The notes beneath the pieces were generated by a model. It was not told the origin of the DNA. It made no database searches and saw only the letters and a program-made list of their open reading frames with translations. From assembly GCF_016428645.1 (NCBI RefSeq), contig NZ_JAELXW010000059.1, positions 1 to 63,987 on the forward strand: a DNA stretch of 63,987 nt, given 5' to 3'. Shown here in pieces: positions 1-63,987 of the stretch (position 1 is its first letter; every line of letters starts with the position of its first letter). Origin of the DNA: Glycomyces salinus. Lineage in GTDB: Bacteria > Actinomycetota > Actinomycetes > Mycobacteriales > Micromonosporaceae. The position numbers and the translations under genes were made by a program.

Positions 1-67
1 TCGATACCGACCCGACAGACGGCCCCGACCTGTAGCAACTAGCGATCAATCACTAAGCCGCCGGCGC

Positions 68-979
68 TCAGTGAGGGAGTTCGCGGGTGGCCTCCTCGCG
101 GATCGCGGCGAGGCCGCGGGCGATCGCCGGCTGCTCGGCGCTGCCTCGCCGCACGGCGGTGAACAGGCGACGCGTCGGCACCGGATTGCCGCGGATGGGC
201 ACCCGCACCACTTCGTGCCCGGCCGGGATCGGCATCAGCCGCGATATCAGGGTCACCCCGAAACCGGTGCACACCAGCCCGGAAACGGTTCCCCAGTGGT
301 CGGCCCGGTGGGCGATGTCGGGAGCGAATCCGGCCGCCTTGGCGGAACTGAGCAGCAGCTGCTCCTGGTCGATGCACCCGGGCATGCTCACCCACTCCTC
401 ATCGGCGGCCTCGATCAGCTCCACGCTCTCGCGCCCGGCCAGCCGGTGGTCGGCCGGCACCAGCAGATCCTCGGGATCGTCCATGAGGAACTGCTGCTCG
501 AAGCGCGGGTCGCTCGGCGGGGGAGCGGCGTCGGTCGGATTGATGACGGCAATGTCGGCGTCGCCCGACTCGAGCATCCCGAACGCCTCGTCCGACTCGA
601 CCGCCGCCAAATGCAGCCGCAGTCCGGGCCACGACTCGCGCAGCCGTTTCGCCGCCGGGGCGATGAAGGCCGAGACGGTACTCGCCAGGCCGCACAGCCG
701 CAGGCCGCCGATCTCGCCGTCCGCGAGGGCGGCCAGGTCGACCTTGGTCCGCTCCCATTGGGCGTAGAGGACATCGGCGTGTTCGAGCAGGAGCTCGGCG
801 GCGGGGGTGAGCCGGACCCGGCGGCCGTTGGGCTCCAGCAGCCGGATCCCGGTCTCGGCGGCGAGCTGCTTGAGCTGGTGCGAGACCGTGGACGGCGTCA
901 GGTGCAGCGCCAGGGCGGCGGCGGTGACCGTGCCGTGCGTGCGCAGGACCCGCAGGGTCTGGAGCCTCGAGTCGATCAT
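68..979 (-). CDS. LysR-family transcriptional regulator
   Basis: This is a 303-residue LysR-type regulator of normal family length. The N-terminal winged helix-turn-helix (about residues 1-60) contains the family pattern of a short leading strand, then TVTAAALALHLTPSTVSHQL. The rest (about 85-295) is the periplasmic-binding-like effector domain. An in-frame start lies five codons further upstream at 994, but the ATG at 979 is preferred because an AGG sits 7 nt before it and the protein then begins MIDSRLQ, as is usual in the family. It is divergent from a small Cys-pair gene, with an inverted repeat GAGAAC-N7-GTTCTC between them that probably is its own binding site. The effector is unknown. 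Nothing ties it to the downstream rhamnogalacturonan operon. Confidence 0.9.
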   Translation of the reverse strand: MIDSRLQTLRVLRTHGTVTAAALALHLTPSTVSHQLKQLAAETGIRLLEPNGRRVRLTPAAELLLEHADVLYAQWERTKVDLAALADGEIGGLRLCGLASTVSAFIAPAAKRLRESWPGLRLHLAAVESDEAFGMLESGDADIAVINPTDAAPPPSDPRFEQQFLMDDPEDLLVPADHRLAGRESVELIEAADEEWVSMPGCIDQEQLLLSSAKAAGFAPDIAHRADHWGTVSGLVCTGFGVTLISRLMPIPAGHEVVRVPIRGNPVPTRRLFTAVRRGSAEQPAIARGLAAIREEATRELPH

Positions 980-1004
980 TCGAAGACCTCGCAAGATACG
1001 ATGG

Positions 1005-1023
1005 GAGAACTTTCGTTGTTCTC
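1005..1023. promoter_or_regulatory. Inverted repeat between LysR gene and divergent small gene
   Basis: GAGAAC at 1005-1010 and GTTCTC at 1018-1023 are perfect 6-bp arms separated by 7 nt. LysR proteins typically bind such dyads between their own gene and a divergent target, so this is inferred to be the autoregulatory site. Confidence 0.45.
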
Positions 1024-1050
1024 GTACGATCCTAGGCCGAGACTTGCCCT

Positions 1051-1266
1051 ATGACCAACACTCAGAGCTCTCCCCGAGACCGTTGCCCGCTGTGCGAGCT
1101 GGGCATGAGCGCCGCCATGACGGTGGTCTCCAGCCACCGCACCTCCACCGGCACGGTCGTGTACGCCCGCTGCGACTGCGGCCGACTGTCCATGTGGTTC
1201 GAGTCGACCGTCCTCACCCAGAACCCCCCGGAACTGGGCGCGATGGCGGGCCGATCGGTTCCCTAG
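1051..1266 (+). CDS. Small Cys-pair (zinc-ribbon-like) protein, function unknown
   Basis: This 71-residue protein has two cysteine pairs, CPLC near residue 13 and CDCG near residue 43. That spacing suggests a small zinc-ribbon-like fold. No Shine-Dalgarno sequence is obvious before the ATG, so translation could be leaderless or start elsewhere. It is divergent from the LysR regulator, across an intergenic inverted repeat, and may be a target of it. I do not recognise a family. Codon usage matches the neighbours, which supports it being a real gene. Confidence 0.55.
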   Translation: MTNTQSSPRDRCPLCELGMSAAMTVVSSHRTSTGTVVYARCDCGRLSMWFESTVLTQNPPELGAMAGRSVP

Positions 1267-1287
1267 CCCGCCACCGCAATGCCCACG

Positions 1288-3927
1288 TCAGGTCGCCTCG
1301 GCCAGCCGGTGCCCGATCAGAGCCAGGTTCTGGATCGTGGCCAGGCCGCACTGCGCGGCGTCGTTCGTGGACAGGGTCCGCGCCTCGTCCACCGGGGACG
1401 GCACCTCCGGCGGCAGGATCGTCACCGCCCGGAACGCCTCCTCGCCCATGAACTCGCCACCCTCGAAATACGACCGCCACGCCAGGTCGGCGAGCCCTTC
1501 GTCGCCGAGCCGGTCCGCTGCAAACGCCGCCAGCCTGGAGTGCGCCTGCTTGAGATTGAACCCCGTCGGCGCCACGCCCAACTCGGCCTCCTGCTCTTCG
1601 GGAGTCGCCAGATAGAGCCGGCAGTACTGCAACCACGCCTCCCGGAACCCGGGCGCCTCGACCTGCCCCGCGTCCACCAGGCCCACCAGTTCGCTGCACA
1701 CCTCGACCAGCCCGAACACGGCCGAGAGGTGCGAGACCGAGACCCGGTCCCGCGAGGTGTCGAACCGGCCCGTGTCCAGGTCGTACAGTGCCTCGCCGGT
1801 GAAGAACCCGTGCGGCAGCGCGCCGATGTCGCTCATCGTGCCGACCAGCCGGTCCCGCGACCGCTCGTCGCCGGTGATCTCCCAGTCCGCCAGCCACGTC
1901 GCGGCCAGGGCGCTCCAGTCGGTCCCGAGCCCGACCGCGAGCGCGCGGCGCTCCGGACGGTAGGTGGCCGCGTCGGACCGCACCTTGCGGGTGGGGTCGA
2001 GGGCCAGGAACGTCGCGTCGGAGTCCCGCAGCTCCAGCATCAAATCGCGCGTGTGCTCATCGCCGGTCAGGAAGTAGTGGAACCGCCGGTAGGCGGGCGT
2101 GGAGATGCGCACCTGCTTGGCGCTGCAACCCCAGTGCTGGACGTTGTGCCTGCTGCCCAGGCCCTTCCACGGTCCGGCGTGGTACACGTCCACGTCCCCG
2201 GTGTGCCTGGTCATGCGCTCGGCCAGGCGGAACACGTCCGCGCGGCCGGTGCGCAGGAACGAGGTCCACAGCCACAGGTCCGGGGACAGCTCGGAGTTGT
2301 CCCACGCGTATCCGCCGACGTCGTAGCGCCAGGTGTGGCGGTCGCGGTCGTAGGCGTGCATGACGTCGCCGAAGTTCCAGAATCCGTACCAGGACCGCTG
2401 GTCGACCTGGCCGACGTAGAAGTCGAGCAGGAAGTCCAGTCGGTCCTCCAGCGCGGCCCGGCGCGGCTCGGCGCGGTCGGGGAGGTCCCAGTCGCCCAGC
2501 ACCCCGGCCGCGTGCAGCGCCCGCGGCTCGGGCACGAGCTGCGGCCGGACGGCGGTCCCGCGCGCGATTCGCGCCAGCTCCTCGATCCGGGGGGTGGCCT
2601 CGAACGGAGACACGGTCAGCTCGTGGGTGCGGCCGATGCCGTGCGCCGAACCGAACCCGGGCTCGTAGTCCTCATAGGTGATCTCGAGGGCGTCGAGCTG
2701 GTCGGCGTAATCCTCCTGCCCGAGGCCGTCGTGGTAGAACCGCAGGTCCATCGGGGCCGCCTCCGGCGACCACAGCCACGCCGTCAGCGTCGCCGCCTCC
2801 GAGTCGGCGCCGCGCACGTCCAGGCCGGTCGGGTGCGACTGCCAGAACCCGGTCAGTCCGAGAGCGAGCCCGCCGGAGACGTCGCCGATGTAGGCCAGCC
2901 CTTCGGCGCGAGTGCCCTGCGTGACGTCGATCCACGGCCTGTCGGCGGCCGTGCGCTTGTGGACGGTGTACCCGTTCGCGTTCAACTGGCGCAGCGAGTA
3001 GTCGCTCCAGGTCGGTATCCAGCGCGCCAGCCGGTCCACCGAACGGTCCCATTCGGACGGCGGCGGCGTGGGACGCCCGTCCATCTGCGCGGCCCGGACT
3101 TCGGCGCCCGGGTCGCGGCGCAGCCCGGTCAGCCCGCGCACCGCCTCCCGCAGGAAGCCCCCGTCCGCCCCGGCCAGGCGCACGTGCCGGTCGTGCCACG
3201 CCTCCCGCAGCGGCACCGTGAACCGCAGCCCGAGCGAGGAGAGGAAATCGCGCTCGGGATCGCCGTCCCACACGAAGGAGTGGACCAGCCGGAACGTGGC
3301 CGCTCCGGCGGCGAACACCAGCCGCACCGTGAACGGCAGCCACTCCCGGCCGGACTCGTCGCGGTGGACCCCGGTGACGCGCACGACCGCGCGCAGCGGC
3401 CCGTCCTGCTCCACCTCGCAGCCGGTCACGTGCCCGACCGCGTCGACCCGGCCGCGCACGTCGGGCTCGGGGTGGTCCTGGCGGCTGGAGACCAGCCTGC
3501 CCGAGGCCGCCACCTCCGCGCCTCCGATCCGGACCGAACGCACGAGCTCAGGCCCCGAATCGGCCACGACGACGCGGCACACGCCGGTGTCGACCACCAC
3601 GCCGTCCGCGCCGGAGATCGCCTTGACGCGGACCGCCGGGTCCGTCGATCCGCCGCCCTGGACGACCCGGTACCCGCCGGAGGGCTCGCGGTCGGCGCCG
3701 AGCGCGACCCCGACCCACTTGACGCTGCCGTCCGGCCACGCCGCCAGCGGCCACACCTGGGCGGGGACCGGAGCGCCGTCGGCGTCGACCACGGAAAGCG
3801 ACGCCGACTCGGCGACGGCGCCGCACGCGAACGGGACGCCGCACGTGACCCCGCCCAAGGCGAGGTCGGGCGGGACGTCGTCGAGCCAGCGCAAGGGCAC
3901 TTCGGTGTCGGTAGCGGCGGTATTCAC
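1288..3927 (-). CDS. YetA/PcRglX-like exo-rhamnogalacturonan lyase (PL26 type)
   Basis: This 879-residue cytoplasmic protein begins with a RIFT-barrel-like segment (PLRWLDDVPPDLALGG, then PDGSVKWVGVALG) typical of YetA/PcRglX proteins of polysaccharide lyase family 26. A large alpha/alpha-barrel-like central part follows, rich in Trp and Tyr (for example WYGFWNFGDVMHAYD and WDNSELSPDLWLW). Characterised members cleave rhamnogalacturonan-I oligosaccharides from the end by beta-elimination. The GTG start overlaps the stop of the DUF1961 gene as GTGA, and the longer open frame upstream is only antisense bias. It is the last gene of the rhamnogalacturonan operon. No signal peptide is seen, so it acts on imported oligosaccharides. 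The family assignment is by pattern; the exact bond cleaved is inferred. Confidence 0.82.
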   Translation of the reverse strand: MNTAATDTEVPLRWLDDVPPDLALGGVTCGVPFACGAVAESASLSVVDADGAPVPAQVWPLAAWPDGSVKWVGVALGADREPSGGYRVVQGGGSTDPAVRVKAISGADGVVVDTGVCRVVVADSGPELVRSVRIGGAEVAASGRLVSSRQDHPEPDVRGRVDAVGHVTGCEVEQDGPLRAVVRVTGVHRDESGREWLPFTVRLVFAAGAATFRLVHSFVWDGDPERDFLSSLGLRFTVPLREAWHDRHVRLAGADGGFLREAVRGLTGLRRDPGAEVRAAQMDGRPTPPPSEWDRSVDRLARWIPTWSDYSLRQLNANGYTVHKRTAADRPWIDVTQGTRAEGLAYIGDVSGGLALGLTGFWQSHPTGLDVRGADSEAATLTAWLWSPEAAPMDLRFYHDGLGQEDYADQLDALEITYEDYEPGFGSAHGIGRTHELTVSPFEATPRIEELARIARGTAVRPQLVPEPRALHAAGVLGDWDLPDRAEPRRAALEDRLDFLLDFYVGQVDQRSWYGFWNFGDVMHAYDRDRHTWRYDVGGYAWDNSELSPDLWLWTSFLRTGRADVFRLAERMTRHTGDVDVYHAGPWKGLGSRHNVQHWGCSAKQVRISTPAYRRFHYFLTGDEHTRDLMLELRDSDATFLALDPTRKVRSDAATYRPERRALAVGLGTDWSALAATWLADWEITGDERSRDRLVGTMSDIGALPHGFFTGEALYDLDTGRFDTSRDRVSVSHLSAVFGLVEVCSELVGLVDAGQVEAPGFREAWLQYCRLYLATPEEQEAELGVAPTGFNLKQAHSRLAAFAADRLGDEGLADLAWRSYFEGGEFMGEEAFRAVTILPPEVPSPVDEARTLSTNDAAQCGLATIQNLALIGHRLAEAT

Positions 3928-4583
3928 GGGAGTGGAGTCACCTCGAGGTTGCGGTAGTGGGCCGCGAGCGGGGCCATCTGGCGGAAGCCGATCCTGCCCG
4001 CGCCCAGCGGCTCGTCGTCGTGGAACGTGAACAGGTCCAGGTCGTCGATCGCGAAGGACACCTCGCCGCCGCGCTTGGTGACGCGCACCCGGTAGTGGCC
4101 GTCGGCGTCCTCGGGGCCGGGAAGCGGGTCGGCGCCCTGCGCGACCAACCGGAACCCCGGGCTCTTGCGCAGGTTGCAGGTGCGGAAGCGCCGCTCGGCG
4201 GGCCACTTGCGGCGCAGGTACGACACGTGCATCGTCGACACGTCGCCGGAGTGGTACTGCGGGTAGTAGCCGGTGCGCGTCGCCAGCGACGGGTCGAACA
4301 GGTCGCGCCCGCCGGTGCCGGTCGCGGCGAAGAACAGCATCGCCAGGCCCTCCCCGGACAGCGGCCGGAAGTCCCACGAGACCTCCACGTCGGCGCCGAA
4401 CACCTCCGGGCACCAGAACGTGAAGTGGGCGTGGTCGCCGCGCCCGTCTGCGGCCAGGGCCGCCTCGTCGGCGGCGCTGGACAGGACCATGCCGCCGTCG
4501 CGGAACTCCAGGCCGACCGGTCCTTCCGCCACCCAGCCGTCGAGATCGGACGGATCGGCCAGCGGGTTGCGATACGTACTCAC
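3924..4583 (-). CDS. DUF1961 (YesU-like) family protein
   Basis: This is a 219-residue cytoplasmic protein of the DUF1961 family. Its predicted all-beta jelly-roll-like sequence (HFTFWCPEVFGADVEVSWDF, then YYPQYHSGDVSTMHVSYLRRKW near residue 105) resembles Bacillus YesU, encoded among rhamnogalacturonan genes. The GTG start is chosen because it overlaps the preceding TGA as GTGA and the protein then starts with a conserved-looking STYRNPL. Its own stop overlaps the GTG of the next gene. The context says it works with the acetylesterase and lyase on pectin-derived oligosaccharides. The fold suggests carbohydrate binding or hydrolysis, but the reaction is not known to me. Confidence 0.8.
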   Translation of the reverse strand: MSTYRNPLADPSDLDGWVAEGPVGLEFRDGGMVLSSAADEAALAADGRGDHAHFTFWCPEVFGADVEVSWDFRPLSGEGLAMLFFAATGTGGRDLFDPSLATRTGYYPQYHSGDVSTMHVSYLRRKWPAERRFRTCNLRKSPGFRLVAQGADPLPGPEDADGHYRVRVTKRGGEVSFAIDDLDLFTFHDDEPLGAGRIGFRQMAPLAAHYRNLEVTPLP

Positions 4584-5284
4584 GGCCGCACCAGCCACAG
4601 GCCGAGCGGCTCGGCGTCCCCGCCGTCGCCGTCGAGGGCGCGCAGCGCCTCCGCGACGAACCGTGCCACAGCGGCGGCTCCGGCCGTCGTGAAGTGCGTG
4701 TTGTCCTTGGCCAGTTGGTCGTCGACCTCGACGCCGAGCTTCGCGGCCGCGCCGTGCACGAACAGCACGGCCGATTCGTCCTCGCCCATCCAGGTGTAGA
4801 GCCACCTGGAGAACACGTTCAGGTCGATGACGGGCACGTCGAGCTCATGACCGAGCGCTCGGACCGTCGCCGGGTAGGGGCCGTGCGAGTACCGCAGCCG
4901 CCCTTCCTCGTCGAACATTCGGCGTTCGACGCTGGTGGCCAAGACGGGCCGGGCTCCGGCGGCGCGGACCTCGGCGACGAACTCGGCCAGCCGGGCCCTG
5001 TAGCCGCCCTCGGCGGCGAGGACCTCGGGCTCCTTCTGGTCGTTGTGTCCGAACTGGATCACCACGGTGTCGCCGGGCCGCAGCTCGGCGGCGACCTTGT
5101 CCCAGTGGCCCTCGTCGCGGAAGGACTTGGTGGTCGCGCCGCCGACGGCCAGGTTCCGCACGTCCTGGTCGGTGAACCGGGCGAGCTCGTCGCCCCAGCC
5201 CAGGAGCGGCAGGTCCTCTCGGCCCGAGGTGGCGCCGTGGTCGGTGGGGGCGACCGTCGAGTCGCCCGCGAGGTGGATCGTCAT
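4580..5284 (-). CDS. Rhamnogalacturonan acetylesterase (SGNH hydrolase, YesT-like)
   Basis: This 234-residue SGNH/GDSL esterase removes acetyl groups from rhamnogalacturonan fragments. Block I is LAGDST at residues 5-10 with Ser9 as the expected nucleophile, followed by VGGATT (oxyanion Gly), then FGHNDQ (block III Asn) and the C-terminal DNTHFT carrying the catalytic Asp and His. Length and motif order fit rhamnogalacturonan acetylesterases of carbohydrate esterase family 12. There is no signal peptide, so it acts after uptake by the two permeases encoded just upstream. The start ATG overlaps the permease stop by one base (TGATG), and its stop overlaps the DUF1961 start. It is the clearest marker of the pathway in this operon. 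Confidence 0.9.
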   Translation of the reverse strand: MTIHLAGDSTVAPTDHGATSGREDLPLLGWGDELARFTDQDVRNLAVGGATTKSFRDEGHWDKVAAELRPGDTVVIQFGHNDQKEPEVLAAEGGYRARLAEFVAEVRAAGARPVLATSVERRMFDEEGRLRYSHGPYPATVRALGHELDVPVIDLNVFSRWLYTWMGEDESAVLFVHGAAAKLGVEVDDQLAKDNTHFTTAGAAAVARFVAEALRALDGDGGDAEPLGLWLVRP

Positions 5285-6168
5285 CAGCCTTTCACGCTTC
5301 CTATGAGCATTCCCTTGGCAAAGTGTTTCTGGAGGAACGGGTACGCCAGGAGCACCGGAATGGTGGCCACGATCACCACGGCGAACTTGATGCCCTCGGC
5401 CGGCGGCGGCACGTCCGAGCCCATCTCGTCGGCCGACAGGGACGCCGCGGCGGTGACCTGGCGCAGCACCATCTGGAGCGTCCACTTGCTGGTGTCGCTC
5501 AGGTACAGCAGCGGCGACATGTAGTCGTTCCAGATGCCGACGGCGTAGAACAGCGCGAACGTCGCCAGCACCGGCTTGGACAGCGGCAGGACGACGTGGC
5601 GCAGCACCTGGAGCTCGTTCGCCCCGTCGATCCGGGCCGACTCCTGGAGCTCGACCGGGAGCTGCTGGAAGAAGTTCTTGATGATGATCAGGCTGAAGGG
5701 GTTGATCGCCATCGGCAGGAACAGCGCCCAGTACGTGTCGAGCAGGCCCAGCTGCTGGACCACCAGGAACGTCGGGATCATGCCCGCGCTGAAGACCATC
5801 GTGAAGACGACCAGGCTGAGGATCGTGCGGCGGCCCGGCAGGTCCACCTTCGACAGCGGGTAGGCCATCAGCGCCGTCAGCGCCAGTTGGACCAGCGTGC
5901 CGACGAGCGTGACCACCACGGTCGTGAAGAAGGCCCGCACGAACACGTCCGAGGTCAGGATCGACTCGTACGATTCGGTGGTGAACTCGTTCGGCCACAC
6001 GAAGAACGGCCGCGTGGCGATCTCGACCTCGGTCGCGAACGAGCCGGCCAGCACGTAGACGAACGGCAGCACCGCGAGCAGCCCCACCGCGACGAGCAGG
6101 ACGATGTTCACCACGTCGAAGACGCGTCCGGCGCGGGTGTTGAACCGCTTTTGCGCTGTGGAAGCCAT
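5284..6168 (-). CDS. ABC transporter permease, LplC/YtcP type (carbohydrate uptake)
   Basis: This 294-residue inner-membrane permease has six likely membrane spans and the permease signature ESARIDGANELQVLRHVVLP (EAA loop, near residue 190) that contacts the ATPase. Its N-terminal part (RVFDVVNIVLLVAVGLLAVLPFVYVLAGS) and C-terminal KGMLIGSVKG match the LplC/YtcP branch, which imports complex plant-sugar oligosaccharides. It forms a pair with the permease encoded immediately upstream, overlapping by one base. No ATPase gene is in the operon, so it probably relies on a shared MsmK/MsiK-type ATPase encoded elsewhere. The substrate is inferred from the adjoining lyase and esterase. Confidence 0.93.
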   Translation of the reverse strand: MASTAQKRFNTRAGRVFDVVNIVLLVAVGLLAVLPFVYVLAGSFATEVEIATRPFFVWPNEFTTESYESILTSDVFVRAFFTTVVVTLVGTLVQLALTALMAYPLSKVDLPGRRTILSLVVFTMVFSAGMIPTFLVVQQLGLLDTYWALFLPMAINPFSLIIIKNFFQQLPVELQESARIDGANELQVLRHVVLPLSKPVLATFALFYAVGIWNDYMSPLLYLSDTSKWTLQMVLRQVTAAASLSADEMGSDVPPPAEGIKFAVVIVATIPVLLAYPFLQKHFAKGMLIGSVKG

Positions 6169-7130
6169 CAGAAGATCCCCTGTTGATTGAAGCGCTTGGC
6201 GAGCCAGTTGGTCCCGAAGATGAGCACCACTCCGACGAGCGCCTTGGATAGGCCTATGGCCGTGGAGTAGCTATATGCCCCCTGCTGGATGCCGGTGAAG
6301 TAGACGTAGGTGTCGAAAACGTCGGCGACATCGCGGTTCAACGAATTCGACATGAGGTAGATCTGCTCGAAGCCAGTGTCGAGGAACCGTCCGGTCTGGA
6401 GGATGAGCAGGATGATGATCACCGGCCGGATGGAGGGCAGCGTGATGTGCCAGACGCGCTGCCAGCGGCCCGCGCCGTCGATGATCGCCGCCTGGTACTG
6501 CTCCTGGTCGACCCCGGCCAGGGCCGCGAGGAAGATGATCGTGCCCCAGCCGGTGTCCTTCCAGACCATCTGCATGAGAATGAGCGGCCGGAACCAGTCG
6601 GGGTCGGCGAGCATGTTGGAGTCGGTGCCGAATAGGTCGTTGAAGAATGTCCACAGCGGCCCGTTTCCGATGGCGAACAGCAGCGCGGTCAGCGACACCA
6701 CGACCGTCCACGACAGGAAGTGGGGGATGTAGACGAGTGTCTGCACGGTCCGTTTGAGGATCGTCAGGCGCAGTTCGTTGAGCAGCAGGGCCAGCACGAT
6801 GGTGAGCGGGAACGCGATGAACAGGCTGAGCGAGGCGACGATCAGCGTGTTCGTCAGCAGGCGCGGGAAGTCGGGGTTGGTGAAGAACTCCTCGAAGTGG
6901 GCCAGGCCGACCCATTCGCTGCCCTCGATGCCGAGGAACGGGATGTAGTTCTTGAACGCGATGTGGGCCCCGTACATCGGCCAAAACCTGAACAGAACGA
7001 AGTACACGATCCCCGGCAGCATCATGAAGATCAGCCACCGGTAGCGCACCACGTCGGTCAGGAATCTCCGCCGCCGGGCGCCGGGCCGCGTTCGCGGGGG
7101 CTCGGGATCGACCTTCAGGACGGTCGTCAA
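6168..7130 (-). CDS. ABC transporter permease, LplB/YteP type (carbohydrate uptake)
   Basis: This 320-residue membrane permease is of the LplB/YteP class. It carries the class-typical early motif GIVYFVLFRFWPMYGAHIAFKN and the EAA loop QAAIIDGAGRWQRVWHITLP near residue 220. It begins with TTG at 7130, preceded by GAGGAG six bases upstream. It is the heterodimer partner of the following LplC-type permease and lies behind the binding-protein gene, giving the classical binding protein - LplB - LplC order. It is separated from the binding-protein gene by 81 bases that hold a short tandem repeat of a 7-mer. Import of rhamnogalacturonan oligosaccharides is inferred from the neighbours. Confidence 0.93.
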   Translation of the reverse strand: MTTVLKVDPEPPRTRPGARRRRFLTDVVRYRWLIFMMLPGIVYFVLFRFWPMYGAHIAFKNYIPFLGIEGSEWVGLAHFEEFFTNPDFPRLLTNTLIVASLSLFIAFPLTIVLALLLNELRLTILKRTVQTLVYIPHFLSWTVVVSLTALLFAIGNGPLWTFFNDLFGTDSNMLADPDWFRPLILMQMVWKDTGWGTIIFLAALAGVDQEQYQAAIIDGAGRWQRVWHITLPSIRPVIIILLILQTGRFLDTGFEQIYLMSNSLNRDVADVFDTYVYFTGIQQGAYSYSTAIGLSKALVGVVLIFGTNWLAKRFNQQGIF

Positions 7131-7140
7131 CGCAGGCTCC

Positions 7141-7174
7141 TCGGGGGTCGGGGGTCGGGGGTCGGGGGTCGGGG
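7141..7174. repeat. Short tandem repeat TCGGGGG, about 4.9 copies
   Basis: The 7-mer TCGGGGG occurs four full times plus TCGGGG between the binding-protein and permease genes. The plus strand thus has five runs of four or five G, which could fold as a G-quadruplex; the operon mRNA carries the C-rich copy. It sits just 5' of the TTG-started permease, so it may change the ratio of binding protein to permease or vary by slippage. That role is inference. Confidence 0.75.
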
Positions 7175-7211
7175 CGGGCGTCCGGGGGACGGCTCGCCCC
7201 GTATCGGAGGG

Positions 7212-8735
7212 TCAGTCGAGTTCCGAGTAGAGGTCGTTCAGCTCGGCCAGCACATCGTCTCCGCCGCTGGAATGCCACTGGTCGAATACGTCCTGCAGCC
7301 CGGCGTCGTCTATTTGCCCGTCGATGTACTGGATGCGGGCGTCGGCGATCATGGTGTCGAGCTGAACGCCGTTGGTGGTGTAGGTCTCTGACACCAGGCT
7401 CGCCGCCGGGTTGAAGACGGCGTTCTCGAGGTCCTCGGACTGGAGATCGAGCCGAAGGTCCTCCAGTTCCTGCTCGAACTCGGTCTCCTTCGCGAGCGGA
7501 TAGGCGTTGTAGCCGGCGACGTTCATGCCGAGTTGGGCCCAAGCACCGGTCACCTGGTCGGTGAAGTCCTGCCTCTCGGGGTCGCGGACCGCGACGCCGT
7601 CCTCGACGGTGTAGTTATCGCCCTCGATCCCGTTGTTCATGAGGTTCTGCGCCTCGGTGCTGTTGAGGTTGTTGAGGGTGGTCAGCACCTCTTCGAGCTG
7701 TTCCTCGGTTTGCACGCCGGACTTGGGGATCGCCAGGATGCCTTTGTGGCCGGGGGTCGGCATCGAATAGGTCCCGTTCGGTCCTTCGAGTTGGCCCGCG
7801 AGCGCGACGTACTGATCGAAGGTCTCGGGGTCCTGCTCCTTGAACAGGCCGACGAGCTGGCTGGCGCGGGACTGGACATCGACGATGATGCCGCCCTCGC
7901 CGTTGAGGAACGGGGTGTTCCAGTCCTCGGGAGCCATCGTGGCGTAGTCGGGGTTGAGGTAGCCGTTCTCGACCATCTCGCGCTCGTACTCTACTGCCTG
8001 CTTCCACTCCGGAGTTTCGAATGATGGAGTGAGCGTGCCGCCTTCGTCCTTCCAGACGTTGCCGGCGCCGTGCCAGACCTCGATGGCGTCGTAAGGGCTG
8101 CCGGTGCCGATCGCGGCGGGCCACTCGATGTTGATCATGCCGTAGGTGTCGTCCTCGCCGTTGCCGTCGGGGTCGTCCTCGGTGAAGGCCCGCGCGATCT
8201 CCATGAGGTCGTCGGTGGTTTCGGGCGGATCCATGTCGAGATTGTCGAGCCAGTCCGCCCGCAGGATCACGCTGTGCCTGATGACGTCGCGGGCGCGGTA
8301 GACGCCGTAGACGGTGCCGTTGACGCTGGTCGCCTCCTGTACCTCGGGGTTCTCGGCGACGAGGTTGGGGTAGTCGCCGGAGGCGAGGTAGTCGGTGAGG
8401 TCCCAGAACCCGCCAGCTTCGGCGGTCTGGACGAAGGACTGGTTCTTGTCCTCGATGACCATGACGTCGGGGATGTCGTCGCCCGCAAGGGTAACGTTGA
8501 CCTTGTCGCCGTATTCGCTGTGCGGCACCCACTGGACGCTGATGTCGTGGCCGACAAGTTCGCTCAGCGCCTCATCGATCGGATCGTCCTCCTCCGGGGG
8601 CACCTCGGAATAGAAGGGCGCCATGATGTCGAGGGTCTCCAGCGGGTCGGAATCGTCGCCGCCGCCGGAGCAGGCGGACAGCACGAGTCCGCCCACCGCG
8701 AGGACGACGATTGGTATGCGCTTTCTAACGTTCAT
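7212..8735 (-). CDS. Extracellular solute-binding lipoprotein, LplA/YtcQ type
   Basis: This 507-residue lipoprotein has a basic N-terminus, a hydrophobic stretch and the lipobox LSAC (Cys at about residue 22) followed by an acidic linker. The mature part is a family 1 sugar-binding protein of the LplA/YtcQ branch, acid-rich with motifs such as VLRADWLDNLDM near residue 140 and PDVMVIEDKNQSF. It delivers oligosaccharides to the two permeases encoded downstream. The ribosome-binding site AAAGGA overlaps a perfect 12-bp palindrome CCTTTCGAAAGG at 8743-8754, so initiation could be modulated by a small hairpin or a bound protein. The ligand, probably unsaturated rhamnogalacturonan oligosaccharides, is inferred from the operon. 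Confidence 0.93.
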   Translation of the reverse strand: MNVRKRIPIVVLAVGGLVLSACSGGGDDSDPLETLDIMAPFYSEVPPEEDDPIDEALSELVGHDISVQWVPHSEYGDKVNVTLAGDDIPDVMVIEDKNQSFVQTAEAGGFWDLTDYLASGDYPNLVAENPEVQEATSVNGTVYGVYRARDVIRHSVILRADWLDNLDMDPPETTDDLMEIARAFTEDDPDGNGEDDTYGMINIEWPAAIGTGSPYDAIEVWHGAGNVWKDEGGTLTPSFETPEWKQAVEYEREMVENGYLNPDYATMAPEDWNTPFLNGEGGIIVDVQSRASQLVGLFKEQDPETFDQYVALAGQLEGPNGTYSMPTPGHKGILAIPKSGVQTEEQLEEVLTTLNNLNSTEAQNLMNNGIEGDNYTVEDGVAVRDPERQDFTDQVTGAWAQLGMNVAGYNAYPLAKETEFEQELEDLRLDLQSEDLENAVFNPAASLVSETYTTNGVQLDTMIADARIQYIDGQIDDAGLQDVFDQWHSSGGDDVLAELNDLYSELD

Positions 8736-8772
8736 CGGGGGTCCTTTCGAAAGGGGATTTCTTTGACGGGGA

Positions 8773-9441
8773 TCAGGTCTGGGTTTGGAGGTTCCGCTCG
8801 TTCGCGGCGTAGAACGACAGGCACAGAGCCGTGCACAGGTACGCCCAGGCGCCTATGGAGACCACGGGCAGCAGTCCGGGCACGAACGCCGTGATCGCGA
8901 TGACGAGTGCGGTGGTGGCGGTGAGCAGGAGGGGCGCGCCGGGGAACCTCACCAGGAACGCCCAGGCCAGGCGCACGCACTGCGCGCGCCGGAGTTCGTA
9001 GTGGGCGTCCATCGTCAGCACGAGCACCAGGTGCGCGAGGCAGACGGCGGCCGCCGCGACGAGCGCGCCCACGAGCCATCCGGAACCGTCCCGGCCGGTC
9101 AGGGCGGCGAGGCTGATGCCGAGGGCCGCCAGGGCGGCGGCCGACGGGGCGGCGATGAGGTTGGCGTGCGCGAACTCGCGCCGCCAGTGGGCGGCGAAGG
9201 TGCGGACCAGGCGCTGCGCGTCTCCTCGCAGTCGCCTGCGGCTGCACGAGGTCGCGGCCGACAGCGCCGGCGCCCAACCGAGGACGATCCCGCCCGCCAG
9301 CGTGAAGACGATGACCAGCAGGTTCAGCAGGCCGATGAACGCCACGGCGTCGAGCCACCCGTACCAGCGCTCGACCCGCGTGTCGCCGAGGGCCGAGCGG
9401 TCGGTCGCTGCCGAACCGCGAGGGGTGTTCAGCGTCGTCAT
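8773..9441 (-). CDS. DUF624 (YesL-like) membrane protein
   Basis: This 222-residue membrane protein of the DUF624/YesL family is a regular companion of LplABC-type sugar importers. About five hydrophobic segments are visible: around residues 30-50, 90-108, 115-140, 160-185 and 190-210. The ATG at 9441 is chosen over longer in-frame starts because of a TAGGAG seven bases before it. It is the first gene of the rhamnogalacturonan operon, behind a strong promoter match. The role of the family is unknown; assistance to transporter assembly or regulation has been a common guess. Confidence 0.82.
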   Translation of the reverse strand: MTTLNTPRGSAATDRSALGDTRVERWYGWLDAVAFIGLLNLLVIVFTLAGGIVLGWAPALSAATSCSRRRLRGDAQRLVRTFAAHWRREFAHANLIAAPSAAALAALGISLAALTGRDGSGWLVGALVAAAAVCLAHLVLVLTMDAHYELRRAQCVRLAWAFLVRFPGAPLLLTATTALVIAITAFVPGLLPVVSIGAWAYLCTALCLSFYAANERNLQTQT

Positions 9442-9544
9442 GCGTGCTCCTACATCTTCATCGATGCATAAGGGCGGCCCACGTTCCTCGTCGGCCGGTT
9501 GCTCTAGGTGCCGTCGTGCGGGGCGACACGGTTTGCTTCGGTGA

Positions 9545-9558
9545 TTGAAAGGATTCAA
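9545..9558. promoter_or_regulatory. Operator-like palindrome 1, TTGAA-AGGA-TTCAA
   Basis: Arms TTGAA (9545-9549) and TTCAA (9554-9558) flank four bases. It lies about 12-25 bases downstream of the operon's -10 box, in the expected start of the transcript, a usual place for a repressor. The same arms and spacing recur at 9688-9701. Confidence 0.55.
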
Positions 9559-9569
9559 ACGTGATAGAC

Positions 9570-9598
9570 ACAATAGTTAACGATCAACTGCTCGTCAA
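9570..9598 (-). promoter_or_regulatory. Sigma-70-type promoter of the rhamnogalacturonan operon
   Basis: Read on the minus strand, the -35 box TTGACG is at 9598-9593 and the -10 box TATTGT at 9575-9570, with a 17-bp spacer. The predicted transcript start is near 9563, giving a leader of about 120 bases before the DUF624 gene. Confidence 0.65.
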
Positions 9599-9687
9599 GA
9601 TCGGGTAGATGAGGACGTCAAATCGGTGCCGAGACCGAGCCCGACCGCCTGAAGATCGGTTGCGGCGGGAAGATCAGGCCGAAGTCG

Positions 9688-9701
9688 TTGAATCGGTTCA
9701 A
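9688..9701. promoter_or_regulatory. Operator-like palindrome 2, TTGAA-TCGG-TTCAA
   Basis: This site has the same TTGAA/TTCAA arms and 4-base spacing as the site at 9545-9558, and one more outer G-C pair also matches. The central CG dinucleotide is typical of LacI-family operators. The centre-to-centre distance to the first site is 143 bp, which would allow DNA looping. No LacI gene is adjacent. Confidence 0.5.
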
Positions 9702-9809
9702 CATGGACCGATCCACCGCCGGCCCTGATGACGGGGCCGCACGCCCCCTGGGCCGTATGACGATCACATAGGATGAAAAACCCCCGACCGGAGCGAGAGT
9801 GGAGCCCCC

Positions 9810-10775
9810 ATGAGAGCCGTGATCCAGGACCGGTACGGCACCCCCGAAGACGTCGCGGTCGGCGACGTGCCCGAGCCGGTCCCCTCGGACGATCAGATCC
9901 TGATACGGATCCGGGCGGCCTCCCTCAACGGCTCGGACCGCGAGAACCTCGCCGGCCGCCCCTTCTACGCGCGCATCGCCGGGCTGCGTCGACCGCGCAA
10001 TCCGATTCCAGGCTCGGACGTGGCCGGAGTCGTCGCCGCCGTCGGCTCCTCGGTGACCGAGTACGCTCCGGGCGACGAGGTGTACGGAGAACTGGCCGGA
10101 TACCGCGGCGGACTCGCCGAGTACGTCGCGACGCCGCCGCGCCTGCTCGCCCGCAAGCCCCCCGGAATGTCCTTCACCGAGGCGGCGGCGATCCCCCAGG
10201 CGGGATGCATCGCCCTCCGCGCCACCCGCGCGGTGCGGCCCGGCGACCGGGTCCTCGTCAACGGCGCGGGCGGATCCGGGGGTTCGCTCGTGATCGCCCT
10301 CGCCAAGCACCTGGGTGCCGAGGTGACGGCCGTCGACCGCGCCGACAAGGCGGACTTCCTGCGCCGCATAGGCGCCGACGAGACGATCGACTTCGAGAAG
10401 GAGGACTGGGCCGACCGCCGCGCCGAATACGACCTGGTGGTGGACCTCTTCGGCCGCCGCTCGCCGTTCCGCGTCCACCGGGCGCTGCGCCCGGGTGGGG
10501 CTTATCGCATGGTCGGAGGCCACACGCGCATCCTGTTCGCGGTCCTGCTCGCCGGGCCGATGATCCGACTGGCCGCCCGGAAGCGGGTCGGAATGCTGGT
10601 GGTGCCGCAGTCGCGCACCGATCTGGAGAGCGTCGGCGCGCTGGTGGCCGACGGCGTCGTCAGCCCGGTCATCGACCGCGTCTTCCCGCTTGAGAGGTCC
10701 CGCACGGCGCTCGCCCACCTCGCCGCCGAGGACCACCGCGGCAAGGTCGTCGTCGAAGTCCCCCAAGTGGACTGA
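9810..10775 (+). CDS. NAD(P)-dependent alcohol dehydrogenase / quinone-oxidoreductase-like MDR protein
   Basis: This 321-residue medium-chain dehydrogenase/reductase starts with the family-typical MRAVIQDRYG. It has an N-terminal GroES-like domain (about 1-125) and a nucleotide-binding Rossmann domain (about 130-260) with the glycine-rich VLVNGAGGSGGSLVIALAKH. The cysteine cluster and catalytic zinc ligands of classical alcohol dehydrogenases are missing, which places it with the zinc-free quinone oxidoreductase/zeta-crystallin branch. GGAG lies five bases before the ATG. The substrate cannot be told from sequence. It is divergent from the rhamnogalacturonan operon but nothing shows a shared function. 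Confidence 0.88.
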   Translation: MRAVIQDRYGTPEDVAVGDVPEPVPSDDQILIRIRAASLNGSDRENLAGRPFYARIAGLRRPRNPIPGSDVAGVVAAVGSSVTEYAPGDEVYGELAGYRGGLAEYVATPPRLLARKPPGMSFTEAAAIPQAGCIALRATRAVRPGDRVLVNGAGGSGGSLVIALAKHLGAEVTAVDRADKADFLRRIGADETIDFEKEDWADRRAEYDLVVDLFGRRSPFRVHRALRPGGAYRMVGGHTRILFAVLLAGPMIRLAARKRVGMLVVPQSRTDLESVGALVADGVVSPVIDRVFPLERSRTALAHLAAEDHRGKVVVEVPQVD

Positions 10776-10857
10776 TCGCCGCGTCGGCGGCCCCGCTTGA
10801 CGGGTTCAGGCCACATGGCCGAAGTGGGGGAGGGGCCCGCGCGACCAGGATTGCCGT

Positions 10858-11529
10858 ATGACCTCCACGCGCATCCCCCGCCGCGAATGGCTCATCGCGG
10901 CCGGCCTCATCCTCCTCGCCCTCGTGCCCTCGCTCGCCGGTGCCGTCCGCGTCGGCGAGATCGCCTCCGGAGCACCGGAGACCGCCGAGAACGCCGCGTT
11001 CATGCAGATGCCTGTGCCGGTGGTCCTCCACATCATCGCCGCGGTCGTGTACGCGATCGTCGGGGCCTTCCAGTTCGTGCCGAGCCTGCGCCGCCGCCAC
11101 CGGGCCTGGCATCGCTTCGCCGGGCGGTACCTGCTCGTCCCGACCGGCGTCGTCGTCGCCGTGACCGGGCTGTGGATGGCCGCCTTCTACGACGTGCGCC
11201 CCATCGACGGCCTCGCGATCGAGATCTCCAGGTACATCGTCGGCGGGGTCATGCTCGCCTCCCTCGTCCTCGGCGTGGCCGCGATCGCCCGCCGCGACTT
11301 CTTCGCGCACGGGGCGTGGATGACGCGTGCTTACGCCCTGGCCATGGGCGCGGGCACCCAGGTCCTCACCTCGGCCCCGTTCCTGCTGCTCTTCGGCGAA
11401 CCCGACATGCTGGCGCGCCTGCTCCAGATGGACGCGGGATGGATCATCAACGCCCTCTTCGCCGAATGGGTGATCGCCCGCCGCCGCGCCGCGGCCCGGC
11501 GCCGCCGCCCCGCCGTAGTCGCGGCCTGA
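10858..11529 (+). CDS. DUF2306 membrane protein
   Basis: This 223-residue integral membrane protein has about six hydrophobic segments. It shows the DUF2306 hallmarks: a His in VVLHIIAAVVYAIVGAFQF, RRRHRAWHRFAGR in the second loop, and RRDFFAHGAWMTRAYAL in the fourth. The conserved His and Arg in the membrane suggest haem or metal handling, but the family is uncharacterised. It ends with an Arg-rich cytoplasmic tail. It lies 82 bases behind the oxidoreductase gene on the same strand and could share its transcript. Confidence 0.85.
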   Translation: MTSTRIPRREWLIAAGLILLALVPSLAGAVRVGEIASGAPETAENAAFMQMPVPVVLHIIAAVVYAIVGAFQFVPSLRRRHRAWHRFAGRYLLVPTGVVVAVTGLWMAAFYDVRPIDGLAIEISRYIVGGVMLASLVLGVAAIARRDFFAHGAWMTRAYALAMGAGTQVLTSAPFLLLFGEPDMLARLLQMDAGWIINALFAEWVIARRRAAARRRRPAVVAA

Positions 11530-11644
11530 GAAGGCAACCGATAGGGCCATTCCACGGCCGGTTCATGCTCCGGACAACCCTCGTTCAAGAGACCCGGTGA
11601 CAGTGATTTCAACATTGATCCACATGCACTAGGGATAAACGAAC

Positions 11645-13618
11645 ATGACCGAACAGGACCACAGGTTCGACCGCCGCAGCCTCCTCATCGGCTCGGCGGC
11701 TCTCGCCGCCGGTGCCGCCGTCGCCGCGACCGCCGAACCGGCGGCCGCCTCCGGGGCCACCACCGCCCCGAGCGTCTTCAGCCCCAACATCGCGACGGCC
11801 CCGGCACGCCCCGCCCAGTGGGACGGGACCGCCTTCGTCGACGACTACATCACCAACACCACCGACAACCTCTCGCCCGAGACCAACGCAGCCGTCCGCA
11901 TCCTCTCGGGCTTCGAGGAGCTGTGGGAGACCGGCTCCGACTGGGACAACGGCAGCGCCATCGACACCAAGACCCTGCGCGCCAACATCGACCACTGCGT
12001 CGAGACCACCGCGAACCGCACCCCCGCCGGAGGCAAGCAGGCGTTCATCTCCGACCGCCAGCACCAGAGCTACAGCGCCATCGCCGGACTCGGCCCGCTC
12101 GCCGACCTCTACAAGGCCGGCGCGAAGGCCGTCACCTCGATCACCGCCGCACCCGACGGCATCCCGGACGGCAAGTTCAGCGACTCGGTCCCCGACGACG
12201 CCCCCGAAGGCTCGCAGACGGGCGCCGGCTCGCCCGAGTCCGAGCTCGGCAAGGTCGTCGAGCTGGTCAACACCGTGCGCGGCCCGCACGCCTCCTCCAA
12301 CCCCGGCAAGTACACCTTCCAGTACCCGCGCCCCTGGCGCATGAACCGCGACAGCGAAGTGGTCGAGACCGGCGGGCTCTCGCCGTTCGGCTACCCCGTC
12401 TACGAATCCGACACCGACGTGGCCGACGAACTCCTGCGCCAGCGCTCCGACGAACCCGAGAAGGACGGCGGCTACCCCAGCGGCCACACCAACGCCCACT
12501 GGCTGGCGGCCCTCGCCCTCGCCTACGCCGTCCCCGAGCGCTTCCAAGAGCTCGTCACCCGCGCCTCCGACCTGTCCGACCACCGGATCCTCTCGGGCAT
12601 GCACTCGCCGGTCGACGTCATCGGCGGGCGCGTCCTCGGCACGGCGCTGGCGGCCGCCGTGCTCTACGACCCCCAGTACGCCGACCTGCGCGCCGCCGCC
12701 CGCGAACAGGCCCTCGCCTACTTCACCGACCGGGCCGGCGTCAGCGCCGACGAACTGTTCGCATACGCCCACAACCGGGGCACCGACACCGACGCCTACG
12801 CCGACCGCGAGGCCAACCGCGCCATCGTCGAGCCCCGCTACACCTACATGCTCGAACGGCGCGGCGCCGAAACCGACATGTCCGTCCCCAAGGGCGCCGA
12901 GGCCCTCCTGGAGACCCGCCTGCCCTACCTGGACGCCGGACAGCGCCGCGAGGTCCTGCGCACGACCGCGCTGCCCTCGGGCTACCCGATCCTGGACGGC
13001 CCCGAGCAGTGGGGCAGGCTCGACCTGTTCCGCGCCGCCGACGGCTACGGCCGCTTCGACGGCGACGTGCGGGTGGTCATGGAGGCCGACAAGGGCGGCT
13101 TCCACCGAGCCGACGCCTGGCGCAACGACATCGGCGGCACCGGAAAGCTCCACAAGGTCGGCTCCGGCACGCTCGCCCTCAGCGGCGACAACTCCTTCAC
13201 CGGCGGCGTCCACGTCGAGTCCGGAACCCTCAAGGCCGCCTCGGCCACCGCCCTGGGCGGCGGCGAGGTCCAGGTCAAGGGCGGCGCTCTGGTGCTCGAG
13301 GACGCGACCGTCGAGGTCGGCGGGGACTACACGCAGGCCGGAGCCGCCCTCGACGCGACCGTGGACGACTCGGGCGAACCGGTCCTGGACGCGCACGGCA
13401 AGTTCCGCATCGAGACCGGCAGCGTCCTGCTGATCCACCTGGACCCGCAGCGGCCCCCGGCCGCCGGAGTCGAGGTGCCGATCGTGAAGGCGGGGCGCAT
13501 CGAAGGCGAATTCGACTCCGTCGAACTCGACCTCGACGGCCGCACCGCCACGACCGAGTACGGCAAGAAGAGCATCACCGTCCGCATCGACTTAGGATTC
13601 GAGACGTGGGTAGGTTGA
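11645..13618 (+). CDS. Secreted PAP2-type acid phosphatase with C-terminal beta-strand repeat
   Basis: This 657-residue protein has a Tat-type leader (DRRSLLIGSAALAAGAAVAA, ending near residue 37). The catalytic part is of the class A/PAP2 phosphatase type: YPSGHTNAHW with His281, then SDHRILSGMHSPVD with His320 and Asp324. From about residue 490 a passenger-associated (autotransporter-type) strand repeat appears: GTGKLHKVGSGTLALSGDNSFTGG and VHVESGTLKAASATALGGGEV. Such repeats usually form a beta-helix. It probably hydrolyses phosphomonoesters outside the cell. TAGGGA nine bases before the ATG could be either a -10 box of a leaderless transcript or a weak ribosome site. It overlaps the histidine kinase gene at its 3' end. 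Confidence 0.85.
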   Translation: MTEQDHRFDRRSLLIGSAALAAGAAVAATAEPAAASGATTAPSVFSPNIATAPARPAQWDGTAFVDDYITNTTDNLSPETNAAVRILSGFEELWETGSDWDNGSAIDTKTLRANIDHCVETTANRTPAGGKQAFISDRQHQSYSAIAGLGPLADLYKAGAKAVTSITAAPDGIPDGKFSDSVPDDAPEGSQTGAGSPESELGKVVELVNTVRGPHASSNPGKYTFQYPRPWRMNRDSEVVETGGLSPFGYPVYESDTDVADELLRQRSDEPEKDGGYPSGHTNAHWLAALALAYAVPERFQELVTRASDLSDHRILSGMHSPVDVIGGRVLGTALAAAVLYDPQYADLRAAAREQALAYFTDRAGVSADELFAYAHNRGTDTDAYADREANRAIVEPRYTYMLERRGAETDMSVPKGAEALLETRLPYLDAGQRREVLRTTALPSGYPILDGPEQWGRLDLFRAADGYGRFDGDVRVVMEADKGGFHRADAWRNDIGGTGKLHKVGSGTLALSGDNSFTGGVHVESGTLKAASATALGGGEVQVKGGALVLEDATVEVGGDYTQAGAALDATVDDSGEPVLDAHGKFRIETGSVLLIHLDPQRPPAAGVEVPIVKAGRIEGEFDSVELDLDGRTATTEYGKKSITVRIDLGFETWVG

Positions 13619-14733
13619 GCGGCGCGTGGACGCGTCCAGGCGCCGCCGGCGCGGCCGGTCCGCGACCGCGGGACTTCGCGATCGCGGGTGCGCTGGCCGG
13701 GGCCTCCCTCGTCGAGGGCGCCGCGCGCACCGACCTCCCATGGCCGCTCGCGACGACGCTGGTGACGCTCGCGGTCCTGTGCGCGTTCCCGTGGCGGCGC
13801 GTGCGCCCGCTGACCTGCGTCGCGGTCATGACCTCCCTGACGGTCGGCTTCGCGATCGCGCAGCGCCTCGCCGACGCCGACCCGAACGCGCTGTTCACCA
13901 TGTTCGCGCTCCTGGCGATTCCCTACGCCCTGTTCCGGTGGGGTTCGGGACGCGCCAGGATCGCGGGCGGCGCGGTCATCGCGGTCGGCCTCGCCGTGAC
14001 CGGCCCGCTCAGCCGCGATCCGATCGCCGATGCCATCGCCGGGATCGCCTTCCTGGGCGGCGCTTGCCTGATCGGGGCGCTCCGGCGCGAGCGGGCGGCC
14101 TCGCGGCGGCAGCGGCTCGACGCCGTACGCGCGCGCGAACGCGAGGCGCTCGCCCGCGACCTGCACGACACCGTGGCCCACCACCTGTCGGCAATCGTTA
14201 TCCGGGCGCAGGTGGTCGGAGAGGACCCCCACGACACCACCCGCGTGACCGAGTCGGTCGGCGTCATCGAGCGCGAAGCCCAGGCCGTGCTGGCCGACAT
14301 GCGCTCGCTCGTGCGCGCGCTCCGATCGCCCGCCGACTACGCGCCCTCGGCCGGGCTCGACGAGCTCGCGCGACTGGCCGAACCGGGTCCGCCGCCGGTG
14401 CGGGTGCGCATCGACGCCCCCGAAGACCTGCCCGCCGTGGTCGCCTCGACCCTGTTCCGGATCGCGCAGGAGGGCGTCACCAACGCCCGCCGCCATGCCC
14501 GCGCCGCCACCGCGATCGACGTGTCGGTCCAGGCCGACTCGGCGGCGGCGCACATTCTCGTCCGCGACGACGGCGAACCCGCGCGCCCGGCCGCCGGCGA
14601 CGGCCACGGACTGCGCGGCATGTCCGAGCGCGCCGCGCTCCTGGGCGGGGACGTCGCGGCCGGCCCCGACCCCGACGGCGGGTGGAGCCTGCGCGCGACG
14701 CTGCCCCTCGGCGGCGAGTCCCGCGAAACGTGA
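13606..14733 (+). CDS. Sensor histidine kinase, NarX/DesK-like (HisKA_3)
   Basis: This 375-residue two-component kinase has four to five hydrophobic segments (about residues 20-165), then the dimerisation and phosphoacceptor helix EREALARDLHDTVAHHLSAI with His187, and an HATPase_c domain at the end with the N-box RIAQEGVTNARRHA and G-box GHGLRGMSERAALLGG. The GTG at 13606 is chosen since AGGA lies eight bases upstream; it overlaps the end of the phosphatase gene by 13 bases. A TTG at 13615 is the alternative. It is followed 16 bases later by its response regulator. The signal sensed is unknown. Confidence 0.9.
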   Translation: MGRLSGAWTRPGAAGAAGPRPRDFAIAGALAGASLVEGAARTDLPWPLATTLVTLAVLCAFPWRRVRPLTCVAVMTSLTVGFAIAQRLADADPNALFTMFALLAIPYALFRWGSGRARIAGGAVIAVGLAVTGPLSRDPIADAIAGIAFLGGACLIGALRRERAASRRQRLDAVRAREREALARDLHDTVAHHLSAIVIRAQVVGEDPHDTTRVTESVGVIEREAQAVLADMRSLVRALRSPADYAPSAGLDELARLAEPGPPPVRVRIDAPEDLPAVVASTLFRIAQEGVTNARRHARAATAIDVSVQADSAAAHILVRDDGEPARPAAGDGHGLRGMSERAALLGGDVAAGPDPDGGWSLRATLPLGGESRET

Positions 14734-14749
14734 ACCCGGAAGGCACCTC

Positions 14750-15442
14750 ATGAGCACGATCAGCGTCCTCGTCGCCGACGACCAGGAACCGGTCCGCACC
14801 GGACTGCGCCTCCTGCTCGAGAACCAGCCGGGCATCGAAGTGGTGGGCGAGGCCGCCGACGGCGAGGCCGCGGTCCGGCTCGCGCGGCGGTTGCGCCCCG
14901 ACGTCGCGCTCCTGGACATCCGCATGCCGGGCCTCGACGGCATCGAGGCGACCTCCCTCCTGGCCGGAGCGCACGTCGCCGACCCGATCGCGGTAGTCGT
15001 CATCACCACGTTCGACCTCGACGAGTACGTGCACGGGGCGCTCCGGGCCGGAGCCAAGGGCTTCCTGCTCAAGGACGCGGGCCCGCACCTGATCCGCGAG
15101 GCCGTCCGCGCCGCCGCGAACGGCGACGCCCTCATCTCGCCGCAGGTCACCGTGCGGCTGCTCGACGAGTTCTCCCGGCCCGCCCGGCGGGTCCGGCGGC
15201 CGACCACCCCGCTGACCGACCGCGAGGAGGACGTGCTCGCGCTCCTGGCCGCAGGTCTGACGAACAACGAGATCGGCGAGCGGCTGTTCCTGTCGCTCGG
15301 CACGGTCAAGACCCACATCGCAGGAGTCCTGCTGAAGCTCGGCCTGCGCAACCGCGTCGAGGCCGCGATGTGGGCCTACGAATCGGGCCGCGTCGGCGGG
15401 GACCGGCCCGAGGACCCCCGTCCGGGCCGGCGACGCCCGTGA
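14750..15442 (+). CDS. NarL/FixJ-family response regulator
   Basis: This 230-residue response regulator has an N-terminal receiver with acidic pair Asp10-Asp11, phosphoacceptor Asp56 in VALLDIRMPG, and Lys in GFLLKDAG. A LuxR-type helix-turn-helix follows (about 160-215) with LTDREEDVLALLAAGLTNNEI and LFLSLGTVKTHIAGVLLKLGL. GGAAGG precedes the ATG by six bases. It pairs with the kinase directly upstream. Targets are unknown; genes for phosphatase, transport or antibiotic response often lie near such pairs. Confidence 0.94.
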   Translation: MSTISVLVADDQEPVRTGLRLLLENQPGIEVVGEAADGEAAVRLARRLRPDVALLDIRMPGLDGIEATSLLAGAHVADPIAVVVITTFDLDEYVHGALRAGAKGFLLKDAGPHLIREAVRAAANGDALISPQVTVRLLDEFSRPARRVRRPTTPLTDREEDVLALLAAGLTNNEIGERLFLSLGTVKTHIAGVLLKLGLRNRVEAAMWAYESGRVGGDRPEDPRPGRRRP

Positions 15443-15508
15443 CCGCCCCCGATCCGGCCGCGCCTCTGCGGAGTCGCGGCGGGGCCGCAGCCGTGCCACT
15501 CTGGAGGC

Positions 15509-15781
15509 ATGTGTCGCAACATTCGGGTCCTGCACAACTTCGAACCGCCCGCCACCGACGACGAGGTGGCCTCGGCGGCGCTCCAGTACGTCCGGAAGGT
15601 CAGCGGGTCCTCGCGGCCGTCGCAGGCCAACCAGGAGGCGTTCGACCGGGCGGTGGCCGCGGTCGCCGCCGCCACCCAGGAACTGCTGGACTCCCTGGTG
15701 ACCGCCGCGCCGCCGCGTGACCGGGAGGCCGAGGCCGCCAAGGCCAAGGCGCGCGCGGCCAAGCGCTTCGGCACCGCCTGA
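15509..15781 (+). CDS. DUF2277 family protein
   Basis: This 90-residue protein begins MCRNIRVLHNFEPPATDDEV, the hallmark of DUF2277, a small conserved actinobacterial and proteobacterial family of unknown role. The N-terminal half carries the conserved motif and the middle (VRKVSGSSRPSQANQEAFD) is also family-typical. The tail is a charged Ala/Lys/Arg helix. It stands alone between the response regulator and a terminator hairpin. Confidence 0.88.
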   Translation: MCRNIRVLHNFEPPATDDEVASAALQYVRKVSGSSRPSQANQEAFDRAVAAVAAATQELLDSLVTAAPPRDREAEAAKAKARAAKRFGTA

Positions 15782-15808
15782 CCGGCCCGCCGCACCCCCG
15801 CGGGCCGG
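15782..15808. terminator. Bidirectional hairpin between convergent genes
   Basis: CCGGCCCGC (15782-15790) pairs with GCGGGCCGG (15800-15808), a perfect 9-bp stem with a 9-nt loop. It lies between the stops of two convergent genes. There is no U-tract, as is common in high-GC actinomycetes. Confidence 0.6.
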
Positions 15809-15814
15809 CGACCG

Positions 15815-18031
15815 TCAGGCGAGTTCGAGGTAGAGCTCGTGGAGCTGGTAGGTGAGGTCTTCGAGGACCGCCCGAGCCTCGTCGCCGACCGGCCCTTCGG
15901 TCACCACGGCCTCGAAGACCAGGTCCTCCATGGCGAAGGAGTACTTGTACTCCCGGTAGGTGGGGCTGTCGTAGACGGCGGTGAAGCCGGACATGGTCTC
16001 GCTGCCGAGGTCGGCGACATCGTAGTCGGTGCTGGAGTGGTAGGTCCGGTCCTGCGTGAGCGCCTCCTCGGCCCGCTCGGCGGTGGGCCACTGGTTGAGC
16101 TCCACCACGAGATGGCCGGTGCCGGTCCCGAAGTAGCCGCATTCGAGGCTCGCGTAGGGGGTCGCGTCTTCGGCGTCCATGTTTCCGAAGACGGTGCCGC
16201 TCTGGCGGGCGCCGTCGGGCTCGACGCCGTAGCCGCCCTTCGCGTCCTCCCCGAACATCTCGTCGGCCGAGGTCGTGTCGAGCAGGCGGCAGGTGTCGCC
16301 GTAGAAGAACCCGTAGTCCGCGGCGTCGACGTCGGTCGATTCCTCGGCAGGGTCGGGCTCGGGAGCCCCGGGGCCGCCGATCCGGTCGTCGTCGTATCCG
16401 GGGCCGAGGTGGTCGCGGCACACGCCGGAGTCCACACCGCGGAAGTCCCGCTTGAGTTCGGCGGCCCGCGAGTAGCCCAGGTTCCACGCCAGCGGCGCCC
16501 GGTCTATCCAGTCGTCGCGATCGCCCCAGCGCATGGTGCAGCGGCGCTCGTCCTCGGGCAGTTCCATCAGCGCGGGCGCGGCGTCGGCCGAGAGGCTCTG
16601 CAGATAGGTCATGTCGAGCTTCCCGGTGTCCTCGAAACGGTCGACGTTGTACGAGGCGATGAACCCGTCCGGGTTGATCGCCGCCAGCCCGAGCAGCACC
16701 AGGGCGCCCGAGCCGAGAATCCCCCGCGGCAGCCACGAGGCGCGCAGCTTCCAGCAGCACACCAGCACCAGCACGAACAGGATCGCCAGCCAGATCTCGA
16801 CGGTGAACACCCACATCCGCATCCTGGTCAGCCCGAACATGTCGAAGTAGACGGACATCCGCAGCGCCGCCGAGGCGACCACCACCAGCGACATCGCGCA
16901 CAGGCCGCCCAGGAGGAGTCGGAGCGTCCAGCGGTCGGTCCGCTTCCGGCGCGGCCCGAACCACGCCGCGATCGCGATGACCGCCAGCGCCAGGACCGCG
17001 ACCACGCTGAGCTGCCAGAACCCCTGCCGGGCGTATTCGGCGAACGTCAGCCCGGCCGTCTCCATGACGTAGTCCTCGCCGCCGAAGTAGGTGCGCAGCT
17101 GCATGGCGATGAACACCGCGAACAGCAGGTTCAGCGAGCCCAGGGGCACGCCGATCTCGAAGCGCGACAAGGTGCGCGGCCGAGCGGGCTCCTCCGGGTC
17201 GAAGTCCGGCCGCATCAGGGCGGTGAACGCCCACAGCAGGAGCAGTCCGAACAGGACGACCGCCAGGACCAGTCGCAGGAAGACGTCCACCGGGTCCGTG
17301 TCCGGCGACAGGTTCGCCAGCAGGTCCGCGAAGTTCCGGTCGGCGGCGGCGAAGAGTCCGCCGAACACCAGCAGCAGGACCGCGGTCACGAGGATGACCA
17401 TGACGGTGCGGCCCGCGCCCGCGCCGCCGACCTTTCGGACGGGGCGTCCCCTGCCGGCCCACCCGATGGCGGCGGCGAGTCCGCCGAAGTACCCGAGCGC
17501 CCCCGCGATCATGCCGGTGAACCGGCGCTGCGGGGCGAGCGCCAGCGGCGTCAGCAGCAGCGCCGCGACCGCGCACAGCGTGACGACCCATCCGGCGTCG
17601 CGGATCGCGGCCACCGCCCACAGCGCCGCGATCAGGACCGCGGAGGGGAGCCGGACGGCGAGGTCCTCCCTCCCGCCGGCGAACATCGCCACGGCGAGCA
17701 TCCCGATCCCGGTGAGCGCGAGGCCGATGCCCACCCCGTCCTCGTGGAAGACCGCCCAGCCGCCGAACAGCGCGATGAACGCGCCCAGCAGGACGACCAG
17801 CGGCGGAGCCGCGGCCTCGGTGCGCCACAGCGGGTTCGTGGCACGCGGGGGAGGACCGACGTAGACCGGCGGAGCCGGATCGGAGAACGTGACCTGGCCC
17901 TCGGACTCGGGATCGGGCTTTCCGAGCGCCGCCTGAGTCGGTGTCGGCTCGGCCGCCCGCTCACCGCCCGGTCGCGTTTCGGCGGTCTCGGATCGCGACG
18001 GAGCGGGGGGTTCTTCGGGAGTGCTGCTCAT
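15815..18031 (-). CDS. DUF4173/DUF4153-type polytopic membrane protein fused to a Cys-containing C-terminal domain
   Basis: This 738-residue protein starts with an acidic, Pro-rich cytoplasmic tail (about 1-75). A block of 10-12 hydrophobic segments (about 80-500) follows, resembling DUF4173/DUF4153 proteins (for example GLFAAADRNFADLLANL and IAAINPDGFIASYNVDRF-like text near residue 480). From about residue 540 the chain turns soluble, with cysteines in GVCRDH, DTCRLL and LECGYFG and alternating beta strands, resembling the DUF3558-type lipoprotein fold of actinobacteria. The ATG at 18031 is chosen because the preceding open frame lacks coding character. The function is unknown; an envelope role for the outer domain is likely. 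Its last bases lie next to a terminator shared with the DUF2277 gene. Confidence 0.75.
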   Translation of the reverse strand: MSSTPEEPPAPSRSETAETRPGGERAAEPTPTQAALGKPDPESEGQVTFSDPAPPVYVGPPPRATNPLWRTEAAAPPLVVLLGAFIALFGGWAVFHEDGVGIGLALTGIGMLAVAMFAGGREDLAVRLPSAVLIAALWAVAAIRDAGWVVTLCAVAALLLTPLALAPQRRFTGMIAGALGYFGGLAAAIGWAGRGRPVRKVGGAGAGRTVMVILVTAVLLLVFGGLFAAADRNFADLLANLSPDTDPVDVFLRLVLAVVLFGLLLLWAFTALMRPDFDPEEPARPRTLSRFEIGVPLGSLNLLFAVFIAMQLRTYFGGEDYVMETAGLTFAEYARQGFWQLSVVAVLALAVIAIAAWFGPRRKRTDRWTLRLLLGGLCAMSLVVVASAALRMSVYFDMFGLTRMRMWVFTVEIWLAILFVLVLVCCWKLRASWLPRGILGSGALVLLGLAAINPDGFIASYNVDRFEDTGKLDMTYLQSLSADAAPALMELPEDERRCTMRWGDRDDWIDRAPLAWNLGYSRAAELKRDFRGVDSGVCRDHLGPGYDDDRIGGPGAPEPDPAEESTDVDAADYGFFYGDTCRLLDTTSADEMFGEDAKGGYGVEPDGARQSGTVFGNMDAEDATPYASLECGYFGTGTGHLVVELNQWPTAERAEEALTQDRTYHSSTDYDVADLGSETMSGFTAVYDSPTYREYKYSFAMEDLVFEAVVTEGPVGDEARAVLEDLTYQLHELYLELA

Positions 18032-18147
18032 GCGAAGCTTTCTCGTCGGAGGGTTCCAGACGATAGCGTACGCGGTCCCTCCGAACGCGAATCCCCACTT
18101 CCGATGCGCGGCAAACCGCCTACAATGGCGTAAATCGCGGGTGTCGG

Positions 18148-18816
18148 TCAGCCCACGACGAACACGGCGACCGCCGCACTGGCGGCGGCCGCGGCGAAGT
18201 ACAGTCCCGCGATCGGTCGACTCGCCGCGACCTCGCCTTCGCCGTAGCCGCTCGCGAACTGCTCCAGCCGGTCCCGCATCCGGTCCTTGAGCCTGAGCGC
18301 GACCAGGAACACCGCGAGCGTGGGCAGGGCGTATACGACGGTGTACCCCGCGAGGAGCGCGAACCCCTGCCCGGTGCCGATCGGAGCGTCCACGAGCCGG
18401 CTCACCGCGAAGAACAGCGGGAAGGCGCTGGGAAGATCCGAGGCCGTCGTCAGGACCCCGAGTCCGGCGGCGATCCACGGGTTCACCCACGCGGGCAGCC
18501 GCACCGGCGGCCGCTTCCGGCGCGTACGCAGACGCCGCAGGCCGAGCCACACCAGGAACACCGCCAGCGCCGCGAAGATGGCCCGGCGGGCCCACATCGA
18601 GAACTCGCCGACCGAGCCCTCGACCGCCGAGGCGCCGAGCAGCAGCGCCGTCGCCACCAGGTAGAAGGCCAGCACCGCCCCGGACAGGTAGGCCCATCCG
18701 GTCGCCGCCGGCCGCCGAGCGGTCAGCACGATCACCGCCGCCGCCAGCATGGTCGACGTGTTCAGAGAATCCAGGACCGCCAGCCCCGCCAGGCTCGCCA
18801 ACAACCCGAAGTCCAC
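18148..18816 (-). CDS. GAP-family (LysE-like fold) membrane protein
   Basis: This 222-residue membrane protein has six likely spans. LAGLAVLDSLNTSTMLAAAVIV at the start, with the conserved D-S-x-N pattern, and PAWVNPWIAAGLGVLTTASDLPSAFPLF in the middle are typical of the actinobacterial GAP family, related to LysE/CcdA-type transporters; characterised relatives export peptidoglycolipid in mycobacteria. A TTG start at 18834 exists, but GTG at 18816 is preferred because GGAG precedes it by eight bases. It is upstream of and on the same strand as the DUF4173-type gene, 116 bp away. The cargo is unknown. Confidence 0.8.
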   Translation of the reverse strand: MDFGLLASLAGLAVLDSLNTSTMLAAAVIVLTARRPAATGWAYLSGAVLAFYLVATALLLGASAVEGSVGEFSMWARRAIFAALAVFLVWLGLRRLRTRRKRPPVRLPAWVNPWIAAGLGVLTTASDLPSAFPLFFAVSRLVDAPIGTGQGFALLAGYTVVYALPTLAVFLVALRLKDRMRDRLEQFASGYGEGEVAASRPIAGLYFAAAAASAAVAVFVVG

Positions 18817-18968
18817 GCCGCCAGCTCCAATCAATCGAGTCCGGTAAGACTATTCGCCGCCGTCCGGCGGTCCGCACCGCCCGAATCCTGCGAATTCTCT
18901 GTCAATCCCGCCGCGCCTCGGAAGGCTTCCCAGCGGCGGAGTGCGCTTTCACAGCGGGCCAGGCGCTC

Positions 18969-19103
18969 ATGTTCGCGTCCTTCATCCTCGGACAGGTCAT
19001 CCTGGCCGCGCAGGACATGCTGAACGCGGCCCTCGGCGACCCCGGCGTCATTAGCCTCTACATCGGCGCTTACGTGGCCAGGACGATCACGGCGGCGAGG
19101 TAG
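18969..19103 (+). CDS. Possible 44-residue hydrophobic ORF or gene fragment
   Basis: A short plus-strand frame has almost all third positions G or C and a hydrophobic content: MFASFILGQVILAAQDMLN, then a second hydrophobic stretch LYIGAYVARTITAA. The frame stays open upstream of the ATG with similar bias, so it could also be the C-terminal end of a decayed gene. AGG lies five bases before the ATG. It overlaps the 3' end of the convergent exchanger gene by 34 bases, which counts against it. I do not recognise a family. Confidence 0.25.
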   Translation: MFASFILGQVILAAQDMLNAALGDPGVISLYIGAYVARTITAAR

Positions 19104-20107
19104 ACCGCGCCCATCACCACGCCGTCGAAGCCCAGGCGCAGCCAGCCGCGCCGCTGGCGCACCAGCAGGCCGCCCAGCAGCACGGCGGTCATCAGCAGGG
19201 CCGCGGTGGTCAGGAACAGCTGATCGCCGGTGGCGGCATGGAAGATCGATCCGCCCCGGTAGGCGATGTCGCCGATCACGAGGTTCAACGCGTCCAGCGA
19301 GTTCCCGCCGACGACGGCGGCCACCGCCAGGGTGAGGGCGCCGCGGCGCACCGCCGCGACGGCGGCGACCGTCTCGGGTATCGCGTTGATGACGCCCATC
19401 AGCACCCCGCCGACGAACCCGGAGTGCAGCCCGGTGGCGACGACCAGGCTCTCCCCGGCCCGCGCCACCGCCCAGCCCCCGACGACGACCCCGGCCGCGA
19501 TCAGGCCGAACTCCGACCACAGCCGCCGGTTCGGCCGCCCGGCGAACGCGGGGTGGGCCTCGGGCTCGTCGGGCTCGGTGTCGCGCGTCGACACCGCCCG
19601 CCACATGGGCCGATGCTCTCGGCCCACCAGCCGCAGCCCGCCGAAGTAGAGCGCGATCATCACCAGCGACACCGGATGCACGCCGAGCACGGTCGCCTCG
19701 GGGCTGAACGAGGCGAGCAGCGCGGTCGACAGCAGCACGATCAGCAGGCAACCGAACAGCAGGTTCTGCTCGGAGGCCGCGGCGTGCTCCAGGTTCACCC
19801 GGCGGTAGACCGCGTCGGCGACCACGATCGCCAGAGTCTGGGCCGCGATGCCGCCCACGGCGTTGCTGTAGGCCAGCTCCGGAACGCCCGCTGCGGCGCT
19901 CACGGCGGTCATGACGATCCCCGAAAGGGACGTGACCAGGCCGAGGAACACCGCCCCGAAGAACGCCTCCCCCAACCCGGTCCGGTCGGCCAGGGCGTCG
20001 CCGAGCGAGACCAGCCTCACGCCGAGGACGACCGTGACCAGGCCCGCGACGACGAACACGCCCGATGCGAGGGCGACCGGCCAGACCTCGTAGAGCAATC
20101 CGTCCAT
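19070..20107 (-). CDS. Calcium/cation antiporter (CaCA)-like membrane protein
   Basis: This 345-residue polytopic protein has about 10 spans in two similar halves. The first alpha-repeat is GLGEAFFGAVFLGLVTSLSG and the second GFVGGVLMGVINAIPETVAA followed by VVGGNSLDALNLVIGD; the E-T and G-N-S residues are those that line the ion site in Na+/Ca2+ exchangers. A charged loop (about 165-195) separates the halves, as in the family. The ion is not certain (Ca2+ or another divalent). A 9-bp hairpin lies directly before the start, between this gene and the PRC-barrel gene upstream. Confidence 0.8.
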   Translation of the reverse strand: MDGLLYEVWPVALASGVFVVAGLVTVVLGVRLVSLGDALADRTGLGEAFFGAVFLGLVTSLSGIVMTAVSAAAGVPELAYSNAVGGIAAQTLAIVVADAVYRRVNLEHAAASEQNLLFGCLLIVLLSTALLASFSPEATVLGVHPVSLVMIALYFGGLRLVGREHRPMWRAVSTRDTEPDEPEAHPAFAGRPNRRLWSEFGLIAAGVVVGGWAVARAGESLVVATGLHSGFVGGVLMGVINAIPETVAAVAAVRRGALTLAVAAVVGGNSLDALNLVIGDIAYRGGSIFHAATGDQLFLTTAALLMTAVLLGGLLVRQRRGWLRLGFDGVVMGAVYLAAVIVLAT

Positions 20108-20115
20108 ACCGGTAA

Positions 20116-20136
20116 GGCCGCGCCGTCGGCGCGGCC
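20116..20136 (-). terminator. GC-rich hairpin between PRC-barrel and exchanger genes
   Basis: GGCCGCGCC (20116-20124) and GGCGCGGCC (20128-20136) form a perfect 9-bp stem with a 3-nt loop just after the PRC-barrel stop. It ends nine bases before the exchanger start codon at 20107, so it could terminate the first transcript or mask the ribosome site of the second. Confidence 0.5.
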
Positions 20137-20140
20137 GACA

Positions 20141-20566
20141 TCATCGCGGCGAGAACGGAAAGCCGGGATAGACGTAACCGGACCCCCAGTGGGGCGGGAG
20201 CCCGTAGTGGCCGTACACCTCTTCGAGATACGGACGTTCCGGTTCGGGGGTGAGCTCGGGGTCGTAGCCCGGCGATTCCGCCACGTGCGTCCGCTTCCGG
20301 TTGATGTAGACGTGCTCCTCGTCGATGCTCGTCACGACGTCGACCGGGATCAGCACCTCTTTCTTCCCCATGCCGAGGAAGCCGCCCGAACCGACCTCGA
20401 GGAACCGCACCTTGCGCTCGCCGCGGTCGATGAGCAGGCTGTCGACCCGGCCCACCTCCTCGCCGTCGACGTCGACGACGTCGCGTCCGCGCACGTCGTC
20501 GGCCTCGCTGGCGACCGTCAGGTCCGTGTCGCCGAGCCTGACGAGCATTGCCGCCTGATCTGCCAT
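20141..20566 (-). CDS. PRC-barrel domain protein
   Basis: This 141-residue protein has a central PRC-barrel fold (about 25-100): GRDVVDVDGEEVGRVDSLLID, then RKVRFLEVGSGGFLGMGKKE and VLIPVDVVTSIDEEHVYI. The acidic Pro- and Tyr-rich tail is typical of stress-related actinobacterial versions. The second ATG (20566) is used, because AAGGA lies seven bases before it but only one base before the first. PRC-barrel proteins of this kind bind RNA or partner proteins; the role here is unknown. It is divergent from a DUF5709-like gene that is often also stress-linked. Confidence 0.88.
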   Translation of the reverse strand: MADQAAMLVRLGDTDLTVASEADDVRGRDVVDVDGEEVGRVDSLLIDRGERKVRFLEVGSGGFLGMGKKEVLIPVDVVTSIDEEHVYINRKRTHVAESPGYDPELTPEPERPYLEEVYGHYGLPPHWGSGYVYPGFPFSPR

Positions 20567-20758
20567 GGTCATTCCTTCCCCTCTCGGATGCCGACCGGGG
20601 CGCGTTCTCGGCCCTTCGGGCCCGATGAGGCGCGCCGCGGTCGTCCCCTGTGGTGAACGATTCGGTCGAGACGGGGTACCCGGGCAGTCCGCTCCTACTC
20701 CGCGAGCGCCCGTTCGACCCGAATTCCCTCCCGTCTCGGGAGTTGGAGCGACCGGATC

Positions 20759-20766
20759 GGGTACCC
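20759..20766 (+). promoter_or_regulatory. GGGTACCC motif, possible stress-sigma -10 box
   Basis: GGGTAC matches the -10 box of SigB/SigF-type promoters (GGGTAT/C). It is 40 bases before the ATG of the DUF5709-like gene. An AGTTGG 12 bases upstream would be a poor -35 box. The same GGGTACCC occurs at 20674-20681, there preceded by GTGAAC at a 15-bp spacing. Confidence 0.3.
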
Positions 20767-20803
20767 GCCCTCGCAGGCCCGACCATCAGCGGGAGGAGGG
20801 GCG

Positions 20804-21307
20804 ATGTCCGACGAACGCAGGCCCTACGCGGCCGACGAGCAGGACCCGTTCAGCTGGATCGACGACGAACTGGAGGACGAGCGCCCGGCGGAAGAGAAGA
20901 TTCTGAGCGCCGAAGACCGCCCGAGCGTCGACCGGCACGGCACCACGCCCGCAGAGGAGAGACAAGGGCTGCCGGTGGCCGAGGAACTGGCGGAGGAGGT
21001 GCCCGACGAGCGGGCCGAACCGGACTCCGAACAGTGGGAAGAGGCGCCCGACCCACGGGCCGACACTCTGGTCGACGGCTGGGACGTGTACGCCGAGCCC
21101 TCCCGGGCACCGGTCGAGGAACCCGTGCCCGACCCCGAGGACCGGCGCTTACCGGCACGGGGCCGGACCGTCACCCGCCCCGCACTCCGCGACGCGGAGC
21201 GACGTCGACCGGACCGCCCTCGGCAAGGCTGCCCTATCATGATCTTGTGTCCGACCGAGGGTCAGTTGCCCGCGCCAACCTCAGGTCCCTCCGCGTGCAG
21301 GCGGTGA
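20804..21307 (+). CDS. DUF5709-like acidic protein
   Basis: This 167-residue, very acidic, probably disordered protein contains the segment RHGTTPAEERQGLPVAEELA followed by EEVPD. That corresponds to the DUF5709 pattern (G-T-T-x-x-E-x-x-x-G-x-x-L-x-x-x-L-A-x-E-x-P-D) of actinobacterial stress-associated proteins, and DTLVDGWDVY is also in character. GGGAGGAGGGG precedes the ATG closely. The last 61 bases overlap the start of the STAND regulator gene in another frame, so the C-terminus after about residue 148 may be little constrained. The function is unknown. Confidence 0.65.
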   Translation: MSDERRPYAADEQDPFSWIDDELEDERPAEEKILSAEDRPSVDRHGTTPAEERQGLPVAEELAEEVPDERAEPDSEQWEEAPDPRADTLVDGWDVYAEPSRAPVEEPVPDPEDRRLPARGRTVTRPALRDAERRRPDRPRQGCPIMILCPTEGQLPAPTSGPSACRR

Positions 21308-23844
21308 TGACGCAGGACGAACTCGCACACAAAGCCGGAGTCGGCGTGCGCACGATCCGGGACATCGAGTCCGGCAGAGTGCGGCCGCAGGCGGCGACCC
21401 TGCGTCTGCTCGCCGAGGCGTTGGGACTGAACGAGACCGATCGGGCGCTGATGGCCGGATCTCCGGAACGCCCGCCGGTGGCGCCGCGAGAACTCCCGCG
21501 CCCGCCCGCCGAGTTCGCCGGTCGGAAGGCGCAGCTGGACACGATCATCGCCGCGGTCGACCGCGGCTCCACCGTCGTCGCCGTGCACGGCATGGCGGGA
21601 GTGGGCAAGACCTCCCTCGCGCTGGCGTCCGCTCACGCCCTCGCCGACCGGTACCCCGACGGCCAGCTGTTCGCGGACCTCCACGGATTCACGCGCTCGG
21701 AAGGCCCCGGCCCGGGCCTTCAGCCGGTGCTGACGGGCCTGCTGCGCCGTCTCGGCTTGTCCGACCCGGACATACCCGCCGACGTCGACGACCTCACGAC
21801 CTGCTTCCGCAGCGCCGTCGCCGACCGCCGAGTGCTCCTGGTCCTCGACGACGCGGCGAGCGCCGAGCAGGTGGAAGCGCTCCTTCCCGGAACCCCGAGC
21901 GGCCTGACCCTGGTGACGAGTCGACGCGACATGTCGCCGCTGTCCGGCGTGTACCCGGTGCCGCTCGAACCGCCGTCGATGCCCGAAGCCGTCGAAATGC
22001 TCGCCGCGGCGGTCGCCGACCGGATCACCGAGGAGGAGGCCGCCACGGTCGCGGAGTACTGCGGGCGCCTCCCGCTCGCCATCGGCCTGGCCGCCGCGCG
22101 CCTGCGCAGCCGCCCCCTCTGGAAGGCCGAGGACCTGCTGGAGCGGCTCGCCGACGAGGACCGGCTGCTGTCCGAACTCGACATGGGATTCCGCGGCGTC
22201 GTCGCGGCGCTGAACGCCTCCTATCGCGAGCTGGACTACGACCACCGGCGGCTGCTGCGGCGACTCGGCCTCGTTCCCGGTGACGACGTGGACGCCCGCG
22301 CCGCCGCGGCACTGTGCGACGTGGATGAGGCGCGGGCGTCGGCGATGCTGGAGAACCTGGTGGACTTCCACCTCGCCGAGACTCGGACACCGGGCCGATA
22401 CGGACTGCACGACCTGGTGCGGCGTTTCGCGGTCCGGGTCGTCGAACTCGAGGAGAGCGAGGACGAACGGGAAGAGGCGTTCGGCCGACTGCTCGGGATG
22501 TACCTGCACTACGCGTACCGTGTGGCGAATCAGTGGACACTGCCGAGCATGACGGTGCTCGCCGAGGGCGCGGCGGCCCACGATCTCGGGCTGCCCGGTC
22601 TGGAGGACCGGGAGAGCGCCGACGCCTGGTATCGCGCCGAACGCGGAAATCTCGCGGCCGCGGTGTTCGCGGCCGAACGCGTCGGCTGGCTCGAGGCGGC
22701 CTGGCACCTCGCCGCCGCCACCAGCGCCTTCCGGATCCACGACCGCGACAACGAGCGGCTCCTGATCGTGAACCAGCTGGCGCTCGAGCTCTCCCGCCGT
22801 CTCGGTGACGAGCGCAAGGAGTCGTACTCCCTGGCTGACCGGGGCCGGCACCTCCTGTTCATGGGCAGCAGCGCCGAGGCGGTCGACTGCCTCGAACAGG
22901 CCGCCGCCCTCCAACAGCGTCTCGGAGACGTACGCGCCGCCGCGCTGTCGATGAGGATGATAGGTCTGCTGCACCGGCAATCAGGACGGTTCGCCGAGTC
23001 GCTCGCCGTCTATCGCGAAGCGCTCGAACTGGCCGAAGCCACCGGGGAAGACAAGGTGATCGTGCTCGTCAGAGCGAACATGTTCAATCCGCTGCTTCTG
23101 CTCGGACGCCTGGCGGAGGCCGAGCAGTGCCTCGTCGAGTCGGAGCAGCGCCTTGACGCGGACGACCTCTACAATCCCGTCCGCATCGCGAACTTCCGCG
23201 GCACGCTCCTCCGCGAGAGCGGCGATCCGGCCGCGGCCCTGGACCTCCACACGACCTGCCTCGAGACGTGCCGCGAGCGGGGCTTCAGAGGCGGGATCGT
23301 GCCGGTCCTGATCGAGCTCGGCGAGGACCTGCTGCGCCTGGACCGGGTCGACGAGGCCGTATCGCGTCTGGTCCCCGCGGTCGAGTACGCCGAGGAAGTG
23401 GCCAACCCCGCGTACGAGCGCACCGCCAGGAACCACCTGGGGCGCGCGCTCACGGCCTCGGGTCTCACCGAGGAGGCGATCGGGCATCACGAGCGGGCGG
23501 CGGCCCTCGCGGAGTCCGATGGGGACCTCTACGAACTCGCACGCGCCCACCACGGCCTCGCGGACGCGCACCGCCTGCGAGGCGACACGGTCGCAGAACG
23601 GCAACACCTGCGCCGCGCCGCACGAAAATACCGGGAATGCGGTGTGCCCGAAGCGGCGCGGACCACCGAGCGCCTGCGCGACCTGGAATTACTGCGCGGC
23701 GGGCGTCGAGCTCACCCGGTCGCCGGTTCCCGGCCCACCGAGTTCTGGGATTCGAGGATGTTGCGCAGCACCACCATGGCGCCTCCGATGGAGGCCGCGT
23801 GCGCGACGTCATCGGCCAACTCGGCCTTGACACTGTGGACTTGA
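21247..23844 (+). CDS. XRE-NB-ARC-TPR (STAND) transcriptional regulator
   Basis: This 865-residue regulator has an N-terminal XRE helix-turn-helix (about 8-65: MTQDELAHKAGVGVRTIRDIE), then an NB-ARC ATPase with Walker A GMAGVGKTS at 114-122, Walker B VLLVLDDAAS near 195-204 and the GLPL-like GRLPLAIGLAAARL near 275. From about 500 to 830 it consists of tetratricopeptide repeats. It is an ATP-driven switch protein of the type that controls secondary metabolism or development in actinomycetes, without the SARP domain. GTG at 21247 starts the XRE domain correctly. The last 133 bases overlap the convergent ROK gene, so the final 44 residues are probably a poorly constrained tail. Confidence 0.87.
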   Translation: MSDRGSVARANLRSLRVQAVMTQDELAHKAGVGVRTIRDIESGRVRPQAATLRLLAEALGLNETDRALMAGSPERPPVAPRELPRPPAEFAGRKAQLDTIIAAVDRGSTVVAVHGMAGVGKTSLALASAHALADRYPDGQLFADLHGFTRSEGPGPGLQPVLTGLLRRLGLSDPDIPADVDDLTTCFRSAVADRRVLLVLDDAASAEQVEALLPGTPSGLTLVTSRRDMSPLSGVYPVPLEPPSMPEAVEMLAAAVADRITEEEAATVAEYCGRLPLAIGLAAARLRSRPLWKAEDLLERLADEDRLLSELDMGFRGVVAALNASYRELDYDHRRLLRRLGLVPGDDVDARAAAALCDVDEARASAMLENLVDFHLAETRTPGRYGLHDLVRRFAVRVVELEESEDEREEAFGRLLGMYLHYAYRVANQWTLPSMTVLAEGAAAHDLGLPGLEDRESADAWYRAERGNLAAAVFAAERVGWLEAAWHLAAATSAFRIHDRDNERLLIVNQLALELSRRLGDERKESYSLADRGRHLLFMGSSAEAVDCLEQAAALQQRLGDVRAAALSMRMIGLLHRQSGRFAESLAVYREALELAEATGEDKVIVLVRANMFNPLLLLGRLAEAEQCLVESEQRLDADDLYNPVRIANFRGTLLRESGDPAAALDLHTTCLETCRERGFRGGIVPVLIELGEDLLRLDRVDEAVSRLVPAVEYAEEVANPAYERTARNHLGRALTASGLTEEAIGHHERAAALAESDGDLYELARAHHGLADAHRLRGDTVAERQHLRRAARKYRECGVPEAARTTERLRDLELLRGGRRAHPVAGSRPTEFWDSRMLRSTTMAPPMEAACATSSANSALTLWT

Positions 23845-24926
23845 CGCATGAACACCGTGTTGTCGAAGGCGTCCTGAAGCGCCTCGCGGTAGAGCGGGCC
23901 GACATCGGCGAAGGCGTGGCCCGCGAGGACGACACGTCCGACGTCGAACAGGTTCACCAGGGTCACGGTCGCGACGCACAACCGCTGTATCGACGTGTCG
24001 ATCAACTCGGAGGCTTCGGCGTCCCCGGCCACCGCCGCGCGCCCGATCTCGGTGAAGTCCCTGAGCGGATCCTGCCCGAGTCCGAGCCGCGCGGCCAGCC
24101 CCGGGTTCTCCCGCGCCCGGCCCGAGACCGCGATCGGCCCGGCGATGTTGTCCAGACAGCCGCGGTTGCCGCAATCGCAGTCCGGCCCGAGGGCGTCCAC
24201 GGAGATGTGGCCGAGTTCGAGACCGTTCGAGGTGGACCCCCGGTAGGGATGGCCGTCGATGATCAGGCCCGAACCGATGCCGCCCGACATGAACACCACA
24301 GCGAAGCTCGACGACGAGCCGCCGAGGGCCTGGATGCCGATACCCGCCGCCGTCGCGTCGTTCTCGATGGTCACTGGCAGCCCCGTGGCCTCCTCCAGCG
24401 CCGCCGCCAGCGGGAAACCCCGCCACTCGGGAGTCGGCTGCTGCGTGAGCAGGACGCCCGCCTCCCGGTCCTGCGGACCATAGGTCGCCAGGCCGATACC
24501 GCGGACCCTGTCGCGCGGCGCCCCCGCCGCCGCCAGCATCGACTGCACGCCTTGGGCCAGCTCGGGGAGCACCGCCTCCGGGACCCGCTCCCCGGCCCGC
24601 GGCAGCTCGCGTCGCACCACCACACGGCCGGCCAGGTCGACGACCACCCCGACCGAGATGAACCGGTCGAATTGGACGCCGACCATGTAGCAGGCATCGG
24701 GTTGGATCCCCACGAGCCGGCGAGGCGTGCCGCGACCGGAGCGGGCCGTCCCCACCTCGTGGACGAAGCCGAGCGCCATGAGTTTGCGGACGGCGTGCGT
24801 CATGGACGCCTGCGTGAGCCCGGTGGCCTCGGCGAGTTCGACGCGGCTGACCGTTCCGCGCTCGCGGATGAGGTCGAGCACCGCGACCAGGGTCGGCACA
24901 CGGGTCTCGGAGCCGAACGCTCTCAA
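23712..24926 (-). CDS. ROK-family transcriptional regulator
   Basis: This 404-residue protein has a MarR-like winged helix at the N-terminus (SRVELAEATGLTQASMTHAV) and a ROK sugar-kinase fold after about residue 70. ENDATAAGIG and GGIGSGLIIDG are ATP/sugar-site segments, and CDCGNRGCLDN is the ROK zinc motif. Such proteins are usually repressors released by a sugar. TTG at 24926 is preferred to the GTG at 24956 because a full AAGGAGG lies five bases before it. It follows the GH36 gene by 105 bases on the same strand. It resembles the ROK regulator at 27163-28416 in layout, so the two probably arose by duplication. Confidence 0.88.
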   Translation of the reverse strand: MRAFGSETRVPTLVAVLDLIRERGTVSRVELAEATGLTQASMTHAVRKLMALGFVHEVGTARSGRGTPRRLVGIQPDACYMVGVQFDRFISVGVVVDLAGRVVVRRELPRAGERVPEAVLPELAQGVQSMLAAAGAPRDRVRGIGLATYGPQDREAGVLLTQQPTPEWRGFPLAAALEEATGLPVTIENDATAAGIGIQALGGSSSSFAVVFMSGGIGSGLIIDGHPYRGSTSNGLELGHISVDALGPDCDCGNRGCLDNIAGPIAVSGRARENPGLAARLGLGQDPLRDFTEIGRAAVAGDAEASELIDTSIQRLCVATVTLVNLFDVGRVVLAGHAFADVGPLYREALQDAFDNTVFMRQVHSVKAELADDVAHAASIGGAMVVLRNILESQNSVGREPATG

Positions 24927-25030
24927 TGCCGCCTCCTTGTGGACTTCGCCTTGCACGGCCGCCGGTACGGAACACCATACTTGAGCCGGTGAAGGCGCAC
25001 TGGTGTCAATGCGGCGGCCGTAGAGCGGCC

Positions 25031-27166
25031 TCAGTCAGAGGTCAGGTGCAGTATCAGCGCTTGGACTGGCCAGAGTGTGGGGAGTTGGAGGCCGATGTGG
25101 GTCAGGACGCGGCCGGTGGCGGTGACCGGTTCGCCGCCGAGCCAGGCGGGGGTGGTCCAGCCCCATTTCGCGATGCCGGTCTCGTCGCGCACGTGCACGG
25201 TGTAGCGCCGCGCCGAGTCGAGGCCGGGCAGCCGCAGCCGTTCGGACTGCATCTCCTCCAGTGAGGCGACGGTCGCGACGGTGAAAACCGCCTGTGAGCG
25301 GTCGGGGGCGATGACGCCGCGAGCGCGCAGGGCCGGGTCGACCGTGTCGGGGTGGACGACCGTGCCCGAGTGGAGCAGCGGCCGCAGTTCCCTGTAGAGG
25401 TCTGCGAAGGCGGTGATCTGGGCGGTCTCGGCCTCGTCGCAGGCCAGCAGGTCCCATTCGAAGCCGGACGAGCCCTGCAGCGAGGTCGCGATGCGGTAGG
25501 TCAGGTCGGTGGCCCGGCCCGAGGAGTGGGCCGGGGAGGGCCCGACGTGCGCGCCGATCAACTCCGGGGGGAGCACCAGTTCGGTCCAGCGCTGTATGTC
25601 CTGGCGTTCGACCGGGTCGTTGGAGTCCGAGGCCCACACCCGGTCGGTGTATTCGAGGATGCCGAGGTCGGTGCGCGCGCCGCCGGAGGAGCAGGACTCG
25701 ATCTCCAGGCCCGGATGGTCGGCTTTGAGGGCGGCGATGAGTCGGTAGGCCGCCCTGGTCTGGGCGTGCGTCCCCGGATCGCCGTCGTGAACCGGCTCCA
25801 CAAGGTCGCGGTTGTGGTCCCACTTCACGAAGTCGACGCCGAGTCGGCCGATCACGGCCGACATCTGCGTGTGCACGTGATCGAACGCGGCCGGGTTCGC
25901 CAGATCCAAAACGTACTGCGTACGGAATGACAGGCCCTCGGGGGCTGGGACCGAGGCGGGGTTGGCCAGGAGCCAGTCGGGGTGGGCGCGGGCGGTGTCG
26001 GAGTCGAGGTTGATCATTTCGGGTTCGAACCAGAGCCCGAACTCCATCCCCAGCGAATGCACGAGCTTGGCGAGGGGCTCCAGGCCGTCGGGCCAGGCTT
26101 CGGGGTCGACCTCCCAGTCGCCGAGCCCGGCCTTGTCGTCGCGGCGGTCGTGGAACCAGCCGTCGTCGAGGACGAACCGTTCGACCCCGACCTCGGCGGC
26201 CTTGCGCGCGAGCGCCTCCAGCCGCTGCGGGTCGTGGTCGAAGTAGACGGCCTCCCAGGTGTTGAGCACGAGCGGGCGCGGCGCGGCCGGGTGCTGGTCC
26301 CGCGCGCGCATCCAGGTGTGGAAGCGCTCGGCGATGCCGTCGAGGCCGGTGGCCGACCAGGAGAAGTAGGCGGTCGGCGCCTGGTATGCGGCACCGGGTG
26401 CGAGTCGGATTTCGGCGGGGCGGAGCAGTTCGCCGGCGCCCAGCACCGTGCCGTGCTCGGGGAGGTGGTCGGTGCGGTGGCGGAGGTCGGCGCTCCAGCC
26501 GAGGTGGACGGCCCAGACTTGTCCGGTCCGATTGCGCGGCTCGCCCTCTGAAGCGAGGGTGGTCCAGGGGGTGTCGTGCCCGGCCCGGCCCCGCCGGGTT
26601 TCGCGGGTGGTCGTCCCGCGCGGCATCGGGGCGGTCTGCGGCGTCTTCTCGCGGGACCAGCGGCCGGAGAACGATGTGAGGCGGTCGGCCGCCTTCGGGA
26701 CCGGGAGGGTCGCTTCGAGCCACGCCACGTCGAGGGTCCCGGTGCCGGTGTTGGTCACTTCATGGTCGACCAGGACCAGCCCGCCAGCGCCGATCTCGAC
26801 CCGGGAGCGCAGGGCGAGCCCGGCATCGTCATCGGTGGCCGTCATCTCGATGGCCGTCTCACCGTCGGGTTCGGTCCGGGCGGTCCAGCGGGGGAAGACC
26901 GGGCGGCCGTCTCTGGTCGTGAGGAGGCCGGGTCGGCCGGACCAGCCGTCCGATTCCTGGGGGAGGAGCGGGAGCCGCCAGGCGGCGTCGAGGGTGCCCG
27001 GTGCGGTTTGGCGGCTGGTGGCACGGTCCAGAGCGACCAGATCGGCCTCGGACAGCGGGCCGAGGTCGGGCCCCCAGTGGACCACGCAGGGCAGACCGGT
27101 CTCGGGGTGAGCCAGAATCAATGCGACGCCGTCACGACGCAGTACGGTCCAGGTCTCGATGTTCAC
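25031..27166 (-). CDS. Alpha-galactosidase, GH36
   Basis: This 711-residue cytoplasmic alpha-galactosidase hydrolyses terminal alpha-galactosyl residues. The order is an N-terminal beta-supersandwich (about 1-300), then a (beta/alpha)8 barrel with RFVLDDGWFHDRRDD, the nucleophile Asp of VKWDHNRDL near residue 450 and the acid/base Asp of WASDSNDPVER near 513, and then a C-terminal beta domain. ESCSSGGAR is the family motif between them. The GTG start overlaps the ROK stop as GTGA, with AAAGGAG seven bases upstream, so translation is coupled. Transcription probably begins with the ROK gene upstream. The substrate may be galactosyl side chains of galactomannan or raffinose-type sugars. Confidence 0.93.
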   Translation of the reverse strand: MNIETWTVLRRDGVALILAHPETGLPCVVHWGPDLGPLSEADLVALDRATSRQTAPGTLDAAWRLPLLPQESDGWSGRPGLLTTRDGRPVFPRWTARTEPDGETAIEMTATDDDAGLALRSRVEIGAGGLVLVDHEVTNTGTGTLDVAWLEATLPVPKAADRLTSFSGRWSREKTPQTAPMPRGTTTRETRRGRAGHDTPWTTLASEGEPRNRTGQVWAVHLGWSADLRHRTDHLPEHGTVLGAGELLRPAEIRLAPGAAYQAPTAYFSWSATGLDGIAERFHTWMRARDQHPAAPRPLVLNTWEAVYFDHDPQRLEALARKAAEVGVERFVLDDGWFHDRRDDKAGLGDWEVDPEAWPDGLEPLAKLVHSLGMEFGLWFEPEMINLDSDTARAHPDWLLANPASVPAPEGLSFRTQYVLDLANPAAFDHVHTQMSAVIGRLGVDFVKWDHNRDLVEPVHDGDPGTHAQTRAAYRLIAALKADHPGLEIESCSSGGARTDLGILEYTDRVWASDSNDPVERQDIQRWTELVLPPELIGAHVGPSPAHSSGRATDLTYRIATSLQGSSGFEWDLLACDEAETAQITAFADLYRELRPLLHSGTVVHPDTVDPALRARGVIAPDRSQAVFTVATVASLEEMQSERLRLPGLDSARRYTVHVRDETGIAKWGWTTPAWLGGEPVTATGRVLTHIGLQLPTLWPVQALILHLTSD

Positions 27167-28416
27167 GATGCTCCTTTATGGGGTTCTTTCGGGACAGGAG
27201 AGATGCCGGTTCCGGTCTCTTGCGTTCCAGACGGCATCGTACGCAGTACGTGGAGGGCGCCGCCGATGGCGGCGGCGGTGTCGACGTTGGTGGAGATGAG
27301 CACCTCCGGCCGGCTCAGCGCCCGACTGAGCGCGCTCTGCTCCAGCTCGGCCGCCACATGCCGCCGGTACAGCGTCCCGGCGGTGAGGAACGCGGGGCCG
27401 GCGAGCACGACGGTGTCGAGGTCGAAGAGGTTGACGAGGGTCACCGCGGCGCGCCCGATCGAGGTCGCGGACCGTTCCAGCAGCCTGCCCGCCTCCCGGT
27501 CGCCGGAGCGCCAGGCGCGCGCGATGCGCTCGAAGTCGGTGAGCGTGCCCTCCGGCGCGCCCCGGACGCCGATCCGTTCGGCCAGGTCGGCCTCGGCCAA
27601 GACCTGCTCCACCACCGCTCGCGGCCCGGCCTCGGCCTGCGCGCAGCCGCGATTGCCGCACACGCACTCGGTGCTCCCGCCGTTGAGCACGACGTGGCCG
27701 ATCTCGACCGTGTTCGAGGCGCGGCCGCGGTAGATCTCGCCGTCGACGATGACGCCGCCGCCGATCCCCGAGGCCATGTAGACCAGTCCGAAGGTGGCGG
27801 TGGGCACCGCTCCGGCCCACTGCTCGCCGAAGGCCGCGGCGGTGGCGTCGTTCTCCAGCAGCACCGGCGTCCCCAGCCGCTCCGAGAGCCTGCCGGTGAG
27901 CGGGAACTCGAGCCACGCGGGATCGGGCTGGGCGGTCAGCAGCACCCCGCGTTCGCGGTCCTGCGGGCCGTGGGTCACCAGCCCGACGCCGAGCACGCGA
28001 TCGCGCCCGACCGCGGCGCTGCGGAGCAGGTCGGCGACATGGTCGGCGAGCGCCGCGATGGTCCGCTCCGGGCCGGTGCCGCCGGAGCCGCGCAGACTGG
28101 CCCCGGCGATCCGGTTCCCGGCGAAGTCGAGCACGACGATCGTGGTGGTGGTCCGGTCGACCTGGATGCCGACGGCGTACCAGGCCTCCGCGTCGAGTTC
28201 GAGGAGCCGCCGGGGCTGCCCGCGGCCCTGCTGCTGGTCGCGCCCGACCTCGCGGACCAGGCCGTCCTCGATCAGACGACGCACCGCGTGGGTGATCGTC
28301 CCCGCCGTCAGGCCCGACCGTTCGGCCAGCTCGACGCGGCTGAGCGTGCCCTGCGTGCGCAGGAGGTCGAGCATGCGGCCGGCCGTCGATACGTGGCCCT
28401 GACCGGGACTGAGCAT
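27163..28416 (-). CDS. ROK-family transcriptional regulator of the galactoside locus
   Basis: This 417-residue regulator has an N-terminal winged helix (LSRVELAERSGLTAGTITHAV, about 15-60) and a ROK domain with ENDATAAAFGEQ, ASGIGGGVIVDG and the zinc motif CVCGNRGCAQAE. The ATG at 28416 is chosen as the first start giving the usual N-terminus; the open frame upstream has no ribosome site. It is divergent from the Dpp-type transporter operon, across perfect AT-rich palindromes lying within a plus-strand promoter, and is translationally coupled to the GH36 gene. It very likely represses both directions until a sugar is bound. Confidence 0.9.
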   Translation of the reverse strand: MLSPGQGHVSTAGRMLDLLRTQGTLSRVELAERSGLTAGTITHAVRRLIEDGLVREVGRDQQQGRGQPRRLLELDAEAWYAVGIQVDRTTTTIVVLDFAGNRIAGASLRGSGGTGPERTIAALADHVADLLRSAAVGRDRVLGVGLVTHGPQDRERGVLLTAQPDPAWLEFPLTGRLSERLGTPVLLENDATAAAFGEQWAGAVPTATFGLVYMASGIGGGVIVDGEIYRGRASNTVEIGHVVLNGGSTECVCGNRGCAQAEAGPRAVVEQVLAEADLAERIGVRGAPEGTLTDFERIARAWRSGDREAGRLLERSATSIGRAAVTLVNLFDLDTVVLAGPAFLTAGTLYRRHVAAELEQSALSRALSRPEVLISTNVDTAAAIGGALHVLRTMPSGTQETGTGISPVPKEPHKGAS

Positions 28417-28452
28417 GCGGTACTCCTCTCCGACGCCTATCCGAATTTCTTC

Positions 28453-28481
28453 TTGACTACTTAAATTTAACCGGTTAATAA
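28453..28481 (+). promoter_or_regulatory. Promoter of the transporter-glycosidase operon
   Basis: TTGACT (28453-28458) and TAATAA (28476-28481) are separated by 17 bp. The predicted start near 28488 gives a leader of about 68 bases before the binding-protein gene. Confidence 0.7.
28461..28478. promoter_or_regulatory. Overlapping perfect palindromes, probable ROK operator
   Basis: TTAAATTTAA (28461-28470) and TTAACCGGTTAA (28467-28478) are both perfect palindromes sharing TTAA. Together they fill the spacer and enter the -10 box, so a bound protein would block RNA polymerase. The adjacent ROK regulator is the likely ligand. Confidence 0.6.
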
Positions 28482-28555
28482 TAGAACGGACGCCTAGGAC
28501 GGGCGTCACCCCTCCAGTTCGCGGGCGAAGAGGCCCCGGACGCGAAAGGACGAAG

Positions 28556-30235
28556 ATGTCATTCACGAATCGAACGCGCCGCCGGCTCGCGGCGGCGATC
28601 GGGAGCGCGGCCGCGGTCGGCCTGGCCCTGAGCGCATGCTCGGGTTCGAGCGACGGCAGCGGCTCCGGAGAAGCCACCACCCTGATCACCACCAGCCAGG
28701 CCGGCGATATGCAGGTCAACTTCAACCCCTTCTCGCCCTCGCGGATCGGCGGCCTGGGCACCATCTACGAAACGCTGTTCTTCTACAACAAGGCCCAGGT
28801 GTCCGACCCCGAACCGCTCCTGGGCACCGAGCACTCGTGGAACGACGACGGCACGGAACTGGCGATCACCCTCCGCGAGAACGTGACCTGGAGCGACGGT
28901 GAAGCGTTCACCGCCGACGACGTCGCCTTCACCTTCGAGATGCTCAAGGAGCACCCGGCGATCAACAGCCAGGGCTACGACGGGAACGCCGAAGCCGTCG
29001 ACGACACCCACGTCGTCTTCACCTTCGAGGAACCGGCGTTCGTCAAGGGCCCGGACCTGCTGAACACGGCCATCGTTCCCGAACACCTCTGGAAAGAGAT
29101 CGACCCCGAAGAGGACGTCGTCGAGGACCCGATCGGAACCGGCGCCTACACCCTCAAGGAGTTCAAACCCCAGGCATTCACGATCGAGGCCAACCCGGAC
29201 TACTGGGGCGGCGAACCCGAGGTCAAGGAGGTTCGCACGGTCGCGCTCTCGGGCAACCAGGCGGGCGCCGACGCGATCGCGGCCGGAACCGCCGACTGGA
29301 TCACCAGCCCCATCCCCGACATCCAGAACACCAACGAGAACTTCCCCGACTACGAGCACTACACCCAGTGGCAGAACCAGATGGTGCTGGCCACCTGCTC
29401 GAGCGCGGACATGGGCTGCGAAGGCCCCCAAACCGACCCGGCCGTGCGGCATGCCCTCTACTACGCGATCGACCGCGCACAGCTGAACAGCCTGGCCTTC
29501 CAGGAGACCGCCAGTGAGATCTCGCCTTCGTTCGCGCTGACGCCCAGCCAGGACGAGTTCGTCTCCGACGCCGTCACCGAGAAGATCGCCCCGATGGACC
29601 CCGACGTGACCCGCGCCGAGCAGATCCTCGAAGACGCCGGATGGGCCAAGGGCGATGACGGCGTCTACGCCAAGGACGGCGAGAAGCTGTCGCTCACCGT
29701 CGAGGTCGTCTCCGGCTGGACCGACTACATCACCGCCGTCGACACCATCAGTTCGCAGGCCGCCGAGGCGGGCATCGAGATCGAAGCGGCCCAGTCCTCG
29801 TGGAACGAGTGGACCGAGAAGAAGGGTTCGGGCGACTTCGAGCTCGCCATCGACTCCCTATGGCAGGGCCCCGCACCGGACCCGTACTACCTGTACACCT
29901 ACTTCTTCGACTCCGGCACCGGCGCCGAAGTGGGCGAGTCGGCGGGCAACAACTTCTCCCGATACGACAACCCCGTCGTCGACGAAGCACTCGACGAGAT
30001 CGCGAAGCTCTCCCTCGAGGACGACGCCGCGCGGCAGCTGCACTTCGACACGATCCAGTCCGAGATCGTCGGGGACATGCCCTACATCCCGGTCCTGACC
30101 GGCGGCACCACCAGCATCTGGAACACCGCGAAGTTCACAGGCTGGCCCTCCGACGAGGACCTGTACGCCTTCCCCGCGGTCTGGTCGGCGTTCGACGCCG
30201 CCGAGATCTACAAGCGGCTCGAGCCGGCGAGCTAG
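28556..30235 (+). CDS. ABC transporter family 5 solute-binding lipoprotein (oligosaccharide or peptide)
   Basis: This 559-residue lipoprotein has a leader with twin arginine-rich start (RTRRRLAAAIG) and lipobox LSAC at about residues 24-27. The mature domain is a family 5 (DppA/OppA-like) binding protein: NFNPFSPSRIGGLGTIYETL, then ENVTWSDGEAFTADDVAFTF, and PIGTGAYTLKEF. Family 5 proteins bind peptides, but several actinobacterial and Thermotoga members bind mannan- or galactose-derived oligosaccharides. The glycosidase genes downstream favour an oligosaccharide. It is first in the operon, behind the ROK-controlled promoter. Confidence 0.92.
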   Translation: MSFTNRTRRRLAAAIGSAAAVGLALSACSGSSDGSGSGEATTLITTSQAGDMQVNFNPFSPSRIGGLGTIYETLFFYNKAQVSDPEPLLGTEHSWNDDGTELAITLRENVTWSDGEAFTADDVAFTFEMLKEHPAINSQGYDGNAEAVDDTHVVFTFEEPAFVKGPDLLNTAIVPEHLWKEIDPEEDVVEDPIGTGAYTLKEFKPQAFTIEANPDYWGGEPEVKEVRTVALSGNQAGADAIAAGTADWITSPIPDIQNTNENFPDYEHYTQWQNQMVLATCSSADMGCEGPQTDPAVRHALYYAIDRAQLNSLAFQETASEISPSFALTPSQDEFVSDAVTEKIAPMDPDVTRAEQILEDAGWAKGDDGVYAKDGEKLSLTVEVVSGWTDYITAVDTISSQAAEAGIEIEAAQSSWNEWTEKKGSGDFELAIDSLWQGPAPDPYYLYTYFFDSGTGAEVGESAGNNFSRYDNPVVDEALDEIAKLSLEDDAARQLHFDTIQSEIVGDMPYIPVLTGGTTSIWNTAKFTGWPSDEDLYAFPAVWSAFDAAEIYKRLEPAS

Positions 30236-30263
30236 TCGCCCCCGGCCCCGAAGGAGAAGACTG

Positions 30264-31253
30264 TTGAGCTATTTCCTGCGCAAACTCGGCTTCTACGCGG
30301 TCGCCCTGTGGGCCGCGCTGACGCTGAACTTCGCGATCCCGCGGTTGCTGCCCGGCGACCCGGTGGACATCCTGCTCGCCAAGCTGCAGCAGCGCGGCGG
30401 CACGGTGAGCCCGGAGACGAGGGAGGCCTACAGCCTGCTCCTCGGGGGCGACACCACCGAGCCCTTGTGGATGCAATACGTCGACTACCTGAAGAACCTG
30501 TTCCGCGGCGACCTCGGCGTCTCGGTCAGCTACTACCCGGCCGAGGTCTCCGACGTGATCAGTCAGTCGCTGCCGTGGACGGTGGTGCTCGTCGGCCTCT
30601 CGACGATCCTCGCCGCCGTCCTCGGCGTGACCCTCGGCGCGTTCGTCGGCTGGAAGCCGGGCACTTGGCTCGACTCGCTGGTCCCGGCCACCACCCTGCT
30701 CGCGGCGGTTCCGTACTTCTGGCTCGCGCTCATCCTCACCTACCTGCTCGCCCGGGTCCTGGGCTGGTTTCCGATGCAGGGAGGCTACGACGTCACCCTG
30801 TCCCCGGGCTGGAACGCCGAGTTCATCGGCTCGGCGATCCACTACGGATTCCTGCCCGCGCTCACCATCGTGCTGGCCTCCCTCGGAGGGTGGCTTCTGG
30901 GCATGCGCAACATGATGGTGTCCACCCTCTCGGAGGACTACGTCCTCACCGCCGAAGCGAAGGGCCTGTCGCCGAGGAAGATCCTGCGCTCGTACGCCTC
31001 GCGGAACGCCGTCCTGCCGTCGGTCGCGGGATTCGCGATCTCGCTCGGCTTCGTCGTCTCCGGCTCGGTGATCACCGAACAGGTGTTCTCCTATCCGGGC
31101 ATCGGCTCACGGCTGCTCGGCGCGGTCCAGAACAACGACTACGCGCTCATGCAGGGCGTGTTCCTCTTCATCACGCTCGCCGTCCTGGGCGCCAATCTCG
31201 TGGTCGACATGCTCTACGGCGTCATCGACCCGCGCACCCGCGCCCGGTCCTGA
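30264..31253 (+). CDS. ABC transporter permease, DppB type
   Basis: This 329-residue inner-membrane permease has six spans and the DppB-type start (SYFLRKLGFYAVALWAALTLNFAIPRLLPGDPVD). The EAA-type loop near residues 220-240 is EDYVLTAEAKGLSPRKILRSYASRNAVLP. The start codon is TTG, with AAGGAGAAG four bases before. It forms the channel with the DppC-type permease that follows. Confidence 0.93.
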   Translation: MSYFLRKLGFYAVALWAALTLNFAIPRLLPGDPVDILLAKLQQRGGTVSPETREAYSLLLGGDTTEPLWMQYVDYLKNLFRGDLGVSVSYYPAEVSDVISQSLPWTVVLVGLSTILAAVLGVTLGAFVGWKPGTWLDSLVPATTLLAAVPYFWLALILTYLLARVLGWFPMQGGYDVTLSPGWNAEFIGSAIHYGFLPALTIVLASLGGWLLGMRNMMVSTLSEDYVLTAEAKGLSPRKILRSYASRNAVLPSVAGFAISLGFVVSGSVITEQVFSYPGIGSRLLGAVQNNDYALMQGVFLFITLAVLGANLVVDMLYGVIDPRTRARS

Positions 31254-31267
31254 GATAGGTGCAACTC

Positions 31268-32281
31268 ATGACGAATCCGAAAATCCCCGACGCTCCGCCG
31301 CCCGGGACCGGCGACGAGAGCCGAGTGTCGGACACGCGGCCGAAGTCCGGATTTCGGATGCTGCTGCCGACCATGACGCCCTGGCTGGCAGTGGGCCTGA
31401 TCCTGGTAGTCGGCATCACCGTGTTCGGCGTCCTCGCCCCGTTCCTGGTCGGCGACCCCGACCAGATCAGAGACCAGGGGCTGTCCGGACCCAGCGCCGA
31501 GTTCCCGTTGGGCACCACCCAGACCGGGCAGGACGTGCTCGCTCAGCTCGCCTACGCGACGCGCGGCTCCCTTCAGATCGGCCTCATCGTGGGTGTGCTC
31601 GCCACGATCCTGTCGTGCTTCTTCGGCATCTACGGGGCCTATCGGGGCAGGCTCGTCGACGAGGCGTTCTCGCTGCTTTCCAACGTCTTCCTGGTCATCC
31701 CCGGCCTGCCGCTGGTCATCGTGATCTCCGGGTTCGTCCCGCGCGAGAGCCGCGGGCTGTGGACGATCGCGGTGGTCCTGGCCGTCACCGGCTGGGCCGC
31801 CTCGGCCCGCGTGCTGCGCGCCCAGACGCTGTCGGTCCGCAATCGCGACTACGTGGCCGCCTCCAAGGTCTCCGGCGAACGCCCATGGCGGGTCATCCTG
31901 GTCGAGATCCTGCCGAACCTGCTGCCGGTCATCGCCTCGCAGTTCGTCTTCGCCGTCATCGCTGCGATCCTCGGTGAGGCGGGGCTGTCGTTCATCGGCC
32001 TCGGCGCCTCCAACTCCTCGACACTGGGAACGATGCTCTTCTACGCCCAGAACGGCTTCGCGCTGCCGTTGGGCGCCTGGTGGTGGTTCGTGCCGCCAGG
32101 GCTGATGATCGCCCTGTTCGGCATGGGTTTGTCCATAGTGAACTTCTCGATCGACGAGATCATCAACCCCAAGCTCAAGAACATGCGGCTCCACCGCAAG
32201 CGCGCCCGCAAGGCCGCGAAGCTCGAACGCCGGCTCGCGCAGCACCGGGCCGTCCCCGACCCAGAGGAGTCCGGCCGATGA
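31268..32281 (+). CDS. ABC transporter permease, DppC type
   Basis: This 337-residue permease has an N-terminal cytoplasmic tail, one span near residue 40, then PLGTTQTGQDVLAQLAYATRGS, which is typical of DppC proteins. The EAA loop is NRDYVAASKVSGERPWRVILVEILPNLLP near residue 195. The ATG at 31268 has AGG eight bases before it; an in-frame GTG lies 9 bases upstream. Its stop overlaps the next ATG (ATGA), coupling it to the first ATPase. A Lys/Arg-rich tail ends the protein. Confidence 0.93.
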   Translation: MTNPKIPDAPPPGTGDESRVSDTRPKSGFRMLLPTMTPWLAVGLILVVGITVFGVLAPFLVGDPDQIRDQGLSGPSAEFPLGTTQTGQDVLAQLAYATRGSLQIGLIVGVLATILSCFFGIYGAYRGRLVDEAFSLLSNVFLVIPGLPLVIVISGFVPRESRGLWTIAVVLAVTGWAASARVLRAQTLSVRNRDYVAASKVSGERPWRVILVEILPNLLPVIASQFVFAVIAAILGEAGLSFIGLGASNSSTLGTMLFYAQNGFALPLGAWWWFVPPGLMIALFGMGLSIVNFSIDEIINPKLKNMRLHRKRARKAAKLERRLAQHRAVPDPEESGR

Positions 32282-33174
32282 CGACCATGTCCGAAACCGC
32301 CCGAGCCGAGCGGCTCGCCGTCGCGCAACCCGTCCTGACCGTCGCCGACCTCACCGTCGTCTACGAGGTCGAAAAGCCGGTCACGGCCGTCCGCGATGCC
32401 GACCTGACCCTCCACCGCGGCGAGATCCTCGGGCTCGCGGGCGAATCCGGCTGCGGCAAGACCACCCTCGCATACGCGGTCAACCGCCTCCACCGCCCGC
32501 CCGCGCGTATCGCGTCGGGCCGGATCACCTTCCACGACCGGTCAGGCGAGGACATCGACATCCTCTCGCTGAAGGAGGCCGACCTGCGCCTCTTCCGCTG
32601 GGAGAAGCTCTCCATGGTCTTCCAGGGAGCGATGAACGCGCTCAACCCGGTCACCTCGGTCAGAGCCCAGCTGCGCGACACGCTGCTGGCCCACCGGCCC
32701 GGCATGTCGCGCGCGGAGGTCCGCGAACGATCGGCCGACGTCCTCGAACGCGTCGGCGTCGACCCGGTCCGGCTCGGCTCCTACCCGCACGAGCTGTCCG
32801 GCGGCATGCGCCAGAGGGTCATGATCGCCATGGCGATGCTGCTGGAACCGCAGATCATGGTCATGGACGAGCCGACCACCGCCCTCGACGTGGTCGTGCA
32901 GCGCGACATCCTCCGCGAGATCGTGCGCCTGCGCGACGAACTGGACTTCGCGGTCGTCTTCATCACCCACGATCTGCCGCTGCTGCTGGAGATCTCGGAC
33001 CGGATCGCCGTGATGCTCGACGGCGAGATCGTCGAGCTCGACACCGCCGACCGCCTCTACCGGGACGCGAGGCACCCCTACACCCGCAAGCTCCTCGGCT
33101 CCTTCCCGAGCCTGTCGGGCACGCGCGGGTCCTTCATCCGAGACGGCGTCGACCAGCCCGAGGAGCCATCATGA
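32278..33174 (+). CDS. ABC transporter ATP-binding protein, DppD type
   Basis: This 298-residue ATPase has Walker A GESGCGKTT near residue 58, the ABC signature LSGGMRQRV near 178, Walker B MVMDEPTTALD near 199 and the His switch ITHD. The C-terminal extension with HPYTRKLLGSFPSL is characteristic of oligopeptide-type importers. It overlaps both neighbours by 4 bases. It forms a heterodimer with the DppF-type ATPase encoded next. Confidence 0.94.
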   Translation: MTTMSETARAERLAVAQPVLTVADLTVVYEVEKPVTAVRDADLTLHRGEILGLAGESGCGKTTLAYAVNRLHRPPARIASGRITFHDRSGEDIDILSLKEADLRLFRWEKLSMVFQGAMNALNPVTSVRAQLRDTLLAHRPGMSRAEVRERSADVLERVGVDPVRLGSYPHELSGGMRQRVMIAMAMLLEPQIMVMDEPTTALDVVVQRDILREIVRLRDELDFAVVFITHDLPLLLEISDRIAVMLDGEIVELDTADRLYRDARHPYTRKLLGSFPSLSGTRGSFIRDGVDQPEEPS

Positions 33175-34079
33175 CCAGCGTCCACGTGACCGACTTGGTG
33201 AAGGACTACAAGCTCCGGTCGGGCCTGAAGCGGACCCGCCTGCGCGCGGTCGACCACGTCAGCCTCGAACTCGTCCCCGGCAGGACCGTCGCGCTGGTGG
33301 GGGAGTCGGGCTCCGGCAAGTCGACGATCGCCAAGATCCTCACCAGGATGGAGCGTCCCACCTCGGGAACCGTCGATGTCCGGCTCGAGGACGGCACCGC
33401 CGTCGACGGCGCGGCCTACCGGCGCGAAGTGCAGATGGTCTTCCAGGACCCCTTCGCCTCGCTGAACCCCTTCCACTCCATCGAGCACCACATCGCCCGC
33501 CCGCTGCGCATCCACAAGCGCACCGGCACGAACGAGGAGACGCACGCGCGAGTGATCGAGATGCTGGAGCGGGTCAACCTCTCCCCGGGCGAGGACCTCG
33601 CGCCCCGCCGACCGCACGAGCTGTCCGGCGGCCAGCGCCAACGCGTCGCGATCGCCCGCGCCCTCGCCCCAGGCGCCCAGGTGCTCATCGCCGACGAGCC
33701 GGTGTCCATGCTCGACGTGTCGATCCGCCTCGGCGTGCTCAACCTGCTGGGGCGGCTCCAGCGCGAGGACGACCTGGCCGTCCTCTACATCACCCACGAC
33801 CTGGCCACCGCGCGGCACTTCTCCGACGAGATCGTGGTGCTCTACCGCGGCCGCGTGGTCGAGCGGGGCCCGTCCGACGCGGTCATCCTGGACCCGCGCC
33901 ACGACTACACCAAGCTGCTGGCCCAGGCCGCGCCCGACCCCGAGCGCCCGGGCCGCCTCGCGGCCGACGCCGGACCGGTCGACCGCGACGCCATCGACAA
34001 CGGCCGCTGCTACGACCACTTCGCCGGGCAGTGGCGCGACGCCGGAGTCCCGACCGAATCGAAGGAGCGAAGCGCCTGA
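33171..34079 (+). CDS. ABC transporter ATP-binding protein, DppF type
   Basis: This 302-residue ATPase has Walker A GESGSGKST near residue 45, Q-loop QMVFQDPFASLNPFHS, signature LSGGQRQRVAIARALAPGA, Walker B VLIADEPVSMLDVS and His switch ITHD. The C-terminal part CYDHFAGQWRD has the Cys-containing end seen in DppF proteins. It begins with ATGA overlap behind DppD and ends with TGATG overlap at the GH42 gene, so transporter and glycosidases form one translational unit. Confidence 0.94.
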   Translation: MTSVHVTDLVKDYKLRSGLKRTRLRAVDHVSLELVPGRTVALVGESGSGKSTIAKILTRMERPTSGTVDVRLEDGTAVDGAAYRREVQMVFQDPFASLNPFHSIEHHIARPLRIHKRTGTNEETHARVIEMLERVNLSPGEDLAPRRPHELSGGQRQRVAIARALAPGAQVLIADEPVSMLDVSIRLGVLNLLGRLQREDDLAVLYITHDLATARHFSDEIVVLYRGRVVERGPSDAVILDPRHDYTKLLAQAAPDPERPGRLAADAGPVDRDAIDNGRCYDHFAGQWRDAGVPTESKERSA

Positions 34080-36178
34080 TGGAGACCGGAACACCCGACT
34101 TCGTCCCCGCCGTCGTGCCCGCCCGGCCCGGCCCGGGACCGACCCCGAGGCTCGCCGACGGCCTGGCCTACGGTGGCGACTACAACCCCGAGCAGTTCCC
34201 GAGGGACGTGTGGGACGAGGACGTGCGGCTCATGCGCGAGGCCGGGGTCAACCTGGTGACCCTCGGCGTCTTCGCCTGGGGCACCGTGGAGACCGCCGAC
34301 GGCGAACGCGACTGGACCTGGATGGACGAGGCGGTCGACCTGCTCGAACGGAACGGCATCGGCATCGACCTGGCCACCCCCACCGCGGCCCCGCCGCAGT
34401 GGCTGCTGACCGCCCACCCCGAGATCGCGCCGGTCCTGGCCGACGGCTACCGCGAACCCGCCGGCGGACGCAACGCCTGGTGCCCGGCCTCCCTGCTCTA
34501 CCGCCGCCACGCGCTGCGGCAAGTCGAGTCGCTCGCCGAACGCTACGGCCGCCACCCGTCCGTGCGGCTGTGGCACGTGGGCAACGAACTCGGCGGCGGC
34601 AACGCCCGCTGCCACTGCGAACGCTCGGCCGCGGCCTTCCGCGAATGGCTCGCGCGCCGCCACGGGAGCCTGGAGGCGGTCAACGCCGCCTGGGGGACCG
34701 AGCAATGGGGACACCGCTACGGCCGTTGGGAGGAGGTCATGCCCCCGCTGGGCCGCCACGGCGCCCCCAACCCCGCGCTGTTCCTGGACTACGAGCGCTA
34801 CTCCTCGGACGCGCTCCTGTCGCACTACCTGGCCGAGAAGGAGGTCATCGAACGGCATTCGGACGTCCCGGTCACCACCAACCTGATGGTCGGCGCCGGA
34901 GCGCAGGTGGTCGACTACGCCTCCTGGGCCCCGCACACCGCCGTCGCCGCCAACGACCACTACACGAGCGTGGACGATCCGCTGCGAGAACAGGACCTGG
35001 CCTTCTCCGGCGACCGGATGCGCGGCATGGCCGCCGACCGCCGCCCCTGGCTGCTCATGGAGAGCTCCACCGGCGGCCCGAGCTGGCAGCGCCGCAACCG
35101 CGCCAAGGACCCCGGCGAGATCCTCCGGCACTCGCTCGGCCACGTCGCCCGCGGCGCCGACGGCGTCATGTTCTTCCAGTGGCGCGCCTCCACCTCGGGC
35201 GCAGAGCAGTTCCACTCGGCGATGCTGCCGCACACCGGCACCCGCTCACGCGTGTGGAAGGAGGTCGTCGAGCTCGGCGCCCGCCTGAAATCGCTCGCGG
35301 AGATCCGGGGGACGCGGGTCGAGGCGGCGAAGGCCGCGATCGTCGTGGACGATCCGGCCGGCTGGGCCCTCCGGCACGGCCTCAAACCGCACCGCGACCT
35401 GTCGTACGGACGCGAACTGCGAGCCTGGCACCGGGCCCTGTGGGACCGGCAGGTCCTGTGCGACGTGGTGCCGCCCGACCGGGACCTGGACGGCTACGAT
35501 CTGGTGATCGTACCGAACCTGCTCGTGGTCGACCGGGCCGCAGCCGACCGGCTCAGCTCCGTCCCCGAACGCGGCGGCACCCTGCTCGTCACCTACCTCT
35601 CCGGCATCTGCGAGGCCGACTCCAAGGTCATCACCGGCGGCTTCCCGGGCGCCTTCCGCGACGTCCTCGGCGCCTGGAGCGACGAGTTCTACCCGCTCCA
35701 GGAAGGCGAGGCTGTCGAACTCGACGACGGCACCGCCGTGACCGACTGGACCGAGCGGGTCCACCTCGACGGCGCCGAAGCCGTCGTCCGCTACGCCTCC
35801 AGTTCACTGGCGGACGGCCCGGCCGTCACCCGCCGCGCGGTCGGCGGAGGCGCCGCCTGGTACGTCTCGGCGCCGCTGGCCGCCGAGTCCGCCGACCGCA
35901 TCGCGGCCCGCCTGATCGCCGACGCCGGTCTGGAGCGCGCCGCCGAGGCCGAACCCGGCCTCGAAGCGGTGCGCCGCACCGGCCCCGGCCGCTCCTACCT
36001 GTTCCTGCTCAACCACGACGACACCGACCGTACGGTCGCCGCCGAGGGGCACGACCTGCTCTCCGGCGACCGCGTCGGACCCGAGACGACCGTCCCCGCC
36101 GGAGGCGTCCGCGTGCTCCGCGAACCGGTTCGCCAACCAGGCCACCACGCTCCCGACCACATTGAGGACCGACCGTGA
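34079..36178 (+). CDS. Beta-galactosidase, GH42
   Basis: This 699-residue beta-galactosidase opens with YGGDYNPEQFPRDVWDEDV, the GH42 signature. The acid/base is Glu170 in WHVGNELGG and the nucleophile Glu328 in LLMESSTGG. A TIM-barrel (about 20-400) is followed by a trimerisation-type Rossmann-like domain (about 410-620) and a small beta domain. Cysteines near residue 177 (NARCHCERS) and at 145 fit the zinc cluster of some GH42 enzymes. There is no signal peptide. It removes beta-galactosyl units from imported oligosaccharides. The ATG overlaps the ATPase stop by one base. Confidence 0.94.
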   Translation: METGTPDFVPAVVPARPGPGPTPRLADGLAYGGDYNPEQFPRDVWDEDVRLMREAGVNLVTLGVFAWGTVETADGERDWTWMDEAVDLLERNGIGIDLATPTAAPPQWLLTAHPEIAPVLADGYREPAGGRNAWCPASLLYRRHALRQVESLAERYGRHPSVRLWHVGNELGGGNARCHCERSAAAFREWLARRHGSLEAVNAAWGTEQWGHRYGRWEEVMPPLGRHGAPNPALFLDYERYSSDALLSHYLAEKEVIERHSDVPVTTNLMVGAGAQVVDYASWAPHTAVAANDHYTSVDDPLREQDLAFSGDRMRGMAADRRPWLLMESSTGGPSWQRRNRAKDPGEILRHSLGHVARGADGVMFFQWRASTSGAEQFHSAMLPHTGTRSRVWKEVVELGARLKSLAEIRGTRVEAAKAAIVVDDPAGWALRHGLKPHRDLSYGRELRAWHRALWDRQVLCDVVPPDRDLDGYDLVIVPNLLVVDRAAADRLSSVPERGGTLLVTYLSGICEADSKVITGGFPGAFRDVLGAWSDEFYPLQEGEAVELDDGTAVTDWTERVHLDGAEAVVRYASSSLADGPAVTRRAVGGGAAWYVSAPLAAESADRIAARLIADAGLERAAEAEPGLEAVRRTGPGRSYLFLLNHDDTDRTVAAEGHDLLSGDRVGPETTVPAGGVRVLREPVRQPGHHAPDHIEDRP

Positions 36179-38694
36179 CCCAGCTGCCATCGACCTTCCG
36201 CGCCCTCCACGAGGGCTGGACCCTCACCGCCGCCGAGCTCTCCCCGGAGGCTCCCGGACCGGTCGCCGCCGCGCTCGCCGAGGGCGTGGACGCCGCCGTT
36301 CCCGGCGAGGCGCACCTGGACCTGAACCGGACCGGCCTCATCGACGACCCGTTCGACGGCGACAACGAAGCGGCCCAGCAGTGGATCGGCGACACCTCAT
36401 GGCGGTTCGCGACGACCTTCACCTGGACCGACGACGGATCGGACCGCCACGACCTCGTGGCGCACGGTCTCGACACGGTCGCGACCGTCGAGCTCAACGG
36501 CGTCGAAATCGGACGCACCGAGAACATGCACCGCTCCTACCGGTGGGACGCGCGCGAGGCACTGCGCGAGGGGGACAACACCCTCACCGTCACCTTCGCC
36601 GCCCCGGTGCCCGAAACCGACGCCCGCGCCGCGCGCGACGGAGCGATGCCGCAGGTCAACCACCACGAGTTCAACCAGATTCGCAAGATGGCCTGCGCCT
36701 TCGGCTGGGACTGGGGCATCGACGTCGCCGGGGCCGGGATCTGGAAGCCGATCGGGATCGACTCCTGGTCGAACGTGCGGATAGCCGCCGTGCGGCCCCT
36801 GGTCGGCATCGACGGCACGGACGGCACTCTCGCCGTCCACATCGACATCGAACGCGGCGGCGCCGAGACCGAGGTCCCGGTCGCCGTCACCGTGACCGGC
36901 CCCGACGGCGAGACCGTGACCGCCGCCGGGACCGTCGCCCCCGGAACGGCCTCGGCCGTGGTCCACGCGGCAGTGCCGGACGTCGAGCGCTGGTGGCCGG
37001 TCGGCTATGGCGACCAGCCGCTGTACGACGTCACCGTCAAGACCGGCGATGCCGCGTGGACCGGCCGGGTCGGCTTCCGCACCGTCGAACTCGACACCGC
37101 CCCCGACGAGCACGGCGCCCCGTTCAACCTGAAGGTCAACGGCGAACGCGTCCTCGTGCGCGGCGCCAACTGGATCCCCGACCACGCCTTCCTCACCGAG
37201 ATCGGCCGCGACCGCTACGCCCGGCGCGTCACCGACGCCCTCGAGGCCAACATCAACCTGCTGCGCGTGTGGGGCGGCGGCATCTACGAGTCCGAGGACC
37301 TCTACGACCTCGCCGACGAGCACGGGCTATTGATGTGGCAGGACTTCCTGTTCGCCTGCGCCGCATACAGCGAGGACGAGCCGCTGCGCACCGAGGTCGA
37401 AGCGGAGGTGCGCGAGAACGTCACCCGCCTGTCGGCGCACCCGTCGCTGGTGCTGTGGAACGGCAACAACGAGAACATGATGGGCTGGCTCGACTGGGGC
37501 TGGGCCGGAGCGCTCGCCGGGCGCGGCTGGGGCGACCACTACTACACCGACCTGATCCCGCGCCTCGTGGCCGAACTCGACGGCACCCGCCCGTACACCC
37601 CGGCCAGCCCGTTCTCCTTCGGCGACTACCGCAACCCCAACGACGAACGCTACGGCTCGGTCCACATCTGGGACGTGTGGAACCGCGAGGACTACACCGT
37701 CTACGGCAAGTACAGGGCCCGCTTCGTCGCCGAGTTCGGCTTCCAGGCCCCACCGGCCTGGTCCACCCTCACCAGGGTCGTCCACGATGAACCGCTCGAC
37801 CCGTTCGGCCACCAGATGCTCGTCCACCAGAAGGCGAACCTCGGCAACGCCAAGCTTCAGCGCGGCTGGTCCGGGCACCTTCCCGACCCGGAGTCCATCG
37901 AGGACTGGCACTGGACGACCCAGCTGAACCAGGCCCACGCCATCAGGTTCGGCGTCGAGCACTTCCGGTCCATGACCCCGCACAACACCGGCACGGTCCT
38001 GTGGCAGCTCAACGACAACTGGCCCGTCGTCTCCTGGGCCGCGGTCGACTTCGACGAGCACCGCAAGCCGCTGTGGCACGCCCTGCGCGACGCCTACGCC
38101 CCGCGCTTGGCCACCCTCCAGCCGCGGGCCTCGAAAGAGGCGTGGGCGAACGCTTGGGAAGGCACGGAACCCGAGCCCGACACGCTCGCGCTCGTCCTGG
38201 TCAACGACACCGGCCGGGCCTACGAAGGTTCGTTCACCGTCACCCGGGAGGGCTTCGACGGCACCGTGCTCGCCAAGACCGTGATCGAGACCCGCGTCGA
38301 GGCCCGCGGCGCCGCCACGTTCGCCGTCCCGGCCGAGGTCGCCGCGTTCGACGACCCGCGCTCCGAAGCGATCGTGGCCGAGCCGGACGCGGAGGCCTCC
38401 GGCTTCGCGACCGCGTTCCGCTACGGCGCCGAGATCGTCGACCAGCACCTGGAGCCGCGGCCGCTGCGCGTCGAGGCCGAGCCCGCCGAGGGCGGCTGCC
38501 TGCTGCGCGTGACCGCGAACTCGCTGGCCCGGGACGTGTTCTGCCACGCCGACACCGTGGACCCGGGCGCCTCGGCCGACGGCGGCATGTTCACGCTGCG
38601 GGCGGGCCGGGAGGCCCGGATCCGCGTCGACTCGCCCGCCGGCGACCCCGACGCCTTCGCCGCGGCCGTGCACTGCGCCAACGACCTGCTCTAG
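36175..38694 (+). CDS. Beta-mannosidase, GH2
   Basis: This 839-residue enzyme is typical of GH2 beta-mannosidases, with an N-terminal jelly-roll (LHEGWTLTAAEL and PFDGDNEAAQQWIGDTSWRF), immunoglobulin-like domains, then a TIM-barrel starting at VRGANWIPDHAF. The acid/base is Glu433 in LWNGNNENMMG and the nucleophile Glu520 in VAEFGFQ; the W-N-G-N-N-E form distinguishes mannosidases from GH2 galactosidases. The enzyme is intracellular and releases mannose from the non-reducing end of beta-mannooligosaccharides. The GTG start overlaps the GH42 stop as GTGA. Together with the alpha-galactosidases it points to galactomannan. Confidence 0.92.
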   Translation: MTQLPSTFRALHEGWTLTAAELSPEAPGPVAAALAEGVDAAVPGEAHLDLNRTGLIDDPFDGDNEAAQQWIGDTSWRFATTFTWTDDGSDRHDLVAHGLDTVATVELNGVEIGRTENMHRSYRWDAREALREGDNTLTVTFAAPVPETDARAARDGAMPQVNHHEFNQIRKMACAFGWDWGIDVAGAGIWKPIGIDSWSNVRIAAVRPLVGIDGTDGTLAVHIDIERGGAETEVPVAVTVTGPDGETVTAAGTVAPGTASAVVHAAVPDVERWWPVGYGDQPLYDVTVKTGDAAWTGRVGFRTVELDTAPDEHGAPFNLKVNGERVLVRGANWIPDHAFLTEIGRDRYARRVTDALEANINLLRVWGGGIYESEDLYDLADEHGLLMWQDFLFACAAYSEDEPLRTEVEAEVRENVTRLSAHPSLVLWNGNNENMMGWLDWGWAGALAGRGWGDHYYTDLIPRLVAELDGTRPYTPASPFSFGDYRNPNDERYGSVHIWDVWNREDYTVYGKYRARFVAEFGFQAPPAWSTLTRVVHDEPLDPFGHQMLVHQKANLGNAKLQRGWSGHLPDPESIEDWHWTTQLNQAHAIRFGVEHFRSMTPHNTGTVLWQLNDNWPVVSWAAVDFDEHRKPLWHALRDAYAPRLATLQPRASKEAWANAWEGTEPEPDTLALVLVNDTGRAYEGSFTVTREGFDGTVLAKTVIETRVEARGAATFAVPAEVAAFDDPRSEAIVAEPDAEASGFATAFRYGAEIVDQHLEPRPLRVEAEPAEGGCLLRVTANSLARDVFCHADTVDPGASADGGMFTLRAGREARIRVDSPAGDPDAFAAAVHCANDLL

Positions 38695-38709
38695 CGAGGA
38701 GAAGCGAAC

Positions 38710-40833
38710 GTGACACTGCGATGGTCCTACGGCGGCATGGAGCTGGAGCTCGCGACCGGGCCCGGCGCGCCCGTGGCGATGCGGTCGCTGCGGCGCACCG
38801 CGGACGCCCCCGGGCCACCCGCCGCCGGTGCCCCGCCGCTGGTGGAGGTCCAGGCGCTCGGGCACGGGCGCTTCCCCGGCAGCCACCGCTACACCTCCAC
38901 AGTGGTCGGATCGCGTCTGCGCTACGAATCGCACGAGACCACCGAAGGCGCGCTGCGAATCCACCAGCGCGACAAGGTCACCGGACTGCGCGCCACCAGC
39001 GTGCTCCAACCGCTCGGCGGCGCGCTCCGCGCCTGGACGGTCCTGCGCTCGGGCGAAGCGCCGATCACCGTCCAGGCGGTGACGTCCCTGGTCCTGGGCA
39101 CGTTCGTCACCGCGGACACCGCCGTCGAGGATCTGGACGTCCTGTGGGGCGACAGCGACTGGGTCGCCGAGTCCCGCTGGAACCGCGCGCCGCTGCGCGA
39201 GGTCGGACTGCCGGCGATGGATCCGGCCGTCCACCACCACCTCAACCGCGCCCGGATGGCCGTCACCACCCGCAGCTCCTGGTCCACCGGCGAACGCCTG
39301 CCGACCGGCCTGATCGTCCGCCGCGACGGCGGCCCGGGCCTGGCCTTCCAGATCGAGCACAACGGCGCCTGGCACTGGGAGATCGGCGAGGACCGCGAGG
39401 GCGCCTCGCTGGCGCTGCTCGGCCCCACCGACGCCGAACACCAGTGGACGGTCGAACTGGCCTCCGGTGAGGAGTTCACCTCTGTCCCCGTGACCGTTGC
39501 GCCGACCGGCGGCGACGGCGACCCGGTCGACCAGGCGCTGTCGGCCCTCACCGGCTACCGCCGCGCGCTCGTGGCCCGCACCGGCACCGCCGCCCACGAC
39601 CGTCCGCTGCCGGTGATCTTCAACGACTACATGAACACCCTGATGGGCGACCCGACCACGGCCAAGATCCTCCCGCTGGCCGAGGCGGCCGCCCGAGCCG
39701 GGGCGGACTGCTACTGCATTGACGCCGGCTGGTACGACGACGACGCGGGCGGCTGGTGGGATGCCGTGGGGGAGTGGCGGCCGAGCGCCTCGCGGTTCCC
39801 CGGCGGCCTCGAAGCAGTGCTCGACCGCATCCGCTCCCTCGGCATGGTCCCGGGCATCTGGCTGGAGCCCGAGGTCGTCGGCGTGCGATCCCCGCTCGCG
39901 CGGACCCTGCCCGACGACGCCTTCTTCCAGCGCGGCGGGCACCGGGTCGTCGAGCACGGCCGCCACCAGCTCGACCTGCGCCACCCGGCAGCTAAGTCGC
40001 ACCTCGACGGAGTGGTCGACCGGCTCGTCGCCATGGGCGTCGGATACTTCAAACTCGACTACAACATCATGCCCGGCCCCGGCACCGACACCGGCGGACT
40101 CGCCCCCGGCGCGGGCCTGCTGGAGCACTGCCGGTCCTACCTGGCCTGGCTCGACGGCGTGCTGGCCCGGCACCCGGGCCTGCTGATCGAGAACTGCGCC
40201 TCCGGCGGCATGCGCGCCGACTACGCCACGCTCTCCCGCCTCCACATCCAGTCGACATCGGACCAGCAGGACCCCCTGCTGTACCCGCCGATCGCCGCCG
40301 CCACACCGGCATCGGTGCTCCCCGAACAGGCCGGCCACTGGGGCTACGCCCAGCCCGAGATGAGCCCCGAGGAATCGGCGTTCACCCTCGTCGCGGGCCT
40401 GACCGGACGCCTCTACCTCTCCGGCCACCTGGCGTCCATGGACCCGGACCAACTCCGGCTCGTGGCCGACGCCGTCGCGGCGCACCGCGAACTGCTGCCG
40501 TTCACCGCCCGGGCCGTCCCCTCCTGGCCCCTGGGCCTCGAACACCGCGGCCCCTGGCAGGCCCTTGCCCTGCGCGAAGGGAACACCGCGGTCCTGACCG
40601 TCTGGCGCCTGCCCGGCGCGCCCTACTCCCTCGAAGTGCCGCTGCCCGCGCTGCGCGGACACGAACTCGCCCACGAACAGCTGTTCCCGGCCCCCGCGAC
40701 GCCCGGCACGGGCCAGTGGGACCTCGCCTGGAACGCCGAGACCGGCCTGCTGCGCGTCGAGACCGACGTCCCGGCGCCCACCGCGCGCGTCCTGCGCCTG
40801 AGCCCGGCCCCCGCACCGAAGGAGCGCCCTTGA
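38710..40833 (+). CDS. Alpha-galactosidase, GH36 (second, distinct type)
   Basis: This 707-residue GH36 protein has the nucleophile Asp450 in YFKLDYN, acid/base Asp518 in IQSTSDQQD, and the ENCASGGMR motif between them. It differs clearly from the GH36 at 25031-27166 (KLDYNIMPG rather than KWDHNRD), so it belongs to another subgroup and may have another linkage preference. GTG start, with GAGGAGAAG upstream. It ends with a TTGA overlap at the remnant gene that follows. It is inferred to remove alpha-galactosyl side groups from imported galactomannan oligosaccharides. Confidence 0.9.
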   Translation: MTLRWSYGGMELELATGPGAPVAMRSLRRTADAPGPPAAGAPPLVEVQALGHGRFPGSHRYTSTVVGSRLRYESHETTEGALRIHQRDKVTGLRATSVLQPLGGALRAWTVLRSGEAPITVQAVTSLVLGTFVTADTAVEDLDVLWGDSDWVAESRWNRAPLREVGLPAMDPAVHHHLNRARMAVTTRSSWSTGERLPTGLIVRRDGGPGLAFQIEHNGAWHWEIGEDREGASLALLGPTDAEHQWTVELASGEEFTSVPVTVAPTGGDGDPVDQALSALTGYRRALVARTGTAAHDRPLPVIFNDYMNTLMGDPTTAKILPLAEAAARAGADCYCIDAGWYDDDAGGWWDAVGEWRPSASRFPGGLEAVLDRIRSLGMVPGIWLEPEVVGVRSPLARTLPDDAFFQRGGHRVVEHGRHQLDLRHPAAKSHLDGVVDRLVAMGVGYFKLDYNIMPGPGTDTGGLAPGAGLLEHCRSYLAWLDGVLARHPGLLIENCASGGMRADYATLSRLHIQSTSDQQDPLLYPPIAAATPASVLPEQAGHWGYAQPEMSPEESAFTLVAGLTGRLYLSGHLASMDPDQLRLVADAVAAHRELLPFTARAVPSWPLGLEHRGPWQALALREGNTAVLTVWRLPGAPYSLEVPLPALRGHELAHEQLFPAPATPGTGQWDLAWNAETGLLRVETDVPAPTARVLRLSPAPAPKERP

Positions 40834-41122
40834 CACCCTGGCCCCGCCTGCGGACCCACCGGGCCTGGCTCGACGGCGAATGCCGACGGCTGCTCGCCTT
40901 CGGTGCACGGGCCTCGCTCCCCGACGGAGGCCCCGCCTACCCCGGCGCCGACGGCCCGACCGCCCGCGACACCCTCGCGGCCCCGACCGGCGAACAGCTC
41001 CGCCAGGCCGCCGCCTGGCAACCCGTGCCGCCGCGATCACCGTCTCCCGCCCGGGAGCCGACCCACCCACCCGAACAGAACTCGTCCCCCTGCACGAACC
41101 CGGCGTCGTGTTCTCCCTCTAG
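40830..41122 (+). pseudogene. Remnant of an AGE-family epimerase gene
   Basis: A TTG start overlaps the GH36 stop as TTGA. The first 40 residues (THRAWLDGECRRLLAFGARA, then SLPDGG) closely resemble the N-terminus of N-acylglucosamine/cellobiose 2-epimerase proteins, normally about 400 residues. After that the resemblance stops. About 30 codons of another frame with strong G/C third-position bias (ITVSRPGADPPTRTELVPLH, ending at 41122) then look like the C-terminus of a different carbohydrate enzyme. The simplest reading is a deletion that joined the start of an epimerase gene to the end of another gene. Mannobiose 2-epimerase would fit a mannan locus. The identity of the C-terminal piece is unknown. 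Confidence 0.6.
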
Positions 41123-41865
41123 CGCTCCGGTTGTGACTCCGAGTCCAGCGCGGCGAGGGCGGCCTGGAGTTCGTTCAGCGATTGAATGACGCGAATATCG
41201 GCGTCGACCGCGGCGGCGACGCCGTCGTTCACCCGGTCGAGCCAGAAGCCGTGGAGTCCCGCGCGACGCGCTCCTACCGCGTCGGTCTCGTAGTCGTCTC
41301 CGACGTAGGCCGTCTCATGTGGCCGAAGGCCGAGCGAGGCGCAGCCGGCGAGGAAGATGCTCGCCTCGGGTTTGGCGGCGCCGTGCTGATCCGAGCATAT
41401 GAGCCGGTCGCCGAAGTAGGAACGGAGTCCGATGGCGTCGAGTTTGCGGCGTTGATGGTCGACCGAGGAGTTGGAGACCACGCCCAGCCGAAAATCGGGC
41501 GCGAGCTTCTTGAGCGCGGACTCGGCGTCGGGGAACGGTGTCCGGGTCGTATGGCGGTGGGCCTGGTACCCGGCGAACCACGCGGAGCACTCCCTGTCGG
41601 AAAGACCGGCCCCGGCGGACGCACCGAGGCGGACGAGGAAATCCCGAGCACGTTCGCGCTGCTGCGAGGCGAAGCTGATTTCGCCGCTCAAAAAGCGGCC
41701 ATAGTGCCGCTCCCGGACCTCCCGCCACAACCGGACCGCCGCGGCACCGCCGCCGAACCGGTCCAGCAGGCCCCGCATCCGCAGATAGGCGAGTAGACTG
41801 TCGGCCTCCGACCCCGAGTCGAACAACGTGTCGTCAATATCGAAAAGCACACCCCGGATCGGCAT
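41119..41865 (-). CDS. HAD-family hydrolase
   Basis: This 248-residue haloacid dehalogenase-like phosphatase has motif I FDIDDTLFD (Asp9 and Asp11), motif II VVSNSS near residue 131, motif III Lys in AAKPEASIF, and motif IV GDDYETDAVGA. A helical cap lies between motifs I and II (about 20-110). Such enzymes remove phosphate from small metabolites, for example sugar phosphates or nucleotides. GGGAG lies eight bases before the ATG. It is downstream of the ribose operon by 120 bases and convergent with the epimerase remnant, overlapping it by 4 bases. Confidence 0.9.
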   Translation of the reverse strand: MPIRGVLFDIDDTLFDSGSEADSLLAYLRMRGLLDRFGGGAAAVRLWREVRERHYGRFLSGEISFASQQRERARDFLVRLGASAGAGLSDRECSAWFAGYQAHRHTTRTPFPDAESALKKLAPDFRLGVVSNSSVDHQRRKLDAIGLRSYFGDRLICSDQHGAAKPEASIFLAGCASLGLRPHETAYVGDDYETDAVGARRAGLHGFWLDRVNDGVAAAVDADIRVIQSLNELQAALAALDSESQPER

Positions 41866-41985
41866 GAGGTCGCTCCCACCGGTCGAAGGATCGGATTCCG
41901 CTGCGGTGCATCGCGAGCAGGAGCGCAGCGGATGCGGACCGATCCTAGGATAGCGTCGCCCCGAGAATCTGAATCGCCCCTGGCT

Positions 41986-42378
41986 CTATCCGAAGGGGAC
42001 GCCGCAGCGTAGGAGGACGTTGGCGTACGGGCGGGCCTCGCCGGTGCGGACTATGAGGCGGGCTCGGGCCGACCTGGTCTTCAGTTCCTCGTGCGGTATG
42101 TGGGTCAACTGTGGCAGGCGTTCGGCCAGGAGCGCAGCGCATTCGGGGTTGGCCTCGGTGACCTCGGAGGCGGCGGTGGCGCCCTCGACGACGATCTCGG
42201 TGAGGAGGCCGCCCAGGACGTCGGTGAAGGACGGGATGCCCGCGGTGAAGGCGAGATCGACCACCGGCACGCCGCCCGGCCGCGGCATGCCGCTGTCGCA
42301 GACGAGCACCTCATCGGTGTGGCCGAGGAGCGCGAGGGCCCCGGCCAGTTCGGCGTTGATGATTCCGGTTCGCTTCAC
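41986..42378 (-). CDS. rbsD: D-ribose pyranase
   Basis: This 130-residue protein interconverts beta-pyranose and beta-furanose forms of ribose so that the kinase can use it. It has the full RbsD pattern: KRTGIINAELAGALALLGHTD with the catalytic His near residue 20, CDSGMPRP, then IPHEELK and the C-terminal RTGEARPYANVLLRCGVPF. Its GTG start overlaps the ribokinase stop (GTGA). It is the last gene of the ribose operon. Confidence 0.95.
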   Translation of the reverse strand: MKRTGIINAELAGALALLGHTDEVLVCDSGMPRPGGVPVVDLAFTAGIPSFTDVLGGLLTEIVVEGATAASEVTEANPECAALLAERLPQLTHIPHEELKTRSARARLIVRTGEARPYANVLLRCGVPFG

Positions 42379-43256
42379 GGCAGGTCCTCCATGCGGGGGT
42401 ACGAGTCTTGAGCGCCCTCCCGGGTGACGGCGAAGGCCCCCACTCGAGTGGCGAACGCGGCGGCGTCGGCGAGCGCGTCGCCTTCGGCGAGCCGCCAGGC
42501 GAGCGCCCCGGTGAACGCGTCGCCGGCTCCGGTGGTGTCGACCGGGTCGACCTTCGGGCTGGGCAGGTGCCGGGTCGACCCCGCCTCGGCCGCGATCGCC
42601 CCGTCCGCGCCGAGGGTGACGATCGCCGACCGGGGACCGCGCGCGAGCAGCGCGGCCGCCGCCTCCTCCATCGACCGCGGCATGGCCCTGCCGAGCAGCC
42701 GCGCCGCCTCGTGCTCGTTGACGACCAGCGGGTCGCACAGCGCCAGCAGCTCGTCCGGCACCGGGCCGGGCGGGGACGGATTGAACACCAAGCGCCGGGC
42801 CGCGCGGGCGGCGGCGAGCACCGCGGGGAGCGGGATCTCCAACTGGAGCGAGACGACCGCGGCGTCGGCGATGATCGCGCCCGCCGCCGCGACGTCGCCC
42901 GGCCCGACTCGGCCGTTGGCGCCCGGGGAGACGACGATGGTGTTGTCGCCGTCCGGGCCCACCGCGATCAGGGCGGCCCCGGAGGCCCCGTCCGAACGGC
43001 GCAGACCGGCCAGGTCCACGCCGTCCCGGCGGAGCGCGTCGCCGAGGAACTCGCCGTACGGGTCGGATCCGACGCGGCCGACGAAGGCCACGTCGGCGCC
43101 GAGCCGCGCCGCCGCGACGGCCTGGTTGGCGCCCTTGCCCCCCGGATGGACGACGATGTCCGACCCGTGGACGGTCTCGCCGACCTCCGGGTGGCGTTCG
43201 ACCCGCACGACCAGGTCGGCGTTGGCCGAGCCGACCACGGCGACGCGCTTCGGCAT
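42375..43256 (-). CDS. rbsK: Ribokinase
   Basis: This 293-residue PfkB-type kinase phosphorylates ribose at O5. The N-terminal GSANADLVVRVERHPEVGETV and HPGGKGANQAVAAARLGADV are ribokinase motif 1, and DTTGAGDAFTGALAWRL near residue 240 contains the catalytic Asp and anion hole. The start codon directly follows the binding-protein stop, and its own stop overlaps rbsD. It feeds ribose 5-phosphate to the pentose phosphate pathway. Confidence 0.95.
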   Translation of the reverse strand: MPKRVAVVGSANADLVVRVERHPEVGETVHGSDIVVHPGGKGANQAVAAARLGADVAFVGRVGSDPYGEFLGDALRRDGVDLAGLRRSDGASGAALIAVGPDGDNTIVVSPGANGRVGPGDVAAAGAIIADAAVVSLQLEIPLPAVLAAARAARRLVFNPSPPGPVPDELLALCDPLVVNEHEAARLLGRAMPRSMEEAAAALLARGPRSAIVTLGADGAIAAEAGSTRHLPSPKVDPVDTTGAGDAFTGALAWRLAEGDALADAAAFATRVGAFAVTREGAQDSYPRMEDLP

Positions 43257-44186
43257 CTACTCCTCCTTGAAGTCGCCGACGTTGTCGGCGGTGACGATCT
43301 GGACCGGCACGTCCTGGCTGGCGTCGATGGTCTCGCCGTCGGCGGCCGCGACGGCGCTCTCCACCGCGTCGGCGCCGAGCAGCGCCGGCTGCTGGGCGGC
43401 GGTGGCCGCGAGCGTCCCCTCCTCGATCGCGGTGAAGCCGTCCGGTGTGCCGTCGAAGCCGACGACCTGCACGTCCGTGCCGGCCCTGTCGCCCAGGGCC
43501 TCGATGGCGCCTAGGGCCATCTCGTCGTTCTCGGCGAAGACGCCGGTGATGTCCGGGTTGGACTGGAGGATGTTGGTCATCACGTCCAGGCCCTTGGCGC
43601 GGTCGAAGTCGGCCGGCTGCTCGGCGACGACCTCGATGCCGTCGTGCTCGGCGATGCCCTCGGTGAAGCCCTGCCCGCGGTCGCGGGAGGCCGAGGTCCC
43701 TGGCACGCCCTGCAGGACGGCGACCTGGCCCTCCCCGCCGATCAGTTCGGCGAGCTCGTCGGCGGCGAGCCGGCCGCCTTCGACGTTGTCGGAGGCCACG
43801 GTCTGGGCCAGCTCGGCCCCGTTGACGGTCCGGTCGGCGGCGATCACCGGGATGTTCGCGTTGGTCGCGGCGGTCACCGCGGTCGCGGCGGCGTCGGAGT
43901 CGACCGGGTTGATGACGATCGCGTCGACGTTCTGGCTGACGAAGTTCTGGACCTGGTCGAACTGCTGCGAGGCGTCGTTCTGCGCGTCGGTCACGGTCAG
44001 TTCGACGCCGAGCTCGTCGGCCTTGGCCTCAGCTCCGTCGCGGAGCTGGACGAAGAACGGGTTGTTGAGCGTCGAGACGGACATGCCGATCTCGACGGTG
44101 TCCTCGTCGCCGTCGCCGGCGCTGCCGCAGGCGGTGACACCGAGCAGGAGCGCGGCGCCGAGGGCGATTGGTGCTGTACGCTTCAT
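43257..44186 (-). CDS. rbsB: D-ribose-binding lipoprotein
   Basis: This 309-residue binding protein has a short signal with lipobox GVTAC (Cys at about residue 20). The mature part is a LacI/ribose-type periplasmic fold: MSVSTLNNPFFVQLRDGAEA, then DAIVINPVDSDA, and GVFAENDEMALGAIEAL. It captures ribose for the RbsAC transporter encoded just upstream. GAAGGA precedes the ATG. It lies 13 bases after rbsC. Confidence 0.94.
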   Translation of the reverse strand: MKRTAPIALGAALLLGVTACGSAGDGDEDTVEIGMSVSTLNNPFFVQLRDGAEAKADELGVELTVTDAQNDASQQFDQVQNFVSQNVDAIVINPVDSDAAATAVTAATNANIPVIAADRTVNGAELAQTVASDNVEGGRLAADELAELIGGEGQVAVLQGVPGTSASRDRGQGFTEGIAEHDGIEVVAEQPADFDRAKGLDVMTNILQSNPDITGVFAENDEMALGAIEALGDRAGTDVQVVGFDGTPDGFTAIEEGTLAATAAQQPALLGADAVESAVAAADGETIDASQDVPVQIVTADNVGDFKEE

Positions 44187-44199
44187 GGATCTTCCTTCG

Positions 44200-45174
44200 T
44201 TAGACGGACGCCTTGCGGCGCAAGGTGTCGAGCAGTACGGCGAGGATGATGACCACGCCGATGACGACCTGCTGCCAGAACGCCGACACCGACAGCAGGT
44301 TGAGGCCGTTGCGGAGCACGGCCAGGATGAACGCGCCGATCAGGGTGCCGAACGCGGTGCCTTTGCCGCCGGACAGGCTCGCGCCGCCGATGACGACGGC
44401 GGCGATCGCGTCCAGCTCGTAGCCCGTGCCGGCCTGGGGCTGCGCCGAGGCCAGCCGACTGGCCAGGACGATCCCGCCGACGGCGGCGAAGCCGCCGGAG
44501 AGCGCGTAGGCCACGAACTTCTGCCGGGTGACCCGGATGCCGGAGAGGCGGGCCGCCTCCTCGTTGCCGCCGATGGCGTACATGGCTCGGCCCGAGTACG
44601 TGCGGGACAGGATCACCGCGGCGAGGGCCCCCATCCCCAGCATGATGAGCAGCGGTATCGGCAGGTAGGCGCCGATGTTGCCGCCGAGGGAGGCGATCGC
44701 GTCGGGCATGGCGATCGGGCTGCCGTCGGAGACGACCAGCGCGAGACCGCGCGCGATGCCGAGCATCGCGAGCGTGGCGATGAACGGCGGGAGCTTGCCG
44801 TAGGCGATCAGCCCCGCGCTGGCGAGCCCGCACACGATCCCGGTGGCGAGCGCCATCAGCAGCGCGAGCGGCCACGGCAGGCCGAATTCGGCGGACATTA
44901 CCCCGAGCACGATCGCCGACAGCGCGGCGACCGAACCGACCGACAGGTCGATCCCGGCGGTGACGATGACGAACGTCGCGCCCAGGGCGAGGATCGCGAT
45001 AACGGCCGCCTGGACGCCCACGTTGAGCAGGTTCGTGGGGTTCAGGAAGTCCTCGGACATCACCGCCAGGACGGCGACGAGGACGATCAGGCCGATGACG
45101 GCGCCGTTCTCGGCGGCCCAGGCGGTGATCTTCGACGGGCGCTTCGCAGCGCCGACCAAGGTGGCCTCAGACAT
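44200..45174 (-). CDS. rbsC: Ribose ABC transporter permease
   Basis: This 324-residue permease has about 10 spans. TAGIDLSVGSVAALSAIVLG near residue 70 is the RbsC/AraH family motif, and GGNEEAARLSGIRV near 200 is the ATPase contact. INAVLRNGLNLLSVSAFWQQ-like text at the end is typical of RbsC. It overlaps rbsA by 8 bases, so the two are tightly coupled. Confidence 0.94.
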   Translation of the reverse strand: MSEATLVGAAKRPSKITAWAAENGAVIGLIVLVAVLAVMSEDFLNPTNLLNVGVQAAVIAILALGATFVIVTAGIDLSVGSVAALSAIVLGVMSAEFGLPWPLALLMALATGIVCGLASAGLIAYGKLPPFIATLAMLGIARGLALVVSDGSPIAMPDAIASLGGNIGAYLPIPLLIMLGMGALAAVILSRTYSGRAMYAIGGNEEAARLSGIRVTRQKFVAYALSGGFAAVGGIVLASRLASAQPQAGTGYELDAIAAVVIGGASLSGGKGTAFGTLIGAFILAVLRNGLNLLSVSAFWQQVVIGVVIILAVLLDTLRRKASV

Positions 45175-46666
45175 GGGCTTCCTCCATTCCGCTCACTGCG
45201 AGCGTCATCACCGAGTCCTGGGTCGCCTCGGCTGCCGGGAGCTCCCCGGCCAGGCGTCCCCTGGACATGACCAGGACGCGGTCGCTCATGCCGAGGATCT
45301 CCGGCAGGTCGCTGGAGATCATGAGGATCGCGTGCCCGGACTCGGTCAGGGCGTTGATGAGTTGGTAGATCTCGACCTTGGCGCCGACGTCGATGCCTCG
45401 CGTGGGCTCGTCGAGGATGAGCACACTGGACTCGGCCAGCAGCCATTTGCCGATGACGACCTTCTGCTGGTTGCCGCCGGAGAGGGTGCGGACCCGCTGT
45501 CCGAGGCCGCTCATCTTGACGCCGAGTTGCCCGGCCACCCGGTCCGCGGCGTCGCGTCGGCCCTTGCGGTTCACGAAGCCCGCGCGGGCGCCGTGGCCGA
45601 GGGTGACGATGCCGAGGTTCTCGGCGATGTCCGCGTCGAGGACGAGCCCCTGGGACTTGCGGTCCTCGGGGACGAGCCCGAGGCCGCTCTCCATCGCCGC
45701 GTGCACGTCGCCGGCGGGCAGGGGCCTGCCGCGGACGAGCACGCGGCCGGAGTCGTAGCGGTCGGCGCCGAACAGGGCGCGGGCGACCTCGGTGCGCCCG
45801 GCGCCGACCAGTCCGGCGACGCCGACGACCTCGCCCGCCCGGACCTCGAACGAGACGTCCTCGAACGCTCCGGCCCGCGTCAGCCCCTCCACCTGGAGCA
45901 GGGGCTCGCCGGCCTCGGCGGCCTCGCGCGGGTACTGCTGCGAGATCGACCGCCCGACCATCATCGTGATCAGCTCCTCTTCGGGAGCGGTGGCGGGCGC
46001 GCCGCCGACGACGCGGCCGTCGCGCATGACCGTGACCCGGTCGCCGATCCGCGGGATCTCCTCCAGGTGGTGGGTGATGAAGACGATGCCCACGCCCCGG
46101 TCCCGCAGGCGGTCGACGAGCGCGAAGAGCCGGTCGACCTCTCCGGTGGTGAGCACCGCGGTGGGCTCGTCCATGATGAGCACCCGCGCGTCGAGCGCGA
46201 GCGCCTTGGCGATCTCGACCAGCTGCATCTGGGCGATGCCGAGCGTCGAGGTCCGGCGGGCCGGGTCCAGGTCGAGGCCGACGCGGTCGAGCAGTTCTTC
46301 GGCCTCGCGACGCATCCGCTTCCGGTCCACCAGTCCCCACCGGCGCGGCGGCCGCCCCAGCATGAGGTTCTCGGCCACGCTGAGCTCGGGGACCAGGTTG
46401 AACTCCTGGTAGATGGTGGCGATCCCGAGCCGCTGGGCCTCGGAGGCCGAGGTGATGCGCGTCGGTGCGCCGTCGACGAGGATGCTCCCCTCGTCGGGCT
46501 GGTGGGCCCCGGAGAGCATCTTGATCAGCGTGCTCTTGCCGGCGCCGTTCTCGCCGACCAGGACGTGCACCTCGCCGGGGCGCAGGTCGAAGTCGACGCC
46601 GTCGAGCGCGCGGACGCCGGGGAAGCTCTTGCCGACCCCCTCGACCCGCAGCATGGCCTGGCTCAT
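45167..46666 (-). CDS. rbsA: Ribose ABC transporter ATP-binding protein (two ATPase domains)
   Basis: This 499-residue protein has two ABC domains. The first has Walker A GENGAGKST near residue 39 and Walker B VLIMDEPTAVL. The second (about 250-499) has a degenerate Walker A region (GLVGAGRTE), signature LSGGNQQKVVIGKWL and Walker B LILDEPTRGIDVGAK. This is the standard RbsA/MglA arrangement. It overlaps rbsR by 4 bases (ATGA). Confidence 0.95.
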   Translation of the reverse strand: MSQAMLRVEGVGKSFPGVRALDGVDFDLRPGEVHVLVGENGAGKSTLIKMLSGAHQPDEGSILVDGAPTRITSASEAQRLGIATIYQEFNLVPELSVAENLMLGRPPRRWGLVDRKRMRREAEELLDRVGLDLDPARRTSTLGIAQMQLVEIAKALALDARVLIMDEPTAVLTTGEVDRLFALVDRLRDRGVGIVFITHHLEEIPRIGDRVTVMRDGRVVGGAPATAPEEELITMMVGRSISQQYPREAAEAGEPLLQVEGLTRAGAFEDVSFEVRAGEVVGVAGLVGAGRTEVARALFGADRYDSGRVLVRGRPLPAGDVHAAMESGLGLVPEDRKSQGLVLDADIAENLGIVTLGHGARAGFVNRKGRRDAADRVAGQLGVKMSGLGQRVRTLSGGNQQKVVIGKWLLAESSVLILDEPTRGIDVGAKVEIYQLINALTESGHAILMISSDLPEILGMSDRVLVMSRGRLAGELPAAEATQDSVMTLAVSGMEEAHV

Positions 46667-47667
46667 GCGATCTCACCTTCCTCGCCACATGACTTCCGGG
46701 GGATGAACTGGGCGTGCAGCGTCGTCGACTCGGGCTCTCGGCCGTCGAGCAGGTCCAGCAGGACCGCCACGGCGCGGTGGCCGAGTTCCTCGGTCGGCTG
46801 CGCGATCGCGGTGATCGGCGGGTCGACGTGCACGAACCACGGGACGTCGTCGTAGGAGGCCAGTCCGACGTCCCGGCCGAGCCGCAGGTCGCGGCCGCGG
46901 ATCTCGTCGAGCGCGCCGAGTGCCATGAGGTTGTCGCCGGCGAAGATCACCTGCGGCGGTTCGGGGAGCGACAGGAGCCGCACGGTGCTGGCCCGTCCGC
47001 TTTCGGCCTGGAAGTCCCCGGTCTCGACGTATTCGGGCCGGATCTCCATGCCGTGCCGGCGCATCGCCGCGAGGAACGCCTCGGTGCGGTCGCGGCCGGA
47101 GGACAGCGAGTCGGGCCCGGAGATGTACCCGATCCTGCGGTGGCCGAGCCGCGCCAGATGCGCGACGAGTCCGTCGATCGCGCGCGCGCCGTCGACCCGC
47201 ACGGTCGGAACGGCCAGGCCCGGGAGCGTGCGGTCGAGGAACGCCAGGGGCCGCCCGTCCACCGCCAGTTCGGTGATCGAGGGGGTGACCTCGGCGGTCG
47301 GGCAGATCAGGAACGCGTCGACCTGCTGCTCGGCGAAGGTGCGGACGTAGTGGTCCTGCTCCTCGGCGCGTTCGTTGGCGTTCCCGATCACGACCGTGTA
47401 GCCGGCCTCCCGCGCGGCCTGCTCGACCGAGCGGGCGAGCGCGGTGAAGAACGGGTTGAGGATGTCGCCGATGATCAGGCCGATCGTCTTGGTCGCGTCG
47501 GTTCGCAGCGAGCGCGCGACGGCGTTGGGCACGTACCGCAGCTGCGTCATCGCCTCGACCACGCGGGCGCGGTTCTCCCCGCTGACCCTCGGGTTGTCGT
47601 TGATGACCCGGGACACGGTGGCGACCGAGACACCGGCTCGCGCCGCGACGTCCTTGATCCGAGCCAT
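46663..47667 (-). CDS. rbsR: LacI-family repressor of the ribose operon
   Basis: This 334-residue LacI-type repressor has a helix-turn-helix MARIKDVAARAGVSVATVSRV at residues 1-21, a hinge with YVPNAVARSLRTDATKTIGL, and a ribose-type sugar-binding domain. GTG at 47673 is possible, but ATG at 47667 is preferred because AAGGAG lies seven bases before it. It is the first gene of the operon that it controls, downstream of two identical palindromes GTAATCGATTAC. Ribose is the inferred inducer. Confidence 0.92.
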   Translation of the reverse strand: MARIKDVAARAGVSVATVSRVINDNPRVSGENRARVVEAMTQLRYVPNAVARSLRTDATKTIGLIIGDILNPFFTALARSVEQAAREAGYTVVIGNANERAEEQDHYVRTFAEQQVDAFLICPTAEVTPSITELAVDGRPLAFLDRTLPGLAVPTVRVDGARAIDGLVAHLARLGHRRIGYISGPDSLSSGRDRTEAFLAAMRRHGMEIRPEYVETGDFQAESGRASTVRLLSLPEPPQVIFAGDNLMALGALDEIRGRDLRLGRDVGLASYDDVPWFVHVDPPITAIAQPTEELGHRAVAVLLDLLDGREPESTTLHAQFIPRKSCGEEGEIA

Positions 47668-47683
47668 CCGCACACTCCTTCGT

Positions 47684-47695
47684 GTAATCGATTAC
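47684..47695. promoter_or_regulatory. RbsR operator O1, GTAATCGATTAC
   Basis: This is a perfect 12-bp palindrome with a central CG, the usual LacI-family form. It covers the predicted transcript start, downstream of the -10 box at 47701-47706. An identical copy lies 24 bp away. Confidence 0.85.
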
Positions 47696-47700
47696 TCGAG

Positions 47701-47730
47701 ATCCTACGTAATCGATTACACGATCGTCAA
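47701..47730 (-). promoter_or_regulatory. Promoter of rbsRACBKD
   Basis: On the minus strand, -35 TTGACG (47730-47725) and -10 TAGGAT (47706-47701) are separated by 18 bp. The spacer holds one full operator, and the second operator begins six bases after the -10 box. Confidence 0.75.
47708..47719. promoter_or_regulatory. RbsR operator O2, GTAATCGATTAC
   Basis: This second perfect copy of the 12-bp palindrome lies wholly between the -35 and -10 boxes. The centres of the two operators are 24 bp apart, about 2.3 helical turns. Confidence 0.85.
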
Positions 47731-47804
47731 GTCGCCGACACCGCGAATTTTCCTTCGGTCCGACGCCCCGGTCCAGCAGCGCTTAAGGCCCCGGCCCGGC
47801 GGAC

Positions 47805-50800
47805 TCAGAGGCGCTCGGGCCCCAGTCCCGCCAGGACCGCCGCCAGTCCGTCGAGCACTGCCGAGAACTCCCCGCCCTCGGGGTCGACGATGTCCTTGGA
47901 GGGCGCGACGATCTCGGTCTCCGGCAGTCCCGGCCACTTCGGCTGGACCTCGCCCTCGCCGCCGTTCTCGACCGTGCGGTGCATCAGCCGGAAGGCGCTG
48001 CGCCGCCCCGCGAGCTGCGTCCATCGGGGGTCGGGGGTCGCCGTCGAGCCCGCCTCGCGCGGACCGACGCCGAGGACGCGGGCCATCGCGGCGCGGCGGG
48101 CGTCCCGCACGGTCGCGCTCACCCCGTCCTTGAGGTCGTGCCCCACGAACGCCAGATCCGTCGAGCCGTCGAAGGTCAGCCCGCGCCGGGAGAACGTCGA
48201 GCCGCCGACCAGCGCCCACACGTCGTCCACGACCGCGAAGGTGCCCCGGAGGTTCTCCGGCCGCCCCGGGAAGCCGACCGGGTGGTACACCACGACGCGC
48301 TCGGGGAACGCCTCGGCCAGCGTCGCGACGGCGCGGTTCCGCTCCAGGTGCATCCGGTGCGCGAACGGCTCGTATCCGGGTCCGAACGGGATCCGGCGGG
48401 GCGTCACCAGCACCACCTTCAGGTTCGGTTCTGCGCCCATGCGGCTCAGCAGCAGGTCCACCAGGTCCACCTTCCGGTCCGCCGTGGTGTCCGCGGTGTG
48501 CGACAGGAGCGCGGTCTCGATGTAGACCAGTTCGCGCGCCTGGGACAAGGCCCACCGCCAGGCCCACTGCGCGTCGCGCCGGCCCTGGTGGGCCGCCCTC
48601 GCTTCGCGCTTGAACTCGGCGACCCAGCGGTCGCCCGCACCCGGCTCCGGCAGCGAGGTGAGCGGCAGCAGATCGCCGGTCAGGAGCGAGCCGATCGCGC
48701 TGATCAGCCCGGACCAGGTATCGGGGAGGGTCTCGACGTCCACCAGCTCCAGGGCGGCACGGAGTTCCGGTGACTCCACCGTGTGCGCCACCGACTGGAG
48801 GACGGCGCCGGTGGCGTCGCCGGACGTGCCCGACACCGGGTTCCAGCGCGCGTTGTCGAGCTCGCTCAGGCGCGACACGATGTGGTGGGTGCGGCGCAGC
48901 GCCGCGCGGGCCAGGTCCTGCGCGAGTCGGCCGGTGACCCGGACGCCCGGGGCGTGCTCCTCGGGCCCGGCGGGCAGGCCGGGGCTGCCGCGGCGGGCGT
49001 CGCCGCCGAGCGATCTCCCGTTGAGGAAGCCCGGTCCGGCCACCGAGGTCCAGGCGCCGGGGTCGGCGCCGTCGTGTCCGGCCACGACCGTCTCCGTGCG
49101 GGCCATGGTGGCGAACCGGGGCGACTCCCGAGGTGCGGCCGCGCCGAGCGCGTCCAGCACGATGTCGGTCCCGGTGTGCGCCACGGTCTGCTCGAGCCCG
49201 AGGACCGGCGCGGGGCCGATGCCGCGGTGGTCGTCGGCGATGCCGTCGAAGGCGTTCGGGGCGGTGCCGTCCGGCGGCGCGGTGCCGCCGTCGCCGACCG
49301 CGTCGATCTCGACCGAACCGAACAGCCGCTGATCCCCTCCGGACGGTCCACGCGTGACGACGAGCAGGTCGAAGACCAGCGCGGGTGCGGACGGCCGCGG
49401 ATCGGCGCCGACCCCGTACGGGTCCGGCACGCGGATCCTGCATTCGGACCCGGCCGCGACGACGGCGCTGCCGCCGTCGCCGCGCTTGGAGAACCGCAGC
49501 AGCTCCAGCGGCACGGTCGCCCGGCCCGGGTCGACGCGCGGGAAGACCCGCACGAACGCCTCGGCGGGCAGCGCCCCGGCCGGCCAGGTCACGACCACAT
49601 CCGGGGTGGTGCCGATGTAGGCGGCGGTGGCGTCGGCGCGGGCGGCCGCGGCGTGCGCGGCGGCGAGGTCCTCGGCGGTGCCGACCGGCGCGGGCACCGC
49701 GGGCCAGCGTTCGGTGCGGCTTCCCGGCAGCGGGAAGTCGTCGGCGACGGTGGGGCTGACCGCCAGCCGCGTCCCGGACAGACCGGCGATCTCGCCCGCC
49801 GCGCCGAGGAAGGACCGCCCGTCGGGCAGCACTTCGAGGTCGCCGGTGCCGAGCTCGGGGGCCGGTTCGTTCGCGGTCGCCTCGTCGGCGCCGTCGACGC
49901 CGCCGATCGCGGTCGTGCCGCGGTTGCCCGCCAGGTGCAGGCCGAGGTCGGCGACGGCCACGCGGAAGAACTGGCGTTCGAGCACGGGGACCGGGGACCC
50001 GGCAGGGACTCCGGTGGTCGGCAGGGCCGGGGCCGAGACGGCGGTCGTGCCGAGCTCGCCGTCGGGAAGCGTCCCGATGCGGATCGCCCCGGTGTCGTCG
50101 GTGAGGGTGAGCGCACCGCTCCACTCGTGCGGCCCCGCCTCGAGGCGGGCGTCGGAGCCGATGCGCACCCCCTCACGGTCGGGCACGTCGTTCCACGGCT
50201 TCCCGAACAGGTCCACCAGGTGCACACGCACCGCCCCGGCGGTGCCGAGGCCGGCGACCTGCGCGATCGACCCGGCCCGGGCCGGATCGGAGATGTCGTC
50301 GTCGGTTCCCGCCTCGCGCCGGTGCAGGGCCGGTATGGCGCGCAGCAGGTCGCGCATCATGCAGGCGACGGCGACCGGGTCGATGATCAGCCCTCGTTCG
50401 TCGTGGAAGGTCAGGCGGCCGTGGCCGATGTCAGCTCCGGCGAGGACCGTGTCCGGCCGCATGGGCTGGTCGCTCGGCAGGTCCGGCGGCGGGGTGCCGT
50501 CGCGCAGCGCCGCGAAGAACGGCGTGGGCCGCCGGTGCTGGCCGCCGTCGAAGCGGGCGGCGACGAGTCCTTTGAGGCGGAGTGCGCCCTGCGGGTGGAA
50601 CCGCAGCACGGCGACGGTGCCGTCGAGGCTCACGCCGGCGTGGTCGGTCAGTTCGGGCGCGCCGAGCCGCGACCAGACCAGGTAGCCGTCGACCGGGGCG
50701 CGCCAGGACGCGGCGCCTTCGAGGCTCATCGCGGCCTCGTCGATGCTCGGCCGGGCGTCGGCCCACTTCGCGGACAGTTGCGCCGACGCGTGGCCGAGTG

Positions 50801-50852
50801 CCTCCAGGCCGGTGGTGTTGAACGCGGTGCTGGCGAGGGTCGAGTTGATCAC
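47805..50852 (-). CDS. Large protein with degenerate phospholipase-D-like C-terminal half (third gene of giant operon)
   Basis: This 1015-residue protein has no signal peptide or membrane span. Up to about residue 750 it is beta-rich and Gly/Ala/Pro-rich and I do not recognise it. From about 770 it resembles half a phospholipase D: ARELVYIETALLSHTAD, then LKVVLVTPRRIPFGPGYEPF, and FAVVDDVWALVGGSTFSRRG near 870-890. In true PLDs the last segment is H-x-K-x4-D...GSxN; here H and K are replaced by R and T while D and G-S remain. So it is probably inactive as a phosphodiesterase. GTG start, overlapping the preceding gene by 4 bases (GTGA). The function is unknown. Confidence 0.7.
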   Translation of the reverse strand: MINSTLASTAFNTTGLEALGHASAQLSAKWADARPSIDEAAMSLEGAASWRAPVDGYLVWSRLGAPELTDHAGVSLDGTVAVLRFHPQGALRLKGLVAARFDGGQHRRPTPFFAALRDGTPPPDLPSDQPMRPDTVLAGADIGHGRLTFHDERGLIIDPVAVACMMRDLLRAIPALHRREAGTDDDISDPARAGSIAQVAGLGTAGAVRVHLVDLFGKPWNDVPDREGVRIGSDARLEAGPHEWSGALTLTDDTGAIRIGTLPDGELGTTAVSAPALPTTGVPAGSPVPVLERQFFRVAVADLGLHLAGNRGTTAIGGVDGADEATANEPAPELGTGDLEVLPDGRSFLGAAGEIAGLSGTRLAVSPTVADDFPLPGSRTERWPAVPAPVGTAEDLAAAHAAAARADATAAYIGTTPDVVVTWPAGALPAEAFVRVFPRVDPGRATVPLELLRFSKRGDGGSAVVAAGSECRIRVPDPYGVGADPRPSAPALVFDLLVVTRGPSGGDQRLFGSVEIDAVGDGGTAPPDGTAPNAFDGIADDHRGIGPAPVLGLEQTVAHTGTDIVLDALGAAAPRESPRFATMARTETVVAGHDGADPGAWTSVAGPGFLNGRSLGGDARRGSPGLPAGPEEHAPGVRVTGRLAQDLARAALRRTHHIVSRLSELDNARWNPVSGTSGDATGAVLQSVAHTVESPELRAALELVDVETLPDTWSGLISAIGSLLTGDLLPLTSLPEPGAGDRWVAEFKREARAAHQGRRDAQWAWRWALSQARELVYIETALLSHTADTTADRKVDLVDLLLSRMGAEPNLKVVLVTPRRIPFGPGYEPFAHRMHLERNRAVATLAEAFPERVVVYHPVGFPGRPENLRGTFAVVDDVWALVGGSTFSRRGLTFDGSTDLAFVGHDLKDGVSATVRDARRAAMARVLGVGPREAGSTATPDPRWTQLAGRRSAFRLMHRTVENGGEGEVQPKWPGLPETEIVAPSKDIVDPEGGEFSAVLDGLAAVLAGLGPERL

Positions 50853-53800
50853 GGGGCGCTCCAGGATGACGAGGTGCGGCGTCCCAGCGGGTCGGTCGCA
50901 TCGGCGGTGACCGACAGCGGGGCGGCGGCGAATCGGGCGGTGACACGGTAGGGGTCGGCGGCGGTGGGGCGGTGCAGGAACAGCTCCGGCGCGTCCGGCG
51001 GCGGCGTCCCGGTGAACGACGGCAGCGAGGCGATATCGCCTCGCAGCACGGTCGTCTCGGTCTCGCCGTCGTTCGCGCGCACCGCGACGACCGAGACGGT
51101 GAAGGCCCCGAGCCGGGTGCGCAGCGGCGACGCGTCGGTCCGGAAACCGGCGACGGCCCCGCCGGAGCCGTCGGTGGCGGGCACGACGGTCAGGCCGGTC
51201 ACGGTCGGCGCGTGCGGCGAGGGCACGATGACCTCCACCGCCGGGCTCGGGTGGGAGCGGCCCCGGATCTGGCCGAGCGAGGCGTCGGCCGAGGCGACCG
51301 CGACGGCCCGGTAGTAGACCGGCTCCCACGGCGGCAGCGGGTCCGAATCGGTCAGTTCCCAGTGGAGCCTGCCGTCTTCGGCCGTCGCCGTGGCGGCGCC
51401 CGCGATCAGCTCCGGTTCTCCGGCCGCCTCCGGTGTGCCGGAGTTGACTCTGCCGCGCACTCGGCCGATCTCGATGCGTTCGACGGCGACCGGTTCGTCG
51501 TCCACGGTGGCCGAGAGCCGGACCGACGCACCGTCCATGTGCGCCAGCAGCAGTGGCGTAGCCGGTTCGAGCCGGGCGGGCACGGCGACGGCGAGGTACT
51601 GGTTCGCGTCGGCCGGAAGGCGCCGTTCGACGCCGGTGTCGCTGACCGAGGAGATCCCGTAGAAGTAGACCAGCCGGTTGCCCTTGGGCAGTTCGACTTT
51701 CAGCCTCGGTTCGGTCAGCCGCTCGGCGAGGCGCCGGAAGGCGCGTCTGGCCGCGCCGAAGTCGCGGACGCGCAGGTCCGCGAGCCGTTCGGCGGCGGGC
51801 CGGTCCAGATCGGGCGAGGGGAGGCCGAGTTCGCGGGCCACGGCCGACTCGTCGGCGACGTACACCGTGTAGCCGGGTCCGGCCCCGGACCAGTCGAGGA
51901 CGGCGCGGGACACGCCTGCGGCATCGGGGAGCGAGGCCCACAGCATCGGCGCGGTCGTCACCGGCGCGGGCGGCGGCAGGGGGCTGGCCACGCCGGTCCC
52001 CACCGGGGCGGAGAACTCGCTCGACTTGAGCGGGCGGACCAGCTCGGCCGCGCGGGCTTTGGCCTCGACGCGGATGCGCGGGTGGGCCGCGTACGGCAGC
52101 CCCAGGCCGGGGATCGTGCACCGGTAGGTCCGCAGGTCGCCTTGGCGCTCTTCGAGGATCTCCTCGACGCCGGTCGGGGGCGACTCGCTCGAGGCCCCCG
52201 AGAACGAGATCACGTGGTCGTCGACCCGGGGGCCGCCGGGGGAGAGGACCGATCCGTCCACGTCCGGCGGGGCCGTGCCCTCGGGGTGCACGAGGAGGCG
52301 GACGCGCACCTCCGCCGGGCGGCGGTCGGCCCAGTCCCAGGTGAATTCGACCGCGGCGGCCGGGGCGGGCCCGGCCTCGTCGATCTCGACCCGGCGCACC
52401 GTCGGCCGCTGCGGCGGCACGACCAACCGGTCGTGTTCCACCGACCGCCACGGGCTCCAGCGCCCGAACCAGTCCTGGGCCGCGACGCTGAAGCGGGCTG
52501 TGCGGCCCTCCCCGGGGAAGCGCTCGGGGACCGCCGACTGGGTGTACTTGACCCGGTCGGTCTCGCCGCTCAGCCCCGGCACGAACACCCGGTGCCCGCC
52601 CGAGGGGCGCTTGTCGAGCGCCGGTTCGAGGTCGGATCCGCCGACCGAGCCGAGCACGGCGTAGCTCGAGGCGCCGATCCCGGTGGCCGCCTCCGGCCGG
52701 TCCGCATCCCAGGTCAGGTCGACGATCTCCAGCCATGGCCGGTCGATCCCGCCGGGCCGGTCCAGGCGCGGGCTCGTCCGGTCCGCGTTGACGCGCATAC
52801 GCGTCGGCGCGTCCGGCGGGTCGCCGCCGACGTCGACGAGCGCGGCCAGGTCGTGTTCGAACGGCAGCCGCAGGTCCAGGCCGGCTACCGACATTTTGAA
52901 CTCGGCCTTGTGCTCCAAGGTCACCATCAGCAGCCCGCTCATTCGCGACGGCTGCTCGATCCGGTGGGTCACCACCGGGGGTACGGCCATGAGCGTGGTG
53001 GCGTCGATCGAGGTGCCGAAGCCCAGGGCGAGCGCCGCGTACGGGTCGGTTCCGGCCGCCAGCAGCGCCGACTGCAGCGGCGGCATCTTCGCGTTCGAAG
53101 TCGATCGCCAATGCGAGGGGGCGTCGGTGCCGTGCACCGACCGCGGCACCGGCATGGACTGCTCGATCACGAACCCGGCGTGGTGGCTGCGGTCGCCGGT
53201 CAGCCGCAGCATCTCCGCCAGCTGCTTCATGGTCGGCTCCAGCTCGCCGCGCACCAGGGCCTCGGGGTCGGGCGGTGCGAACGGCGGCGCCGGGAGCCCG
53301 GAATCGGTCGCGGGCGGCCAGAAGTCGGCCGGGGTGCCGCGGTCGACACGCCGGATCGCGGCCTTGACCGGGTCGGTCAGGGCGCCGGGCGGGCCCTGCG
53401 GGTCGAGCGGGTACCCGCCGGAGAACCGCTTGTCGACCGGGAGGCCGACGTATTCGAGCAGCCGCCATCCGGGGTCGTCGACGTGGCGTTGCAGGTCGAG
53501 GACCACCGCGCCGGTGACCGTCGTGTTCGGACCGGTGGTGATGGACCGGATGGACGCGCCGGCGAGGGTGAGGCCGATCCCGGTGGCCGGACCCGAGGCG
53601 GTGACCTCGTCGACCACTTGGCCGGAACCGGAAGGGCCGGAGTGCGCGCGGACCAGCGCCCGACCCGATCCGACGTCCAAGTCGAGCCGCACCATCGCGG
53701 CGGCCCGCTCGCCCGGCCAGGTGTGGAGCACCCGGTCCCGTCCGATCGGGCGCGACCGGACGTCGACCTTTTCGGCCTTGGTGGACGGCTTCGGCAGGTG

Positions 53801-53935
53801 CCACACCTTGAAGTGCGTCGCCGGCAGGCCGAGCTTCGGATCGATCATCCAGCGCAGCGCGGCCCTGGCGCCGTCGCGGGTGTCGATCACGGCGCCCCTG
53901 GCGTTGAACAGGTTGGGCATCACGGTGCGGGTCAT
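50849..53935 (-). CDS. Large multi-module beta-rich protein (second gene of giant operon)
   Basis: This 1028-residue protein has no signal peptide. The first 60 residues contain RWMIDPKLGLPATHFKVWHL, and after that it is made of beta-strand modules. At least three resemble fibronectin III/immunoglobulin-like folds: near residue 510 (PTVRRVEIDEAGPAPAAAVE), near 660-695 (VLDWSGAGPGYTVYVADES) and near 910-950 (PHAPTVTGLTVVPATDGSGG). Such modules bind proteins or carbohydrates. The ATG overlaps the first gene's stop (ATGA) and its own stop overlaps the third gene. It is probably a structural or binding partner of the other two; no enzyme motif was found. Confidence 0.65.
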   Translation of the reverse strand: MTRTVMPNLFNARGAVIDTRDGARAALRWMIDPKLGLPATHFKVWHLPKPSTKAEKVDVRSRPIGRDRVLHTWPGERAAAMVRLDLDVGSGRALVRAHSGPSGSGQVVDEVTASGPATGIGLTLAGASIRSITTGPNTTVTGAVVLDLQRHVDDPGWRLLEYVGLPVDKRFSGGYPLDPQGPPGALTDPVKAAIRRVDRGTPADFWPPATDSGLPAPPFAPPDPEALVRGELEPTMKQLAEMLRLTGDRSHHAGFVIEQSMPVPRSVHGTDAPSHWRSTSNAKMPPLQSALLAAGTDPYAALALGFGTSIDATTLMAVPPVVTHRIEQPSRMSGLLMVTLEHKAEFKMSVAGLDLRLPFEHDLAALVDVGGDPPDAPTRMRVNADRTSPRLDRPGGIDRPWLEIVDLTWDADRPEAATGIGASSYAVLGSVGGSDLEPALDKRPSGGHRVFVPGLSGETDRVKYTQSAVPERFPGEGRTARFSVAAQDWFGRWSPWRSVEHDRLVVPPQRPTVRRVEIDEAGPAPAAAVEFTWDWADRRPAEVRVRLLVHPEGTAPPDVDGSVLSPGGPRVDDHVISFSGASSESPPTGVEEILEERQGDLRTYRCTIPGLGLPYAAHPRIRVEAKARAAELVRPLKSSEFSAPVGTGVASPLPPPAPVTTAPMLWASLPDAAGVSRAVLDWSGAGPGYTVYVADESAVARELGLPSPDLDRPAAERLADLRVRDFGAARRAFRRLAERLTEPRLKVELPKGNRLVYFYGISSVSDTGVERRLPADANQYLAVAVPARLEPATPLLLAHMDGASVRLSATVDDEPVAVERIEIGRVRGRVNSGTPEAAGEPELIAGAATATAEDGRLHWELTDSDPLPPWEPVYYRAVAVASADASLGQIRGRSHPSPAVEVIVPSPHAPTVTGLTVVPATDGSGGAVAGFRTDASPLRTRLGAFTVSVVAVRANDGETETTVLRGDIASLPSFTGTPPPDAPELFLHRPTAADPYRVTARFAAAPLSVTADATDPLGRRTSSSWSAP

Positions 53936-56900
53936 GGCATCTCCCAAGCGGGACGGTCGAGCGGGAACTCGCCGAGCAGCGCGGCGGTGTCGGTGGTGTC
54001 GAGGTCGAGCAGCGGGTGCAGTTCGCGGGCGAGGCCGAGGGCGACCGTCGATCCGCGCGCGCCGGCCTTGAGGAAGGCGAGCGTGCGGGCGCCGCCGGTG
54101 TCGCGGGCGAACCGCTCGACCTTCGCGGTCGCGGGCGGCTCGGGCCGCGCTCCGTCGGGCAGGTTCCGCAGGAACTTCTCGCGCAGCTCCGCTATGGACG
54201 GCGCCCGGGTCTCCAGTGCCGTACGTCCCGGCCGGACGTACGCGGACTCGACGAGCGGGCCGCTGCCGGACTCGATCAGCTCGTCGACCACGAGCCATTC
54301 GCTCCGGCCCAGCCGCCACTGCAGAATGTGGACGCCGTCGTCGGCGTAGACCGGCTCCGGTTCGAGGCGGCTGCGCCACAGAGGCTCGGGCGCCTCGATG
54401 TAGATCGCGACCGGGGCCGACACCTCCTCGCCGTTCCACAGGACGGTGACCTGCGGACTGACCGGCCGCGGACGGGCCTCCAGACCGGCCGCCGTAAGCG
54501 CCCGGTCGAACTCGTCTCCACCGACCGCGCCGTCCATCGCGATGAGCGAGGACAGGTCCTCCACCCGCTGGTGGACGACCCTGGACTCCCGGACGGCGCG
54601 GGCGAAGTCGTCCCGGCTGCCGTACCGGGAGGTCGTCATCCGCTGCCGGTACAGCGGCCGCTCACCGACCTCGCCTTCGCGGCGTTCGGGCGCGGCGACC
54701 TCGCCGCCGTCGTCCAGGGCCTCGATGTCGACGACGTAGTCGGTGACCGGGTCGAGGTGGAAGTCCACCACGGCGCGGCCGTGCCGGTCGCCGCCGGGGT
54801 CGAAGTCCCGGCACGGCTTGTCGGCGAGGAGCCGACGCGCGGTCGCTTCGAACGGCGACAGCACCAGCGCCTCCATCCGCTCGAACAGCCCGTCGAGCAT
54901 GATCCGGGTGAACGGCGCCTCCGGGGTGCCGTCCGAACCGCGGAACGACGCCGCGCGGGCCGCCGCCCGCAGGGACCGGTCGTAGGCGGCGTACAGCTCG
55001 AGCACGTCGTCGGTGGCGAACACGAACACCACCGGGTCGTCGTGGAAGTGGTGCGGCTCGTCGGGGGCCGGGAACTGCGCGAGCATCCACGGTTCGAGGT
55101 TGCGCGGCGCCTCGTCGTCGGTGAAGAACGTGCGGGTGTCGGTCTCATCGCTGACGGTCCATTTGACGTCGATCTGGTTCGGGTCGCCCTCCTCGCCGTC
55201 GCTCGGTTTGCGTCCGGTCTCGGCGGTGTAGTGGACGACGACCCGGTATTCGGCGTCGGGAAGCAGCAGCGCGTGCGGGTCGGAGTCCAGCGAGTCCGCC
55301 AGGGCCTGCTCGTCGGCCTCGGCCCGCCGGTCCTCGGCCTCATGGCGGCGCCGCTCGCGCTCCGAGAAGCCCTCGAAGGCGACCAAGAACCACGAAGGGG
55401 CGACCAGTCCGAACTTCTCGACGGCGTCCCCGAGCGGCCGGATGCCCAGGTCGATGTGGAAGGCGGCGCGGCTCGGCTTGACGTGGACGAGGAACTCGGC
55501 CTTGCGTTCGGCCCCTGCGGCCGGGCCGCGGGCGAGCCGCACCTCGTCCCACCAGGAGCCGCGGGGGTCGGTCCAGCGGCTCGGCAGGTCGGTCTCGGCG
55601 TCGACCCGCTCGAACGCGACGTCGACGCGGCCCAGGTCCCGGTTCTCGGCGTCGTAGGCGGCGGCGTCCATCAGCCCGGACGCCACGAGCTTCTCGTCGG
55701 CCACGACCAGGAGCGTCATCGCCTCGTGCGGGCCGCCGCTGATCCGGATGACGTCCCGGAGCTCCTTGGCCCTGGCCCGGTCGGCCAGGTCGAGCGCCTC
55801 ACCGAGCGGGCTGTCGAAGTCCTGCGGCGGCAGCGAGGCGCCGAGCAGCTCGTACGGTGCTTCGAGCGCTTTGGAGACGCACAGCTTGTCGCCTCTTTCG
55901 TGGGCCCGTCTCTGCAGCTCCTCCGACGGGCACTGCGCCTGCGCACCGACGACCTCGGCGGGTTTGTGCGGGAGGAGCCCGTCGAGCGGGGTGCCGGTCC
56001 GCCAGGTCTCGCGGACGAGTACCTCGGTGTCGACCGGCCGACCGCGGCGGGACCCCGGCTCGTCCGGCCAGGCCTCGCCGTGCGGGTTCCAGCCGGAGTC
56101 GTTCGGCCCGAGCGGGCTGTCGCGGAAGGTCCACAGGACGCTGGCGGGCCGGGCGACCGGCGTGCACGCCTCGCCCCAGCCGTCCTCGACGATCCGGTCG
56201 AGCGTCTCGCCCTCGAGGATCGCCTTGTCGGTGTTCGTCGGCTTCCAGTCCAGCATGGCCAGATCGACCGGGAGCCCGTCGCCGCTGCCGTCGTCGGGCC
56301 CGATCCGCCACGTGTACGGCCTGGGGCCGTCCGTGGTCGGGTCGGTCCCGGCCGCGACCGGGGCGCCGTGCTGAGCCACCAGCCTGAGCTCGACCTCCCT
56401 GACGTGGTAGCGCACATAGACCATGCCGCGCTTCTGCCAGCCGTCCTCGCCGGGCGGCGGCGCGCCCTGGACGGTCCCGTCGATCGCGGAGCCGTCCACG
56501 ACCGGGCCGGCCTCGAACTGCAGCAGCGGGATCGCGTCGATCGGGACGCGCACCTCCCGCGGGCCGTCGCCGCCGTCGACCACCGGGACGGTGCCGTCCT
56601 GAGTGCCGCGGCACAGCACCGTGTCGACGCCGCGGTCGACCGCGCTGCCCTCGGCCAGGGCCGGGGAGCGGCTCTGGAGGGTGAGGTCGCGGATCGGCCG
56701 GGGCGGGGGCGGCTCGTCGGGATCGTTGCCGAGAGAGAACTCCACGCAGGCCTCGATGGTGAAGAACAGCAGGCTGACCTTCCCGCAGACCTCGCCGTGG
56801 ATGAAGGTGACCAGTTCGGTCGACGGCGGATCGCCGTGGCCGGTCTCGACCTCGGCGGCCTTGACCGTGAGCGCGGCGCTGGCCTCGATGGCGACGATGA

Positions 56901-59900
56901 TCAGGTGCAGCGCGCCTTCGAGGTAGAGCCGGCCCGCGAACGTCAGCGGCGCGAAGCCGATACCGGCGTCGAATCCCGCGGCGACCTGGAGGTACAGGCC
57001 GATGTCCTTCTCGCCCCAGGTGATCGACACGCCGAATCCGGTGGCGAGGGAGAAGCCCTGTAGGCCGTCCCTGAACAGCGGGAACTCGCGGATGCCGTTG
57101 CCGTGGACCATGAGATAAGCGGTGGCCTCGAACAGTTCGAGGACCGTGGCCTTGATCGGCTCGCTGATCGTGCCGATGTCGACGTAGAAGTTCTCGGGGT
57201 CCTCGAAGGGGAAGCCGGCCTCGATGGGGATCTGGAGGTGGAGGATCTCTTTGATCTCGTACTCGATCTGGATGCCGATCATCACCCCGGACGGGCCGAT
57301 GTCGACCACGGCCAGCAGGTTCCCGGTGGTCTGGCCCTTGACCGGGGGTTTCTTGCTGAGCAGTTGGGCCTTGACGAACAGGAGGATCCGCGGTCCGGGC
57401 AGCTCGAGGACGAGCATGCCCTTGATGTTGAGGATCGTGCCGCCCTCGATGGTGCCTGCGACGACGCCGAGGCCGAAGGCCCAGGAGTCGAGTTGCCCCT
57501 TCCAGCCGGTGATGTCGGTGGGGTTGCCGCGCACTTTGGAGTCGAGCCAGTCGAGGGCGGGGTTCCGGGCGGAGGTGTCCTCGTCGCGCGCGTGGTGCAT
57601 CGCGAACAGGCCGAGGAAGCCGAAGATCGCCATGCCCGTGCCGCCGAGTGGGATCCCGCCGGGGAACTCGACTTCGAGGGTCGCCAGCACGCCGGTGGCG
57701 GAGCGGTCGCCCTCCTCGACGGTCTGGATCTTGACTCCGGCGGCGACCCGCAGTCCGACCGTCGGCAGGGCCAGGTCGAGTTGGCCGGCGAAGCCGTCGT
57801 CGTAGATCTCCAGGTAGCCCTTGCCCACGAGGGTGTCGGGGATGTCGACGCCGATGCCGATGGCGGTGATCGTCGGCGCCCCGAGCGGGTCGACCGGCAG
57901 CCGGAATCCGAACTTGTCGACCTTGAACACGCCGAGGTCGACGCCGAGGCCGAGGTCGACCTCGATGTTGAGCGGGTTGGTCCTGGCGATGCGGGCGCCC
58001 AGGACCTGGATGATGTCCCCGATGGCGTCGCCGAGCGCGGGCAGGACCCGCAGCGATCCGGAGTCGGCCAGGTCGAGCGTGTAGCCGCGGGAGGAGTCGA
58101 ACACCGGGCGGAAGTCGGCCGTGCCGTCGGGGGAGACGTCGAGGCCGAAGCCGATCGCCTTGTAGCGCACCTTGATCGGCTTGTCGACGCGGGTGGTGAC
58201 GATCTCGAAGTCCTCGACGGCCAGGTTCAGGCGGATGGCGCTCTCGACGTCGAACAGCAGGACCGAGTGGACCTCGTCCTCGTCGTGGGTGACGCCGAGT
58301 TCGACCCCGTAGTGGGTGAAGCGGTCGACGTGCGCGATGCCGAGCGCGGTGACGACGATCGGCGTCGCCAGGGACACGACCAGCGGGGCGACGTCGCCGC
58401 CGTTCGCGGCGTCGGCCGCGGTGGACGCGGTCAGCGGGGCGAGGGCGAAGTAGAGGCCGAGCAGGTCGCGCCAGGCGTCGTCAGTCGGGGTCGCGTCCTG
58501 GGAGGCGGGGATTTCGCCCCAGCTCCACAGCCCGTCCCGGTCGCCCGCGCCGGCGCGGGCGACGAGGGTCTCGGTGAAGGTGGCGGTGGCCGGGTCGTGG
58601 GTGACGGTGATGCGGAACTCGACCACGCCGTCGTCGGGGTTGGGTTGCGAGTCGGGCTCGGGAAGGTTGCCCTCCTCGGGCTCCTCCAGGCCCGGGCCGA
58701 TCGTGTCGAGGTCGTCGCGGTACTCCTCCAGCGCGTCCTCGTGGGCGGTCTGGAAGTCGATGGTGCCGCGCAGTTCGGCGGCGATCGGGACCGGGTCGCG
58801 TTCCCAGCGGACGGTGGCGCCGATGCTGCGCAGCCAGTCCGGGCGCTGCGACTCCGGCGGCGAGATCGGATCGTCCTCTTCGGTCTCGTCGGGTTCGGCC
58901 GGGTCTCGGATCAGCTCGCCCGCGTAGGGGTCGGTGCGCGGCGCGGTCCGGACGAAGGTGGCCTCGACGTAGCGGAACGCTTCGCGATCGTAGTTCGGAT
59001 CGCGGTTCATCTCGTTCTCGGCCGGGCCCTCGCCCCTGACACTGATCGTGAAGTCGCCGTCGCGCAATCCGTCGATCTCGTCGAACAGGCGCCTCTTGAG
59101 CGCTTCGGCGCGGCGTTCGCAGAGGGCGATGTTGTAGTCGGCATTGGGGTCGCGCTCCCGGCTCGCAAAGGCCTCGAGCTGGATCCGCGGCCTGTTGCCC
59201 GAGGCGAGCTCGGCTTCCCAGCTTCGCCGGAACGCTCCGAAGTCGAGGTGGGTGCCGCCTCCCGAGTCGATGGGGCTGCCGCTCAAGGTGGCCGTGTCGG
59301 TCGTCTCCCGGGTTCCCCGTCTGCCGTCGCCGGGCTCGGCGAACCTGAAGTAGGCCGTGAGGGCGGCCGGCTCGGGGCCGGGCGGGACGGTCCAATCGAC
59401 GTTGAGCGGCCGCGTCTGCCCGGGTGCGATCGGCAGGGTGGCGCGGCCGTCGGTCACGGTGGCGCCGGCGATGGTGCCGTCGGGCGGATCGAGCCGGACG
59501 GTCACCTGGGCCGGATCGGACTGGTCGACGATGCGGACGCGGTCGGTGGGCGGTTCGAGGCGGACCGCGGGGGCCCTGGTCGAGCCGGGCGACTCCGGTC
59601 GGCCGCTGAGCTCGCGGACGGCGTAGAGGTCGAGGACGAGGTACCGCTTCCGGTCTTCGCGGTCGGTGATGCCCACGACCACCTGCTGATCGGGGGAGAA
59701 CAGCCGCATTCGCTGGAGCGCGGAGAGGTCTCGCACGTCGGAGGTGCCCGCGATGAAGGCGTCGAGGTCGTCGGTATCGGCGGTGTGGGCGTCGACCGCT
59801 CCGTGGTCGAGCGCGTGGGCCGCGGCGATGGTGTACGGGGCCGCGCCCGAGTGCACGTCGACCATGAGCAGGTGGTTCTCGTTCTCCGGGCGCATGTTCG

Positions 59901-60933
59901 AGCTGACGTTCGCCCGGTACCGCAGCAGCTCGGGAGGGTCGCCGTCTCGTCCGGGCGCGGGCTCGATCTCGACCGCGGTGCCGCCGGCGCTGATCAGCCG
60001 CAGATCGGCCGTGAGGGCCTCGCCGCGGAAGTCGACGTCGAAGCTGAGGTCGCCCCAGAGGGCCGGTTCGGGCTTGAAGCCGATGACCAGGTCGCGCGCG
60101 CCGACGTTGCCGGCGTACCCGACCGACTGGGCCTGCGAGAAGTAGAACCGGAACTCGGGCAGGTGGATGCCGGTGAAGTCGTCGCCGAGTCCGAAGCGGT
60201 CGAGCAGGTCGGGCGGGGTGTGCTTCTCGGACAGGTCGAGTACGGCCTTCTCCAGGCCGATGCCGAACTGGTTGTTGTCGAACAGGGCGTGGGCGGGCCG
60301 CATCTTGAACAGGGAGGCGACCTCCTCGTCGGGCTCGTTGAGCGTCTCGGCGCCCCACGAGGTGACCTCGATTTCGGCCTCGGTGTCGGATCCGGAGTCC
60401 TGGTCGATCTGGAGCACGATGCGCGGCAGGTCGAACTTGACCTCCCGCTGGGTCGGGTGGGGTTTGAGGAAGGCGCCGTCGGGTTCGGCGCCCACCAGGC
60501 CGGGGAAGGTGAGGGTGATCAGGTTGAAGAGCAGTTCGAGGCGGAACTGGGTGTTGGGGTAGTCGCTGGGGGCGCTGTCGGCGGGACCGAGCGCCCGGAC
60601 GGCCGTCCGGAGGCCGCTGTCGCTCAGGTCGTCGGCGGAGAGCGCCCCGGCCGGTCGGCGGGCGACCGACAGCCGGAATTCGACGGCCGTGTCCTGGGGG
60701 TCGAACTCGAGGCCGCTCGCGCCCGGCGCGGTGGAGTTCAAGGAGAACGCCAGGACACCGGTCGACTCGTCGGCGACGCGCGCGACGCCGTGGATGACGA
60801 CCCCGTCGTCGTCCCACGCCTCCTCGTATTCGTCCACGTGCAGGAATTCGAGGATCTGATTGAACTCCTCGCCGAGATCCACCCCGACGAAGAAGTACGG
60901 CCGGATCAGATCGATGAGCGCGAGATTTCCCAT
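53932..60933 (-). CDS. Giant 2333-residue protein with OmpA-C-like module and long glycine-rich beta region (first gene of giant operon)
   Basis: The chain starts MGNLALIDLIRPYFFVGVDL with no signal peptide. Residues about 560-668 match the OmpA-C fold: ADYNIALCERRAEALKRRLF followed by SVRGEGPAEN and an end like FRYVEATF; the Arg equivalent to the one binding diaminopimelate is kept (ERRA), the paired Asp is not clear. From about 830 to 1400 come long amphipathic strands with Gly and hydrophobics (ALGDAIGDIIQVLGARI near 964, GGIPLGGTGMAIFGFLGLFA near 1090-1110). This recalls DUF6603-type lamellar proteins, by resemblance only. Residues 1410-2333 are acidic and mixed alpha/beta, unrecognised. 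GGAG lies nine bases before the ATG. The next gene overlaps by 4 bases. Function unknown. Confidence 0.75.
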   Translation of the reverse strand: MGNLALIDLIRPYFFVGVDLGEEFNQILEFLHVDEYEEAWDDDGVVIHGVARVADESTGVLAFSLNSTAPGASGLEFDPQDTAVEFRLSVARRPAGALSADDLSDSGLRTAVRALGPADSAPSDYPNTQFRLELLFNLITLTFPGLVGAEPDGAFLKPHPTQREVKFDLPRIVLQIDQDSGSDTEAEIEVTSWGAETLNEPDEEVASLFKMRPAHALFDNNQFGIGLEKAVLDLSEKHTPPDLLDRFGLGDDFTGIHLPEFRFYFSQAQSVGYAGNVGARDLVIGFKPEPALWGDLSFDVDFRGEALTADLRLISAGGTAVEIEPAPGRDGDPPELLRYRANVSSNMRPENENHLLMVDVHSGAAPYTIAAAHALDHGAVDAHTADTDDLDAFIAGTSDVRDLSALQRMRLFSPDQQVVVGITDREDRKRYLVLDLYAVRELSGRPESPGSTRAPAVRLEPPTDRVRIVDQSDPAQVTVRLDPPDGTIAGATVTDGRATLPIAPGQTRPLNVDWTVPPGPEPAALTAYFRFAEPGDGRRGTRETTDTATLSGSPIDSGGGTHLDFGAFRRSWEAELASGNRPRIQLEAFASRERDPNADYNIALCERRAEALKRRLFDEIDGLRDGDFTISVRGEGPAENEMNRDPNYDREAFRYVEATFVRTAPRTDPYAGELIRDPAEPDETEEDDPISPPESQRPDWLRSIGATVRWERDPVPIAAELRGTIDFQTAHEDALEEYRDDLDTIGPGLEEPEEGNLPEPDSQPNPDDGVVEFRITVTHDPATATFTETLVARAGAGDRDGLWSWGEIPASQDATPTDDAWRDLLGLYFALAPLTASTAADAANGGDVAPLVVSLATPIVVTALGIAHVDRFTHYGVELGVTHDEDEVHSVLLFDVESAIRLNLAVEDFEIVTTRVDKPIKVRYKAIGFGLDVSPDGTADFRPVFDSSRGYTLDLADSGSLRVLPALGDAIGDIIQVLGARIARTNPLNIEVDLGLGVDLGVFKVDKFGFRLPVDPLGAPTITAIGIGVDIPDTLVGKGYLEIYDDGFAGQLDLALPTVGLRVAAGVKIQTVEEGDRSATGVLATLEVEFPGGIPLGGTGMAIFGFLGLFAMHHARDEDTSARNPALDWLDSKVRGNPTDITGWKGQLDSWAFGLGVVAGTIEGGTILNIKGMLVLELPGPRILLFVKAQLLSKKPPVKGQTTGNLLAVVDIGPSGVMIGIQIEYEIKEILHLQIPIEAGFPFEDPENFYVDIGTISEPIKATVLELFEATAYLMVHGNGIREFPLFRDGLQGFSLATGFGVSITWGEKDIGLYLQVAAGFDAGIGFAPLTFAGRLYLEGALHLIIVAIEASAALTVKAAEVETGHGDPPSTELVTFIHGEVCGKVSLLFFTIEACVEFSLGNDPDEPPPPRPIRDLTLQSRSPALAEGSAVDRGVDTVLCRGTQDGTVPVVDGGDGPREVRVPIDAIPLLQFEAGPVVDGSAIDGTVQGAPPPGEDGWQKRGMVYVRYHVREVELRLVAQHGAPVAAGTDPTTDGPRPYTWRIGPDDGSGDGLPVDLAMLDWKPTNTDKAILEGETLDRIVEDGWGEACTPVARPASVLWTFRDSPLGPNDSGWNPHGEAWPDEPGSRRGRPVDTEVLVRETWRTGTPLDGLLPHKPAEVVGAQAQCPSEELQRRAHERGDKLCVSKALEAPYELLGASLPPQDFDSPLGEALDLADRARAKELRDVIRISGGPHEAMTLLVVADEKLVASGLMDAAAYDAENRDLGRVDVAFERVDAETDLPSRWTDPRGSWWDEVRLARGPAAGAERKAEFLVHVKPSRAAFHIDLGIRPLGDAVEKFGLVAPSWFLVAFEGFSERERRRHEAEDRRAEADEQALADSLDSDPHALLLPDAEYRVVVHYTAETGRKPSDGEEGDPNQIDVKWTVSDETDTRTFFTDDEAPRNLEPWMLAQFPAPDEPHHFHDDPVVFVFATDDVLELYAAYDRSLRAAARAASFRGSDGTPEAPFTRIMLDGLFERMEALVLSPFEATARRLLADKPCRDFDPGGDRHGRAVVDFHLDPVTDYVVDIEALDDGGEVAAPERREGEVGERPLYRQRMTTSRYGSRDDFARAVRESRVVHQRVEDLSSLIAMDGAVGGDEFDRALTAAGLEARPRPVSPQVTVLWNGEEVSAPVAIYIEAPEPLWRSRLEPEPVYADDGVHILQWRLGRSEWLVVDELIESGSGPLVESAYVRPGRTALETRAPSIAELREKFLRNLPDGARPEPPATAKVERFARDTGGARTLAFLKAGARGSTVALGLARELHPLLDLDTTDTAALLGEFPLDRPAWEMP

Positions 60934-61373
60934 GAGTCGGGCTCCTGTGCGGTGTACTCGGTGGGCGGAGGGGCTGACGGGGGTCGAGGTGCGCGGAATG
61001 CTCGGGCAGAGTCGAAGGCACGCGTCTGCAAGCCGATGAAGTACCAGCATTCGACAAGTCTTAAATGTCCAATTAGTCCATCGACTCATCCAAGTGGACG
61101 ATGACGACGACAGCCTGAGTATGGCACTGATCACGTCCTTGTGGGGTACGTGAATGACCGTGCGTTTGCCGCTCGGGCTCGCCTCTCGCCTCGACCGGCG
61201 AGATCACCGGGCCGCGATCGAGCCCCTCTCGGCCGTGCAGAGGGCGGCCGTGGCGAGGTCGCGTGCACCCGCCCACCACACAACGAGGACTGGAGGAGCC
61301 TCGCGGCGGGAGCCCGTGATGCGGGGATCTGAGGAAGCCCCGAGGCGGGAAGCCCCGGGGCCGTCCGGCCGAC
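60934..61373. other. Intergenic region upstream of the giant operon
   Basis: This 440-bp region has no gene I can support. It holds a terminator-like hairpin for the sugar dehydrogenase (61337-61361) and an AT-richer patch near 61060-61085, which is where a promoter of the giant operon would be expected. I could not fix a convincing -35/-10 pair in it. Short frames on the plus strand lack coding bias. Confidence 0.4.
61337..61361 (-). terminator. Hairpin after the sugar dehydrogenase gene
   Basis: GCCCCG (61337-61342) pairs with CGGGGC (61356-61361), a 6-bp stem with a 13-nt loop, 13 bases after the stop codon. GAAGCCCCG also occurs twice as a direct repeat here. Confidence 0.4.
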
Positions 61374-62825
61374 TTAGACGTCGAGGTAGTCGATGTTGGG
61401 CAGCCCGTCCCAGCCGGTCGCGACCAGGCGGATGGTGTTGTCCCCCTCGTTCAGCGGGACCGTCACCGTCTTCGTGCTCCAGGCCGACCACGAACCGGTG
61501 CTCTCGAACGATGTGGACGTTACGGTGGAACCGTTCACCACCACATCGGCCCCGCGGGCGCCCCCGGAAGAGCCGTTGGCGAACCCGATCTCCACGGTCG
61601 CCTCGCCCGCGCTGTCGGCGGTCACGGTGAACTGCGAGGCCGTGTCGATGGTGTTCGGAGTGTTGCAGAAGCCCGAACCGGAGTAACCGGCATGGTTCGC
61701 ATCGATCGTGCCGTCGCAGACCGCCGGCGCGTCCTCGGCCTCGTAGCGCATCGGGTCGTCACTGCCGCCGCCGAGCGGCTGGTAGCGGACGAGGATGTCT
61801 TCGCCCGAGCCGTTCGAGGTCGCGAGCCACAGCCGGCCGTCGGGGGCCACCTCGACCGTTCTGATCCGGCCGAGCGTCCCTTCGAGCACCGCAGTCGGCT
61901 CGCCTGCTTCGCCGCCCGACACCGGCACCGTCCACAGGCGCTCGCCGCGCAGCGCGCCGACGTACGCCACGTCGTCGACGATCTCGAGCCCCGAAGGGGA
62001 GGCCTCGGCGGGCCGCCAGGTGATCAGCGGGTCGGTGAACTCCGGCTCACCGCCGGAGCCCTCGACCACGGGCCAGCCGTAGTTGGCTCCGGCCTCGATG
62101 TGGTTGAGCTCGTCCCAGGCGTCCTCGCCGAACTCGCTGGCGTACATCTCGCCGCTCGAGTCCCAGGCCAGCCCCTGGACGTTGCGGTGGCCGTAGCTGT
62201 AGACCGGCGAGCCCGCGAACGGGTTGTCCGCGGGGACCGACCCGTCGGGCTCGATCCGCAGGATCTTGCCGGCCAGGCTCTGGAGGTCCTGGGCGTTGGC
62301 CGTGTCCTGCGCATCTCCGGTCGTGATGTAGAGGTTCCCGTCCGGTCCGAAGGCCAGTCGGCCGCCGTCGTGGTTGCGCGCGGCGGGAATGCCGGTCAGG
62401 ATCGGCTCGGGCGCGAAGTCGTCGATGGTGAAGCGCACGACCCGGTTGTCCTGGTCGGTGGAGTGGAAGGCGTAGACGTAGCCGTCCTGCTCGTAGTTCG
62501 GGGATACGGCCAGGCCCAGGAGCCCGCGCTCGTCCCACGGCCCGTCGGGCGGAGGGACCTCGATTTCTCCGACGACCTCGGAAGCGCCGGACTCGTTGTA
62601 GAGCAGGACCGTGCCGCTGTCGCGGTCGGAGACCAGGGCCCTCCCGTCGGGCAGGAAGGCGAGTCCCCAAGGGATCGAGTGCCCTTCGGCCACCACTTGC
62701 CCGTTCCCGAAGTCGAACCCGGCCTGCTGCGCCGGTTCGACCTCTTCCGGATCGGCATGCGCCACCGCCGTACCGACGCCGAGCGACGCGATCGCGAGCG
62801 CTGCGACCGCCAGTTTGCGTCGCAT
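61374..62825 (-). CDS. Secreted PQQ-dependent sugar dehydrogenase with C-terminal carbohydrate-binding module
   Basis: This 483-residue protein has a signal peptide (RRKLAVAALAIASLGVGTAVAHA, cleavage near residue 25). Residues 35-345 form a soluble glucose/sorbosone dehydrogenase-type six-bladed propeller: IPWGLAFLPDGRALVSDRD, then NHDGGRLAFGPDGNLYITTGD, and GHRNVQGLAWDSSGEMYASEFG with the usual His and Arg for PQQ. A CBM6/35-like beta-sandwich (about 355-483: YEAEDAPAV, then GSWSAWSTKTVTVPLNEGDN) completes it. It oxidises aldose sugars outside the cell and may be anchored on polysaccharide. AAGGAG lies six bases before the ATG and a palindrome at 62839-62852 is close by, so repression is likely. 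Confidence 0.9.
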   Translation of the reverse strand: MRRKLAVAALAIASLGVGTAVAHADPEEVEPAQQAGFDFGNGQVVAEGHSIPWGLAFLPDGRALVSDRDSGTVLLYNESGASEVVGEIEVPPPDGPWDERGLLGLAVSPNYEQDGYVYAFHSTDQDNRVVRFTIDDFAPEPILTGIPAARNHDGGRLAFGPDGNLYITTGDAQDTANAQDLQSLAGKILRIEPDGSVPADNPFAGSPVYSYGHRNVQGLAWDSSGEMYASEFGEDAWDELNHIEAGANYGWPVVEGSGGEPEFTDPLITWRPAEASPSGLEIVDDVAYVGALRGERLWTVPVSGGEAGEPTAVLEGTLGRIRTVEVAPDGRLWLATSNGSGEDILVRYQPLGGGSDDPMRYEAEDAPAVCDGTIDANHAGYSGSGFCNTPNTIDTASQFTVTADSAGEATVEIGFANGSSGGARGADVVVNGSTVTSTSFESTGSWSAWSTKTVTVPLNEGDNTIRLVATGWDGLPNIDYLDV

Positions 62826-62838
62826 AAGTACTCCTTAA

Positions 62839-62852
62839 TTGATAGATATCAA
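62839..62852. promoter_or_regulatory. Palindrome TTGATA-GA-TATCAA upstream of the sugar dehydrogenase
   Basis: Perfect 6-bp arms with a 2-bp centre, ending three bases before the ribosome-binding site (62831-62836 on the plus strand as CTCCTT). The AT-rich form in GC-rich DNA and the position suggest a repressor site. Confidence 0.5.
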
Positions 62853-63006
62853 TACACTGGCGAGCCTAGGCGACATTGGTATGCGCTGTCCAGATCTGAG
62901 CCGGTTGGTCCCGGACGACCTCGACCCGGGGCTCCCACACCCTTTTGATGGGACTCGAACCCCAAAGGCCACAGGCCGGAGGAACGTCGAGGAACCGGTC
63001 GCACGA

Positions 63007-63117
63007 TCACCGCGAACGGGTGGAGATGTCCGGTTCCGCGATCAGCCGCTTGATGGATTCGACGCGCTCGGGCAGTGCGCCTGGCGGGATCGCAACCTGC
63101 AGCGTCGCCGCGATCAT
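63007..63117 (-). pseudogene. Short coding-like fragment (C-terminal end of an unidentified gene)
   Basis: Thirty-six codons from ATG at 63117 (TLQVAIPPGALPERVESIKR, then LIAEPD) have almost exclusively G or C in third position, unlike the bases just upstream. This looks like the surviving C-terminal part of a gene whose start is lost. I do not recognise the family. Confidence 0.35.
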
Positions 63118-63243
63118 GGACTGGATGCGCCCGCCCCGACCACCAATCACCAGACACGCCATAAGGCTGTGAACTGCGAAAACACCTTGGAGTGGTCGGG
63201 AATCCACCTTGTGTGAGACTGGTAGCGGCCGACCTTTGGCAGC

Positions 63244-63987
63244 TCAGGTAGTCCCGGATTCCCAGATTGCCGCGATCGGGATCGCCTTCATCTTGGGGCC
63301 GAACGGCAGCGTCTTGTCACCGGTGTACAGCACGGCCCCCATCAAGAAGTCGTCGCCGAGCCGGTCGGCGAGGTGCCGCAGTCCGTTGAAGTCGTCGCCG
63401 CGGACGGTTGCGCCAGCTTTGATTTCGAAAGCGACCACCTGGCGTCGTGGGGTCTCGAGCACGATGTCGACTTCGAGTTTGTCTTTAGTCCTGTAGTGGA
63501 ACATGGTCGCCCTCTGCTCAGACCAGGTGAGCTGGCGCAGCAGCTCCATGGCGACGAAGCCTTCGAGAAGCGGCCCGAGCGCTGCGTCCTGGCGGGCGAG
63601 CGAGCGGGCGTCGGCCTGGGCCAGATGTGCGGCCACGCCTGAGTCGACCAAAGCGACCTTGGAGGTCTTCACTGCTCGCGAACTGAGGTTTCGAGTGAAT
63701 GCCGGAATCCGTTTGAGGAAGTAGACCTCTTCCAGCAGTCGGATATGGCGAAGTACGGTGTTGTGGTCGATCTCCAGGTCCCGTGCGAGGTTGCCCGGTA
63801 CCAGCAGGCCGCCCGAGCGGGCCGCCAGCATTTGCTTCAACACCGACAGTTGCGTGACGCGTTCGAGTTCGGCGAGCTGCATGACGTCTCGGTTGATCAG
63901 GTCCGACACGTACGAGTCGAAGAATCGTCCGCGGCGGCTCGCCGTCGATCTCTCCTTGCAGCCGAGCCTACCGGCCCAGCGATCAGA
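63244..63987 (-). CDS. ATPase-DUF4143 protein, 3' part (gene continues beyond the window)
   Basis: The frame runs open to the window end, so at least 247 C-terminal residues are present and the start is missing. FFDSYVSDLINRDVMQL, then LVPGNLARDLEIDHNTVLRH (winged helix) and LALVDSGVAAHL-like text are typical of the part following the AAA domain. VDIVLETPRRQVVAFEIKAG is the PD-(D/E)XK-like DUF4143 core with D, E and K. Such proteins of unknown role often move between genomes and may act in defence or toxin-antitoxin-like contexts. The N-terminal ATPase domain would lie outside the window. The GTG at 63909 is not the real start. Confidence 0.85.
   Translation of the reverse strand, partial: SDRWAGRLGCKERSTASRRGRFFDSYVSDLINRDVMQLAELERVTQLSVLKQMLAARSGGLLVPGNLARDLEIDHNTVLRHIRLLEEVYFLKRIPAFTRNLSSRAVKTSKVALVDSGVAAHLAQADARSLARQDAALGPLLEGFVAMELLRQLTWSEQRATMFHYRTKDKLEVDIVLETPRRQVVAFEIKAGATVRGDDFNGLRHLADRLGDDFLMGAVLYTGDKTLPFGPKMKAIPIAAIWESGTT

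Follow-up and report, generated by a model that had tools for sequence, protein, structure and literature searches.

The operon described here lies on the minus strand of a 63,987-nucleotide stretch of Glycomyces salinus DNA (hereafter, the window), where it occupies positions 47805–60933. It comprises three genes, A, B, and C, which together span 13 kb and encode 4376 residues (Table 1). The A/B and B/C junctions are overlaps of four bases each (ATGA and GTGA, respectively). A previous sequence-only reading of this DNA had reported three large genes joined in this way on one strand, and its coordinates, lengths, and overlaps are all correct. It had also reported no transposase or phage gene nearby, and none is present among the open reading frames (ORFs) from position 40000 on, as judged by reading the ORFs rather than from a full annotation. 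No match to A, B, or C exceeded the cut-off in Pfam, NCBIfam, PADLOC, or PHROGs, the only Pfam signal being a sub-threshold match to OmpA.

Downstream of the operon (window 38710–47673), the ORFs, identified by eye, include an alpha-galactosidase-like gene, a HAD-like gene, a ribose-type sugar ABC operon, and a LacI-type regulator. Upstream (window 61374–62825) lies a gene for a secreted-type glucose/sorbosone dehydrogenase (GSDH) with a CBM6/35-type tail; a relative with 81% identity is found in another Glycomyces (G010), in a different setting. The stretch immediately preceding gene A contains AT-rich patches and is a possible promoter region; a consensus scan of this stretch found no promoter-like site.

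Table 1. Coordinates of the operon, its genes, and the features discussed in the text (window positions).
Feature	Position	Strand	Description
Gene A	53932..60933	-	Start 60933, stop 53932; 2333 aa
Gene B	50849..53935	-	1028 aa; adjoins A in every locus with sequence past A
Gene C	47805..50852	-	1015 aa, GTG start; predicted pseudo-phospholipase D
OmpA-like segment of A	58954..59235	-	About residues 567–660
Modelled part of A, residues 690–1500	56434..58866	-	AlphaFold2, mean pLDDT 78.6, pTM 0.53
Predicted two-lobed PLD fold of C	47880..49955	-	About residues 300–991
Degenerate second HKD motif of C	48204..48248	-	R869-x-T871-x4-D876-D877-x5-G883; aligned to HxKxxxxD-bearing relatives
Block common to the window and Glycomyces sp. 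L485	47792..61165	.	89.6% identity
Upstream stretch kept with the Glycomyces L485 copy	60934..61165	-	~230 bases; end of the shared block

Conservation and movement of the operon

Scanning GTDB genomes with an alignment of A, via two short A motifs, yielded 63 loci (L002–L064), all of which bear A. In every locus with sequence past A (59/59), the next gene is B, and in the remaining four of the 63 the contig ends 0–2 bases past A. C follows B in 31 loci, i.e., 30 of the 56 that have at least 1.5 kb past B, plus L057. In the other 26 of these 56 loci, C was undetected by the C profile, which could miss a very remote C; 21 of the 26 (e.g., Kribbella, Cellulomonas, and Microbacterium) are, judging by their record titles, presumably Actinomycetota. 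Thus, C is not obligatory. The complete A-B-C order occurs in genomes that we take, again from record titles, to represent Actinomycetota, Chloroflexota, Bacteroidota, Pseudomonadota, Bacillota, Nitrospirota, Acidobacteriota, and Gemmatimonadota.

The spacing between the genes is approximate, because the starts of B and C were read off the alignment. The A-B junction is tight nearly throughout, at -8 to +14 bases in 51 of the 54 loci measured, the exceptions being L051 (78 bases) and L014 and L054, where the genes are in pieces. B and C overlap in six of 30 measured loci and are separated by 8–44 bases in the other 24. In L054, from Methylobacillus glycogenes (9992–18450), A and B are broken into several pieces, through either decay or sequencing error. 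In 30 sets, the window's own and those of 29 loci, the pairwise distances of the three proteins are strongly correlated, with coefficients of 0.983 for A-B, 0.986 for A-C, and 0.977 for B-C, each reached in 0 of 999 permutations. Since shared ancestry alone yields such correlations, they show that the components have not been reshuffled. At E ≤0.001, at least 62 other proteins are homologous to A, at least 68 to C, and at least 44 to B, some over partial length; these counts are lower bounds, as only the ~8000 candidates with the most common words were scored.

A-B(-C) is therefore a conserved, co-inherited unit. The sequence-only reading had proposed such a unit, arguing that the overlaps imply a fixed stoichiometry. 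The unit itself is borne out by the adjacency of B to A and by the A-C distance correlation, whereas the argument from stoichiometry is not, with B-C overlaps in a minority of loci and C undetected in many. The same three genes do recur in the same order elsewhere, as that reading had suggested looking for. What it had named as refuting its view, a lack of joint conservation or membership of each gene in a well-described unrelated family, did not turn up: the three stay together, and a well-described superfamily is reached by C alone, as a predicted pseudoenzyme. As judged from sequence, a physical complex of A, B, and C is plausible.

The nearest copy of the operon is that of Glycomyces sp. 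L485. Outside the block that it shares with the window (Table 1), no alignment between the two exceeds 150 bases, even though the shorter side extends 2.7 kb past the block; in other words, the operon alone is homologous and its flanks are unrelated. Comparing these two copies, dN/dS is 0.32 for A, 0.35 for B, and 0.27 for C, values which indicate that all three genes are maintained by purifying selection. Neither a terminal inverted repeat nor a target duplication was found at the block ends. Another Glycomyces protein (NPDC021274) shares 72% identity with A. In the set of 60 aligned loci, which does not include those with A pieces shorter than 1600 aa (L007, L045, and L054), the next copies by A identity belong to a Chloroflexi MAG (0.53), Reyranella (0.51), Mariniphaga (0.51), and a Chitinophagaceae MAG (0.45), and the 22 other actinobacterial copies in our incomplete list have an A identity of at most 0.33. 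A Nocardioidaceae contig (L007) is 49% identical to A over residues 292–1441, and C is matched at 54–55% by proteins bearing the names Trebonia and Nocardioidaceae, so some actinobacteria fall within the near group together with other phyla. By sequence identity, then, copies in other phyla are closer to the window's operon than most of the other actinobacterial copies compared. Its distribution at short range is sparse: C was found in one of 21 congeners searched, and A, at E ≤1e-20, in the window's own genome alone out of 198 Actinomycetota genomes sampled. Two observations, the L485 block between unrelated flanks and the closer copies in other phyla, show that the operon moves as a block. 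A phage origin was rejected, as no relative was found in viral contigs or phage records.

Predicted architecture of A, B, and C

Protein A is laid out as an N-terminal region, an OmpA-like insert, an amphipathic beta core, and a C-terminal region. The Pfam family DUF6603 (PF20248) matches 25 of 61 aligned A cores at E ≤0.01 (best 2e-15), and the window's own A, whether whole or core only, lies below detection for PF20248. Run over the genome of the window, the PF20248 profile matched nothing, but it was equally silent in the controls, so this result carries no weight. Homologues bearing PF20248 are up to 52% identical to A, and by this unbroken sequence homology A is assigned to the DUF6603 family. 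The Pfam entry, to whose members the A core is homologous, describes a domain only and not the A-B-C unit.

The OmpA-like segment was identified by matching the A family profile to PDB entry 6u83 (E 1.7e-4); it scores 12.3 bits against Pfam PF00691, for which the cut-off is 27.2. A PDB search with A as a single sequence returned nothing, and the A profile returned OmpA-like chains and two chance-level rows. In Acinetobacter baumannii OmpA, Asp271 and Arg286 bind diaminopimelate (PMC7573547). When these residues are mapped onto the columns of the A family, a mapping that is our own, the Arg position (Arg608 in A) holds Arg in all 53 rows with a letter, and the Asp position never holds Asp, 56 of its 58 rows having Ser (Ser591 in A). 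In a Hyphomicrobiales MAG (L029), A is devoid of the OmpA-like segment, and a 153-aa gene just upstream of it (L029:8631–9092), without a Pfam match, has an OmpA-like motif by eye.

In the model of the central part of A, a helix pair (about residues 820–863) leads into an extended antiparallel beta meander (about residues 867–1402), in which most strands are 9–19 residues long. The sole membrane-helix-like stretch (residues 848–869) falls in the predicted helix pair that precedes the beta core. Of the 30 strands with seven or more residues, 22 show a hydropathy contrast of 2 or more Kyte-Doolittle units between their faces, and the other eight alternate weakly. Strongly alternating windows make up 77% of residues 1024–1405, compared to 59% in the N-terminal 560 residues of A, 44% in its C-terminal part, 50% in B, and 43% in C. 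In a comparison limited to six proteins, the values were 76% for TamB, 61% for YhdP, 51% for TamA, and 43% for LamB, with 42% and 48% in the soluble controls MalK and TldD, respectively. Structural searches with the A core were ambiguous as to a hydrophobic groove: they placed porins best, with poor superposition, and the weak Foldseek rows include LptD, ushers, FadL, ApoB100, and porins, with a TM score of at most 0.3 in the rows checked. LptD, FadL, and ApoB100 handle lipid; porins and ushers do not. A fold search of the core against viral models gave nothing useful. Overall, the A core is predicted with confidence to be a long, largely amphipathic antiparallel beta sheet, either open or closed.

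B has no Pfam match, and neither do eight full-length B proteins from other loci; an alignment of 32 members gave one weak, unrelated Pfam match, and no significant match to B was found in the PDB. The chain of beta-sandwich-like modules described by the sequence-only reading is a putative feature of B. Of the 45 proteins retrieved in the B search, three bear a PASTA domain according to precomputed annotation, and in two B-search sequences PASTA is discernible by eye at the C-terminus.

C is predicted with confidence to adopt a complete two-lobed phospholipase D (PLD) fold (pLDDT 87.0, pTM 0.90), and what the sequence-only reading had called an inactive PLD half was thus a misjudgment of its extent. 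By hhalign, the second lobe is homologous to actinobacterial PLDs that carry the motif (probability 99.0, E 4.3e-18); lobe 1 was not detected by sequence and is assigned from the structure. PDB searches returned nothing with C as a single sequence or with a profile built from 19 sequences, and a profile built from 45 reached plant PLD alpha marginally (E 1). The second HKD motif is degenerate throughout the C family, with its His and Lys found in 0 of 45 members and Asp876 in all 45. HxKxxxxD is present in none of the 45 and in each of the six actinobacterial PLD relatives compared. Hence, the C family is predicted with confidence to have lost the catalytic HKD motif, i.e., to consist of pseudoenzymes. 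C has the two-lobed fold in common with the PLD superfamily (human PLD1/PLD2, plant PLD alpha, and bacterial PLDs), from which it differs in this family-wide loss, in ~300 extra N-terminal residues, and in its fixed partner genes. Vaccinia F13, a protein of PLD fold with a role in membrane wrapping, ranks high among the structural matches of C.

The sequence-only reading had found no signal peptides, and we detect none in A, B, C, or, with one exception, their relatives, using as a crude measure (rather than a signal-peptide predictor) the best 11-residue hydropathy within the first 45 residues. This value is 1.41 for A, 0.57 for B, and 1.13 for C; two secreted proteins of the window, taken as controls, score 2.57 and 2.59. 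In the relatives, a value of 2.2 is exceeded by 0 of 32 B and one of 45 C proteins, and the highest of 13 A proteins reaches 1.91.

A putative lipid-binding complex and its alternatives

Loci beyond the 63 offer points of comparison. A Mycetohabitans plasmid (L073:5192–18213) encodes a 1322-aa protein, a PLD with HxKxxxxD, and a 2496-aa DUF6603 protein, flanked by transposase genes. As in A-B-C, a DUF6603 giant adjoins a PLD and a large third protein, and the C profile matches this PLD (hhalign probability 95.5, E 1.5e-8). Unlike A-B-C, the gene order is different, the PLD keeps its catalytic motif, and the DUF6603 protein has no Pfam OmpA match. Searched against 249 genomes of the phylum of the Pseudomonas fluorescens carrier, the Mycetohabitans DUF6603 protein matched the centre genome alone. 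On an Azospirillum plasmid (L079:12450–22790), a gene for a DUF6603-like protein of 1572 aa (related to A at tblastn E 3e-11) overlaps a 1083-aa gene, and a 786-aa gene comes next. The B analogues of Mycetohabitans and Azospirillum were not found by the B profile and were judged partly by eye. In a Streptomyces short variant, a hemopexin protein comes next; it was set aside as not recurrent. Across these few loci, the A-B type core looks constant and the third position variable. The pairing of a DUF6603 protein with an HKD-bearing PLD in Mycetohabitans points to lipid as the shared theme, within which C would have lost catalysis.

Known lipid-transfer proteins of the AsmA/TamB/YhdP type, which form repeating beta grooves (background in part from PMC11014939), resemble A in their high share of strongly alternating beta-type sequence. 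A differs from them in having no HMM match and no visible N-terminal membrane anchor, in a fold list headed by porins, and in belonging to a family also found in Gram-positive bacteria. For the four proteins searched, no AsmA-type profile was listed at E ≤10, with filters that drop most matches above 0.1, and the absence of an AsmA/TamB-type chain among the structural rows listed for the A core excludes nothing.

We tentatively favor, with confidence well short of even, a reading in which the three products assemble into a soluble complex that binds lipid or membranes. The beta core of A would present its hydrophobic face as a groove, or as a sheet that closes on lipid or inserts into it. C, having given up hydrolysis, would use its PLD cleft to recognize the head group of a phospholipid or some comparable phosphodiester, and B would link A either to C or to a surface. 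A bolder form of this proposal, which we hold to be unlikely, is that the operon encodes a new class of lipid-handling machine, i.e., a very large soluble protein with an unbroken hydrophobic beta surface and no membrane anchor, common to Gram-positive and Gram-negative bacteria, in which a retired PLD serves as the head-group receptor, the whole traveling between phyla as a three-gene cassette.

The main rival, in our estimate unlikely, is a released particle that targets walls or membranes: made in the cytosol and freed by lysis or an exporter, it would dock on other cells via its OmpA-like and PASTA modules, which bind walls, and the sheet of A would insert as a pore. The lack of a detectable signal peptide, the sporadic spread with transfer as a block, the invariant Arg608 in the OmpA-like insert, the PASTA domains in a few proteins of the B search, and the porins at the head of the structural rows for the A core are all consistent with such a particle. 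However, the peptidoglycan-binding Asp is replaced by Ser in nearly all rows, the C-terminal PLD lobe of C shows conservation, not variability, across 19 aligned members, and no release or injection gene recurs among the neighbors listed. Along the same lines, an injection-system partner was rejected, as the contractile sheath family PF04984 exceeds its cut-off in seven of the 31 genomes searched, which were the window's own, without a match, and 30 from among the 63 loci. Tc/Rhs families do not appear in the Pfam and NCBIfam results for A, B, and C.

A structural or storage assembly, such as a cytosolic shell, a filament, or a surface layer, would have A as its wall, B as a connector, and C as a purely structural PLD fold. 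It would account for the size, the beta content, the tight co-inheritance, and the loss of the catalytic motif in C, and it agrees with the high rank of vaccinia F13; but C is undetected in 26 of the 56 loci with room for it, and the strong hydrophobic face of A would be unusual in a soluble shell, which makes this assembly distinctly unlikely. The patchy spread (one of 21 congeners for C, one of 198 Actinomycetota genomes for A) would also suit an anti-phage or inter-microbial conflict system. We consider this very improbable, given that PADLOC and PHROGs returned no match, that no defense gene recurs among the neighbors listed, and that no relative is present in viral contigs or phage records. 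Finally, high GC content and long antisense ORFs, both present here, could in principle produce spurious long ORFs or set three unrelated genes side by side. This is hardly credible in view of the constant A-B adjacency, the recurrence of C in 31 loci, the purifying selection, and the correlated distances, a conservation that excludes chance ORFs.

Whichever function applies, A-B(-C) is, in our assessment, categorically new as a system, with C drawn from a known superfamily and A from an uncharacterized family. The sequence-only reading had known of no described system with this set of proteins, and the searches made here found none. In the open-access literature searched, which left subscription papers and preprints largely outside, DUF6603/PF20248 is not named. 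A family-wide pseudo-PLD fixed beside a giant amphipathic beta protein is a concrete, testable entry to DUF6603. If the lipid-binding reading is true, bulk lipid handling would extend beyond membrane-anchored groove proteins.

Neighboring genes of the relatives

The genes flanking the relatives were called crudely, without a gene finder. Among the neighbors listed, the clusters that reach distant loci are generic families at varying distances, e.g., short-chain dehydrogenases (nine loci), LacI-type regulators, and sugar ABC parts. GSDH, which lies upstream of the operon in both the window and Paenibacillus, was rejected as a partner; its recurrence is likely due to chance, since GSDH matches occur in 22 of 22 genomes of the genus and the L485 block has no GSDH. 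Genes of the metallo-beta-lactamase (MBL) fold near the loci were set aside as not recurrent, and so was a Tle1-like gene upstream of A in Massilia.

In two Massilia loci (L012:6181–9360 and L022:6105–9357), this gene, which encodes a Tle1-like phospholipase of the T6SS type (checked against Pfam in L012 only), lies with others just upstream of A; a third Massilia locus, L046, has no such gene there. Upstream of the L485 copy, L002:6432–9533 encodes a 1033-aa protein without a Pfam match that appears helical-repeat-like by eye. In Pseudomonas fluorescens (L025:5218–9696), patatin-like and HExxH-peptidase-like genes, recognized by eye, lie upstream of A, and the same row includes a weak metallo-beta-lactamase-fold match.
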